DNA of 64,000 nucleotides from Antedon bifida (Eukaryota; Echinodermata; Crinoidea; Comatulida; Antedonidae). A program made the position numbers and the translations under genes. Under the pieces are notes generated by a model. The model was given only the letters and a program-made list of their open reading frames with translations. It was not told the DNA's origin and searched no databases. Each line of letters opens with the position of its first letter. Within the stretch, counting starts at the first letter, position 1. Where the stretch lies: NCBI GenBank assembly GCA_963402885.1, contig OY727098.1:3281001-3345000 (forward strand), in the 5' to 3' direction. This document shows positions 1 to 64,000 of this stretch, in pieces.

Positions 1-2105
1 ACGTGAGAATTCCCAATCAACATAACAACTCAAAGCATTACGTCATCGTTAATATTTTAAATAATTTATTAATTACCTGAATTAATATTGAAACTATGGA
101 ATTTTTAGCCTAGTACATTTGAAAATGTTTTGACATAGTTTTGCATTATAAATAACTAACTTTTCAGTTCGATTATTTATTGTACTGTATATTATTTCTG
201 TAAGTTTTCTCATGAACCTAATCTTATAAGCCCATTTTTTTCTACATTCATATTTAGAAAATACTGAATACTTAAAATGTAAAATACAAACGCTTAAGAT
301 CTCAAAGTACAAATTGCACTTCTATACTTACTTACTTAACCATACCGGTATGTCATATTAACTTTATTTCTTTTATTGACAATTTTGTGATAAACATTTA
401 TTCATCACATGCTAATGATAGCTCACTGACTTGTAAACATTATAGTTTATGTCATTTACGATATATGTAAATAATGTTGTCCCAAGAAAATGTATACCAT
501 TCTGCCACCCGATTTTATGATGCTGTATCTAGATGTATCGTATCATAGGAACATTCTGTAATACGGCATCACATGTGTTATCACATAGTAGCCTAGTATC
601 ATAGACCACATAATACTATACTATAAATACGGAGGAATATTGTCGTATGTGGAGATACAGCAATGATAATGCTTCCAGTGTCATCAATACAAGATTGAAT
701 AGGCCTACAATAGATATGTGACTCTTCACCACCCATTCAACCTTTAGTCGGTCTATTTCACCATCATTCAGGGTTAAACTTGATGTCAGGGCCCACGTTC
801 CTATCTACACACAAAAGAACGGAAATAATTAACCTGCTATTGTACATCATTTAATCATATTAAATAATATTTGGCAATATACCTGTGTACAGTATGTTGA
901 GTGTGGGTACTAAATTGGATGACAAATAGCTTGTTAGGTACATGTATTGATAAGATTAATTGATGTGTATTATGTATGAGATAAAGTTTGTGATGTATTG
1001 CTTGTCATTTAAGAGTTCATTGATAATACATTAACGTATTATGTATTCAGATTTAAAGAATAGCCTAGAAAAGTTCTCACCCAAGGATTTTACATCGAAT
1101 TTAATTTCATATCAAAAATCGGAAGTAATCAAACCTGACCCCGAAATATGAAGGTCATTCCGTTATGGAAACATTCCAAAATTGTAACTACCGGTAATAC
1201 ACATATTATCAATTCAAAATATGAATCATAATTTTACACCCTGGGGGTGGAACTTCATGGTACTCCTATTATGCTAACGTACGTATTGTCAGATTTGATG
1301 TTTGACCGTAAGATCATAAACCGTTTATTAAAAGTGATAGGTTTTAGGATGATGGGGGTTTCGATTTGAAGGTGCCTTAATGCATGGGTATACATAAATT
1401 GCCATAATATAAATAAAGCCGTTATTAATTCAATAAAATCAAATCAACGTATACAAAAAAATGGAAACGTACAACGTATACTCCCAATCCATTCCCACTA
1501 ATTTTGGAAATTTTTGTTTGATCTCCATTATCCTACTTAAGCCTTTTAATGTGAATTTCTCCCTGATTATAGCAAACGTAAGAGGCTGCCTGTCTGTCTA
1601 CATACCGTGGTGGAACACTTTGGCAAAATCAGACCAATCTATATTATACTTTATCATGTTAGTCCTCTATTATTTCCTAAGCAATCTGATCTTCATCATG
1701 ATGCATTCCTTTTTCATTCATAAAGTACCTTATAGACATAGAAGAACACCCCCCCCCCCTCCTCCCCCTATTATTTTAATTATTGGTATCCACGTGAAAC
1801 CATCTCTTGCTATGATCTTTTTATTTAGGCCATCTGAAAAATGTTGTCCTATATATCACCTTGACTTTGTCTTCAACTGGATTCTGGATGGACAGGTGGT
1901 ATAAGTAGATCATATCCTACATAATTTATTTTACAACTTTTTGATAACAAAATAATTGATTTAAGTATAATAACCGGGGTTTTTGAGACGCGTTAAAAAT
2001 ACCTTTGGAATTAGCTGTCATTAACCCAGTTAAAGAGTGAGTGGTGCTAAAATAAACTTATAGGAATGGTGTATGTGAATGATTTCTCTGGAATATACGT
2101 CCCTA
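1..2105. other. AT-rich non-coding stretch
   Basis: I see no gene here. The sequence is AT-rich, with scattered short open frames lacking coding character. It holds one TAGGCCTA octamer (700-707) and a C-rich run near 1749-1770. It may be intergenic DNA or an upstream intron of the THSD4-like gene; the sequence does not decide. Confidence 0.5.
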
Positions 2106-3125
2106 TAGCGCGTGGTTTCCACTAGAACGCAACGCAGCGACGTACTGACGCAAAGTGCTGTATTGCGTAATCACAAGTGAGAGCTGACGACGCAGCAGTG
2201 ATGCAAACATCGAAGGTTTGATTTCACGCAGGCGGTGGCAAACCAAATTATTGGAAGGGCATTTTGTTACGTTGCGTAGGTTGCGTTACGTTGCGTCGCT
2301 AGTGGGAACCAAGCTTATCTGTGCAATAGTTGAAGCCTCCACAGCAGCTGATGCCGAGATGAAAATCCATAACAATTCCACGTATGACACATATTCATCA
2401 TCCTATAACATAATTCAAATTCAGACAGATTAGGACTAACTAGTCAAATGACACATACTAATGACTGGTGATTTATGGAATCGTCATCCGTAAATGTTCT
2501 TGTTATTGTTTGAGTATCGTTACTATTGAGCCAATAAGCAGTCATACTAGATAATATGCTTGGTTCCCACTAGGACGAAACGCAAGGACGTAAGTGGAAC
2601 GCAAGTGATTGGGCCAATCACAAGCGATGGATTATTCGAACTGTCGCTTGTCATTGGTCAACTCTTGCGTTGGGTCACAGTGGGACTTGCGACGCAAATA
2701 AATTGACTAATCACAACACGGTGGATCGTGCGAACTGTGGCGTGTGGTTGGTCAACTCATTTATGATTGATTCCCTAAAGCGTGGTTCCCACTAAAACGT
2801 AACGCAAGGACGTAAACGCAACGCAAGCGTTTTAACCAGTGACAAGCGAAGTTATAGACAGTTAGCAATCACAAGCGAATAAGCCATCGCTTGTGATTGG
2901 TCAATTCACTTGCGTTGCGTTACGTCCTTGCGTTGCGTCGCTAGTGGGAACCACGCTTTAAAGGACGCAGCACGTAAGCGCAACGCAATTGATTCATTCG
3001 AACAACCGCTTGTCATTGGTCAATTCGCTCGCGTTACGTCCGACGTCCTTGCGTTGCGTTCTAGTGGGAACCAAAACATTGCGCTTACGTCCTTACGTTG
3101 CGTCTCTAGAGTGGGAACCAAGCGT
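2106..3125. mobile_element. Nested cluster of fold-back element family A
   Basis: At least four or five copies of one short inverted-repeat family lie end to end or inside one another. The family terminus reads GGTTCCCACTAG followed by a segment rich in ACGCAACGCAAGGACGTAA; the opposite end is its complement, ending CTAGTGGGAACC. Visible units are about 2112-2312, 2563-2700 (right end degraded), 2782-2957 (most complete, both ends present), 2958-3075 and 3076-3122. The core repeats a CACAAGCGA / TCGCTTGTGATTGGTCA palindrome. No transposase is encoded, so this is best called a MITE or foldback cluster. Related pieces occur near 6.6 kb and 32.5 kb. Confidence 0.8.
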
Positions 3126-3558
3126 TATAATGGGATATGATATGAGCTTGCTTCATTGTTGACGATAACTATTAACTATTTTTCCGTAAGATCCCCAATA
3201 TGGAAGAACAACAAAAACAACAGCACCTTTGTGTCTATGAAAAAATCAAATAACACACTTTACATTATGCTTGAAAGGTGCAAAATACCTTGATGTATAG
3301 AGCGAAACAAAACCGTAAGGGGCTCAAAAGAGGTATATATCTGAGTTTGGGAAAAATGTCAATATTGTGTTTACTTTGTATCACCCCAGACACTGACTGG
3401 ACACATGTACTTCTTTTTAAGTCTGACCTACTATTACAAATCAATTCCGGAATGTAACTTCTTCATCAAGTTGAGGATGTGATTTCCGTCTGGCTCAATT
3501 TAAGCTTTAATCTTCAATTGCACTGATACATACCATTTTTGTTGTCAATCTATATTTT

Positions 3559-3750
3559 TAGTCGCGTGAACGCGACTCTATAGTTCACTATGTCGGTCGG
3601 TCGGTCTGTCGGTCTGTCGGTCTGTCTGTCGGTCCGGTATCACTATGCGTTTTATCGCTTTTCTGTACTTTTTGAACTGTTTTGATGTACAGAAAAGTTT
3701 TAAAGTACATTACTTTTTGAAAGTTCATTTTTTTGTGAGAGCACGCGACT
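3559..3750 (+). mobile_element. Element family E, copy 1, carrying a GTCG/GTCT microsatellite
   Basis: The left end is a small palindrome (AGTCGCGT-GA-ACGCGACT), followed by a (GTCG)n/(GTCT)n tract at about 3594-3640. The right end is GCACGCGACT at 3741-3750. Between them a short inverted repeat pairs CTTTTCTGTAC with GTACAGAAAAG. The same ends and microsatellite recur at 12263-12337 and, reversed, at 9249-9304, so this is a small mobile element that carries its microsatellite with it. It has no coding capacity. Confidence 0.65.
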
Positions 3751-5901
3751 TATGGCTGTTGGCCTTGTTGTAATTCGGTTTAGTCCTTACTACAATTGCG
3801 TTTTATTAGCCTGTAGCTTAAATGCACATTTAGCTGCAGCAACAATCATAAATACAGTATTTACCTATACAGTAGGCCTATATTTTCTTAACTTACACTC
3901 AAGATTATTTCATCCTGTAATACACGGTTACCAGATTATCTTGAGATATGGAAGTAGCTTCTTCTATCTATGTTACATTAATTGCTACATTTTCTACAAA
4001 TTTATAGGCCTATTCTTTTTTTAAAATTTTGATCGCATAGACTTCATCAACTTACTAAAACACATCTGAAATTGCTAATACTGGATGCGTTGTTATTTAC
4101 GATTGATACAACTCATGGGTTTAAACAGCATCATATCTATTTATCTTCGATTATTAAATAAGTAGTATCTTGTAGTACACTGTAACATTGCGTGTACTTG
4201 TTGATAGGCAGGGAAGAAAATGATCAGATTAAACTCTCCCCGGGTTTACGCTGGCTTATGTAATTACAGTCTTTTTATTAGAAAATAATTTAACACAAAC
4301 ACAAAATAACAAATTTAATTTGTTTTCAAGTTATTTGTTTTGCGATTTAAAAACAATATTTAAATATAGAAAGGCTCTTGTTGTTAATATGAAATTCATG
4401 TCAACTTTAGGAACATAAAGACATAATTGAAGTGTTGTTTACAGAGGTAGATGGAGACCTAAGGGGCATAGTCGGGGGTTCAAGTTCGTTAATATAGACA
4501 GGATGCTTTAGGTAGATGATACATAGTATCTTAATTATGATGAAAAGATAATGGAATACATATAATTCGGTGCCCCGCGCTATTTATAGGAGCTTTTCGA
4601 TTTCACGTCGCGGCAATCAAACAATATGTGCAAGCTCATAATTTCCTTGTAAACTGCGTAGTCTATGCAGGTCTATGTTATCAATGTAACCTTATGCTAA
4701 GAATTTCGTTTTGACATTCATTTTTTATGATGAAAACTGAAGTTTAATTTCGATTTCATTAAAGATGACACTAATTGTTAAAAAATTGCAATCTCCTCCT
4801 ATCCGTTATACGAATGACATCAATTATGAATAATTACTGATCTGGGTTATTTTGATTTTGATCTACTGTAAATTATGCTCTCTCCTTTGTAAATACCCGC
4901 ATCCTACTTAAGTAGGCCTAAGCATGTTATAGTCTGTGAAGTGATTTACCAATCTTATGAATCACAGAATGGAATGTTAGGTATATGTTTTTGGATTTTT
5001 GATCTATTAACTTTCAAATTGAATTAAATTGCTTAATGGATGTAGCTATTAATGTTCATGTACTGCTTAATTGGGGGAAGTATAGTAGTTTATGTTTTTA
5101 TATTTACCGACATCATAACATAATGCAACACTGTGAACCGTATATATTCTATCTAACCACAAACTATGACCCGGTTTCTAATTTAATTCCTCAATCAATT
5201 ATAGGCTGTTGAAAAGAGATATAGGATTATTATAAATAGTGGTACATATGCATACTTAAATAGGTATATGAACAATATATATAACCTGGAGGGAAGATCA
5301 ATTTGTCATGTCGATTTAAATCAATCAATAAAGTTTATACATAGTTACTGTGATTCATCGAAAAGCCCCTCGGTCGAAACCGCCGCATTACACTGAAACG
5401 TCAACAAATTAAAAACGCAGTGACATTTATTTGATACTTACTTACTACTTGGGCCTATTAGGACTAGCTTAATATCATAGTAAGCAATAGTATAGGATGA
5501 CCACAAATAATAACTTATAGTGAAACCCCAGAGTCTACCAATCAAACACACCTGCCTATCGTACGTACCAAAAAGGGGGAATTCCCTATTCAGCAACAGC
5601 GGCTTGTACAACTTTCTTGCGGTCAAAAGCATTAAAGGGTCTTTGGAAAAAAAAAGCCTAATGCTTTTCAGGAATATTACGCCGTGTTTATATCAAGCTT
5701 AGCAAGAGAAAATATTTATCATGGAATGTCCCTCGTTCGTAAAAATGGCTTAGAAGTGACTGTTGGAAACTTACCAAACTTTTAGACAACTAGATACTGC
5801 TGATGGATTTGTCTCGTGCTGTTGGGGTTACTTCCTTTCCCTGTCTCACAGGTAATCAAGTGACATAATGTCAAATCCTGTTAGTTCGTCGAGAATACAC
5901 T
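3751..5901. other. Non-coding, no recognised feature
   Basis: This is AT-rich sequence with no supported gene. TAGGCCTA octamers occur at 3873, 4005 and 4913. The short open frames look random. Confidence 0.5.
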
Positions 5902-6023
5902 TAAGCTCTGTCTGCACTATCAAATTTAAGTGACAAAAAATGAAAATGATGATTTCTTAGCACTACCATATTTGGGAATATCACTACCGTATTTGGTAGT
6001 TTAATAGTGTAGACGGAGCTTTA
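5902..6023. mobile_element. MITE family B, copy 1
   Basis: The terminal inverted repeats read TAAGCTCTGTCTGCACTATC at the left and the matching GATAGTGTAGACAGAGCTTA type at the right (here slightly diverged). The core carries the family's CACTACCATATTTGGG phrase. It is about 120 bp long with no coding capacity and belongs to a family of six in this window. Confidence 0.8.
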
Positions 6024-6594
6024 CTCTCTGCTCAGAGAGGCGCGAGAACAATATGCAAATACCGAGCAATTCAAGTGAGTATCTATGCATGGTGAGCTCC
6101 CGTAATTGATTCGGGTGGTGGGGTGATTAGAAAAACTCAAAACAAACTTTGACATGAAGAAAGAACAAATTAAACAATTTATTTCCGAAATTTACAATAC
6201 TTATGAATGGTTAATTCTGAGACCTACTAAATCATTGAGTTTAAGGAAACACCTTAACATTTAAGTTGATAAAGTAGGCCTAAACCTCATCAACTAGGCT
6301 CTCTTCATAGTTCTGACGAAGAAACGGGATCAAATGACTTACTGGAGGCCCACCTACTCGTCGTGTGTACTTCCATGGAAAATTCTCAATCATGATAGGC
6401 CTTCTTCAAGAACCCAGAACCAAGCACGAAGGGTAGGGCCTGCACAACACAAAGGAATTGTCTCTTATTTGTTTATTTTTTCTTTACGAGCACGATAAAC
6501 GAGAGATTTGATTATTGTTCGTAATATTTTGTTTATGAATATTAACCTGAATCGATGTCTATAACCATTAATAGAAGTATAAGAATTTATTTCT

Positions 6595-6682
6595 CACTAG
6601 TGGTGGATCAGCAGCACTTTCGCTTATGATTTGTCAAATTACTTGTTGGGTGAAAATGCTCTAGTGGGAACCAAACTTTATG
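6595..6682. mobile_element. Degraded family A fragment
   Basis: CTAGTGGGAACCAAACTTTA at 6661-6680 is the family A right terminus. Upstream, GCTTATGATTTGTCAAATTA is a diverged match to the family core. The left end is reduced to CACTAG. Confidence 0.55.
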
Positions 6683-9025
6683 AGAAGTAATTCCGATCGT
6701 CTGTGCGTAATCCAGCCCAGTTACAATGCATTCACTTACTTTACATGTCAACTATCAAGCTGACTGTTCAACGTTCTCAACTCAATTAAACTGAACGAAT
6801 GTGATATCTACCTGGGTAGATATCCCAGTCATGTTGCACATTAAAGTTTCTCCTCAATGCATGTTCAATCACAATTCTGAACCCCGTGTGGTATGAACAG
6901 GTGTAAAAATAATGTTTAAAATGTGACTTGTTTGACGAGATTGATATAAAAGATGAGTCACAACAGTCAGCTGTTTGGTTCTTGCTTTTTTTCTATCATC
7001 AAACTGGGTTTTTATGTCTTCCGAAGGAATATATAATTTGAAACAAGGGAACATCTTTCAATAAATAATAACATATTATAGACGCTTAACAATCAAAGAG
7101 GGTTAAAAAGACTTGCAACCAATCAAGTTGTTCCTATTAAACTCCTCCCACTTTTGACATTCTACTGGATAACTCGTTGAATGATTGACATTGTTCGTTG
7201 CTACATAGAGAATTTCCATTTTCACGGCTTTCTATTTCTGTGAATATCTGTTTTTAATACTATACAATATTGTGTCACAAATCCTTAGAACGTAAGCAGT
7301 TATAATCCGTTCAGATATGTATGGTGACTTGGAACAAAGGCCTCGATATTAAATTAGATAATTTTACGAATAAATGGCGATTTTGACTGAATACGTACTC
7401 ATCGTAGCATTAGCCTAATGGTCTATGGATAACATATCTATAAATCAGTGTAGTACAGTTTACGATATTAAATTATATTTACCATGTTTTTTAATTTTAT
7501 AGCACCGAAATGATATATTATAGTTGTCAAAAGCATGGATATTTTATTTGATATGTTATGGTTGCTTGCTTTTATGGAGTTTGCTTGCCTGTTTAATAAG
7601 TAGGCCTATGGTACATTTTTTTCTGAGAGTTTGAACTTTAAATACTGTACGATTAGATAGAAACATGTATACAAGTATTATTTGAAATTATTAATATGTT
7701 TAAAATATTTAATGATCACCCTCAAATCAAGTTTACATTTTGTTCAGCAAAAGTGTACTACAATGTTGCGAGAAAGTGTTGTAACCGTCCTTTCTGTACA
7801 GACAACTGAAAAAAGGAACAACTTTTGACGAGGGTGTCGGCAATGTTAGATGCTAGAATTGTCACAAACCCGAGTGAGAGAAATGCATATGCATCAGTGA
7901 ATTATAATACTTGTTTTAGTATAGTGATTATGTTCAAATTTGTTAAATGTTCAACAGTAGGCCTACCTTAATAATTAACACATAGAGTTAACTCAATGGT
8001 TGATACATTCCATCTTTTCAACTATGACCTTACGTGTAAGTGAAACAAGTATATAGTTATGTGTTTCTATTTCTACCTGATAGGAAGTAGAATTCCAAAG
8101 GTTCACAATTAATTCTGTTACACTTGACTTGCAGTGTTTACATAATTTCACTATTAAATATTTATATAGCATGTACAACGGGCTAGGCTGCTATCCCAAC
8201 ATTGTGAGGAACACGGAATAGCGGTTTGCTTACGAGACGAAATAAAGCCTTTATTTAGATTACTGGAGAAACAACTGAAAAACTTGTAAAATGCCCTTTA
8301 TATTTGATCTGTAAGGAATTATAATCACGTGACTTGTCTTTATTCAACTTACCGATCAACGGGTAATTGAGAGACTGAAGTGGATATACGCATTCGTTTA
8401 CAACGTATATAAAACATTCATTCTTTCCATTATTTCTGCTGTCTATCTACCATAGCGTCAACATCATTTATAGCTGAACTAGATTGTACCCGGTCTACTT
8501 CGAACTTTCCAATGTTAGACATCATCAGCCCAAGCTTGTCCAGTTACTGTCGTAGGCCTACTAAATAGGTATAATAGCAAAACAGGTCTACATGTGTACC
8601 GGTATTGATAAATCTCTACCATTGTAAGTTTTCGTTTGTTGCGATTTATCACTGTTAAGGTAAGCATACATTTTTAAACATGGTTTAAGTCGAGCGCTAT
8701 CCAACGTATCATTATGATGCCCACTTTGCCCTTTTATTCATGATTGGCCTACTTATGGTATTTCCTCTGTAATAGAACTGTCACATTTTCTCTTGACTCA
8801 AAGTCCACATTCCATAGTAAATGTTCATAGTCCAACTTTTTTGAAAGTTTACATGCGCCTACACATATCGATATAGGCCTAATGCTATTCTGGTTGATTG
8901 TGGAAACTTCAGTTTGCGTCAAACACAGTGTGAGAAGTATTCACAAACGCACGTAAACGCGTCTACATTATGCATCAGGAATTATTATAGGTGTGGTCGA
9001 TTCAGCAAATCGTCAACAAATATAC
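6683..9025. other. Non-coding, no recognised feature
   Basis: No gene is supported. TAGGCCTA octamers occur at 7601, 7958, 8553 and 8874. The longest open frames (about 60 codons) show no motif or splice context. Confidence 0.5.
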
Positions 9026-9149
9026 CGTAAAACTTCGAAAAGATGCCCATAGGCTTATATGTTTAGTAATGGGCTTCTTTTCAAGATGGGTTTCTTTTCG
9101 AGATCACTTTTGCAGACGAAAAAGAGGGGCTTCTTTTTGAGGTTTTACG
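9026..9149. mobile_element. Small fold-back element (family H)
   Basis: The ends are inverted: CGTAAAACTTCGAAAAGATG at the left and CTTCTTTTTGAGGTTTTACG at the right. The GGGCTTCTTTT phrase recurs inside, so the arms are internally repetitive. It is about 124 bp, non-coding, and the only copy I found here. A MITE-like origin is inferred. Confidence 0.5.
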
Positions 9150-9248
9150 ACATTTTCCATAATTTTCACTTGGTTCGCTTTTATACAAAATTAGCCAGTG
9201 ACGTTATGCTTTAAACTTTATAAAAAACAAGGTCATATACATGGCTAC

Positions 9249-9304
9249 AGTCGCGTGCGAAATTTGAGTTAGTGTTTACCGACCGACCACCCGACCGACC
9301 GACC
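9249..9304 (-). mobile_element. Element family E, copy 2 (partial, reversed)
   Basis: This is the reverse complement of the right part of family E: AGTCGCGTGC, then a stretch matching the TAAACACTAACTTGAGCACG side of copy 3, then a (CCGA)n tract. The opposite terminus is missing. Confidence 0.6.
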
Positions 9305-10704
9305 GTTGTTGTGTCCATGTAACTGTAATTTACACAAGGTACACTTACAAGTGATTTTGCAACCGTGGGTTAAGAATACCTTTATTGAGATGTGCAATCA
9401 GTTGAAACTAAGAGAAGTACAATTTACAAACTTTGTTGTAGCATGGGTAACCCTGTTTTCCAAATAACTTTAGCATCAATTGGCCTATATTTTTATGATA
9501 TCTCTTGATTCCTGTTTAGACTATACTTGTTCGTTCCATTTATTCATGCACTAGTATCAATCCTGTGTAGTTTCTTTTTTCTTAGACATGCTCTTTCGTC
9601 GTTTGTTCATTAATTCATTGTATAAATTCCAATCATCCTATTCACCCACTAACATTCATAAATTCATCAATAGAGGACCCTAAATGATCACTTTCTACAC
9701 AGAGAAAAATAATTTCGATATATAAAATTATCCGTTTATATTTCCTTTATTTATTTTTCACAGTTGATTTGGTTGGTTGTGTAAGGCTGATTATTTTTTA
9801 TTTATCGTTTTATTTTATTCGCTTTAATTATTTCAGTTGGATTATGCATGGTAATGGTTACGTTTGATTTTATTTATAAGGTCTTGACAAGAGCCTCTGT
9901 CCCCACCCCATTGTGCAAGTGAAATATCTAGGTCTTTCTACACTATAATTGAGTCTTTCACTCAAGGGTTCAATGACAGGAGAATCATAGCCACGAACCT
10001 AACCCACAAAAAAGCCTTACAAATTGTTAAAACATCAATTGGAGATTTATTGTGCATTGTTTGCAATTTAAAATGACTTCTATTCAAAAAGTAAATATAG
10101 TATCAACTTTTCATTCAGTATGACTTTTATGGACTGTAAACATTTATTACAGTAATTACTTGTAATTAAACAAACACGATACAAATAAGATCGTATGAGG
10201 GTAACTTGCGTACTAACTGTACGCACGTCATTCATTGATTACCGTACTTTCTACGTCAAATATCACGCGTTTCGCAAACAGAATGCGCGCACTCACAGTG
10301 ATATCAAATATCACCAAGTATAAAAGACAATATCTCTATGGATTTTGAAGAATATTTGTTACACAAGTTTTGAATATTTTCTTTTATTTGTCGACACGTT
10401 AAAAGGTGTTCCCATCGGAGTGTATCGTTGGTATCTGGGGTTCTTATTGTAAAGTAGTCAGATCATTTCTGTCAACAATTAAATAAACTAATGGATCGTG
10501 TACAAGGGCTATATTGTAGACCATTGATTCTATAACGGGGTTCATTCATCTAACAATCCATTGTATAAATAAAGCACAATAATGTATACTGGTAATGATA
10601 CCTTAATTATGACAGTATTATGTACATTATTGGTAACACAATATGCACGCGCCTTGGCTGTAATATTAATAATGTGGATATTTCACGTTAGCAAAAGTAG
10701 TATA
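9305..10704. other. Non-coding, no recognised feature
   Basis: AT-rich sequence. I see no gene or clear repeat here. Confidence 0.5.
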
Positions 10705-10886
10705 AAGGGTCTTTCACACCTGTTCCGGCACGGTTCCGGTCCGGCGAATCGAACATCAATGTTTCGTTTTCACGACGCTCCACGCGGCTATGCACCAATC
10801 GATATGCGCGTGGCCGCGTGAAAACGAAACATTGACGTTCGATTGGATTTTCCGGCGCCGAACCGGAACAGGTGTGAAAGACCCTT
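10705..10886. mobile_element. GC-rich palindromic element (family C)
   Basis: This 182-bp element has near-perfect inverted arms: AAGGGTCTTTCACACCTGTT at the left and its exact complement ending GTGTGAAAGACCCTT at the right. Further inward, CAATGTTTCGTTTTCACG pairs with CGTGAAAACGAAACATTG. The arms are about 70 bp each around a GC-rich centre. It stands out from the AT-rich surroundings. No transposase is encoded, and the flanking duplication is not clear. Confidence 0.75.
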
Positions 10887-10949
10887 AAGTAAGTATTATT
10901 AAGCTAAAACTGTTCTTATTGGCTTTCTGTTTTTCAATGAAGAAAAAAT

Positions 10950-10995
10950 AAGATTCTGGACAATCACAATGACCATTGTGATTTTCCAGAATCTT
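10950..10995. repeat. 46-nt near-perfect hairpin
   Basis: Two 22-nt arms (10950-10971 and 10974-10995) are complementary at 21 of 22 positions, separated by only 2 nt. Left arm starts AAGATTCTGGA and right arm ends TCCAGAATCTT. The loop is too short for a typical microRNA precursor, so a small fold-back relic or cruciform-forming site is more likely. Confidence 0.7.
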
Positions 10996-11940
10996 CAACC
11001 ATCAACCTTTGTTATTTTTAATTCTTTACGACATTTTTGTGTTGAACTTGAACTTTATTATTGCAATTCATTATATAAATAATTTGATAAAATATCGCAT
11101 ATAAAAAATACAAAACATAGCACTCAACAAGTAATTATTCGCCGGGCTGTGCAGGCTCTCTCTAAAATTTGTGAACAGAACATTTTGGAATTGGAAGCAT
11201 TTTAACTAATATTTATGATTAACTAATACTATTGACAAAAGACACATCAGCACTAAACATTTAATTTATCATAGATACTTACTTAAGCCACAGATCAGAA
11301 CGAATGTTTTGTACCTTAGTAGAATCATTAGATAATACAAACTGATAAAAATGTAAATAGTAAATAAATTATAATACAAGTTACTATCTTTTAAAGTTTT
11401 GATTAAATAAATTACATGCCATGTACAGTGTTGTTTATTTAGAATTATACTTTAGATCAACAAAATATAACGTTGTGTTCATTCATTCATCCTTATAATA
11501 ATATAACATCGTAATTTATATGTTTTGTTTAAAGTTCTTTGTTTTTAACTTTAGTATGAGTTATAGTGTTTCTCTCTTGTTTCCCTTACATGTTCAGCCC
11601 ATGGATTAAATAATGCTATGACACCATTACATTACATTACATGGGGAAACCTTGGTAGGCCTATATTTTCCCCAGGTCTAACCATGTCTCTGATCATCGG
11701 GTGACGCCCTACCCTCACCGTGTTCCATTCAAATACGATCTTCTGCAGTTATGTTTGAAGGTATATATTGCATTAAAATGTGTAGGCGACTCAGCATTAT
11801 AGATAAACATCCTGCGTGGGGATTAACTGCCCGAGAAAAACATAAAAGTAAATGATAAAAACAGAACAATAAAGTCTGTTTAGAACAATTCCTTCTTTGT
11901 TTGCTTAAATATTAATATTCTGAATGTCTTTATCTTGTAG
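10996..11940. other. Upstream region or 5' intron of the THSD4-like gene
   Basis: No coding sequence. TAGGCCTA at 11656 and a TTACATTACATTACAT tract near 11628 are present. The last bases, TTTATCTTGTAG, resemble a splice acceptor, so an upstream non-coding exon is plausible but unseen. GGTATATATTGC near 11760 could act as a TATA-like site; support is weak. Confidence 0.35.
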
Positions 11941-12064
11941 GTGGTCTACTAAAACTATGAGGACAAACACAAACAACAGTTTATTAATGGAGTTACTAGC
12001 AGTATCAATAATCATTCTAACAGCAGGGGTAGGATCGTCATCATCAAGTACAGATACACGATTG
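11941..12064 (+). CDS. THSD4-like exon 1 (coding): signal peptide
   Basis: Coding starts at ATG 11957; 11941-11956 would be 5' UTR if TTGTAG before it is an acceptor. The 36 codons begin MRTNTNNSLLMELLAV and continue with a hydrophobic stretch (SIIILTAGVG) and a Ser-rich tail, a typical signal peptide. A second in-frame ATG at codon 11 could also serve as start. The donor is TTG|GTTAGT, phase 0, matching the phase of the next exon. Confidence 0.75.
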
Positions 12065-15000
12065 GTTAGTCTGAAAGTTTTTAAGTTCTGTATTCCCTCC
12101 CTCTTATATAAATGAGGCCGCTAATGTTTACTGATATCTAGATGATTCAGAGGACACAGCACATTTCCACATCTGAGAACATCGCGGGAAAATTCGTATT
12201 CTCTCAGAGCACTCGTGTAAAACTGGTTGAATTTAAAAAAAACACCCCTTATTTTTTGTTTTTAGTCGCGCGTGCAACGCGACTCTACAGTGTCGGTCGG
12301 TCGGTTGGTCGGTAAACACTAACTTGAGCACGCGACTGTAGCCATGTAAGGCCTTGTTTTATTTATTAGGTCCCTATAATGTGTCCCCAACTACTACAGT
12401 TTTTAATAGTAATGCCCTAATAACAACTGAATAAAACTTGTAATAAATCTTATAGTTTTTGTCAGCAGTTACATAACGATCATATTATCCATCAGTTCAC
12501 ATTCAGGAATTGTGTATATGATTTTGTGATTATACTGATACTAAGTCTAATAATGTTACCAATTGCTGTACCTTAATACAGAATTAAGTAGTCACTTGGC
12601 GTCTATGGGGTGCCTGAATAGAAATGATTTAACGAATCGGAATATTTGTTAATATTAGTAATATTAATATGTTTTAACCAGTTTTATACTTTAAAAAATT
12701 CGTCAAGTTGTTAGCAAAGGAAATTGAATCAAAGCTGATTTCTCCTTGGCTATAACTGTAGAAATTACTTTTTTAAAATGTAAATAAGCTCAGAAAAGAA
12801 GATTGCATCAATGTGTATTTATTGATGGGATAATTATCTTTAAATCACGATTGTTTGGGGATGGAGCCTAACTTAAATTGGATGCAAGAAAAATTGAAGA
12901 GAGAACCCTATATTAGAAGGAACAATGACTAAAAATGGTCTAACTAATACAAATAATATTGGGCTTATAAGCGGAGGTCCATGTGCTTGTTTAGAGAGCG
13001 CCCATTGTTAGCCTACACCCTTATGAAAAATAGTTCAGGTGTGCCGTTCATCCTCAAATCCAAGATGGCGTCCAAAATTGCCACCATTTCATATCACAAA
13101 CCTATTATTGTTCGTAACTCATTAAATATTATTTGTATCGAGGAATAGCTATTAACATTATCTTTCCAATAAAATAGGAATTTTGTGTAATCATTTTTAC
13201 TAGATAGCTTTTATTGACCCAAAAAGATGATTGTTTAGCAACATATTTTTCGGCATCTCATAACCTCAAGAAAAACCTTAAGCTATATAATATATATTGT
13301 TTTCATATTTTCTCACAAACTGAACTAGTATATGATAAAAATAATATGTAGATTACAAGTTTCTGTGAAAAAAGCTAAAAAAAAGTTTTAACTATGTTAC
13401 GGAAATTAAGAAAGATCTGTTGATAAACCGTCAGTCAATCAAAAAGCTAGTCATCCACAATAATAAGTTCATTTTTACCTATTGGTAACAAAGTTATTTA
13501 TAATGTTATTAAAGTTCGTTAGACAAGCGAAGGATAAAAATGTCTTCCTATCTACACTGTATACATTATGTGCTTAATAATGTTGAAATGTTTATGCGTT
13601 TAAGGATTTGTTGATGGAATAATTTACTTCCTATGCTAAAGTCACAAGTACCGGTATGTATGTTGATGGGAAATACCGGTACATCGGCAAATACAACTTC
13701 CCACGCACAATGTGCTGTTTATGTCCAGTAGCAGAAGAACCTAGAAAACATTAAAACAGGTCCACACACAGATATTAATAATAATTTAGACCTATAACCA
13801 TGTTACCACATGTTGTAATGTAGGTCTGTGAACGCGGTTCCTTTTAACTTATGTTTCAGCGGATCTTTTTAATTTTTATATTTCTTGTTTGTAATGTAGT
13901 TTGCCTTTGGTCTTTGACTTATGCGGAATTATTAAATTTGGATCAGGAAATTATAGAATATAACATTTACGAAGTGCGTGACAATATCAATTGACATTTG
14001 TTACGTGTTATGGCCGGCTACTTGCTTACATCAACAGCAGACTTAAGACTGTCAAGTGTCCTTTTCTATACGTGACTGAACTATATTAGTATTAATAAAT
14101 TGCCTACATATTAACATTCACCAATTATTATGTTCTTGGGATTCCCGTTCAACAATTACTGCAGAAAATGGTCAGAAAAAACATGTAACTTCTACACGTG
14201 TTGGAGTAGACCTACATTTAGCGTATATCTAAATAAAATTGTTATTATTGTACTTTATTAGGACTCGACTCTTATCAAATCATCAAATGCCTATATAAAA
14301 ATATGAATAAATTAAATATAATCATAAATCAATTGTTGTTTAATCGATTATTAATTCTCAAAATGTCGTATTTTAAACAGAAGAACAGAATAGGGCCTAC
14401 AGTAGAACTCTTATTAAGGGGAAACGGCTGAATAATAGGTGTTCGTTATAGTGTAATATATATTTTCCCTCATACATTTCAGGGGAAGGTCCCAAAGTTC
14501 TGCTTCATTGAAACTATGATATTTTTAGACAAATAATAAGAACATAGAAAATGAAACCTGATTTATTTCAATATAATACTAGGAAATATAAGCTTTGATG
14601 TTTTCCTACGATGAGGTATTTGATCAACTTCGGAAGTTGTAACAAGGGTAAATTGTTACGATGGAAGAATGCCAAGTTTTTTTGTGACAATGTTAGCAAC
14701 ATAAAAGTGCACATGACATCTTCCTAGTGATGATGTGCGAATAGACAGGTAATAATATATCGGTATGTTATTTGTCCGAGGGATTATTCCTATGAGCATG
14801 GAGCAACCGCCATTGCTGTATTTTAATTGGCCTAAATATTGCTGCAAATAGTGTGATATCGAATCAACCTACAGTAATATTAAATTTTCAAAATATTGAT
14901 GATTTATACTATAATTTCGAAGATTGGCGGATCAAACCATGTAGGAAAATGTTGGAAACTCGGACTGGGCATGCGCACACCCCAAAGAACGTCTGGGAAA

Positions 15001-18000
15001 AGAGAGTCTATGTAAACATAAACAATGAGATGCACGTAGACGGTAGTTATCGTCAGATGAGCGGCGTTTTATTGTAAGAAATATTCTTGTTTAAACTACT
15101 AAAAGCATAAAAATTGAGATAGTAAATAGGTCTATAATTATTTTATATTTCCAGATTCGACGTGAGCGATCAATCACAGGGAGGTCATCATCATTCTGGG
15201 GAGATTGGGGTCAGTGGTCAGGCTGTTCTCGGTCATGTGGGGGAGGTGTAGCGTCGCAAGTTAGGCCGTGCTTACGACGGAGACGTTCAGGGTAAGTATA
15301 GCCTAGGCCTAAACAGAAAAAAAGACAATACTTAAATACTTTTAACGTTGATTATTGAAAATGTATTACATTTATCGAAAATGGTTAAACTATATTCAGA
15401 TTTACAAATAATGTCATTGAGTCCTGGTTACCTTTTATCCTGCCTCATAGTGCGTGCAGGTTCCTCTGCTTAAACTGGTTTGCTCATAAATGGAATAGGG
15501 CTATTTTACGCATTATCTATTCTAATGGTATTATGTTAAGTGCTGTACCTTAATTAGCAAGTAATTAAAACTAGCATTCACACATAATCATTTAATACTT
15601 TATAATTGAATTTATAATAATTCATTTTTATAAAAAAACATTTTTAGAGGGCGCTATACTTTCAACATAAATAAGCACTTACTTCAACTAACATTATTGT
15701 AATACAGTATTCTTACTTGCCCGGGAAACTGGGGCAACACCCCTGCCGTCCATCCCTGCATTTTACATTTCTTTATTAAATTCATAAAATGAAATTTGTT
15801 TTTTCATCTATTTTGTTACAATATTTTTCATAATTCTCAACTTTGTTAATTCTAAGCATATAAAGGTTTTGTATTTTAAATTTTGGTTTAAAAAAAAAAT
15901 TAATTAAAAATGCTACTAATCTATAACAAACAAATATTAATATTTCAATAATTGATTTATTATAGGGCAGTAGGAATGGGTCATCATTGTGTTGGCCTTT
16001 ACAGGCAGTACAAGCAGTGCAATACAAAGGTATGATCTATATATAATTATGTTCAAATAGTATTATACTTTTCCAACTTTTGATTGGTTGATTTTGTATC
16101 ATGTGCCATGCATTATTATCTTCAATTTCGACAATTGAAAGTACTATTGCATAGTCAGCTTTTTAATAAATATTTTTGAGAATTGAAATAAGAGAAATAA
16201 TAACAAGTCCTCTTTTATTTTAGCCTTGTCCAAATGGAAGCAAGGATTTTAGAACAGAGCAATGTGAATCATACAACAATATTCCTTTTATGGGTCAACT
16301 TTATGAATGGTACGCATTTGTAAAAGGTAAGACGATTTGCTGTTTGGTTTAACTGAAATTTAACGGTCATGCTGCTTGTCTAGCAATCTAAGTGTGCTGG
16401 GTTCAAATCCTGTAAGATGTCAGGATTTTTTTTCTAAAAAAAAAATTAAACCACTCCACTCCCAATACTTTGTTCATTTAAAACTATAATGTCATTCTTG
16501 CCCAATAAAACAATCAACAAAACAGTTTCCATTATAAATAAACACAGTAACCACTACTTAAACAATACATACAAAATAGTTTTGCTAAACAACAATAGCG
16601 TTTACCATAATTTTCCAAAAAGTTTTAATTATGTTGTTTAATATTTAAACTATGATCTTTTGTAAATCTTTTGTAAATTATATTTCAGAGCCAATGGTTT
16701 GTGAGTTACATTGTAGGGCTAAGGGTTACCATTTCTATGCAAAGCACTCTGATAAAGTTGTTGACGGTACAACATGCAGGACAGGAGACACAGATGTGTG
16801 TGTAAATGGAATGTGTAAGGTAGGACAATCAAAATCTTTCTATAAAACACAGTTAAAAAAGGTTGCCTAAAAGTTTTCAAACTGCAAGATGTCTTTAATC
16901 ATGTTATGCATTGTCGAGGCAAGAGCAAGTCATAGTCTAGACCATAGTTTTGGTGGTAGGTAAAGACTGGAGGGCCAGACGACACATATTATGGCTTGTG
17001 TGTACTTTAATGAACCCATTCAGTTGGAATAGTAAAGCTTACCCCGATTTCCTGGTCAATCTCGACCCCCCTTGTGTATAGACAAATGAGTACCATGTGA
17101 TGGCAACTCAAAATGGACACTAGAGAGTTGTTGTATGTCCAGTATCTATTCCAATGTGCTTTGAGACAGTTATCAATGTAGAAAAGGTCATCATAAATAT
17201 GAATCCACTATACATGTAAGATCTCCACAATTGGAATAAATCATGTTGACACATAAGGAACTTCAGTCAATTACCTTACAACAAATTTTATTTACAATTT
17301 AGTAGTTTAACAGATCAGTGACTAATATGACTAAGGTAATTGAACTTTTATGTGTTTTAAACATTGCTCGCCAATTTTGTAGTCAATATGAAACCTTTTG
17401 GGCTTTTTATTGGCATAAAGGTCTCAGTTGCAAAGATTTGGAGACTAGATTTTAAAAACAAAGAATTATCAACTTCAGAAACAAAAGTTTTAAGAAAAAC
17501 ATATTACACTGTTAATGCAATGGATTTATTTTAAAGTGGAAATATGCGGCATTGCTGACTCACAGGCTTTATCAGGTGTTTTGTATTACCAAAGTGATTT
17601 GTATACTGCCCTCTATAGTTATGTAAAAGTTTATGAATACCTGAGTGACTTGCTATTACTCATCACCTCAAAATAGAACGAAAGAAACGACTTAATAATG
17701 CTGGGAGTTGATTGCACTTCCTGTAAGCTCAAGTTATATCACTTTGACATTTCAAGGTTTGTAAGTTCAATAAAAAGGTTTAAATAGTTGTAAATATAAT
17801 ACCCTTTATGATAATATACACCAAACACCAATAAAGTGAGGAAATAGCTTGCCTAATCTTTGTCAAATTTGTGAATGTACCCTAAGCTCTGTCTACACTA
17901 TCAAACTAGTTAGACAAAAAAAGTTGGCCCATTATGACATCATCATGTCCATATATGGGCACATCACATTTGATACTGCAGACAGAGCTTTAGTCTGTAT

Positions 18001-21000
18001 AATTTTAGGAATGAAAATAAAATTAACTGTTGGTAATTCTATTAGTCCATTTGTATTCTCATTATCCAACTCATAAACATTCATTATACATATGTAATTG
18101 TACCCATAGTCAGAAAAGCAGATTGATAGAAAGGCCTTATACAACGCCTATAGAATCTATGGTTTTTGACATCGTCCCAGACAACATTTTTACTGCCCTT
18201 GTCTCTTCTTGCCATCCCTCTTTCATGTTTATGTTCATAATTATTTGTTATCTTTTTTTTAAATGAACATGCCTACAACTATCATGCATCCCCTAATATG
18301 ATCATCATCTTCAGAAAATGTCCCTTAATTCTGTCTAAAAAATGTTTCGGATAACAGCATTGGTTTGGCATATGTTGGATTATGTCATCAACATCTTTAG
18401 TTTGGCTAAAGCTCTGCTACACTATCAAGCTTTATGTGGCAAAAAATGTGATGTGCCCATATGGACATGATGATGTCACTTCCATATTTCGGTATAGCAC
18501 TACCATATTTGGGTACATCAGACTGTCTTTTTTGATAGTGTAGACAGAGCTTAAGAGATTAAAAATAAGAAAACTAACCTCAAATATACCATGCAAGGTA
18601 TCTAAAGATTATAATCTATTGTTACTAGTAGGCTGATTAAGGAAAGAACCAGTAATATTTATTGAGTTCAATGTCTGAGTTAATTCAATGAATCATCTTG
18701 TTTAAATTGCCTCAATCATTTCTTATTACCAGTGTGCTATGTGATCCAATTTAAAAGTTTATTTATTAGATTTTTTTGTATATGTTCTATGGAGAACTTG
18801 ATTTATTATTATCACTATAATTATAATAACTTTTATTTTTAGTACCGATATAATTTATTAATTTGCTGATATTATTAATGGCCATGTGACCATGTTCCTT
18901 CATCATAAACATTACAACCCATGTCTACTACTTTATTTTGAGAACAATTATAATAATTTATGTAATGTTATTGTTCATTTTTATATTTACATAATGTCAA
19001 CAAGCAAAGAATACATTTAATATTTATTCACCATCAAAGGTATATAACCTGCTTTTCTCCAAATTTGTTCAGCCTCAACTTTCCTAAAAGTTGCATCATT
19101 TAAAATTCACTTACACACCCTCATCTTACCTTACCTCCATATTCCTTACCTTCCACATTCCCCCCTCCTACCTCTATCTTAATTACTGCAAACATTTAAT
19201 TTTAAAATGTCACCATAATGTAAAGTTTTGGTATTTTTTAATATCTCTCTCGAAGTGCCATATCATGACATTTTGGCGATCATGTTGTGCCACAATTCTC
19301 TGTCTATTGCCATGTTCAGCAACTCCACTTCTTTGGTTTTCTCACCTCTATTCCGAATCCATTCAGCTATGCTGGCCAACCAAGTAACTCTTTTTCTCCC
19401 CCTGCTTCTTCTTCCTTCTATCTTACCGGTTAATGCCAAGTTCTCCAGACCTCCCTTCCAAGTTCTCCAGACCTCCCATATGTTTTTTAATATAAACATG
19501 TGTAAAACACCATGTACAATTAGACCTATCAATCATTTGGAAAAATGGGTTATAATTGATTGTACTCCATCATTCAAATTAGAAAAGCAATCATTGGTTA
19601 TTTTCCATATTTTATGACTTATTACAATTTGATTGACAGCTGTAAGATGATTGACAGAAAGAAGATGTCATATGATTAAAGCTGACAATGCATTTGTATT
19701 TTTCCACCTGTTTATAACGACAGTATGATTAATTCAAATTATTTGGGAATTGAGTTGGAATTACGAATGTAGGATGACATATGAGTCACAACAATCGGTG
19801 TCCATCTGGGATGAACTATAAAAAAGTAAAGTGATAATTTAACTACAATAGGAAACGACTTCAACCGATTGGTTAAAGTTTTTTTTTAAGTTTTCCCCTG
19901 AAATCGCACACCTTTCTTCTTCTGCATTCTCTTCCTTTTAGACTACTTCCACTTTTCATCCTTTTTCAGCTGTCGTTATCATATTAAAGTTTTAATTCAT
20001 TTTACATTGAATTTAAAAACTTGGATGGCTTGAGAAGTTACAAAACTGTAATGACTAAAATCCCAAATTCTATTATTATTTTATGTTGTTGAATAGGTTG
20101 AAATGTTTTTGGTCTCTCTCTCCCTCTGTTTCATTTCCCTTATGGTCTGCATATAGATATCTCACTGCATCTCAAAACAACATCTTTTAGTGACAGTTGT
20201 TTTTACCCCCTGCAATTCAATTTGCAATGAATATTATTTTTTCGATTGTAACAATTTCCGTTAACCCATGTTCTGCTTTCAGGATGTAAAATGATTCTTT
20301 TCTCGGAAGCCTACTTTCAGCTCACTGTCGCCTGTCTGTAGTCTGGGTCTATAAAGCGATCATGTCCGAGGGGCAGTCATTTCAGAAGCGTGCTTAAATT
20401 TTGCCTTGACTGTTTCTGTATGTTGAAAGCAAATTTGAACATTAAAATAAACGATCTTTATCTTGATTTAATGTTTGATGTTTATTTTTCATGCATACTA
20501 TTTATGTTACCTAATAGAATAAAAGAGTATTAAGGAGATACCTTCAGGACCCAACCAAGTATTTCCATAATATGGGTGTCTGCTGAATAGATGTTGAAAA
20601 CATCGCAGTGTTAAAACATAATACATTGCTACGCATTCATTCATGGTACAGGAGGGTTCTACTACTATATGTTTTTTTATAAAATCTACCACTAAATTGG
20701 ACAGTGTACATATATATATGTACATTATATAATATTAATGACATGAAATTAATAGCTGAGGTAGATCATGTACTGTTTTTTCTTAATGCTTAATCGGCTA
20801 ATTGACAGCACTAGGACACTAAAAATTACCTCTTTAAACTTACATTGGAGACTGTTATTTTATGTTGGTCTAGACCTACCACTAACTTATGCTTTAAGGC
20901 CTGGCCACCTGTCATGCACAGACTCACCAGCCTGGAGTTCTGATCTAATAAATTAAGGTTAAAATCACATCCTAGTAATTATAGTTTGCACTTGATAGAG

Positions 21001-24000
21001 GGCGTGCTTAAGTTTCAATTTTCTGTGTATATTTAAAAGTTAAAAAAAATTTAAAGTAGAATATAAAGTAGTTATGTACTGATTTGACAAATGTTTGCTA
21101 AAAATGATGTCGCACTTCTCTGGGACAACCACTATTCAGGAGACATCCCTGAACAGAGGGAGTGTCCATGTTTGTGCAGATTAGCTGAAACAAATTATAT
21201 TATTGGTCTAAATCCCAGGCATTATTTATTATTTTAAATTATTTTCTATATAAATTATATTCATTCTTCTTAAGGGAAGTAAATTATTATCAAATAGAAA
21301 TTTGATTTATATTGTAAAAGGTATTATAGTTAGAAGCTGTTTATGTGAAATGTCCACTACGAGAAGTACAATACGGAAGATAGCTTGCTGATATTTCTCC
21401 TGCCCAACATTTTAAATTTTGGTATGTTGTATTGTATAATATTGTATTGATATTATTTCGGTCGAATGGATAAAAAAAAACATGTGATTAGATACAGTAG
21501 TAAGATCAAACAGTCTTGAATGTGAGTGTCCGTTGCGGAAGGCGTCCGCTTACAAAAGCTGTCTGCACAAGCATATTCAACCATATTAACTGTAACTCAG
21601 TAAGTTTAACATGTCGTACATTGCGGGTGACATTATAACATCTGATTCCTTTTTTCAAACTCAAAAACATGTTAACAAATCACAATCAATTTAAAGAAAA
21701 ATGATAGCAAATGGGTTTCTAATTACATAAATGTGAAATGTAGTACATATGTATCCAGTAAGTAGCGTCAACGATGATGGTTCAGGAAGGCTGTGTTTCA
21801 ATGATAAGACTTCTGCTAAATCTAATTTAATATGAATTTGATTGAAAAATATATAATTTTTAACTAATTATATTATGCAACAATTATTTCTTTTATTGTA
21901 GTAATTTATTAACTATAATTTTTTACAAATTACTCCATTTATATAAAATTAGTTTAATAAGAAAAAAGCAAAATAAAAAGGTTATCACTTTCCATCCACA
22001 GAAATTCCACACTGTTCCTTTGTCAAGCCTAATTCAATTTAATAATTGTTGAACAAGCCATACTAATTTTAGTTAAACATGTATATTATATGTCATGATA
22101 ATAGAAAAACTAGGAGTACAGTATTTGTTGGGAAACTACACAAATTCTCTATAGTATTTATTACATTTTTCGTTTTCTTTGTTCTTTAATGTTTTCACGA
22201 CAGAGAGAGTACATTGACAGGTGTATTATTTTAGGACTTGTTGACACTGTTGTAAAATTAATTTAATTCAAAACAAAGAAAATATATTCATCTCACAAAA
22301 GCATTACTTTTTTTAATGTAATGACAAACAAAATATTAATACAATATATTGTTTGATGGTTTGCATGGAAAAATGTTGATATAGTTTGCAAAAGTTTTGA
22401 AAAGAACTGTTGAGTTTGTCAATGTTTTGATCAATATACAATACCTGAGGACAATCAAAGTATATTGATCAAAATGTTGAGAAACTCAACAGCTTTTTTC
22501 AAAACTAAATCTACTGTATGTGGTGTACTGCAAACTTTATATCAACAATATATAATTTTCATGCTCTTTTACAGAGAAATACTGGTCAAAATGTAATGAT
22601 TTAAATTATTTTTTAGGGGGTTCTTTCCCCCCAGCCTGTATAGAGTAATCCATTCTAGAAATTTGCCTGCTGGGTATGTATAGCCAATAGTAATATAAAA
22701 CCAATAGTCTGAATTGAAATAGGTAGGGTCAATAGATAGAAATTTAGTTCTGTTGAAAAACTATGAATATGGGGTGATGATAGATAGACAACCTCATTAT
22801 AACTTTGTTTCAGTTGTACTTCCTTGTGTTACTGGACACAAAAATATTTGTAATATTCCTTGTTTAAATAGAAAGTATATTTTCAAACCTTATTTCACAT
22901 TCTAATACAACACTTCTGTTGATTTACCATAAACATAAAAGTACATGATTATAAGAAGAAAAATGTAGGTAGCTAATTATTTTTAATGGTCCTCATGGTA
23001 GGCCTAATCTATACCTGTTTTTTTTTTGTATGTGATAAAAGTGGATGATCTACCCTGCAACCCCTAGTAAGCCTCTTTATATTAAACCCACTAGTAATAC
23101 CAGAGTCCCTCTCCATTCCACACGTATGTTAAAACATATACTCAATGCTACAGTACAGTATGTAGCTATCTGTATTTCATTGATTAAAAAATGGTATTCC
23201 ATATTTTGTTATTAATTACTTTATTGATGATTGTCCAAACTAGTTTTGTACAAAAACGAGCCAGCTGGTAAGCTTAGTGCTGAAACATGTCATGCCTTCA
23301 ATAAAGGGGAAACAGGAAGGGGGTAAAAAATGTGTTATACTTATTGACCTGGAAAACTAAATATCTCCAATTGACGATTACGAAATCAAACAAATTTGAT
23401 TAATATTCTACCAAGCAAATGTCATTTGTAATCATAGCACATAAGTTTATTTCGTGCCTAGCTTAATTTTCTACAGAATTATGTTGACTTTCACACTGTG
23501 GTTATACATTTCTAATGTTCTAGATCTCCTGGGCAACTATAGGCCTACATAAGCATAAATAAATTAAAGCACAATGAAAATCATTCTTATAATATTAATA
23601 ATAAGTAAAATGTTTCGGGGTTATGTCCTTAAAACCCTTGGATGACCCCAAGCAAGCCCCGAACCCCACCTCTTATGATACACTGTTTTTTTTTCAATCT
23701 TATATTGTGTGAACTTATTATGAAGTTTAAAAACTTGCACCAGGATTTTACTGTAATTACACATCATGTATGTGAATGAACAAATTTAATCCCAGCTTAC
23801 CCGGTCAAAACCGAAAATACTAACAAGATGTATAGTGACATATAGTTAAGTAGCTATTAATAAAAGGATTTTTTTATGTTCCTGTTCTTTGTTAAGAATA
23901 CTCTAAAGGTTAGATACAATCAAGCAGAACACCGCACTTTCCATTTCGAGTAATTCATCAGCGATGTACTTTGCCGTGTCTTGTAGCGCAATTCTTGGAT

Positions 24001-26083
24001 GGTGTTTTTTTTTTCTTTGATGAGAGAAAGAAAATCAGTTATGTCTTACTTTGATACATTATCTTTTCTTACATCATTATTCGGTAATTGCTTCCTGTTC
24101 TAATGTAACGCCTAACAAGAAAAGAATGCCATTAAATTTTCACCTTTAGGAAATTGGTTAGATTTAACACAGCTGGCACTCAATTCTTTACTTTAAATTG
24201 TAAGAGTGCGAGTCAAAATTAATTAATTTCATCAACTATTAAAAATAACTAAAAGGAATTTTGTGGTAGTAGCATCACCTAATGCTAAAATGGTCTACAG
24301 TTTCATCAAAATTAATGATGAGGCATTTAAAAAAAGAACTAGCTACTCTTCTCGTTCTGCTCTTCTCGATATGTCTTTCTTTGATGTCATCAACCGTTGA
24401 TTACCTCTCTTCCTCTTCATTCTTTTAACACTATACGTCACAGATTGTCTGACCTTGGGGCATACAACCTTGTGCTTCCATTTATTCTCTATAAACTGTA
24501 GAAAACAAAACAATTAACAAAACTGCACAACTTTTGAAATATGCAATTTATCCAACTTTTCTACATGGTAATTATTAACAAACATGACTATTTGAAATTA
24601 GGCCCTTAACTATTTGATGAAATGTTTTTATGCAGTAAGTCAAATGTCCTAATATGGCCTGAAAAAAACCTAATAATAGTTAGTAGCTTTGGGGTTTCAT
24701 TCATAGAGACTACATTGGTCAACTATTTGTCCACTTTACTTTCTGAACTTCTCCAAATCCACATTTTGAAAGTTTCCAGCTTCACATGAACTTTCTTAAA
24801 AAAATAATGTTTTAGATCCGTACATGATCAGACTCCACTTCTTGACCAGTTGGTTCCTTCAATCTTATAATCCACCAGAGTACTGCTCTAAGGTTCATCC
24901 ATAAGTTCAGCTTTTTTTATGTTGCTATTGTTATAATTTTAGACAAATCTTTAAAATAACTTACTAAAAAGCACATTTCCATCTCATTGGTTCCATTTGT
25001 TTTAAATTTACTTTCATTCATTCAACACTTTTTCCCAAAACAATTGAATTCTGTTCTTTGTTATGATGGCACACCCTTCGGGATGCATTCAGTCTACAGG
25101 GCTTACGTCAGGTGTTGTTAGTAGAATGAACTAAATAAAAATGACACTTCAACACATCTTTCTTATAAATTTAAATTGTTCTTGTCATATAAAGTTAGTG
25201 CGGAACAATTGAAAATTTTACTATACTAATCTTTTCAGTGTAATTCCTTTCTAATCATTACATCAAAGTCCCAAGAGTTGAAAATAAATGATCTGTTTTA
25301 TATCAAGAAGTGTAGGCATATCAAACTATCCTAATATATAACTACTTTTAATAACATATTCAATAACCTATATTTCCATCTGCAGGGTACTGTATATATT
25401 TTGATATGATTTGCAAACTTCTAACAAAAAAGAAAAAATAGAAAAATCTAAGAAAATTGACTTATTTTCAAAAACGTGGTTGTTATATATTGTTTTTTAT
25501 ATTGTAAAGAGTTTTTAAAGTTAGTTAAATATAATAGATATTTATATTTTATCCTTTTAAAGAGGACCCCTTGATATCAGCTGGCCTGTGGGTTCAGCTG
25601 GAAGGGTTTACTCTCTCTAAATAAAGTTAAAATAAAATAACTAAATAAAATTAAAGTGTAAACTAATTTGTTTAAATATTATAAGATGCTTTTGATTTAT
25701 TATAGTAGGTTATAAATCTAGGTCATTAAAAAAGATACAGCATTTGTGTTTATATAATGTAATTACAAATAATTATTATTAGCTACCAATACTACCAATT
25801 AGCTTTATAATTATTTCAGCTGGCTATGAAAACTTGTGTTAATTGAAAATTTGCATTCCAACTTTCTTCGTTTAGTTTTCTGGGAAAAATTACTATATTT
25901 TTTTCTTCTTACCGTACCCTCCAGGCGCATTATGTCGGCCTCTTGTTAACAGGGTAATAGGAAATTAACCAAAGTTGCCGTTTGTTTTGTCTGGAATTAG
26001 AGAGAACAAGTGACAATCAAGAGTATGAAAGGCCACATAGGACAAAATGCTTTCTAATATTTTATACAAAGACAAAAACAATA

Positions 26084-26114
<31 letters not shown>

Positions 26115-29100
26115 CGATAATAGTAGAAAATAATTTAAATATTGAATACGGTTTACCCAAATAATTTTCCTCATGGCACTATTTATTAATTCACAAAACT
26201 TGTTCATTGGTTGTAATTTTGAAGCCCAATCTTGATTATACTTGATAAATTAGTACTCTATTTCAAATAAATTTGAAAAAGTTATGAAATGATGATCTTC
26301 ATGTAGGTTTACAATATCTTTTACATATTTAAACAAAAAGTTACTGTCATATTTTATATTTTCTTGTTTATCCTCAACGTGACTTACAGAAGTTATTAGA
26401 CGATGAAACCTGGCAGGATCCGTAGCCCTAGGCAACCAAGAACCAGCATGCACAGCATATGTCCACCTCCATTTATTTATTCATTTATTCCAATATAAAC
26501 TTTCATAATGATATTTTGAAATTTGTGCTTTAGGCTACTCTCTGTCTATTAGCGGTAACCCACCTTCTATGAATTCAATTTTCTTTTTAAAGTATTTTTT
26601 ATTATATGAATTTGGTTTTAATAAGTAAATTAGATTAAAAATGCCTTTGATGTTGATATTTTTAGCGTGATATAACTGCTATAATTAGTACAGGACAAAA
26701 ACTTGGATCCAGTTTTGGTACATACAGTACTCTACTCTACCTTATACTTTACAATCTGCCTTTATCTGTTGTTTCTATTTTTACAAGATCTACAGTATAT
26801 TAAGACAATAATTTATTTATTATTTAACTGTTAATATTTATTATGAGAAATACAATTTAGAATTCTTATCCAGTTAATTTGTGAATTCTACAATCACATG
26901 TCATTAACTTTAATATAGCTATTGGTATCATTCATTACATGCTTCGTTTACTATGCCAATCATACACAGCTTTCATTTATTAAGCTCATTGCATTCCATT
27001 AATTAAAATAAATAACGTATCAATCTTATAGGAAGAGGAATTAATTTGTGTATAATTAAGATGAGTGTAGCTGTCAAGTACTATGGCATTCTGACAATTA
27101 ACAAGCTATAAATTATTTGTTTCTACTTGACCGTATTATACTTATGATTGTTTGAGTAATGATTAATAACTGTCAAACGTTTGTTGTGTTCTTTTCTTTA
27201 TTTTCAACAGGTTAAAATAAGATAAACAATTTCAGGACAAACCCCCATGAATGCCCAGTATCCCTTCGACCATTTAAAACATATCGGTGCCCGACTATTT
27301 AAAGATGTATTTTCCCCCAAAAACATGAAAAATAAAGAAATCAGACTTTGAATATGTTATTTTGTAGTTTTAATAAAGTTAATCATTTCAATAGAAAAAA
27401 AAACGAAAAAAAAATCATGTTTTCACTTATAAAAAGACAACATAAATATCAAAATTCAACTAAAAATCCATTGGCTGGTAGCCAATTTGACCATTTTTTG
27501 CTTTAAATTACATTTTTTTCAGGTAAATACATTTTTTTTCGATCCAATTTTAGGTCAAAGTGGATAACTATTATGTTACATTAAAAAAATGGAATAGGCC
27601 TATTCAACATTATTTTTTCAGGGGGACAATACATCTTTAATAAAATATAGAAAGATACCAGATTGACAAAATGTCAATGTATTGGTTGGAATTTAGGTCA
27701 CAGGTTGATGTCATTGTTAATTAATTTCCTTCGGAATATGGACATCTACTTCTGTGCCATGTATGCCCACATGGTGTTTGTTTGCATATCAATATTTTGT
27801 GAGAAGTAAAAATTAAAACAATTGATAAAGATAAAATCTTTTATTATTTTTATGATTCCCAAAGAAACAAAATGATGTAATTAGATCTATTATAGCCTTT
27901 CCCAAATGATTTTATTTTGCTGATTCATAAAGAAAATGCAGGTCAGCTATCAAAGAGTCCTATAGCTCTAACAAACATACATGACACTATGTTGTCCAAG
28001 CATAATAAGATATAAGGGCACAAATAAGGCCAAAAATGTGATTTTTTTTCAATTTTCTTGATATATAATTGTTGCATTAAAAAAATGTTGTCAGTTTCAA
28101 TTTGTACATATTTTGTTCTTTACTTGGTGATTTTGGCCCGATTCTACAGTATGTATGTTATAATATATTGATATTGATAATTGCAGCACTAAAAGTGTTA
28201 TCAAATACCTATCTGTTACTCCATAAGTTAAAACTTGATAGGCAGCAGTTGATATTTTCCGTTTACAAATGAAATCTATCAATATGTTATTTTATGTAAT
28301 TAGCATACTTCCTTGATTAGCAAATACAGTTATATTAGGTTGGTTTCTTATGTGTTGGTCAACAAGTGGACATAGCATTGACCATTGCCCATCTTTACAG
28401 TTGATTTAATAAATTAAAAAAGGGAAACTTGATAAGAAATTTCAAATAAGGTAGGTTCACTTCTTTAGATATATTTCCTTCCAGATGTTTCAACAAGATG
28501 TTCAAAATTTCCATTTTTATTTTATCATTTTTGCATACACAAAACTAGTTGTGTGACTGACTTTTAACATAGCTGTAAAAATGAGAAATTATGCACTTTT
28601 CTTCTAATTAATTAATTATTTCCACTGTTGTTGTTTTCACTATGTATCCGTTTGTAAATTCTTGTAAAAAGGGTTTTTATTAATTTTTTTATTATTGAAT
28701 TATTATATTATAAACTAATTAATGAATAGGATTTATAAAGGAAGCACTTGTTGGGCTGTGATACTCAATGTTTTCAGTTAAAATTGACAACAATAACAAC
28801 ACAGCTTGATTTTAATATGAAAAGTTATTAATAGGTTCATTTTGTTTGTTAGTTTTGCCATGTTTTATTAATTATTAATTTACATTTGTTAGTCTACTCT
28901 ATGTTAAATTCTTTTTGGGGGGATGGGGTAGGTGAGGTAGCTCTTGCTAAATAAATTTGTTTGTTATATTCTTCTTATTTTATTAAGTATATTGTAAAAT
29001 ATATTTGCCAACTCATAACATTAACAAAGTTAAAAACAAAAACTTTAGTTTAAAAAAATGTATTATATTATAATTATTTTTTCTTAAAATTTTGAATGCA

Positions 29101-32100
29101 TTAATATTGAGTGTATTTGTTTTGTGTGTGTATGTGAAAGAATTCTGAAAATGTTTTTATTTCTATATACATTTGATGTGCACGTTTTTAAATTGGCCTG
29201 GGTTCAATACTGTCGAGCAAACTTGTTTAATCTTTGTAAACATTTTCATTCAAGAAATTTATAGTATTATTATAAATAGAATATAAAGCAGAACATGCTG
29301 AAATGTACATAGCTTTCTACTACATAAGCTTTCAGATCCCTTGGTTCTCCTTATTGTTTACCTCCGTGATTAAATGGAAGAATTGATCCATTGGGAGTTG
29401 GAACCTAGGGATATGGGACAGACGAATTATCAACTGGAAAGTATGATTGGGGAAAGAGGAGGGTGGGGAAAATGAAACGGAGACAAATTTAATAAAACCC
29501 TGTTATTAAATAATTAAAGTATCAACATACTTGAGTCTACTTCATACACAGTAAGTTCCTGTAAATAAACAAAAAAGAACATTGTTGTTTATGAAGTTTA
29601 AATTGTGATGAAACTTTACAAAAATATAATAGAATCTAGACTTAATAACCATGAGTTCATTCAATTTATTTTGAGAATTAAGTTTTATGTGGATTTTATT
29701 TCATTTTTTCATTTCATTTATTTATTCGACACAAGCGGTCCAGGGGTTGCGACAGCAACAGAGCGCCATAACACATTTGTGTCCGCAACCCCTGTAACAT
29801 ACAACTTAATACAAGTTAAAAATGAATAAAAAAATACAGATTATATTACACAATTTAAAATACACCTAAACAATTAAAATAAAGTTATCGATTATCAAGC
29901 AGATATATTTTCAATTTTGACAGAAAATTTTTCAAAGGAAGAGTAACTGCTTGATCTTTGATTATAGGGGGTAGTGATGACCATATAACAGGAAAATTGT
30001 TGATAGACGAATATTTTAAAGTATCGGTACGTGCAAAAGGGTGTGTCACGCCATACACACTACTTTTTACACACCTGGGAATATCATAAAAGATCTTACT
30101 TAATATCTTAAACTAAAATAGTTATTGAGGATATCTTAGCCAAGAATTTTTCTTTCTAACGTATAATAAAATTTTTAAGTGAAATTTTTAATTTCCGATC
30201 TTCTTTCGAATTGTGAAAATGCTTTATTGTTTTATCATGTACAACAATTTCTTGTTAATTCTGGAAGATTTAATTGATGTTTCCGTTAGTTTTTTGTTTT
30301 AAAATGTTGTATTTGTTAATCTGAGGCGCCTTGAAGCTAAGGTAGTCCCACCTTGTGAGGCCCCTCTGTGTAATAACAAAAACAAAAAACTAAGATATCT
30401 TTATTTCCGAGTTTGGCATGCCATACACAAACATGTACTGTAGGCATACACACCTGGAAATATCCTTCCTACTGAGTCTAATGAGATGGGGAGACAGGAT
30501 GACACAAATGCTAAAGTATTAAAACAGTCAAGTCCTTGTAGAATTAGCAGAGGTTTAAGAACTAACAGCAACCTATATTTGGCTTTCTTTACAGAAACAA
30601 AGCCTGCCAAGTATCTCCTATGACTCTCTGTGAGAACTAGAACAATACAATTATTTATGACTTAGACTAATTACTTTGGTAATGAACTTCAAATGTAATT
30701 ATAAAGAGGTTTTCACATTGATTGAGTCATTTAAAGTATAGATAAAGATAGAATGTAGATAAATGTAGGTTGTAAATCAGTTGTGTTGTATAGCACTGTG
30801 TAAATTATATATAAATCATACTGTAAATTATTGAAACAGTGCTCATATTCAAAACATGATCTCATAATCGCGTCGAGCATAGCTCATTGGCGAAAGTTCC
30901 ATATTTTTTAGTTGTATGAAAAAATCTTTGTGGTACCAAGTCATCCTAAGGAGAGCAGGATTTATGTATTGTTTTTATCATACTTTTTATTATAATCATT
31001 ACTATTTAAAGTTTTTTATATTAATATTTTTATATATATACATGTTTTAATATTTTAATTGTTTTAACTGAGCAAATTAATTTTTATGTATGTTAGTATT
31101 GGGTATGTTTCTAAATATTTATTGATGCATGTCTTCTCTTTTATATATATTGTTTTTATTGTACTTTTTATAATAATCATTACTTTGTAAAGTTTTTGAT
31201 ATTAATATTTATATATATATACATATTTTAATTGTTTTGTCACTGAGCAAATTAATTTCTCCTTTGGAGATCAATAAAATTATTCTGATTCTGATTAATA
31301 TATTTATTAATTTATCCATTAAAACACAGTAATAAAATTATTTTTAATTTAGTAAGAATTTGTAAAATTTGGTCATAGCGCAACCTGTTTCACACCTCTG
31401 CGTTAGTTAGTTAGAAATTATTTTTGTTCACTAAACCTACAAATTGTGTACAAAACAATGCTAGTTATGTTCAGACGGGCTTAAGTCTGATGTAAAGTTA
31501 CATCAAACATGAAATGGTGCGTCTACACGACTCTAGTTCGCTAGCGTGTAACTTTGCATTCCTTGTGTATGCGGAAGTCTTCTCGGGAATAACTTGTCTG
31601 TAGTAAGGTTGAAGTAACCAGGGCTTACAAAAAGCAAACTGCTACTTCAAGGTTTACTTCCGACTCATCTGAATATCTCTATTGTTCATTTTTTTTCAAG
31701 AAGGTAGACAAATCTTCTGTAGCCCTATATAATATATATACAAATACAGTTTTCAATTGTGTTTATAGTAGTGTAATAGTATAACTGAAATGAACTAAAC
31801 TTATTTTGGATACCATAAAAAACATCCCTAATTTGAAAATGTAGTAGTCCACATCTTTGTGTATCAAGTTTAAGTACAAAGTGTATGCACTTCTGAAGCT
31901 TTGAAACTCTTACATAATAGTATCCAATTTGCTAATGTCATATTGACCAATCAGAAACAAAGTGGGTGTGGCCAAGTATACAGGTACAGACAAACTTCTT
32001 AGACATGACAACCCTAAATGTGAAGTGAAATATCTGTCTGAATAGTTGTTACACAGAAGTCTATTGTAGAAAGTGAGAAGATTTGTTTAAATTTTAGAGA

Positions 32101-35100
32101 AAAGTTATTCTAACTGTGAATTTCTTATTGTGTGGTTATATACGCTTGTCAGATAGGGTGCTAAATATGAAGATATTTTACACGTTGTTTCTTGCTTTGT
32201 TCTTGGTGGCTGCAGAAATCAATGCTCAGGTAGGTTCAGTATCTTTGTCAGGTGTTCTGTTTTGATTTCAAATGCTTCGTAATCTAATAAGCTTAAGTAG
32301 GATTTTGAAGTGTGTTATAATTTACGCTGACCACATCATAGGAAGTCTCTTCGATGAGAACCATTTGTAGGTTTTTATTTACTTATAAACTTATGTATAC
32401 ATAATGCAATATTGATTTTTTTTATTTTGATTTAATTAAACTTAAGATGTTTTGTGTGGTTATATGTATTACATGCCCACTGTAGATTGTATTGGCACAT
32501 TGTGTACAAAAATATTATATTTTTAAAACATCTTCACAAAGCATGGTTCCCACTAGAGACGCAACGCAAGGATGTAGATGCAATGAAAGTGAGTTGACCA
32601 ATGGAAAGTTTAAAAAATCCATCACCTTTGGTCTAATCACTTGTTGTGCTTACGTCCTAAATAAATAAAAAAAAGGCGCCCCAATCGAGATCCGAACCTG
32701 GAATCTTCTGCTTGATATGCAGACAGAAACCGGTCTGGTGGTGGAGTTTGTATCTACGTAAAAAATGAACGCGCCTTCACACGTAGAAATGATCTGGATA
32801 TCGACAATTTTGAAGCAATATGGATAAATATATATCTGCCTCGTTCAAAGGAAATTGTGATTGGTACATGCTACCGCCCACCAAAACAGAATGTAACTTT
32901 ATTTCAGAACAACTTTGAAGAAACTGTATCAAAAATCAAAGAGAGTAGTGAAATTTATATTCTTGGTGACTTTAACATATGTACTTTAAATATTAATCCA
33001 GTATCGCAAAGATATAATGATTGCCTTATAAGAAATGGTTTTAGTAATGTTATTAAGGATATAACTAGAATAGGAAAAGAAAAAAGCTCATGTTTGGACC
33101 ACATTGTTACTAATGTACAAAATAATGTGAAGCAATCTGGAGTAATTAACATTGGCCTTAGTGACCATTTTCTTATTTATTGCACTAGAAAAATACCTAA
33201 GTCTCATGTTCATAAAAATGAACACAACTCCGCAAAATTACGATCTTTAAAAAACTATAATGTAAATAACTATCTTGAAACACTTAACGATATCGATTGG
33301 TCTGTTGTCACTAATAATGTCGATGTAAATATCGCGTGGTTAACTCTTAAAGATATCATCATTAAGGTGATCGACTCAATAGCGCCAATAAAAAAAGTTA
33401 GACTTAAACAAAACATAGCACCCTGGTTTACCTCCGAAATTGCCGATGAAATCAAAGTAAGAGACACACTTTTAAAACAATTCAAGAAAGATAAATCTAA
33501 TCTAGATATATACAAATATTATTGTGCCTCTAGGAACAAAGCTCAGCGGCTGATCAAAAAAGCTAAATCTAATTATTTTCTCAATAAGATTGATGAAAAT
33601 AAAGACAACCCTAAAAAATTATGGAAAACCCTCAAACAGCTCGGATACGAGAAGAAATGTAAAACAAACACTAAAATCGTTCTCGATGACAATGGTAAAC
33701 AAACTTTCTGTCCAAAAGGCGTTGCCTCTCGTTTTAATGAGTTTTTCACGAATGTTGCGTCAACACTCGTCAAAAAACTCCCAAAATGCATAGGTCTTTT
33801 CACCATGTCCACTAACGATCTTCTTAAATACTACGTTAAATTAAAAGGAAAAATGTTTAAGCTAGAGCCTGTTACCATAGAATTTGTTAAAACTCAACTC
33901 GAAAGCCTAAATGTAAACAAAAGCGTCGGTCTAGATAATATTCCCTCAAGATTCTTACGTGACGGTGCGATAATCTTGGCTGAACCGATAGCTCATATCA
34001 TTAACCTTTCGTTTAAAACTAATTGTTTTCCTCATGATCTTAAAATTGCTAAAGTTACCCCTCTATTTAAGAAAAATACTAGAACAAATGTTGAGAATTA
34101 TCGGCCGATTAGTATTCTGCCTACGGTATCTAAGATTCTTGAAAAATCTGTAGCTATACAAGTTGAAAGGTATCTTTCCAAAAATAATATACTTTATGCC
34201 TATCAATCCGGTTTTCGGCAGGCCCATTCAACTGAAAGCAACCTCATAAATCTCATCGACGGTTTAAAAAACAATAAGTCCAAAGGCCTTCTTACTGGAA
34301 TGGTTCTAATTGACTTACAAAAAGCTTTCGATACCGTCGATCATGTGATTTTAATTAACAAGCTAAAATGCATGGGTTTTAAGTGTACTGACTGGTTTCA
34401 ATCTTATCTCGCTAACCGCACACAAGTTGTCAGTGTGAATGGTACCTGCTCTGAACCTCTTATAGTTACTCATGGTGTACCGCAAGGTAGCATCTTGGGC
34501 CCTATTCTTTTTCTATGTTATTTAAATGATATTGCTTCTTGTATTGATTCTGATGTTCAATTATTGCTTTATGCTGATGATTCTACGATTCTGTATTCTC
34601 ATCACGATGCCACCAAAATCGCTCATAAATTAAGTACTGTCCTAGCTAAGTGCCAGGACTGGTTAACTGAAAACAAATTATCTTTACATGTTGGCAAAAC
34701 CGAAAGTATTATCTTTGGTAGCAGAGCGAAGCTTAACAAAGTAAAAGAGTTTTCTGTAGAATTAATGGGCCGTAGAATCAAAAGTACTAAGCAAGTTAAA
34801 TATTTAGGTATTGATTTAGACCAATATGTATCATGTGATATCATTGCAACTAGTGTTATCAGTAAAGTTAAGTCAAGGTTGAAGTTTTTACATAGGCAAA
34901 GTTCGTGCTTGAATAAAAAATGTCGTAAACTATTAAGCACTGCTTTAATACAATGTACATTTGACTATTCTGCCTCGGCATGGTACGGCGGTGTCAATAA
35001 GAATCTTAAACATAAATTACAAACTGCCCAAAACAAGATGGCACGTTTCATTTTAAATGTTGGTCCGAGGTCTCACATAGGTGCCAAAGAGCTTTCCGAT

Positions 35101-38100
35101 CTTGGGTTTCTTAATGTCAGCCTCAGAAATAAGTTTTTAAGATTAAATTATGTTCACAAAATTCGTTATAACTTTAATACGCCTTCTTTCCTTAAGGATA
35201 ACTTTTTGTTAATTTCTGATCATCACAACCATTTCACCAGGGGTACAACATTTAATTTTGTCACTCCTAAGGCTACTGGCGTTAATGATACGACTTTTTA
35301 TTTCTTAGGTATCCGTGACTGGAACAGGCTCCCCAATTCACTCAAATCAATACAAAATAATGCAACCTTCAAAATAAAACTTAAAGAATATTTTAATAAT
35401 GAACAGCTTGGTATTTCAGTTTAATTAAGCTATTTTTAATATTGTTTTTTTGATGTTTTCTTGTCTTGTATGTATTTTCTTGTTTTTTCATTTTTACTGA
35501 GTCATACTTAACGATAATTGTACTAGGCCCAACCACTCACTTTTCAGTCATTACGGATTGGACCCCATTGGAAATAAGTTTACTTTTTTGTCGACTTAAT
35601 GGGTTATCCAGGTATTCTTTTTATACATTGTATATTTTAACTTTTATGTATGAATATCAAATAAAATCAATCAATCAATCCTGCCATTCGACCACTGGGG
35701 CTTGAATGGTATAATACAATTTGACCTTATCAACAACTTGTACAAACTTTCTAAAATTGATTTTACTCTAAATTTAGAATTTTCCATGAGTACTTTAATA
35801 CCATCTATGGATATTACTACCTCATAATGAGGCTAATGATGTAGTTCTATTTATTTGTAATAAGAAATCCTAACATATTTTCACTCATCGAAGCTTCTAT
35901 TGAAAGATGGGAAACATGTTTCCTCTCACATCTTTCTTTCACATCTTTCTCTCCAATTAAAAACTATTAAATGTCCATACAGTAAATTATGATGAGATTG
36001 TTATATTATTACACAGTCAACTTTCACAATACAGATACCTTAAATTTGGACCAAAAAAAATTTGTAGGAATTTTTATTTTGACAGGTGTAAGAAAATGAA
36101 TATAAAATATGTTATTAATATACATAGACAGATAGTCTTAGTTGCACCAAGCAGCTGGCATAAATTTAGACAAGTTTAGTCTAGGCTGAAGATACTGTAG
36201 GAGTATACATTTTCATTGACTCTTATACCTCTTTAAAGCTGGGCTTTCACATTTTCTAGAAAAACTCTGGACCGAACACACCGGGATTCACACCATACAA
36301 TACTTGGTGTTGACGCCGCTGTGTGTGCATACTAGGCAGCAACGTGAAAGGGGTACACAGTTTTAGTACAATGTCTGTGATTTTTTTTAGGTAGAATATT
36401 ATATCAACATGTCAGGAATTATTATTTTGACATCAAGCCATTTGAATTAGAAAATGATACTGAAAAATAGGCTATTGACTTTAATCTAAATTAAAGAAGC
36501 TAATGATAACCCACACTCTCCAGAAACATTAATATTTGCAGTCGGAACTTAATTCAATGTGGGCGGCTTTTAAAATTGTGACAATTTGTAAAACTTGACA
36601 ATGATCCAACAATGATAAAATTCCAGTGTTAGCCTAGATTTGAGAGGAAATATTAAGGGATTGAGACAACAGGTGTTTTGTTGAGATATTCTGCACTAGG
36701 GTTTATCTAAAATATTTAATTATGGGGATGTTTTAAGAGAAAGAAAGTTTAATTCAGTTAAAGGAAGGTTTTAATTAATTATCAGTCTTCAAATTAATAT
36801 TTTACTCTGCATAAAATCGTTAGGTTTTAAGCAGAAAATAATATATTGGAAGTTTTTCCAGAGAGTTTCATCAACGTATTGAAACAGTTTGTTTATTACT
36901 TTTCTACAAATAATAATAGACAATGGTTTTCATTTCTTGTAATTAGTTGCCTGATTCTGCCATGAAATGCAACTCATTTCAAATAACCGGTAAATGGCAC
37001 CCCGCTATAATGTTTAGTAATTAGAAATTCAAAATATTAATTTGTTTGACCTTGGATAAAATGATGTTGGGCTCACTTCTTCACGATTGTTGCCTCAAAA
37101 ACCACACACAGAGAAATCTTCATCAATGTTATACTGGAGCGTTCAGCAACATTCAACAACATTCAGAACTTTAAGTAAAAAAGTAAGCTACATGCCTGAG
37201 AGATACTGTACATGCCATCATGTTTTAAATTAAAATGTCCTCATCAATAGACTGTCATCATCAAGAATTTACTTGGATGATACAGTATTATAGGCCTGTT
37301 TAGTACCGGTAGTCATAATGTCAAATATTACATCCTATTGCAAAGTGATGTAGCCACAAGAATTAAATTAAAGTGCTCCGGTTTTCGCAAGACAACAAGC
37401 TCTGTTCAAGCCACTGGGTTGTCAAAGGTTGTTGTGAAAAAGTAGTCAGGTTGAAACCTTACCAACCGTACTGGTGGCTAAAACAGTTTCTTTTCACGGA
37501 GAACTGTTGATACGGAATTATATAAGAAATAACTTGAATATTAAAAATAAAAATCCTGGTATAATTTTCAGTAAACTGTTTTTCAAGGACATATTAACTG
37601 AATTTTTGTTTGTGTTATTCCTAATTTGTCAGTTCTTCACCAATTATGTCAAAAGTTACAAAGTATGCACGTAATCTCAGTGGGATTTTAAAGACTGTAA
37701 TTGGTCTCAACACCTATGTGGTATGCCTATCCATACTCCCTAAACAGTATACTGGGTATATGCTTGTTTCATTACACACCTAAAGAGGGGAATATCATAG
37801 TTGGCTTCAACTTGTTTATAGCATGTTCCATCCATAATGGAATTATGCCACCATGGGGAAAACTTACAATTCCTGGCCATGACCCAATGGCCAAAAAATT
37901 ATTTAACATGATAAAATTCCTATCATTTTTATTTGATTATTTGACACTTTGTTTATAATTAATTTAATTGATTTTTAATTTTATTATTTACTAAGAAATT
38001 TGAAATATTTTTTAAATTAAATATTATATATAATAAAAATCTGTCAACCTGAGTTGCCTTAAACCCCAGCCATAATAATTGGCACAGATTCAAGGCACTC

Positions 38101-41100
38101 TTGACCATAGTCTTGGCAGCAGAAGAAATTTTCTGAGATATAGACTGGAGGTCTAGTGTAAATATCTGGCTCTCTTGTTCTTAGCAGAAATCCAGCCGAT
38201 ATGCAAATTATATTTCTAATATAACCAACTTATTCGGCGCTACGCAGTAGAAAGAGACAAGACATCAATGCTACGTACAATGTACAGTACTATTCATTCT
38301 AGTGCATTGTGTTCATAGGTTGCTTGCCTATATACTACTTCCCTCATATATCAAACAATTTAATTGACTCAACGCTTTTCTTTATTGCTTTATCAAAAAC
38401 ATACAAAGTTAAATCTCTTTATTCATAGACGCCCATATTTGGATAGTGATGAAAACATCCAGTATATTATTGGTGATTAAGTTTTTAGACTAGCCTACTT
38501 GGAACCTACCTGGCCAGTTTCTCAGGTGTTTTCTTTGAAGGGTTAACGATTATGGGGGTCACTTGTGGTCTATTAGATACAGCTGATTGACCACAGTTTT
38601 GAAGAAATATACAATTCCTTTAATGGTGACTTTAGAATTTTTAGCTTTCTCTTTCATTTCCTTATTCGTAATTTATTAATTATTTCATCATAACTTTTCA
38701 CTTGAAAATTTATTTAATTTAAATATACTTAATTATGGAATTTAAGTTATCTAATCTTTAATCATAAAGAATTAAATAATTATTTAATAATAAAAATACT
38801 AATATATACGTTCAAGTAGTCGATAAACTTTGCTAATTGTTTTTTACAGTAAATTGGAATTTTTTACCATCTCATACTGATTTTAAAGTTAATTAAAGAT
38901 AAATATGGAAAACAGAGGAATGACCTTTATAATCATCATCATTCAATTCATTTGAAAAAGACAAAAAAAACCTTTTTATCATTTCTTAAAACTGTCTGCA
39001 GCACCATAATTTGGATAAACCTCTTCTTAAAAATGTATTGTCCCCCTGAAAAATAATTTTTTTTACATTTTTTTGTTGATTATGGCATTTTAATGTTATT
39101 ATTGAAAAAAAATGTATTTACCTGAAAAAACTGGAATTTAAAGCAAAAAATGGTCAAATTGGCTGCCAGCCAATGGATTTTTGGTTGAATTTAACCATTT
39201 ATCATGTTATTTTATAAGTGAAAACATTATTTTTTTCCCTTTTTTTTCTACAGAAGTGATTCACTTTATTAAAACTACAAAATAACCTATTCAAAGTCTG
39301 ATTTAATTAATCTTCATTTTTCATGTTTTTGGGGGACAATGCATCTTTAATATTGCATCTTGGGTTTTATTTATATCTCCAAAAACAAATACTTTGAATG
39401 TTTCATTTTTTCTTTTCTTAACTGTCAGTAGTCTCAGAGTTTAATAGGCCAAATGATGGACAGTTAATGGATGCTACTACAACATATGCTTGTTAGTTGG
39501 GTAATCTGATTTCCCTGATAATTTATTACTTCTCATTTTGGCAGTCACATGTACTGATAGAATATTTATCACATGGTATTATGTATGAAATAGTTGAAAC
39601 AGAATATTATTTTGAAAGTATTCAATTACTGAAGAATATATTTGACCCTTGCTTTTATCATTTTTTATGAATATAAAGTTAAAACAAACAATATGCTGCA
39701 TTTATTGTTTTCACACTAGAAAGCATGCATATGTTGATCCAAATAATGCTTTACATCCAATGTAAAGTGCTTGGGCTAACTCTTTTATACCTCTGTATCA
39801 TGAAATCCAATAATAATTTGATATAATAATAATAATAAAAATGTCCATTTCTATACCGGCATTTCAATGATCATTGCTCATGGTGCTATAGACGATGTTA
39901 CACTTTTAACCTGTATGCTTCTTCCCTAAGGGCAACGACATGTCAGTACGACGAAATTCAAGGCGGCACACACAGTTGAACGCAGAACAAGTTAAAAAGC
40001 ATATAAACATTATACCTTGTGAAACTTAAATTGAACTTTTTTCCCACAAACATAGTATACGTAATTTACTTTATAATTTGAAGTCATTAGCTTCCTACAG
40101 TATTTCATGTCATGACCTAAAAGTGAAAGTATTTTCAAAATGTATTTTTAAGAATGATAATTTGATCTTTGGGTCCAGTAACACCCTGAAGGAAAAGAAC
40201 AAGGTGAATGTAATTGACTCTTAAGGTAATTAATCAACTTAACATAATGGTTCGTAAAAAAAGTAGTTATGAACAAGAAATATTTCTTACAAAAAACGCC
40301 GCTCGACTTTTTGACTAACATTTTTAAAAATTGTTCTTTCTTCAGATTTAATGATCTATTATTTTTGTTTAACAATCAGTAGTAAACATTTTGTGTAAAT
40401 ATAGTCTTCACATACCTTTTTTTATAGAGATAAAAATCACCCAGAATGTTCATTCCAAATATTTTTAAAAATCTGTTTAAAATTGTCATAAAATACTGTA
40501 CCACTGGGTTTTTTTTATTCAAAATGTTTAGGCATATATTCCTATACAAGAAACCAGTTCTTAATACAAGGACCTTTACTCTACATTACAGTAGTAAGTA
40601 AAACAAGTACGATTGGTTTCTTGAAGAAGCTTTGATTTGATTTTAAAAATCACCTGTAATTGATGTAAAAATATGTTCTTTTTAAATCTTTTTTTTTTTT
40701 TCAAAGTTCATTGAAAATTTGAAACTCTTCCTAATGGTCTTCTGAAGACTTTAAATGCTTAAGACAAGATTGTAGATATCATTGATATAGTCAATAAATT
40801 GACAAATTATAGTAATTTAGTAAAAGTGAAACTTCCTTAATAACATGTAAAGACAAGTAGCTAGCAAGGGGGATCAGTATTATCCCTTCCTTAATTTGAT
40901 TTGTTGACGTTATAAAGTATTTTGTATAGTTTATTAGAGTACATGTCAAGTGTGTTAGACAGCTTAAATAAGCATGTCTCATATACAATTCCCATTATAT
41001 TAAAATGGTTTACAACAAAATTTTTAAACATTAATCTTAAAACATGATCAATGAAATGTCTCCTATTTTGAAACATGGTAGAGTCATGTTTAACAATTTC

Positions 41101-44100
41101 TAAGCGATGAAGAATTTTGATGAATCATATACAAACTGTCAAGGAAAATCAGGTACAACTTTAAAAGAAGCAGAATGAATCGAAAGCAACAGAATGTTAA
41201 ATAACGGATTGATTTGAAAGCTTGCATTCCAAAATTAAATTCAGATTTGATGTGCTTCTTCTCATAAGAAGTAATCTTATTAATTATAAACTTATAGAAA
41301 ACTTAAACTTATTAAACTGTAGGATCAAAATATTGGTTTTCTCATGCTTTAGTAGAGAAGAGTGGGGTTGGGAGGAGACTTCAATCAGAGATTTCATTTC
41401 CTGTCTTCTTTCATGTACTAAAGAAGGACAGTTTGATAGGTAAAGACTAATTAATGTCAATCCTTCAATTGATGTAAGTTGGCAACAGGATCTTCACCCC
41501 ACCAGTACCCATATTTCTTCTGGACATAATCTACATAAGAACAGAACAGAAGATGACACTTTTGTTAAATAATTGAAATACAAAATGGAATGGCACTGTT
41601 CACTGGAAAAAGTGTTACTGTGCTATGGGTATACATAGTGGAACATTTTAAAATACATTTGACCTGAAACCTTGAAATACCGGAATGGTGTCCGACGGGG
41701 CTTAGGTTTTTGCCAACCCCGAAACCAGTTCTAGAAATACCAGGATGGTGTCTGGCGGAAGATAGTTTCACCATGTAGTTTAAGTTCTTTTGATTTGTTG
41801 TTAGCCGAAACCGTTCAAATTCATTTTAATGTAAATGTTTTTTAAATGTTTACAATAAATTGACTTGACTTGACCTGATGGTACGTCCGTATTGTAGTAT
41901 ACAGTATCTGAAAGACATTGGAAGCTGGTACCCCTTGTAACTGCATTTTTCTGAACTTGTTTGACATTTGTGTTTTCAGGTTAAGTATTAACAACTTATA
42001 TCATGTTCTAGATAGATGGGTAACCTAACCACAACTGTTCCTAATTAGATGATGGAAATAATTATTCACTTTGTTTATTTTAATATGTTTTGTGTTAAGT
42101 ATTACGAGTCGCCTTCTATCTAGGTGCCTTGCACCTAACAATGTATATACCCCAATGATTGAGCTTTTTCATCTTTTATGGGTTAAGTATGACAACTCCT
42201 GCTTAATGTTGGATGTTGCCTGTCATGATCGGTGAGTCACATGATTCAATTATATGCTGTGAGGTGGTAGTAATGCTCTTCAGGTGTATGGATATTAAAT
42301 ATGAATCTGATTATAGATTATTATAGGTGTAGATTTACCCATTTTTCCATCTCGTATACTAACCTATATAAATATATTTTTCTGTCTGAATTTTTATACT
42401 GTTTCTGCTCTTTGTTTATCTCAATTGAGATCCATTAACTGCATTTTATTTATAAAAAAACAAACACAAACAAATGTTAATATATAGAAATAATCTTTAA
42501 TATTACTACACATCAAACTTTATGTGACAAAAAATGTGCACATATCACTACCATACTTGGGGATATCACTACCATATTTGGGCACTTCATACTTTTTTTC
42601 TCAAACTAGTTTGATAGTGTAGACAGAGCTTTATAATGTGATGCGCTTAGAGGCTCTGTGCATTAGCGCTATATACAGTAAGATCGAGGTATTATTATTA
42701 TTCTTAGTAGAATGCTGATAATATTGTTGAACTGATACATAAATTGATTGATTGAATTGATAAAATTGAACATATGGTGAATAATTATCAAAAATGTAGT
42801 TTCCTTCTTGCTCTTAATCATTTCATTGAGTGTTTCCCTGTTTGCAAGATGTTTTAACATACTCCTGCGATGTCTAGTATCAACATGGAAAACATAAGTC
42901 TGCATCAATTTACAGTTGTATCCCCATCAGAGAATAGTAATAATAACTCTAGAGTATTTTACTTAGCTGGTAAAAGTCCCTTGTTATGATGACTATTAAG
43001 GCTTTGTTGTCATGTCACCATGGAAATGAAAACCATTGGAAAGGATATCAATGTGGGAGTTTGTTCAGTCTGCTGCTTACCATGAAAAAATGAGATAAAC
43101 TCTCGGAAAATAACTTAATTTAACAATAGGTTAACGCCGGGAATATGGAACTAGTTGGCAAGTCTACACTGAAAATATGCAGAATCATAGCCATGGCGTT
43201 GACTTAATGAATACACTAGCTAGTACGCTTTATGCAATAGGTTGTTGCTGTTATAGAGATACTAAGTAATAAAAGAAACAACTTGTGGCAAGAATATGGG
43301 GATTTTTTATTAATTTTTTTAATTTGACTTTAATAGTTAATACCCTACCATCTTGCCAATCCATTTAAAAAAGTGCAAAATGAAAACAAAAAATAGGTTG
43401 TTGGTGTTATAGAGATACAATAAGTATTAAAAGAAAAAATAGGGCCATTTTTTGTATTGAATTTTTTACTACCCTGTCTAAGTATGTATTCAGAGGATGA
43501 TCCAGACATCTCAAGACCATGAACATGGCTATTCGTATACAGACAATTGTTTGCTATGAAAGATCACTACATTTTATATACCCTGCCTTAGATTTTTAAC
43601 AGCTAAGTTGTCTCGTGAAATACAGTAAGTCTAGTAGAATGTCTCGTGAAATACAGTAAGTCTAGTAGAATGTCTTGTGAAATACAGTTTTTCTTATAAT
43701 ATTATAAATGTTCTTTAGATATTGATGTCTTCCACCCAACACCTGTGATATCCACGGTTTAGATGCTGTGTACTTTGTTCACTTCGTCGGTGCTTTAATT
43801 CACGAGAAATTAGATAATTCATTTTAATATCAAAATTAACAGTAGATTATGCCTAATAATTGAATAATTTGCAAACAATAATTTTCAAGGTAGCAATTTG
43901 CTATTTGCAGACCAGAATAATCAGAAATGAAACTGTTGTGAGGGACTTTAATTTGCATTTAATCCAAGCGTTTCCCGACAAAAACAAACAAAACTTCTTT
44001 TGGGCAACTTTCACGAGACTTAATTTCAATATTAGGCTGATAAATATTAACTTTCACTATTTTCTTTAAGGAGCATGCAAAATTGAATTTCTTGTAGGAT

Positions 44101-47100
44101 CTTTGTGAGCACGCAGAAGATTTCCCTCATGATAGAAAACATATTCTTTTCTATTTCTATCCAGACAGAACTTGAATTTCATATCAGATAAGAGCGTAAT
44201 TAAATTTGATGTTGTATTTGTTGAAATGTTCCGTATATCAACACACTTAATTAACTGTATTCCCATATTTGGAAACTGAGAGAGAAGTATAATCTGATTG
44301 TTCTTCCTTTGTTGGTTTTTGAATATTGATACAAGATGACAAATTAATGTATTTATAAAAATGTTATCAAAATGTTTGAAAATAAAGTTATTTTATGGAT
44401 CTCATAAAACTTTAAATTTGGTAATAATTAATCATTCTTAGCAATTTTGTAATGGTTTTCCATCTGAATTGAGTGGTGTTTTAGAATGAAGTTGGCAAAT
44501 TTGCAGGGTACATACCAGTCCTTTAGGACTATGTAGCGACATTTCAGACATTTGATGAGAGAAAATCATTTTCTTTCTTGCAAATGCCTGTCCGTTTTCA
44601 TGAAAACTCATTAGATTTGAGGATGTCTTTGGTGTTATGTCATAAACAAAACCTATGAGTAGAAGAATGGGCCAAAGTTCAACAAGTTGGCACTTACATC
44701 ATACTGTGTTATTGCATCTATCAGCGCTCTAGTTTCTTGTACAGCTGAATTGATTTATAATTTGGCATATTCGTTTGGGGATTTTTACCGTAGTTTTTCC
44801 ATCGATTATGATGTAAACTGAGTATTTTTAACATTAAGTTAGTACTCAACAAACAAGATTTCGTTACTTAAAGTATACCATTCAAAACAAAAGTTACAAA
44901 TGTTCTGTTCCCAATCCATTAAGTAATTTTCTTTTGTTTCATTTTTTTTAAAATAAATCATAATTTTCATGAACTGATTGATCGCATTTCATGTCATAGT
45001 AAATTTGCCAAATATTATATTATGCTTTGTAATGCTTTCTTCAAATCAATGTAAGTTTTAATAAAAACCATTCAAGATCTACAATTGTAAATCCAATTAA
45101 TTGATGGATTTCCTCTTTCTGGGATATTAAATCCTAGAGTGTAAGATGTTACCACCCAAGGGGATTTGTCGACTTCCATGTACAATGACTGGAAAAAAGT
45201 CCATTGAGAATATAATGTTAATCTGATAACGCCCATTTATTGTCAGAGGACGGTTCATATAAAGTGGGTGTAGGTTCAATTGAGAAATGTGGTTTAGTAT
45301 GGAATAATAGTAATCTCAGATTGTAATAAATAGCATATGGGAGTGGTTGATAATTCTATATTTTATTATATTATATTTTTTATCTTCTTTGATTAAAAAT
45401 AAAGAAAATTAAAAAGTTCGTTTATATTTTATAAAAAGCATCATGACAGCAAATATAGGCAGCCTATTTAGCAAGTAAAACAGTTATAACTGTATAATGC
45501 ATTATAACTCCACCTTTCACTTCAAAATAACATTTTAAAATTACATTTTTCAGCCTAAGAACACTTTGCTGTTTATACCTACATTTTTAAATGCTACCTT
45601 ATTGTAAACCTAAACATTTGCCATTTCATATTAATCATTTTAAAAAGTAGTTTATTCCTTACGGGACAAAAAAGAAGTTCAAAATTTGATAGATTCTGAT
45701 AGTGTACAGAGAAGTTTTATACTTCGTGTAGAATTGTTGACTATCATTATATTAAATACTTCCTATCATAGTAAAATCTTATTCTCTAGATATTTTAAAC
45801 TATGACGTCTTTGCATAATATTCTCCTCCACCCAGATAGCAAAATCCTAGAGGAATGTTGACGTAAATCATGCTTCCGTTTATTATTATTATATAATTAG
45901 CACTAAACCCAAAATTTGCCACACATCTAATACACGCACTTTCAAGCAACTGACGGCACCTTTTAAACGTTTGAAGACGTGTAATTTACTGTCTCAGGAC
46001 GCGAGGCCCGTATGCGTACGGGTTGACTTTTTGGTCACTGAATTGCACTTTTTGAGCATTTGATTTTTGACCTATGTAAAAAAAAAAGTGCAATTTTTCG
46101 GAAGGCCAAAACATTTCACATAACAATAAAAAAACAATTGCAGAAAGTTACAGTCATAAAAATGTATTTTGCATTTTCCCTAAACTAGTATTAAAAATAC
46201 CTTATTTAGCCTCAGTCACTTGGGATAGATAACTCTGCTTTTATTCAGCTAAGTGTTAGAATGGCAATATAATAATTCTTTACAGAAAACCAAAATATTA
46301 AACAAATAATAGTTTATAAATGTATGTGAATGATTATAGCAAGGCCATATTACCATGTTTTTAAAATTATCCATTTGATTTTAATTAAAACTGAAAACAA
46401 AAAGGAATTTATATTCACAATGACAGATGCGCAATGATCATATTTTTTGAATTACTTTGCGAGTCTGCTTGTCCCCTTCCCCGAGTCCTTGGCCTGTCAG
46501 GGGGAAGTTATCCATTGCCTAATACTTCAAATTTTATCAATTATGATGTAATGAGAGATACTACTGTTGATATCAGCATTTAAGAAATAACATAAGATAG
46601 AAATTCATGTGGTTTTATTTAAAGGACATTATTTAATTTTTATGTATTTATTTAATTGTAAAATACTATATTCTATTTTATTAGAAAATTATTGTAGGCT
46701 TTTAGCAGTAATGAGCTAACTTTAATTGAAGAGAAAAAATGTTTGTATCACTATCATAAAAACTTCAATTACTTACTACTTAATACAATTCAATGCAAAT
46801 CTTTCTTTAGTCTGGAAAAGCTCATTTAATAGATTAAAAGTACTGGTCTCCCAAGAGAGACGGATTTAAGATAAAAAATAAAATAAAAACATTGACAGTA
46901 AAAATTTATATAAAAAATATATACATGCCTGTATTCAAGGAATAGGCATATTTACTGGAAATTTCGAATGAGGGACAATATGTTTTGACACAGGAGTAAA
47001 CCTCTATATAGGAAGGTGTCCCTACAATCAGGGATCCATGTTCCTAAAAATTATCTTACATCATAATTTCGTGCACAATGATCAAAGGATGTAAACAAAA

Positions 47101-50100
47101 ATCAATGTTGGTCATCTCTGCGGTAACTATTGATTCTATAATTCCCTGCTGAGTGGGTCTAAATGCAAAATCATTCTCCTCTGAATAACATTGAAATGTT
47201 TTGATGAATATTCTGTGTCATTCAAAATGATTCATCTATTATTTGAAGCACCAGAAGACAATGATGTGGTCCCACCCTCTTGTCATGAATTATGACATAT
47301 GTGAGACCATCATTCTCATTTAAAATTAGTTTACGAAGATTAACCTTATGTCATCCAAGATGATTCATCTATTGTTGTTGAAAAGTTCCAGCAAAAAAAA
47401 TGTGTTTTGTTATATGAATAGTTAAGCCCTAGATCCACCCACTTTTTTCTCTACTTCTCATGGCATATCATTAACAAAAGCAAAGTCATGTTTTTTTCCA
47501 AGCTAAGATTATCAAATAAGAAGAATGGCGTCGCTAAGTTAATCAAATCATTCATTTTACTTAAGTTTGTAGATGAATAACTCTACCAGCTTATTAAGTT
47601 TTTGAAAAACATGTGCTATTAAGAAAGTGTATTATATTTTAGTCACCGCCATTTTTTTTACAAAACAGCACAGCAACAGCTTGTCAGCAATAAGTATGCT
47701 CATCTGCCAAAGGGGTTACATGAGTTAAGGCCTACATTTTCGTTGACTAACGATACAGAATGAATAGCTATACAACAGTCAATGTGTTCAACCTCCTCCT
47801 TTAGTTTTCTATTATTATATCCATACTCAAATTGACAACACTAGCTGAGATGTGCACCAGAGTTAACACCTTATTCTTCTGAAAGATGCATTATGTTCTT
47901 CCAAGTGCACATGAGCCAGTACACTGTTTTACTTATCCAAGAAGACTTGTTCTACCACCAGAGCCTGTGAACCTATTTTATTAGTTTATAGCTACAATTT
48001 TTGGGTTATTGTTATCAATAACAGTACGAGAATGACAGAATATTTTGATTCAATGTAACAAATTATACACATCTTCCTTCCCAGAAAATAAAATAAAATA
48101 AAATAAAAAATAGCAAATCTTCTTGTGTAAATAGTAATAATAAATTCTTAAATGCCATGTCATTCATTACAGTATACCACACTTAAACTGTTTCAATGAA
48201 TGTATATCTCCTAATTTGGAAACTTTTTTAACAGTCTTGAAGAAATTAAATAAGCTTTTATAAATATTTCCAGCTGTTAAAATATAAAGCACAAAAACAT
48301 TTTCACATTTGACCTATTTAAAATGATCATACAAAGTAACATAAATACCAAATAGATTGAATTATTTGGGATATTGTCTTTTTTATTTCGAATTTATTTA
48401 TAGAGGTTAACCCTTCCACCTGGATGATGCTGTTGGTATCCAGGGGTACTCTAAATTCACGGTTTTTGACTTACCGTTACTGCTTGTGTAAATTGGCCTT
48501 GATGATTTTGTTCCTTTATAACACTGTCAACTGGATCAACTAACATATAACTAGGGTAGCTGTTTTTTTTATCAGTTTAAAGTAGTTACATTGTAAAAAA
48601 ATAATTTAATAATTTATGAAATATTGTATAATTGAATATTGTTAAGCATTGTTGTTGGAGCATTGCTTCCTGTTCATGCATGATATGTGTTATGAATGTA
48701 AAAACTATTATTATCAAATTACTTATGACATGCACTCCATTAGAATAGCTGGCTGGAGGCTCACCATATTTTGTTAGTTCCTCTCAAGAGACTACTTTTC
48801 CCCTAGGACTTCCACTCCCATAGTAAACTTTATTGCTGGTAATGAGCTTCCCTATGATTTACCATTGAGTCATTGATAATAACACCATCTACCATTGCAG
48901 TGAATTTTTATTTGTCGTGTATTCTTTACAGCTGATACTGCTATTAAATAGTCATTGTGGTTTTGAAATTATTATATATTACTCATTAGGCAGGGATAAT
49001 AAATTAAAACTTACAAATTCATTAGACTTTTTTAATATTCAATTCACTATTAAACTTGTTGGTCATATTACCCCTTTTATCATGGGCATGCTCACTTAAG
49101 GATACAAGCCATTATATAAATAAATTTAATGCAATATTTGTTTTCAAATGGTTACGGTTATGGCAAAGAGGTGAAGAAGATCAAAGTAGCTTGTACTTGT
49201 TATGTTATAAGGGATCTGCCTATTGATATGGGTTGCTGAATATTGGCCTTGCTGTTGTCTCTTCTCATCAACAGGGTGAATATGCACTCAGCGCCTAGAA
49301 CAACAACTGATTTAAGAGTCCATCAATTAGGTCAAGAGGCGGTGCAATCGCACATTAATAATAGTAGTATCTTTGTTTTTGTAACTGTAAATCCTGTTCA
49401 TGTAAAACTGAAATATATACAATACTATATATAGTATAGAAAAACAAAGTAATTTAAATAAATGTATATAAATTAGACCAAAAGGAAGACGGAAAACAAC
49501 ATGGATGGCAAACATCAAAAAGGAAACATGCGGACCTATACACATACTTGCTAAAAATGTACAGAGTGGCAAACACAAGTGAGACACGCAAACGACGGCT
49601 AGCGTTTAAGATGATGATGATATAAATTAAATAACCAACAGCCAAAAAAAATGTTTTTATGATCCTTACAGTATTACCATGTAAGGAAACCTTTATCTGA
49701 AATTGTTTTTTGTTATATTATTTTCAGCTGTGGGATTTTAGGTTTCCCTAAAATATAGTTTTGAAAAAGAGCAAGTCACCTTAAGATTTAAAAAAAATCG
49801 CAATAAAAATAAATTGATTGATGTGCCCGGTGATCTTTCTTTATGTGTTGACATATATTGTACATTTATATGCAATTTCGTGCACACACCTTGACCGAAC
49901 CAAGTCATTATGGTAATTGCAATGACACAGGCTTTTTCAGTGTTTTCATATTTTTATTTTGATATGATTGCAACTTGTATATATTTTTTCATTTATGTTT
50001 TATTTATTTTTTTTTATTTTATATTTTTTTTTATTTTGAATTTCTTCTTTATACTGGACTTCAGTAAAATATTTGTCTCCCAGTGTACCAAGTTTATCAT

Positions 50101-53100
50101 ACTCATGTGCAATGTATTTTTACACCAACCAACCAACCAACAAGTGTTCTATGTCCCATCCAAGGGACGGGACAGCAAGTGTATCTTGTCTAAGGAAACA
50201 GGTCTCGAACCCATGCCTCTCACATGCTAGTCTGATATCCCTTACCATTATGCCATACTGCTCTGTCTACTAAAGTGAAAAAAAAATTTTGATTTGCAAA
50301 TAATGTAGACCTGTTAAGCTCTGTCTACACTAACTTTATGTGACAAAAAAATGTGATGTGCCCATATATGGACATGATAATGTCATATCACTACCATATT
50401 TGGGCTTACTGTATCACTACCATATTTGTGCATATCACACATTTTTTGTCAAACTAGTTTGATAGTGTAGACAGAGCTTAAGATGTATAATGAAGACAGC
50501 GTGGAAATTGCATTAAAACGAGTTACCTTTCTTGACAGTTCCTTGTTTCACTATTATAGCGTATATGCCATAAGAAATACATTACATAGCATGCAATAGG
50601 GACTATTTCATTATTAAAGAAAGTTACAGTTTAACTGGAATTTGATGCAATTACTTTACATTTAACCTACATATAGGTCAGGGCATGGTCCCCGAAACAT
50701 TCACCATTATTAAATAAGAATCTCCTGGGTTCATATCATTTGCTTGTACCAGGCAGTTTCTTCTCAATTTTGTTAAAGCTAGAGAAAAAGGTAATTATAT
50801 CTTTAAAGAGAAGATGAAACTTCTTAGGAATTTATGTATTAGAAAAAATCTTCTAAATCTGCCAGCTTAAAGTACAACACAGTAGTTTTAATACAAATTT
50901 ACAGTATATGCTCAATATCAAAAACAAAATGTCTCCATAAATATTTGTGGAAAACATAAGCAGATCTTTGCCGTCAACAACATACATGTAATTACAGTAT
51001 GTCACTCAGTATAAATAATGATTTAGCTTTCACTGCCCAAATTCGAAGTTTTCTCAATTTGGGCGTGAACATTTTGTGACAGCCCATCATGGAGTGCCCG
51101 AAATTGATTGACAGAGTGTGAAATAATATTGATTTTCATAATTAAAATGCAATGTCATTGAGACAAAGAAATATTTTAGCCACAGTAGTATCATTCAGCA
51201 ATGAGAAACCATTTCTTTTGTAAAACATCCTGACAGTTTTCAGTAGTTGGCTTTAAATGACAGGAGATGTTTCTAACACATGGCAACAATTTCTTGTTTT
51301 GCTTGATTTATGTCATTTTTATTAATGTAAATAATTTCTTTTCTATTACTGAATGTGTTGGTCCAGTTTGAAACCCTTGTGGAAAGCTTATAGACCACAC
51401 ATAACAGTGAAGCCTTATACTTCCATGATCTAGATTTGTTATTTGTATCTAACCCATCAATATGAAATATTTATTAATTAATTTATAGTAGTAGTAGTAG
51501 TAGTATAGCTAGAACCCCTCCTTTATGATACCATATTAATGGGGACACTTTCCCATGAAATTAACAAGTGGTATGTTTTAATATTACCAACCCTATTCAG
51601 AGGACACTTTGATAAGTTCTAAAGGCATCCCCTTAATATGAGTTCAACTAGTTTTTTTATCATCATACATTTATCTCTTTTTGTGTTAATATAAAGATTT
51701 CTATTTAATAAATGTATCAAATAATGCAACTGTCAAAAGGTATTATAAATTAAATTGTATGTGAATGTACAGTAAATTATTTTAGTTAAATTTTTTATAC
51801 TCTAAAATGTCGACATTGATTATCTGAAAGCTCTGTCTACCCTATCAAACTAGTTTGACAACAAAATTGCGATGTGCCAATATATGGTAGTGATATGACA
51901 TCATTGATAGTGTATACAGAGCTTTAGACAAAATAAAAGTAAACTGTATAATTGAGGGGGCTATAACATAGCAACCCCAGTTTGGCAATTGTTATACACT
52001 GCATGCCTACGGCAAAAGCAATCGCATACCAACATGTTTTATCTAAGTGGTAATACATTTACAATTATTATTTGTGAAGTGATGATGGTAGAATGATGGT
52101 GGTCATAGAATCATATTGCACGCCTGAAGACAGGCAAACCGTGGTCACCAAATCCAGCGCATACCAACATGTTTATAAGAGTTTTCAGTCATCATTTTAA
52201 TAATAGTTATTAATATTGCCTCTTTCATGTGCCAGTGACACCTGTCAGACATTAAGAACAACAATATTATTGGCTGCCGTAAATTGTACAAATTGAACAA
52301 GGACGTCGCCTATGGTTGTCTATTACGTGACTAGCTTACCTGGATGAACCGACATAGGCCTTTTCCCCTTCAAGGGGAGAACATAACCGAAAAGTAACAT
52401 TTTATTCATGAACTCCCCTCCAAGACAGTGGTATCGCCCATGCGCCACGCCCTCAGGTGGGCGGCAACGCCCATGCATACCTCACCATTTCTTTTCGAGA
52501 CGTCGAAACGTTAACACGTTCCGACAACAGAGGAGAACAATAGAACCTATTGTGTTTGGACATACTTATAGTATTGTGCGAGACTGAGCCTAGCTCTGCC
52601 GTTGGAGTGGATTATACACGAAAGATCTGTTTTGTTGTGTGAGCAGCTACTGCTAGAAGCTAAAGCAACGCTACTCACGTTAAACATATCTGCCAACGAA
52701 GCTAAGTATCATAGTTTCGGCCGTTATCCGTGGGATTTCGGTCTGGTTTTTGTGTGCTAACTGAACATCGCTAGCCAAGACCCGGTGCCGGGTTTCCTTG
52801 GCCGATTGTTGTGGGCTATACGTGTGCTAGTCACCATGCCCAAGATGGCTTGTGTTGCGTGCGGGGGGCCTCGTGCCACGATAAAGTGGGATAAACATAC
52901 GAAATGTTTATCCTGTAGGGATTGCAGCCAAGCCGATCCGTGTGAAGTGTGTGTCAGGTGGCCTCCGGCGCGATTCGCCGCTCTTCCAGCACGCGCTGAG
53001 AAGACCTCGCCTATACCTGAGTCTTCCGCGGAGGCTCCGCCGTTGCCCCCGATCCCGGTAATTCCGCCGCCGATCCCGGTAATTCCACCGCCAATCCCGG

Positions 53101-56100
53101 TAATTCCGCCGCCGATTCCAACTGTTACACCGCCGTATGTTGGTCAAAATACGTCAGGTCAAGCTCCTGCGGAGCAACAATTCGACTTGTCTCCCGCCTT
53201 TCTACAGGCGGTCGCGGCGGCCGTACGGGCGCTGCCTAAGGATGGCCCTCCGCCGGTGCCATACATGCAGCCACCTCCGACTGTCCTTCTTCCCACGCCG
53301 GAACCTGAGGACGTTGACATGGAGGACGATGAGGCACTTGTGTCTTTCTCTGATTGCGACGACAGTGCGGGGGCACCCGGGCTCCAAACGTTGGTAAACC
53401 GTGTAGTACCGGCGGTGCTATCTTACCTCGGGGTAGACTACGCGTACAAGGAGGCTACGCCGCTTCCGGAGTACAAGCGCTTCACGACGTTCGGGGTACG
53501 CACTCCAGTGCGTCACGCGCGAACGAGCCCAATCGTTCCACTCGAGCCTGAACTGCTAGAACGATTGGAGAGCGTGGCCCGGGAACCGCCGCGACGGCCC
53601 GCGCCGGCCGAGTTTGCTACGGTATTCCCGGTCCCGCCGGCGCACTTTGAAGAAGTGCTTCGCTCCCCACCTATCCCGGATGCCGCGAAGGGGAGAGCGC
53701 GGGAGGACCAGGGTCTGGAATCGACTAGAACTGTTTTCCTTGACCCCACGGCTGCTAAAACCGAGGAGGCCCTCACTGCTTGTGATAAGGCAGCGCGTGA
53801 AACACTCCGCGTGCTCTCGATGGCGGGATACCTGCTCTCATTCTTGGCAGACCCGGAGCGGCCAAAAGAACTTGATCCGGGCGTGATCACGCTACTGCAG
53901 CAGATCACGGGACTTGCAGCCGACCAGCAAGCGTCAGTCGCATTAACAGCCAATGCCGCACGCCGAGTTAATTTGCTGCAAGCGACGGATATCGCGCCCG
54001 GCCATCATAAACGCTTTACTACCGTTGAGTCGTTTCGGTCTACGGACCTATTCTTTGGCACGTTCTCCCAGCGGGAGGATAAATGGGCGCGCGAACGAGA
54101 GGTTCGTAGGGAAACGCGCGCGCGCTTCCCTCAGAAGCGTGTTGCTTCTCAATCACGATCTCAAAGGGGCCCCCCGCGGGGGCCACCTCCGCCACCTCTC
54201 CAGCCGGCTCCGGTGCGTCCCACGCATCAACATGTACCACCTCAACCTGCTGCGCAGGCCACAGGTGCGTCTTCTTCACAGCCCTTTCGCGCTAACCCCA
54301 CCCGCGGTGGGGCATCGAGGGGCCGTCGTCGCGATCGACGACGATACGCGCGGCGTCGATGATGCAAGGGGACGGTCCACTCCCAGCGGGGGGAGTGGAC
54401 GGTCCACTCCCAGCGGGGGGAGTGGACGAGTGGGGGGTCGCCTCCGCGAGTTCGGAGGGGCGTGGGACTCACTCCTACAAGCGGACAGTTGGGTCTGCGC
54501 GACCGTACAGGAGGGCTACCGTATCGAATTTACAGCAACCCCGGTGCCGGGGACGATAAGCCACACTCGGATCCCGAGCGATCCACAGATGCGCGGCGCC
54601 CTCCTGGACGGCGTTTCCGACCTTTTACGCAAGGGCGCGGTCGTTCCGGTCGACGCTCGACACGCCCCACCAGGACACGAGTCTACGATGTTCCTGGCTC
54701 GCAAATCCTCCGGCGGATGGCGACCGATACTAAATCTCAAGAGTCTCAACAAGCGCTACATCCGACCAGCCAGATTCAGAATGGAGACGCTCTCCACGAT
54801 TCTGCTTGGCCTGCGACGAGGAGACTGGGCAGCCTCAATAGATCTCAAGGATGCGTACTTCCATGTACCCATCTTCGAGGCCGATCAGCGGTGGCTGCGC
54901 TTCCGCATAAGCAACCAAATTTACCAATTCGTAGCACTCCCGTTCGGGCTGTCGACAGCCCCACGGGTCTTTACGCGTGTCGTTCGGGCGCTGGCAGCGT
55001 TCCTGCATCGACACGGTATCCGTATACACATGTACTTAGACGATTGGTTGGTTGTGGCCCAGTCACGAGATCAGTTGCTGCGCAACATAGATTTCGTCCT
55101 CGACGCCACGGAACGAGTAGGTTTCTTAATCAATCGGGACAAGTCGTGCCTGCTCCCGACTCAGTACCCGCAATACCTTGGAGCCCGGATCAATCTGAAC
55201 ACATGCGTGGCTCACCCGACCGCAGCGCGAGTGGTCTCGGCGCAGGCAGCTCTGGCCGGTCTGCTCGCGAGTTCGGCTCCAACGGTATTCGACTGGCTCA
55301 GGACTCTGGGCTTCCTCGCCAGCTTCGTCGACCTACTCCCATTCTGCCGTCTCAGAATGAGACCGTTGCAGATCCATCTGCTAGCGTTTTATCGACCCGC
55401 GTCAGACTCTATCGACAAAGTGGTGCCGGTGTCCCCATTCGTGGCGACACACATTCGTTGGTGGCTAAACACAAAAACTCTCACTGCCGGCCGGTCGTTC
55501 GTCAGGTCCACGCCAGACATACGAATTACTACCGATGCCTCCGAAACCGGATGGGGAGGACACTCGGAGACGCAGCACGCTTCCGGCCTCTGGTCTCACA
55601 GCGAGGCCCGTCACCACATCAACATTCTGGAGCTATGGGCGGTGCAGCGCACGCTAAAAGCTCTCAAAGCGTCAGTGCAGGGCCGTCATGTGCTCATTCG
55701 GTCCGACAGTACCACCGTCGTGGCCTACATAAACAGAGAGGGCGGCACGCGCTCGCCAACACTCTGCTGCCATACGTGGACATTAATTCATTGGTGCATC
55801 GCGCACAAAATAACATTAACAGCAGCCCATATAGCGGGCCGGCTAAACACAGTAGCGGACGCGCTATCAAGGCCTCTGCTTTGCCCGACGGAATGGCAAC
55901 TCTCGCCGCGTATAGCCACCCTCATCTTCCACCACTTCGGGCGGCCGCTCGTAGACCTTTTTGCGACAGCGCGGAACACTCAGCTTCCGACCTACTGCAG
56001 CCGGTTCCAGGAAGCCCAAGCGTGGCAGATGGACGCCCTGTCCATCTCGTGGGACGGTCTCTGGGCGTATGCGTTCCCACCGATCTCTCTCCTCCCGCTC

Positions 56101-59100
56101 GTGTTGTCGCATGTTCATCGCCATCACTGCCGGGTGCTCCTAGTGGCTCCATACTGGACGCGCCAGTCATGGTTCCCACTCCTCTACAGCTTACTGTACG
56201 ACCACCCCCTGCAACTACCGGTCCGTGCGGACCTTCTATCGCAGGGCAGAGCACATCTCTCACTAACAAACATCCGATCCCTGCGCCTGACTGCCTGGCC
56301 ATTGTCAGGGATCGCCTCCGAGAGTCTGGCATACCAGATGGCCCGGCCGCCCTGGCGGCCAAGTCCCGACGAGAATCGACGCTAACAGTGTACAATAGCC
56401 GTCTGAAGCACTTCTTCCGGTGGTGCGCCGAGAAGAACACGGACCCCAGGACTGCGTCTCTGGGTCTTATCTGTGACTTTCTTTTTTACCTGTTCAATTC
56501 AGGGTTGCAACCCCGCACGATTGCAGGTTACCGGTCGGCCATCGCGGCCATATTGCCGGCGCTTCCCGACGGTTCGACGATCTCTAACTCTTCTGTCATC
56601 ACGCACCTCTTGCGAGGCATGCATCATGAGCGTCCTCCTTCGTCGGTTCTCCTCCCGCGCTGGGACATCAACGTCGTACTCTCTGCACTCACCCGCGCCC
56701 CCTTCGAACCATTACATAATGCCTCTCTTTATAATCTCACCCTCAAAACGGCGTTCCTGGTTGCAGCGTCATCCTGTCGACGCCGGGGTGAGTTGCATGC
56801 TCTATCGCTAGAGCCCGGCCATATTAGGTTCGAACGCGGTGGCGTGCGGCTAACTTTTCGCAGGGGGTTTCTAGCAAAATCGCAGACGTTGCATCACTCG
56901 CCGCCCGCGATCTTCATCCCCACCATAGCTGCCTCTTCTTCTGTCCGCGAGGACAAACTCTGGTGCCCGGTGCGGGCCTTAAAGTTTTACGTCCATCGGA
57001 CCAAGGACGTACGAGAAAAGCTCTCTCACCTCTTCTGCGTCACAGTCCCGCCATTCGGTCCGGCATCAAAGGCCACCATAGCTAGGTGGATCATCGCCGC
57101 GATCCAGGCAGGCTACTCGGCGTCTCAAACACCTCCACCTGCACACATGCATCAGGTACGGGGTATGGCTGCGTCATGGGCCCTGTTCTCGGGTGTTCCG
57201 CTAGCAGACGTACTACAAGCAGCATGGTGGCGATCGCACACAACGTTCACAGCTTTCTACCTCCAAGACCTCGCTCAAAACATGGCACCAGTAGCACACG
57301 CTGTGCTGAAGCCACAGTAAACAGGTATGTTGATCAAATTACCTCTTCTTGTCAGCCCACCACCGACTAGATGCCTAGTCCGGTGCTATTCTGGCCTATG
57401 TCGGTTCATCCAGGTAAGCTAGTCACGTAATAGACTACACAAACCAAGAGTGGTGTTGGTAGTCTATGAGTGATAGCTTACCTGGATGAACAACCCTCCC
57501 TCCTCCCCACTTGACAAGCGTCTCGTGGAATGGTGAGGTATGCATGGGCGTTGCCGCCCACCTGAGGGCGTGGCGCATGGGCGATACCACTGTCTTGGAG
57601 GGGAGTTCATGAATAAAATGTTACTTTTCGGTTATGTTCTCCCCTTGAAGGGGAAAAGGCCTATGTCGGTTCATCCAGGTAAGCTATCACTCATAGACTA
57701 CCAACACCACTCTTGGTTTGTGTATTTTAGAATCTTACTTAAATAAATGTGACTTTTAGAATGTTATGTTGACAGAAAGTACATACTCAATATGTTTACA
57801 TTTGGACTTCTCACAATGTGAACCTGATATTAGTAGTGTCTTAATTAAGACATTTTTTGTCTACATCATAGATCATAAATGCAATGTTCTTCTATCAAGT
57901 GTAATACTCTACATTATATGATGAATTTTGCACTAAAAGACCAATAAAACACATTAAATGCTTGCAATACAAATTCACCTATGTATTAGGTTATATTTTG
58001 CTTTAAGACGTATTTTCCCTCAAAGGGCCTCTTAAAAGTGCTTAGGGGCCGTTACCCCTTGCATTACGCACTGCACTGATCACATGTGAACTATTCTGTA
58101 ATACTGCATAATGGTATATATCCACCATCAAGTCTTAATTAAGTAAAGTCGTCATCTTTTTCTGTATCCTTCATTTACTTCCTATGTTTTATTATGTCCT
58201 TGTGTGTTTAGCTTTATTGGTTCTTGGTCTCTGTTCTCATTCTGCATCCTATTAATGTTAATGGATGCTATTTGTTGACAGCTACAGTACTTAACTTTGG
58301 TTAAAAGTAAGTTTACAATTAAAAGTGTTTTCAGCATCACCAAGTAATGACCCAACAAATGGAAAAGTTTAACAAGTGTGCTGAAAGGAAACGAACATTG
58401 TGTTCTATCTTACATCGACATAAATGAATTGAATAAATAAAATATTAAAATTGTTTTTTTATCGATAACTACTTGAAATTTGTTTTCAGATTATTAAACC
58501 TCTCTGCAACCTGAATATAAGTACATATAAAAAATTGATGAACACCTGAAAAGGAAATTTTATTTTATTTTATTCAATCAAAACCAACAGCGATAATTAC
58601 CGCCACTATTCAGGTTTGAAACATAAAACAATACAACATCAAAAACAGTTAAAAACAATAAAATCACCATTAATGTAGCTTAAGTATGAACAGCGTTGGT
58701 GAGCATCCCATGGTTTGAAAGAGGCGCAGGATTGGTGAGTGCATGGTTTAAGATGAAAGAGATGGAGTTATATGAAGTTATATACAGCTATTATTATATG
58801 TACAAAAAAAAGCATGTGTTTTTTCAAATATTTCTTGTTTTGGACTTTTTTAGTTTATTTTGTAGACACTACAAATGGCAATCATCAATTATTTAAACAG
58901 GATATAAAGTATTGAATTGAACTTCTTTAGTATAATATGCTATGCATCCTACATACTGCATAACTCAAGTTGTAAACAAATCCGGCTATTTATTAAGCTT
59001 CAATGCCATTCCATAATTTTTCTAAAGTACCATCTAAACTTTCCTGGTATTTGTCCAAAAATTCAATTCAATTAAGAATCGCAGCCAAACGTTAATGGAG

Positions 59101-62100
59101 CGAACATGTTCAGCGTACAGTGTGTCCGCTGCCTAGTGTTTTTTTTTTGCCATGCAGTGTTTCATACTCTGCAGTGCTAAAAAAATATTTATTTAGGGTA
59201 TAAAGCCAAGTTTAACCCTGTCAATGTGTTTTGAAGTGGAGCATATAATTTTTTATTTTATTTCATCATCCTACAGTGGATGTACAAGCAAAAAAATAAC
59301 AAGACAACATAGATATTACTGACATTATGTTATAATATTATTATATATCTATATAATTTTCTTAATTAAATAATATTAATATTACCTAAACTACCATATA
59401 ATTTTAATCTGGGGGATTCGAACCATAATCACTCTGGCTAGGCAATCATATTGCTAGACCTCTGGAGGTTGTGGGTTCAAGTCCCATCCGAGAATTACTT
59501 GGTAAGTTCAGTATAATTTAATACTATGGCAAACTATCTAACTTATCTCTCTGACACAAAAGCTACTAAAGTAATTTAAATGATCATAATTAGCATTTTA
59601 ATAAAGGACCTTAATTATAAAACATTTATCTCTTTATTTTTTTTTTTGTGGGGATGGGGTTGGTTGAAAAAATCTTTTGAGAATTATCAATATAGTAGGT
59701 CAACAACCGTGTTATGATAGCGAGCCAAGAGCTCCGTCCCCTGTTGTTTTCTCCCCTGGGGAATGCCCTTGTAATGACAAATTATAAGGGGGTGAGGATT
59801 TCCTGTTTGTTTATAAAGATCCTCTTGGAAACCATCCACAGTCGCGATGTTTCATGCTAAAATAGGAAAAAAAGGTGATATAGTGTCGCTACGATTTCCC
59901 AGACGATGCAGTATTTAAGACCCATGGGTCTGTGACGGAATTAAATTACTAATTGATTAATTGTATTTTGCTTTTACAGTCAGGGAGTATTGTAGATGGG
60001 TTTTAAAAAGCTTTGCTAGGTTAAGAAATGCTTTATCAAGCTGAGAAAAATCGATATCATAACATCATCGATGAAATGTCGATTCAACTTAATATTGGTA
60101 AAATGATAAAGAATTTGGAACACATGGAGTTTCATCCACATAATACTTTACAGAAAAAATTAAAAAGTCTAATGGTGAACAACAACATAAGAAAGACAAT
60201 AATTGTAGAGGCATGGGGTAGTTTTTATTTTAAGAGGACTGATATTAAAGGTTTCTCATTAAATTTAAATAAACAATAACATAAACAACAATAATTATAC
60301 TACAATAACTAAAATAAAACAATGCAAAATTATTATACTAAACAACATTCAGATTATATAATCATTATTTAAAATACAGCATCTCTAAATTTATATTGAA
60401 CCAAATGAGCAATAACATTGCCCTTAAAACACTTTTGAATTACCTTGAGCAACTAAAACTTACAGGTGACACCATTTGATTTTGATACCAAGTGATTAAA
60501 AGTGAACAAAAAGAGATTACAATAATTACAGTGTGGATATATTTCAATAACACACATCATTATGTTTGTATTTATATCGAGTGGTTTCATGATTGAATCT
60601 TGGAACAGCCTGTAGCGGTATTTACTGGTGATCCTGTTTGTCTGTTAATGGTTTACTGAAATCCAAACTACTTTGCTTGTATTGAATATCTGTCCACCAT
60701 GAACAACTGGCCCAGATTTAAATACAATATGTATCATACGTTTTTAGACCACACATGTTCACTTCTTTCCTAATGGAAAGGGGCGAGATCAAGTTAAGGT
60801 GAAAAGTTAAAACTTTACTGATATTTTCTTTAAATTGTTTATGATAATCAGTAATCTAGGTCACTCTGAAATAAAAGATGATTTCAATAATTTTAAAGTA
60901 CAAAAATGTAAAATGTATTATTACTGGTCCTCAAGTTTAACTGGAAACTGAGGAAATTCGGATTAGGCCCTCCACGTACCTACGGCAGCCAGCAGTGCAG
61001 CGCCTACCAGATCAGCACACCGGGAGACGATCCCCTACTCTTTTCGAATAATGTACCAAGTTCTTTAACGTGCACTGTTAAGTACAAGGGACCAACGGCT
61101 TTACATCCCATCCGAAGGACGAGGCAATGAGAGTAAAGCATCTTGCCTAAGGATGCAATTAGTATGGTACAGATAACCTCGAACCCATGCCTATCACATG
61201 CTAGTCCGATATTACCATTACACCATGACTCTCTGGTGTATATACAGCACCCGCCGCTATTTCTAGACGGTCTCCCATCCAGAACGCAACCGGGCCCAAC
61301 GTTGCTTAACTTCGGTGATCTGACGAGAACCGGTGTTTCAATGCAGTATGGTCAATCATGACTTGCAGTAGAATTTTAAAAAGTGGGTTGCCTTGTGTAG
61401 TCAAGGTTTGAGGTAGTTTTTAAAGAACAAATCACAGCTGTCGTCACAGATGTTGTGTTTAAGTTTTTAGTAGCTAGACAGAAAATTAACTTTAAAATGT
61501 CCACACAATTTGTTTGTGTCTCATAATGATGTTGTTGGTTTTAACAGTGATTTGCCTGAGACAGTCAGATATCCACTTTGTATGATAATAATTTGATGGG
61601 CACTGCCACTTTGTTACTAAACGTACCTTGTTTGTTTTTCGTGATATGTTAATGATGTCACAAATGGAGTTATCTTTAATATAGACTGAAATATTAAATT
61701 GCACGCCCTCTGTTGCTCTCTTCATTTTTCCAAGAATTTCGCCCAGTTTTATTTTGTCAGTTACCTATGATGATTTTTGGTAAATATTTTGTTACTTTCC
61801 TTTTATTTAATTTTTTTGCATAAAAAAATATAAATATTAAAAGAATATTTTTGCCATTTAAAATGTCATTATCACTGGATAATTTACTGAAAATAAGGCT
61901 AAATAGCACATGATTACTGTTGAATAGTTTAATATCTGTGTTGATCAGGTAGCAAAACTAAGTGATTCAAGTCCAACAAGGTACCTCAATGATGATGAAA
62001 TGTGTAAAGGATATAATTAATGTAATTCATCTGCCATTCTCTTAGAAACAATATGGTGGTGCTCAGAAAGTTATCAAAGTTATCTCACATTGCAGGATTA

Positions 62101-63984
62101 GTTAATTAAGATTACTAGAAACCTACCTCAACAATTCTTCACCTGTTAACATTAACAATGACTTGACATTTATTGCATTATAATGTTGCCTAGGGATTGT
62201 CACTTACCATTTGGTGTTGATGTGACATCATGAGTGTAATGTCACTATGGATTATGTGATAATGCATATAACATGTTTTAACATTGTAGTGCATTGATTG
62301 AAATATTCTCTTCCCAGGTATCAAAAAGGTTTTTTTAAAGGTCATAATTAGGTGAGGGCTTTCGATGTGTTTTACCAGGGGCGAGTGAAATTACATTGTA
62401 ATTGAAATTCCATCTTTTCTCTTTTTTTACAAAGCTATTTAGAAATAGAAATAAGTGACACATTTTTGACAATAGTACATATAATAGTATAATAGTATAA
62501 TAATACAAAATAGTATAACTGCACATATCCACCAAAATGCTCAAGGTGCTTGTGGAAAACCAAGGGAAAACTAATCCGTAAACCTAAAAAAATAGACAAA
62601 AAACTCACATAAAGTTGCATTCCTTTTACCAGCAATTTAAAATGCATATATCATCTTTAATATTCAGCTAGTTAGTTATAGATATATAAAACAATAATTA
62701 TGCTAAGTTTCTTGCTAAAGGCCAATTTACACAGACGAGCGGTAACGGTAATAACAATATATTATCTATGTTTAAATTCCTTGACCATTTACACACAACA
62801 CGGAGTGGACGGGCAGTTTCCGCTCAGGATAGATACAGTTTTTATGTGGGACAAGCTTTACAAAGAAACAAGATTTCCCATTGTCATAGGCCTTCATGTT
62901 ACTGTATATTTTTTTGTTTTTCGCTCTTTAAAATGATTGCTTTATTTTGTAAGGATATTGTATTGGTAAATAATCTTTAATAAATTTCTATTTATAGAAA
63001 GTTGGATGTGATGGTGTTCTTAGTTCTGGTCTTGAATATGACAAATGCGGTGTATGTGACGGCCACAATACAGCTTGTGAAGTTCACACAGGAACGTTTA
63101 ATAAAGTTACAATGTCCGTGGGTTATAATGATATAGTCACCATACCTGTAGGAGCTATGTACATAAATATAACAGCTGCTAAGAGCATGAATTACCTTGG
63201 TAAGTTACAATAACATTTTTCATTGTCCAAAAAAATTGTATATTTAACACCATTTTCAACTAGAATATAATGGGTTTTTTTTACACACTTAAATAGCTTA
63301 AATATAAAAAAATATTCTTTTATTTAATTAATGTAATGGCATTATTGTCACAGGAGCACTTGTGTAAAAATGTATCAAATTTAAGCAAAAATAAATAAAA
63401 ATATAAACAGCTGTAAAATTATTGTATACAATTCATTTCATTGATTTTGTTAAAAGATTTAATGAGGTTGAGATAGTAAAAAAGAGGCCACGCACTTCTA
63501 TGCATTTGGAAAAAAACGCTAATTTTTTATCTTATTAATTCTCATTTGTATTTATTTTTTCAGCACTAGCAGACACAAATGGTGAAACCTACATCAATGG
63601 TAACTGGCATATAGATACAAACGGTAACTACCCAGCTGCAGGCACAATGTTCCAATACAAGAGAGCATCTGTTACAGCTGGATCTGGACAACAACTTATA
63701 GCAGAAGGTCCTACTGATAAAGATCTTATAGTTCAGGTAGGTAGAATATAGAAAGTATTATACAAGAACTATACTAGAATCTTTGCTCGCATGCATCATA
63801 CTATAGATAAATACTTATTATAGTCTATCTTCTACTTTTTCAGCTGATATTTCAAAAAACTAATCCTGGAGTTGAATATGAATATGTTATTCCAACTGAA
63901 ACTCTACCTACTACTGTCAAGCCAACAACAACCACTGAAACTGATGCTCCTCTAACAACTTCTCTGCCAAAAAATAAACATGAG
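11957..63984 (+). CDS. THSD4/ADAMTSL4-like secreted matrix protein (gene overview, 5' part)
   Basis: Eight coding exons join in phase to a 353-residue N-terminal portion; the gene runs off the right edge. Order: signal peptide (residues 1 to about 31), TSP1 repeat (about 50-108), ADAMTS cysteine-rich module (about 112-205), spacer (about 206-322), then a Thr/Pro linker. There is no metalloprotease or disintegrin domain, so it is ADAMTS-like rather than ADAMTS. Segments YRQYKQCNTK, SYNNIPFMGQLYEW, DKCGVCDG, NYLALADTNG, INGNWHID and GTMFQYKR match the THSD4/ADAMTSL4 branch from memory. Family members are secreted glycoproteins that bind fibrillin-1 and microfibrils. Assignment to this branch is strong; a one-to-one orthologue claim is not made. 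A 46-kb intron splits the cysteine-rich module. Confidence 0.88.
12263..12337 (+). mobile_element. Element family E, copy 3 (short)
   Basis: It begins TAGTCGCGCGTGCAACGCGA, carries a (GGTC)n tract at about 12292-12313, and ends AGCACGCGACT. It is shorter than copy 1 because most of the interior is missing. It lies 200 bp inside the first visible intron of the THSD4-like gene. Confidence 0.6.
12338..15154. other. Intron 1 of the THSD4-like gene
   Basis: AT-rich intronic sequence with no further coding exon seen. Short open frames at 14656-15077 lack splice context. It ends with a good acceptor, ATATTTCCAG. Confidence 0.6.
15155..15291 (+). CDS. THSD4-like exon 2: TSP1 repeat core
   Basis: 137 bp, entering in phase 0 after acceptor TTTCCAG and leaving with two bases before GTAAGT. 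It encodes a basic linker and the start of the TSP1 repeat. FWGDWGQWSGC holds the W-x-x-W-x-x-W array known for C-mannosylation, and CSRSCGG fits the O-fucosylation site of TSP1 repeats. It ends in a basic run, CLRRRRSG. In vertebrate THSD4 the TSP1 repeat carries a long insertion at about this place; here it is compact. Confidence 0.9.
15966..16029 (+). CDS. THSD4-like exon 3: end of TSP1 repeat
   Basis: 64 bp between acceptor TTATTATAG and donor AAG|GTATGA. It completes a Gly codon with the previous exon and reads AVGMGHHCVGLYRQYKQCNT, the second half of the TSP1 repeat with its conserved cysteines. YRQYKQCNT is typical of the THSD4/ADAMTSL4 branch. It leaves in phase 0. Confidence 0.9.
16224..16326 (+). 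CDS. THSD4-like exon 4: start of cysteine-rich module
   Basis: 103 bp, acceptor TTATTTTAG, donor AAAG|GTAAG, leaving one base. It reads PCPNGSKDFRTEQC and then SYNNIPFMGQLYEWYAFVK, the family's conserved entry to the cysteine-rich module (pattern D-F-R-x-x-Q-C and F-x-G-x-x-Y-E-W). Confidence 0.92.
16366..16440 (+). repeat. Possible tRNA-derived SINE fragment
   Basis: GTGCTGGGTTCAAATCCTG contains a tRNA B-box-like sequence (GGTTCAAATCC). It is followed by T-rich then A-rich runs. No complete cloverleaf can be drawn. It lies just downstream of exon 4. Confidence 0.3.
16689..16819 (+). CDS. THSD4-like exon 5: cysteine-rich module
   Basis: 131 bp, acceptor TATTTCAG, donor AAG|GTAGGA, phase 0 exit. 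It reads EPMVCELHCRAKGYHFY, then KVVDGTTC and DVCVNGMCK. These are the C-E-L-x-C, V-x-D-G-T-x-C and V-C-x-x-G-x-C signatures of the ADAMTS cysteine-rich module. The next module residues (KVGCDG) are encoded 46 kb downstream, at 62998. Confidence 0.93.
16820..17882. other. Start of the 46-kb intron
   Basis: AT-rich intron with no exon or clear repeat recognised. Confidence 0.5.
17883..17992. mobile_element. MITE family B, copy 2
   Basis: The left end TAAGCTCTGTCTACACTATC and right end CAGACAGAGCTTTA are inverted repeats. The core carries CATGTCCATATATGGGCACA, which recurs in copies 3 and 5. It is 110 bp, non-coding. Confidence 0.85.
18407..18554. mobile_element. MITE family B, copy 3
   Basis: The left end TAAAGCTCTGCTACACTATC and right end GATAGTGTAGACAGAGCTTA are inverted repeats, with GTGATGTGCCCATATGGACA and CACTACCATATTTGGG inside. 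It lies only 0.4 kb from copy 2. Confidence 0.88.
19263..19470 (-). pseudogene. LINE reverse-transcriptase C-terminal relic
   Basis: On the minus strand the frame reads GKIEGRRSRGRKRVTWLASI and then LNMAIDRELWHNMIAKMS. The pattern G-R-x-x-G-R-x-R-x-x-W and D-R-x-x-W-x-x-M is typical of the C-terminus of RTE/jockey-like LINE ORF2 proteins. A short local duplication of AGTTCTCCAGACCTCCC lies at 19439-19477. It is a relic without the catalytic part. Confidence 0.6.
19533..22360. other. Intronic sequence, no recognised feature
   Basis: AT-rich sequence with no exon or transposon that I can support. Small open frames are random in appearance. Confidence 0.5.
22361..22564. mobile_element. AT-rich fold-back element (family G)
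   Basis: Long imperfect inverted arms: GTTGATATAGTTTGC at 22375 pairs with GCAAACTTTATATCAAC near 22530-22546. Further in, CTGTTGAGTTTGTCAATGTT and TTGATCAATATA pair with TATATTGATCAA and GTTGAGAAACTCAACAG. It is about 200 bp, non-coding, and a single copy in this window. Confidence 0.65.
22565..27297. other. Intronic sequence with simple repeats
   Basis: No exon seen. TAGGCCTA occurs at 22999 and 23540. A poly-T run lies at about 26090-26114. At 25560-25665 a GGACCCCTTGATATCAGCTG phrase followed by CTCTCTAAATAAAG and an AAATAAAATAA tail looks like the 3' end of a CR1/L2-type LINE; support is weak. Confidence 0.4.
27298..27641 (+). mobile_element. MITE family F, copy 1
   Basis: About 344 bp with terminal inverted repeats: AAAGATGTATTTTCCCCC at the left and GGGGGACAATACATCTTTAA at the right. 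Interior phrases AATCCATTGGCTGGTAGCCA and CAATTTGACCATTTTTTGC recur, reversed, in copy 2 at 39028-39350. It is non-coding, with TTAA/TA-like sequence at both ends. Confidence 0.8.
27642..29699. other. Intronic sequence, no recognised feature
   Basis: Very AT-rich. No exon, RNA gene or clear repeat that I can support. Confidence 0.5.
29700..30096 (-). pseudogene. LINE 3' end relic (ORF2 C-terminus and tail)
   Basis: On the minus strand, 30096 to 29885 reads IFYDIPRCVKSSVYGVTHPF, then RTDTLKYSSINNFPVIWSSL and LKNFLSKLKIYLL before a stop. The F-P-x-x-W-x-x-L-P and L-K-x-x-L arrangement matches the end of non-LTR reverse transcriptases. The 3' UTR holds a hairpin (AGGGGTTGCG pairing with CGCAACCCCT) and ends in an ATAAATAAATGAAATG tail at about 29702-29730. 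It is strongly 5'-truncated. Confidence 0.65.
30097..30965. other. Intronic sequence with possible LINE tail
   Basis: At 30325-30375 GGCGCCTTGAAGCTAAGG and an AACAAAAACAAAAAAC tail resemble a LINE or SINE 3' end. Otherwise no feature is recognised. Confidence 0.35.
30966..31300 (+). repeat. Tandemly duplicated LINE 3' end
   Basis: Two diverged copies of an AT-rich 3' region, 30966-31086 and 31147-31300, share TAATCATTACT, TATTAATATTT and CTGAGCAAATTAATTT. The second continues to TCCTTTGGAGATCAATAAAA and ends in a repeated ATTCTG tail, the style of L2/CR1-type LINE ends. Confidence 0.55.
31301..32166. other. Intronic region upstream of the internal signal-peptide exon
   Basis: No coding sequence. 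If the exon at 32167 is a first exon, its promoter and 5' UTR would lie here. TATATAATATATATACAAAT near 31721 and GTGGTTATATACGC near 32132 are TATA-like but unproven. Confidence 0.3.
32167..32229 (+). CDS. Candidate alternative first exon with signal peptide
   Basis: Twenty-one codons begin at ATG 32167 and read MKIFYTLFLALFLVAA followed by EINAQ, an excellent signal peptide with small residues for cleavage (VAA or INA). The exon ends CAG|GTAGGT, a strong donor, in phase 0. It sits inside the 46-kb intron on the same strand as the THSD4-like gene. The next downstream exon, at 62998, needs a phase-0 partner, so joining them would keep the frame and give a secreted isoform that lacks TSP1 and the first half of the cysteine-rich module. 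It could instead start a nested gene whose other exons I do not recognise. Confidence 0.6.
32538..32658. mobile_element. MITE family A copy (right end missing)
   Basis: It begins GCATGGTTCCCACTAGAGAC and continues GCAACGCAAGGATGTAGATG, matching the 2-3 kb cluster. The family core (TTGACCAATGG and CTAATCACTTGTTGTGCTTA) is recognisable, but the right terminal GTGGGAACC is absent. It directly abuts the decayed tRNA-like sequence. Confidence 0.7.
32663..32724 (-). pseudogene. 3' part of a decayed tRNA-like gene, split by a LINE
   Basis: Reading the minus strand from about 32726 to 32678 gives an anticodon-like stem-loop (TCTGC, loop ATATCAA, GCAGA), a five-base variable region, a T-loop TTCGGAT with a poorly paired stem, and an acceptor half TTGGGGC. 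Immediately downstream is TTTTTTTT (32667-32674 on the plus strand as A's), which fits a Pol III terminator. The 5' part lies at 35680-35701, beyond the LINE. The anticodon position reads ATC, but decay makes the isotype uncertain. A tRNA-derived SINE head is the alternative. Confidence 0.5.
32725..35680 (+). mobile_element. 5'-truncated non-LTR retrotransposon (Jockey/CR1/L2/Rex-like)
   Basis: A LINE copy starts within the endonuclease domain and runs to a 3' tail of ATCAATCAATCAATC near 35666-35680. About 2.95 kb remain. The single long open frame and clean tail suggest a recent insertion. It lies in the sense orientation in the 46-kb intron and interrupts a tRNA-like sequence. The 5' truncation is typical of target-primed reverse transcription. 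The clade is not settled by eye. Confidence 0.9.
32731..35424 (+). CDS. LINE ORF2: endonuclease (partial) and reverse transcriptase
   Basis: The frame is open from the insertion boundary (reading RSGGGVCIYVKN) to a stop at 35424, about 897 codons; there is no true start codon because the 5' end is lost. The N-terminal part is the C-terminal half of an AP-like endonuclease, with GDFN and a later SDH motif. The reverse transcriptase follows: YRPISILPTVSKILEK, DLQKAFDTVDH, GVPQGSILGPILF and the catalytic YADDSTILYS. The C-terminal region ends with FYFLGIRDWNRLPNSLKS. It mediates target-primed reverse transcription in this family. With the endonuclease incomplete this copy is unlikely to be autonomous. 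Confidence 0.92.
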   Translation, partial: RSGGGVCIYVKNERAFTRRNDLDIDNFEAIWINIYLPRSKEIVIGTCYRPPKQNVTLFQNNFEETVSKIKESSEIYILGDFNICTLNINPVSQRYNDCLIRNGFSNVIKDITRIGKEKSSCLDHIVTNVQNNVKQSGVINIGLSDHFLIYCTRKIPKSHVHKNEHNSAKLRSLKNYNVNNYLETLNDIDWSVVTNNVDVNIAWLTLKDIIIKVIDSIAPIKKVRLKQNIAPWFTSEIADEIKVRDTLLKQFKKDKSNLDIYKYYCASRNKAQRLIKKAKSNYFLNKIDENKDNPKKLWKTLKQLGYEKKCKTNTKIVLDDNGKQTFCPKGVASRFNEFFTNVASTLVKKLPKCIGLFTMSTNDLLKYYVKLKGKMFKLEPVTIEFVKTQLESLNVNKSVGLDNIPSRFLRDGAIILAEPIAHIINLSFKTNCFPHDLKIAKVTPLFKKNTRTNVENYRPISILPTVSKILEKSVAIQVERYLSKNNILYAYQSGFRQAHSTESNLINLIDGLKNNKSKGLLTGMVLIDLQKAFDTVDHVILINKLKCMGFKCTDWFQSYLANRTQVVSVNGTCSEPLIVTHGVPQGSILGPILFLCYLNDIASCIDSDVQLLLYADDSTILYSHHDATKIAHKLSTVLAKCQDWLTENKLSLHVGKTESIIFGSRAKLNKVKEFSVELMGRRIKSTKQVKYLGIDLDQYVSCDIIATSVISKVKSRLKFLHRQSSCLNKKCRKLLSTALIQCTFDYSASAWYGGVNKNLKHKLQTAQNKMARFILNVGPRSHIGAKELSDLGFLNVSLRNKFLRLNYVHKIRYNFNTPSFLKDNFLLISDHHNHFTRGTTFNFVTPKATGVNDTTFYFLGIRDWNRLPNSLKSIQNNATFKIKLKEYFNNEQLGISV
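35680..35701 (-). pseudogene. 5' part of the decayed tRNA-like gene
   Basis: On the minus strand 35701 to 35680 reads GCCCCAGTGGTCGAATGGCA and two more bases. GCCCCAG can pair over all seven positions (one G-U) with TTGGGGC at 32678-32684, forming an acceptor stem. GTC and the GG in GAATGGCA fit a D-arm. The two parts total about 71 nt, the length of a tRNA. Confidence 0.5.
35702..39027. other. Intronic sequence, no recognised feature
   Basis: AT-rich sequence. The open frames at 37474-37958 show no family motif or splice context. The segment 36235-36345 (GGGCTTTCACATTTTCTAG onward) is more GC-rich and could be a fragment of an unidentified repeat. Confidence 0.4.
39028..39350 (-). mobile_element. 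MITE family F, copy 2 (inverted)
   Basis: About 323 bp, the reverse complement of copy 1. The ends are AATGTATTGTCCCCCTGAAA and TTTTTGGGGGACAATGCATC. GCCAGCCAATGGATTTTTGG and AAGCAAAAAATGGTCAAATT match copy 1 reversed. The two copies could pair in the pre-mRNA across 11.4 kb, enclosing the LINE and the internal exon. Confidence 0.8.
39351..42501. other. Intronic sequence with weak repeats
   Basis: No exon seen. At 39820-39860 an ATAATAATAATAATAAAAAT run next to TGTCCATTTCTATACC looks like the reversed 3' tail of a LINE or SINE. Two near-identical 27-bp phrases (GAAATACCGGAATGGTGTCC and GAAATACCAGGATGGTGTCT) lie at about 41673 and 41733. At 41840-41875 an AATAAATTGACTTGACTTGA tail resembles a LINE 3' end. 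Confidence 0.4.
42502..42633. mobile_element. MITE family B, copy 4 (left end worn)
   Basis: The right end GATAGTGTAGACAGAGCTTT is intact. The left end is reduced to TACTACACATCAAACTTTAT. The core has CACTACCATA twice and AAACTAGTTTGATAG. Confidence 0.8.
42638..42705 (+). repeat. LINE/SINE 3' tail
   Basis: GATGCGCTTAGAGGCTCTGT followed by TTAGCGCTATATACAGTAAG and TATTATTATTATT is the style of the 3' end shared by L2-type LINEs and their SINEs (GCGCTATATAA with a trinucleotide tail). It lies directly next to family B copy 4. Confidence 0.5.
42706..49470. other. Intronic sequence with local duplications
   Basis: No exon seen. A 31-bp unit (GTCTCGTGAAATACAGTAAG followed by TCTAGTAGAAT) is repeated about 2.5 times at 43611-43690. 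A diverged ~80-110 bp duplication shares ATAGGTTGTTG, TGTTATAGAGATAC and ACCCT at 43234-43352 and 43391-43474. An (AAAAT)n tract lies near 48086-48110. Confidence 0.5.
49471..49625 (+). pseudogene. LINE ORF2 C-terminal relic with GAT tail
   Basis: The plus strand reads RPKGRRKTTWMANIKKE, the pattern x-G-R-x-x-T-x-W-x-x-x-I of LINE reverse-transcriptase C-termini, then a stop. The sequence ends in GATGATGATGATAT, a short microsatellite tail typical of RTE-like elements. Only the extreme 3' end is present. Confidence 0.55.
50140..50265 (-). mobile_element. Deu-type SINE fragment with tRNA head
   Basis: On the minus strand GCAGTATGGCATAATGGTAA carries an A box and GGCATGGGTTCGAGACC a B box. The body CTTAGACAAGATACACTTGC and GTCCCTTGGATGGGACAT matches the start of the Deu domain seen in the fuller copy at 61 kb. 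The rest is missing; an ACCAACCAACC microsatellite abuts it at 50124-50142. Confidence 0.65.
50314..50481. mobile_element. MITE family B, copy 5
   Basis: The longest copy, 168 bp. Both ends are clear: TTAAGCTCTGTCTACACTAA and GATAGTGTAGACAGAGCTTA. The core includes GTGATGTGCCCATATATGGA, two CACTACCATATTTG phrases and CAAACTAGTTTGATAG. Confidence 0.9.
50482..51826. other. Intronic sequence, no recognised feature
   Basis: AT-rich sequence with a (TAG)n tract at about 51486-51505. No exon seen. Confidence 0.5.
51827..51926. mobile_element. MITE family B, copy 6
   Basis: A short 100-bp copy: AAAGCTCTGTCTACCCTATC at the left and GATAGTGTATACAGAGCTTT at the right, with AACTAGTTTGACAACAAAAT inside. 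It lies 0.4 kb upstream of the DIRS1-like element. Confidence 0.82.
52332..52489 (+). repeat. DIRS1-like left inverted terminal repeat
   Basis: 158 bp beginning TAGCTTACCTGGATGAACCG and ending ATACCTCACCATT. It is the exact reverse complement of 57529-57686 by base-by-base reading. About 14 bp of unique element sequence lie outside it. Confidence 0.95.
52836..54362 (+). CDS. DIRS1-like ORF1 (Gag-like protein)
   Basis: 508 residues from ATG 52836, which has a good context (TCACCATGC); the frame is open slightly further upstream without another ATG. The N-terminus is a Cys-rich zinc-finger-like segment (CVACGG, then CLSCRDC and CEVC). A Pro-rich repeat based on IPVIPPP follows, then acidic and helical regions, and an Arg/Gly/Pro-rich tail that suggests nucleic-acid binding. 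In DIRS elements the first ORF is taken to be the Gag-like nucleocapsid protein; function here is inferred from position and composition. Its 3' part overlaps the open frame of ORF2. Confidence 0.8.
   Translation: MPKMACVACGGPRATIKWDKHTKCLSCRDCSQADPCEVCVRWPPARFAALPARAEKTSPIPESSAEAPPLPPIPVIPPPIPVIPPPIPVIPPPIPTVTPPYVGQNTSGQAPAEQQFDLSPAFLQAVAAAVRALPKDGPPPVPYMQPPPTVLLPTPEPEDVDMEDDEALVSFSDCDDSAGAPGLQTLVNRVVPAVLSYLGVDYAYKEATPLPEYKRFTTFGVRTPVRHARTSPIVPLEPELLERLESVAREPPRRPAPAEFATVFPVPPAHFEEVLRSPPIPDAAKGRAREDQGLESTRTVFLDPTAAKTEEALTACDKAARETLRVLSMAGYLLSFLADPERPKELDPGVITLLQQITGLAADQQASVALTANAARRVNLLQATDIAPGHHKRFTTVESFRSTDLFFGTFSQREDKWAREREVRRETRARFPQKRVASQSRSQRGPPRGPPPPPLQPAPVRPTHQHVPPQPAAQATGASSSQPFRANPTRGGASRGRRRDRRRYARRR
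53051..53113 (+). repeat. 21-bp tandem repeat within ORF1
   Basis: Three copies of a 21-bp unit starting GATCCCGGTAATTCC encode a Pro-rich IPVIPPP heptapeptide array. The copies differ by only a few bases, suggesting recent expansion. Confidence 0.85.
53953..56385 (+). CDS. DIRS1-like ORF2: reverse transcriptase, RNase H, methyltransferase-like
   Basis: The frame is open for 810 codons from ATG 53953; the true start is uncertain because the first ~170 codons overlap ORF1. The reverse transcriptase has LNLKSLNKRYI, SIDLKDAYFHVPI, LPFGLSTAPRVF and catalytic YLDD near residue 361. RNase H follows with TTDASETGWGG (about 527) and HIAGRLNTVADALSR (about 625). The C-terminal part, VDLFATARNTQLPTYCSRF to APYWTRQSWFPLL, matches the DIRS methyltransferase-like (Dam-type) domain. 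It copies the element RNA to DNA. Its end overlaps the recombinase frame. Confidence 0.9.
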   Translation: MPHAELICCKRRISRPAIINALLPLSRFGLRTYSLARSPSGRINGRANERFVGKRARASLRSVLLLNHDLKGAPRGGHLRHLSSRLRCVPRINMYHLNLLRRPQVRLLHSPFALTPPAVGHRGAVVAIDDDTRGVDDARGRSTPSGGSGRSTPSGGSGRVGGRLREFGGAWDSLLQADSWVCATVQEGYRIEFTATPVPGTISHTRIPSDPQMRGALLDGVSDLLRKGAVVPVDARHAPPGHESTMFLARKSSGGWRPILNLKSLNKRYIRPARFRMETLSTILLGLRRGDWAASIDLKDAYFHVPIFEADQRWLRFRISNQIYQFVALPFGLSTAPRVFTRVVRALAAFLHRHGIRIHMYLDDWLVVAQSRDQLLRNIDFVLDATERVGFLINRDKSCLLPTQYPQYLGARINLNTCVAHPTAARVVSAQAALAGLLASSAPTVFDWLRTLGFLASFVDLLPFCRLRMRPLQIHLLAFYRPASDSIDKVVPVSPFVATHIRWWLNTKTLTAGRSFVRSTPDIRITTDASETGWGGHSETQHASGLWSHSEARHHINILELWAVQRTLKALKASVQGRHVLIRSDSTTVVAYINREGGTRSPTLCCHTWTLIHWCIAHKITLTAAHIAGRLNTVADALSRPLLCPTEWQLSPRIATLIFHHFGRPLVDLFATARNTQLPTYCSRFQEAQAWQMDALSISWDGLWAYAFPPISLLPLVLSHVHRHHCRVLLVAPYWTRQSWFPLLYSLLYDHPLQLPVRADLLSQGRAHLSLTNIRSLRLTAWPLSGIASESLAYQMARPPWRPSPDENRR
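54375..54427 (+). repeat. Tandem pair of perfect hairpins at the ORF1/ORF2 junction
   Basis: Two copies, 27 bp apart, of an inverted repeat in which GTCCACTCCC pairs perfectly with GGGAGTGGAC around a 6-nt loop (54375-54400 and 54402-54427). They begin 12 bp after the ORF1 stop and lie within the ORF2 frame, where they encode an RSTPSGGSG repeat. RNA hairpins here might influence translation of the next ORF; this is inference. Confidence 0.75.
56169..57320 (+). CDS. DIRS1-like tyrosine recombinase
   Basis: 383 residues if started at ATG 56169. The same frame is open much further upstream, but that part is a shadow of ORF2. The N-terminal half is a core-binding-like region (STLTVYNSRLKHFFRWC, GYRSAIAAILPALPDG). 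The catalytic half shows the tyrosine recombinase residues: Arg in SSCRRRGELHALSL, H-x-x-R in MHQVRGMAASWAL, a Trp/His position in AAWWRSHTTF and the Tyr in FTAFYLQDL. It integrates a circular DNA intermediate without target-site duplication. It overlaps ORF2 by about 217 bp, as is usual in this family. Confidence 0.88.
   Translation: MVPTPLQLTVRPPPATTGPCGPSIAGQSTSLTNKHPIPAPDCLAIVRDRLRESGIPDGPAALAAKSRRESTLTVYNSRLKHFFRWCAEKNTDPRTASLGLICDFLFYLFNSGLQPRTIAGYRSAIAAILPALPDGSTISNSSVITHLLRGMHHERPPSSVLLPRWDINVVLSALTRAPFEPLHNASLYNLTLKTAFLVAASSCRRRGELHALSLEPGHIRFERGGVRLTFRRGFLAKSQTLHHSPPAIFIPTIAASSSVREDKLWCPVRALKFYVHRTKDVREKLSHLFCVTVPPFGPASKATIARWIIAAIQAGYSASQTPPPAHMHQVRGMAASWALFSGVPLADVLQAAWWRSHTTFTAFYLQDLAQNMAPVAHAVLKPQ
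57393..57491 (+). repeat. DIRS1-like internal complementary region
   Basis: 57393-57435 is the reverse complement of the left end (52318-52360), and 57436-57491 is the reverse complement of the right end (57669-57724). The two are fused exactly, reproducing the circle junction. In the accepted DIRS1 model this region templates the joining of the two ends during circle formation. The match is complete as far as I can read. Confidence 0.93.
57529..57686 (-). repeat. DIRS1-like right inverted terminal repeat
   Basis: 158 bp, the exact reverse complement of 52332-52489. Outside it, 38 bp of unique right-end sequence (ending TTGGTTTGTGTA) complete the element. Confidence 0.95.
57725..59404. other. 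Intronic sequence, no recognised feature
   Basis: AT-rich sequence resumes immediately after the DIRS1-like element. No exon or clear repeat is recognised. Confidence 0.5.
59405..59495. repeat. tRNA-like SINE fragment with two opposed B boxes
   Basis: GGGGGATTCGAACC at the left is a B box read on the minus strand. GGTTGTGGGTTCAAGTCCCA at the right is a B box and T-arm on the plus strand. Between them, GGCAATCATATTGC is a short inverted repeat. It looks like one or two tRNA-derived SINE heads rather than a functional tRNA, since no full acceptor stem can be formed. Confidence 0.45.
59496..60964. other. Intronic sequence, no recognised feature
   Basis: AT-rich sequence. An 83-codon frame at 60028 has no motif or splice context, so I do not call it. 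Confidence 0.45.
60965..61360 (-). mobile_element. Composite 5S rRNA / tRNA / Deu-domain SINE
   Basis: Read on the minus strand, three modules follow each other. 61360-61238 is 5S rRNA-like (CCGAAGTTAAGCAACGTTGG, then GGATGGGAGACCG and GGGTGCTGTA). 61237-61170 is tRNA-like, with A box TGGTGTAATGG and B box GGTTCGAGG. 61153-61012 is a Deu domain (CCTTCGGATGGGATGTAAAG, GTGCACGTTAAAGAAC, TTCGAAAAGAGTAGGGG, CCCGGTGTGC). The 5S-tRNA-Deu order is that described for vertebrate AmnSINE1. Pol III transcription from the 5S or tRNA promoter is expected from family knowledge. The 3' tail is unclear, and this copy is diverged. Confidence 0.85.
61361..62997. other. End of the 46-kb intron
   Basis: AT-rich sequence. 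CCAATTTACACAGACGAGCG near 62723 with CCATTTACACACAACACGGA near 62789 may be a fragment of an unidentified repeat. It ends in the acceptor TTTATAG at 62991-62997. Confidence 0.45.
62998..63199 (+). CDS. THSD4-like exon 6: end of cysteine-rich module, start of spacer
   Basis: 202 bp, acceptor TTTATAG, entering in phase 0 and leaving one base before GTAAG. It reads KVGCDGVLSSGLEYDKCGVC then DGHNTACEV, completing the cysteine-rich module. The spacer begins with GTFNKVTMSVGYNDIVTIP. An N-glycosylation site NIT lies in YINITAAK. Because it enters in phase 0 it can also accept the candidate alternative first exon at 32167-32229. Confidence 0.95.
63564..63736 (+). CDS. THSD4-like exon 7: spacer domain
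   Basis: 173 bp, acceptor TTTTTTCAG, donor CAG|GTAGGT, phase 0 exit. It reads ALADTNGETYINGNWHID, then NYPAAGTMFQYKR and LIAEGPTDKDLIVQ. INGNWxID and GTMFxYKR are hallmarks of the ADAMTSL4/THSD4 spacer. Confidence 0.95.
63844..63984 (+). CDS. THSD4-like exon 8: end of spacer and Thr-rich linker
   Basis: 141 bp, acceptor TACTTTTTCAG, donor GAG|GTAACT, phase 0 on both sides. It begins LIFQKTNPGVEYEYVIP, the conserved end of the spacer (N-P-G-V-x-Y-E-Y-V-I). A Thr/Pro-rich, probably O-glycosylated, linker follows (TVKPTTTTETDAPLTT). Further exons, expected to encode more TSP1 repeats and a PLAC domain, lie beyond the window. Confidence 0.93.
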
Positions 63985-64000
63985 GTAACTGTATTTCATT

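Follow-up and report, generated by a model that had tools for sequence, protein, structure and literature searches.

The window analyzed here, a stretch of 64,000 nucleotides taken as the + strand of one contig, was found to carry a gene for a protein with an N-terminal TSP1 repeat, an ADAMTS-type cysteine-rich module and a spacer, the remainder of which lies past the window end (Table 1). Profile matches to Pfam differed in strength along the gene. The N-terminal TSP1 was matched by TSP1_spondin (E 2e-4) and TSP_1 (E 1.5e-3), and the segment 16689-16819 by ADAMTS_CR_3 (E 6e-4) and ADAMTS_CR_2 (E 7e-4), all four of these being below the cut-offs, while both matches to the spacer family were above. 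Past the window end were found: (i) six exons with matches to TSP1_ADAMTS (E 2e-5 to 3e-16, all above the cut-off); and (ii) a PLAC domain (E 2e-10, also above the cut-off), after which the frame ends at 69856. Between the spacer and these TSP1 repeats lies the linker exon 64229-66317, a single exon of 2,089 nt that is of low complexity and rich in GGYQPNGGS-type repeats. A metalloprotease domain was not seen in the modelled exons (upstream of 15 kb, the profile search covered one ORF, 14796-15074). This domain layout is that of ADAMTSL4/6 (THSD4), and the spacer region was identical at 73 of 142 positions (51%) to a segment of human THSD4, the sole human ADAMTSL compared. The PLAC domain alone cannot tell these family members apart, as ADAMTSL2, 4 and 6 all carry it (PMC8667168). 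With an N-terminal TSP1, a cysteine-rich module and a spacer present, and with several TSP1 repeats and PLAC at the C-terminus, the host appears to be an ADAMTSL4/6 (THSD4)-type gene. Two further features were noted in the flanking sequence. A second ADAMTSL-like gene, in which TSP1, cysteine-rich, spacer, many TSP1 and Ig-like segments were read by eye, is positioned tail-to-tail with the THSD4-like gene just past the window on the minus strand, where it runs from ~93.6 to 75.8 kb on the scale used for the window. Upstream of the window, at about -11914 to -10934, the + strand has a stop-to-stop ORF of 327 codons that is GPCR-like by eye.

Table 1. Features of the THSD4-like gene and of the internal signal-peptide exon (positions in window numbering)
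Feature	Position	Strand	Evidence or remark
Candidate canonical signal-peptide exon, long form	11957..12028/12064	+	Signal-peptide scan; phase-0 junction to 15155
Alternative candidate leader exon, long form	13851-13973	+	Possible as well
N-terminal TSP1 exon, long form	15155..15291	+	Pfam TSP1 families, weak, below cut-offs; splice sites
Long-form exon	15966..16029	+	Open in-frame model
Long-form exon	16224..16326	+	Open in-frame model
First half of ADAMTS cysteine-rich module	16689..16819	+	Pfam below cut-off; phase-0 donor
Promoter-like cluster: CCAAT (31924), CCAATCAG (31947), GGGTGTGG (31964), TATACA (31977)	31924..31982	+	
Candidate branch site TTCTAAC (32108) with candidate 3′ splice site ending ..CTTGTCAG	32108..32152	+	Acceptor 4.5 bits
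Signal-peptide coding exon	32167..32229	+	ATG at 32167, 21 codons, translation MKIFYTLFLALFLVAAEINAQ
5′ splice site GTAGGT after CAG	32230..32235	+	Phase 0, 11.7 bits
Shared acceptor exon: end of cysteine-rich module, spacer start	62998..63199	+	ADAMTS_spacer1 E 3e-5
Spacer exon	63564..63736	+	Pfam ADAMTS_spacer1 E 3e-9
Spacer end and linker exon	63844..63984	+	In-frame model to PLAC and stop

The two halves of the cysteine-rich module are separated by an intron of 46,178 bp (16819 to 62998) that is of phase 0 at both ends; its upstream exon ends TGTAAG/gtagga (..CVNGMCK) and its downstream exon begins tatag/AAAGTTGGATGT (KVGCDG..), where the slash marks the splice site. Exon 32167-32229 is located within this intron on the sense strand. 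The junction that the intron interrupts was compared among 12 places of the family in the same genome (a set of ten with this gene among them, plus an ADAMTS10-like gene and the tail-to-tail neighbor), these being the places found by family searches and in neighboring sequence rather than the whole family of the genome. At all 12 the acceptor AG stands one codon before a [VIF]GC[DN] motif, and in each of the eight genes with preceding exon sequence the donor is of phase 0 and falls right after C-x. As predicted from those sites, the same intron measures only 111-5,632 bp in seven other genes, compared with 46 kb here. A signal-peptide exon was not found in the same intron of these seven genes, of which five were scanned at a donor score of at least 6 and a signal score of at least 3.5 and two at a donor score of at least 7 and a signal score of at least 4. 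Since the acceptor is family-wide and such an exon was found in none of the seven other introns, the acceptor looks old and the internal exon special to this gene. An internal signal exon as a habit of the whole family was thus rejected, and the earlier proposal that an alternative promoter is an old family feature can hold at most for THSD4-type genes. The tail-to-tail neighbor has a possible internal leader exon of its own (MQTCYIFVLICVVPVVSKNVV.., 85880-85962), with a score at a level reached by chance.

The first-pass annotation had described, within the 46-kb intron and in the sense orientation, an ATG, a 21-residue signal peptide and a phase-0 donor of the form CAG/GTAGGT, and had stated that the following exon enters in phase 0. 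The former elements are borne out by the sequence and by their scores, and the phase-0 entry was confirmed at 62998. Of the two signal-peptide exons implied by its word "second", the first is less certain than exon 32167-32229, as either of two leader candidates (13851-13973 or 11957-12028/12064) may serve the long form. The signal peptide MKIFYTLFLALFLVAAEINAQ is likely to be cleaved after A20, with Ile at -3 and Ala at -1 as read by eye. The ATG, the frame and the donor of the exon are all intact. When scored with a generic matrix, the donor at 32229 reached 11.7 bits, which equals the donor of the THSD4-like gene at 63736 and exceeds six other donors of the gene (7.5-10.7 bits); four donors of at least 11.6 bits are present on the + strand of the intron. 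The codon score, trained on the THSD4-like gene's own exons, was -0.64 and intron-like, a value that is uninformative for 21 hydrophobic codons. It was set aside as evidence because the exon is too short for it and the training exons are the gene's own. When exon 32167-32229 is joined to the shared acceptor (junction 32229/62998), the frame remains open over 12 exons and 1,265 residues and stops after PLAC, and the predicted product comprises the last part of the cysteine-rich module, the spacer, the linker, six TSP1 repeats and PLAC. A secreted isoform starting midway through the cysteine-rich module had been proposed in the first-pass annotation, from phase and position, as lacking TSP1. The open product agrees with the proposed start, while "without TSP1" was wrong, as the six C-terminal TSP1 repeats lie past the window and the N-terminal TSP1 alone would be lost.

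The intron also houses repetitive elements. A LINE with one 902-codon frame for endonuclease and reverse transcriptase (32716-35421) lies on the same strand ~490 bp after the signal exon, and a GC-rich element at ~52700-57320, named DIRS-like by inference, has ORFs for a reverse transcriptase and, weakly and below the cut-off, for a tyrosine-recombinase-like protein (GC 0.57 in 52001-56000 versus ~30% GC in the intron). On the minus strand at 61239-61359 is a full-length 5S rRNA-like sequence (56 bits), which is probably a 5S-derived SINE, because among the 40 candidates scored out of 786 there are 39 further copies of ~200 bp from this place (61150-61351), each 95-99% identical.

Genes for small secreted peptides also commonly open with a signal-peptide exon and then an intron, and exon 32167-32229 could begin a separate gene of this kind, nested on the same strand with its other exon or exons inside the intron. 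The sequence between 32230 and 62997, excluding 32716-35421 (the LINE) and 52387-57367 (the DIRS-like element with its edge), holds 24 + strand ORFs of at least 60 codons. Twenty of these were searched against Pfam profiles (four were left out, and shorter ORFs were not searched as such), and the sole match was at E 0.036; a nested known gene was rejected, as these 20 of the 24 eligible ORFs are without a convincing match. Outside both transposons, 16 downstream candidates were found in which a phase-0 acceptor of at least 5 bits precedes an ORF of at least 25 codons, including a basic ORF of 32 residues at 39931 behind an acceptor of 8.6 bits. Against such a gene, (i) only the one at 49742 has an in-frame donor of at least 6 bits (7.2 bits, at 49829); (ii) the codon score, trained as above on the exons of the host, is negative for 14 of the 16; and (iii) the candidate at 61248 (codon score 0.20) overlaps the 5S-derived repeat, while that at 39931 (codon score 0.07) has its acceptor within a dispersed repeat, for which reason this peptide ORF was dropped as a mature exon. 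Overall, we regard a nested gene as the main alternative but an unlikely one; the form that it might still take is a gene for a small peptide with no known domain.

Whether the exon might be unused today, as a decayed or chance signal-peptide-like ORF beside a chance strong donor, was weighed against simulated sequence. The scan called for an ATG with a donor 15-45 codons on and, between them, a hydrophobic core followed by residues at -3/-1 that suit cleavage, and was applied on one strand to 500 simulated introns of 46 kb (250 from order-1 and 250 from order-4 Markov models, 23 Mb in total). None of the 500 matched both the signal-peptide and the donor score of exon 32167-32229, and one match was found at a donor score of at least 9 with a signal score of at least 4.5, these figures being indicative because the score was devised after the feature was seen. 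Relaxed criteria (donor at least 7, signal at least 4) are more favorable to a chance origin, with 65 matches in the 500 introns or ~0.13 per intron, 9 of the 65 being of phase 0. At this relaxed level exon 32167-32229 was the sole match on both strands of the real 46-kb intron, and it ranks first on the + strand across the 124 kb scanned. Four relaxed-level matches were detected on the opposite strand of the same 124 kb, one of them overlapping a TSP1 ORF of the neighbor in another frame, and some of the scan matches elsewhere are likely to be false. The long form's own leader exon was not singled out by the scan at this level. In a similar scan, MMARGKLSLCMFIGLTILSVML.. was identified upstream of another family gene with a phase-0 donor of 12.5 bits and is plausibly the real leader exon of that gene. 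Decay would be expected to cost an exon its ATG, its frame or its donor, all of which are retained here; an exon that has fallen out of use, or never was in use, is in our judgment improbable.

Copies of the region were sought throughout the genome (315.6 Mb in 27 contigs). A search with 31900-32530 returned one candidate, the window itself, with very common words skipped by the search. In an earlier search, in which 40 of 1,060 candidates were scored, only a dispersed repeat at ~32515-32660 matched besides the window. An origin of the exon from a repeat was rejected, since a search without this repeat returned the window itself alone. Among the contigs of this genome, the mitochondrial one (15,844 bp) appears to have nad4L between nad4 and nad5, with the genes identified by eye; in other echinoderms nad4L lies between cox1 and cox2. 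In its nad1 gene AAA was read by eye as Asn, and T makes up 46.7% of the COX1 strand, near the 44.9% of a published crinoid mitogenome of 15,916 bp (PMC10478607), which points to an echinoderm and perhaps a feather star.

The sequence 5′ of the ATG was examined for elements of an internal start. The acceptor-like site listed in Table 1 ends 14 nt ahead of the ATG at 32167, and an untranslated first exon would lie further upstream if this site is used. Its score is within the range of seven acceptors of the gene (2.5-11.2 bits), yet sites so strong are common here (7.2 per kb), such that the site is suggestive only and was dropped as proof of splicing. In the promoter-like cluster, CCAATCAG is positioned ~220 bp ahead of the ATG and GGGTGTGG begins 17 bp further on. 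Nowhere else in 174 kb of sequence does CCAATCA have a box of the GC or CACCC type no more than 80 bp away. The cluster is likewise suggestive, as its motifs were picked post hoc and two upstream ATGs (32005 and 32018) intervene between it and the start codon at 32167. Inclusion of the exon as an internal cassette in the main mRNA was ruled out because it breaks the frame. From the AG at 32151-32152 the cassette would be 77 nt and read K-I-G-C-stop, and from the next AG it would be 73 nt and shift the frame; thus, the only sensible role for the exon is that of the first coding one. Bases 32153-32164, translated in the frame carried over from exon 16689-16819, read I-G-C-stop, an echo of the family motif [VI]GCD that is probably a coincidence. 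A poison-exon or 5′-leader switch, in which RNA from the main promoter would include the exon, end after K-I-G-C and be degraded, could draw on the acceptor-like site ending at 32152 and on the in-frame stop that follows inclusion, but it leaves unexplained a clean signal peptide that ends at the donor in another frame and is very improbable.

Compared with these alternatives, the best supported reading is that the exon serves as an alternative start of the coding sequence, giving a short isoform that is secreted, and we consider it probable, though by no means certain, that exon 32167-32229 is the first coding exon of such an isoform of this ADAMTSL4/6 (THSD4)-type gene. In favor of it are the open product over 12 exons, the family-wide acceptor, the broken frame on inclusion as a cassette and the long/short pairs published for the family. 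The ORF, the sequences and phases of the two splice sites, the uninterrupted frame of the joined product and the acceptor position throughout the family are direct observations; the steps that would connect them are as follows. A second transcription start, from a putative promoter, would be located inside the 46-kb intron. In the RNA from this internal start, the exon ending at 32229 would be the first coding exon, and splicing over a distance of 30.8 kb would join it to the phase-0 acceptor at 62998, which is constitutive. The start codon would be the ATG at 32167, and the signal peptide would direct the product to the ER and be cut off at the edge of the exon. The resulting short isoform, of 1,265 residues before cleavage, would presumably be secreted; it would lack the N-terminal TSP1 together with the opening half of the cysteine-rich module and would retain the spacer, the linker, the six TSP1 repeats and PLAC. 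Counter to this proposal, the 30.8-kb splice must pass the LINE, the DIRS-like element and the 5S-derived repeat.

The age of the proposed arrangement was approached through the human gene. Human THSD4 is 1,018 residues in length and has a short isoform of 658. In the human sequence, 634 residues were counted after the junction CK/SIGCDD. The difference of 24 residues is the size of a signal peptide, and the junction of the mammalian short form would therefore be at the same codon as that predicted here. This match in protein lengths may be the best case that can be made for a feature that is old and shared, as it would put the human junction at the homologous codon. Even so, it is only tentatively suggested that the internal promoter and signal-peptide exon were inherited from the most recent ancestor that echinoderms share with vertebrates, an origin which we hold to be possible but rather doubtful. 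If true, the ADAMTSL6 alpha/beta switch would be more than 500 million years old and would have been preserved by the intron around it, with its unusual length. Furthermore, if the same truncated form arises from the same intron in an invertebrate deuterostome, the division into two matrix proteins is older than the vertebrates; the present analysis supplies the exact exon junction predicted for this form, between 32229 and 62998.

The alpha and beta forms of ADAMTSL6 reportedly differ at the N-terminus and have the C-terminus in common, as is said to have been described by Tsutsui in 2010. Of the features expected of a short isoform of the ADAMTSL6-beta type, an intragenic first exon with its own signal peptide is present in the crinoid gene as an ORF with a donor, beyond chance by simulation, as a feature of the sequence and not as proof of use. 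The phases and the open product would suit a join to the common part at the boundary of cysteine-rich module and spacer, one codon ahead of [V/I]GCD, a position deduced for the human gene from protein lengths. The existence of long and short forms of mammalian ADAMTSL6 (THSD4), on which the first-pass annotation had drawn, is documented in the literature (PMC10850197). As described there, (i) the alpha form was found in all mouse tissues examined and the beta form selectively; (ii) both mammalian forms promote fibrillin-1 fibril formation; (iii) the beta form binds active TGF-beta and inhibits it; and (iv) variants of ADAMTSL6 (THSD4) are linked to aortic aneurysm (PMC10850197). The crinoid and mammalian cases are alike in the type of gene and in the pairing, predicted for the crinoid, of a long with a short form, which in mouse tissues are expressed differently (PMC10850197). 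They are unlike in that the mammalian isoforms have been described at the RNA and protein level whereas the crinoid form is predicted from the genome alone, and in the very long linker exon of the crinoid gene (2,089 nt). Similarly, the C. elegans punctin/MADD-4 gene is an ADAMTSL gene that yields long and short forms with different synaptic roles via alternative promoters; however, its vertebrate orthologs are given as ADAMTSL1/3, not ADAMTSL4/6 (PMC6920096). The short form of ADAMTSL1 (punctin-1) is a further example of a short form from an ADAMTSL locus, although all that is said of it is that it is a short variant made by splicing, the longer isoform being a predicted one (PMC10850197). 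Set beside these systems, the crinoid locus would be a new site for an arrangement of a familiar kind, of which the depth of conservation is the point of interest.
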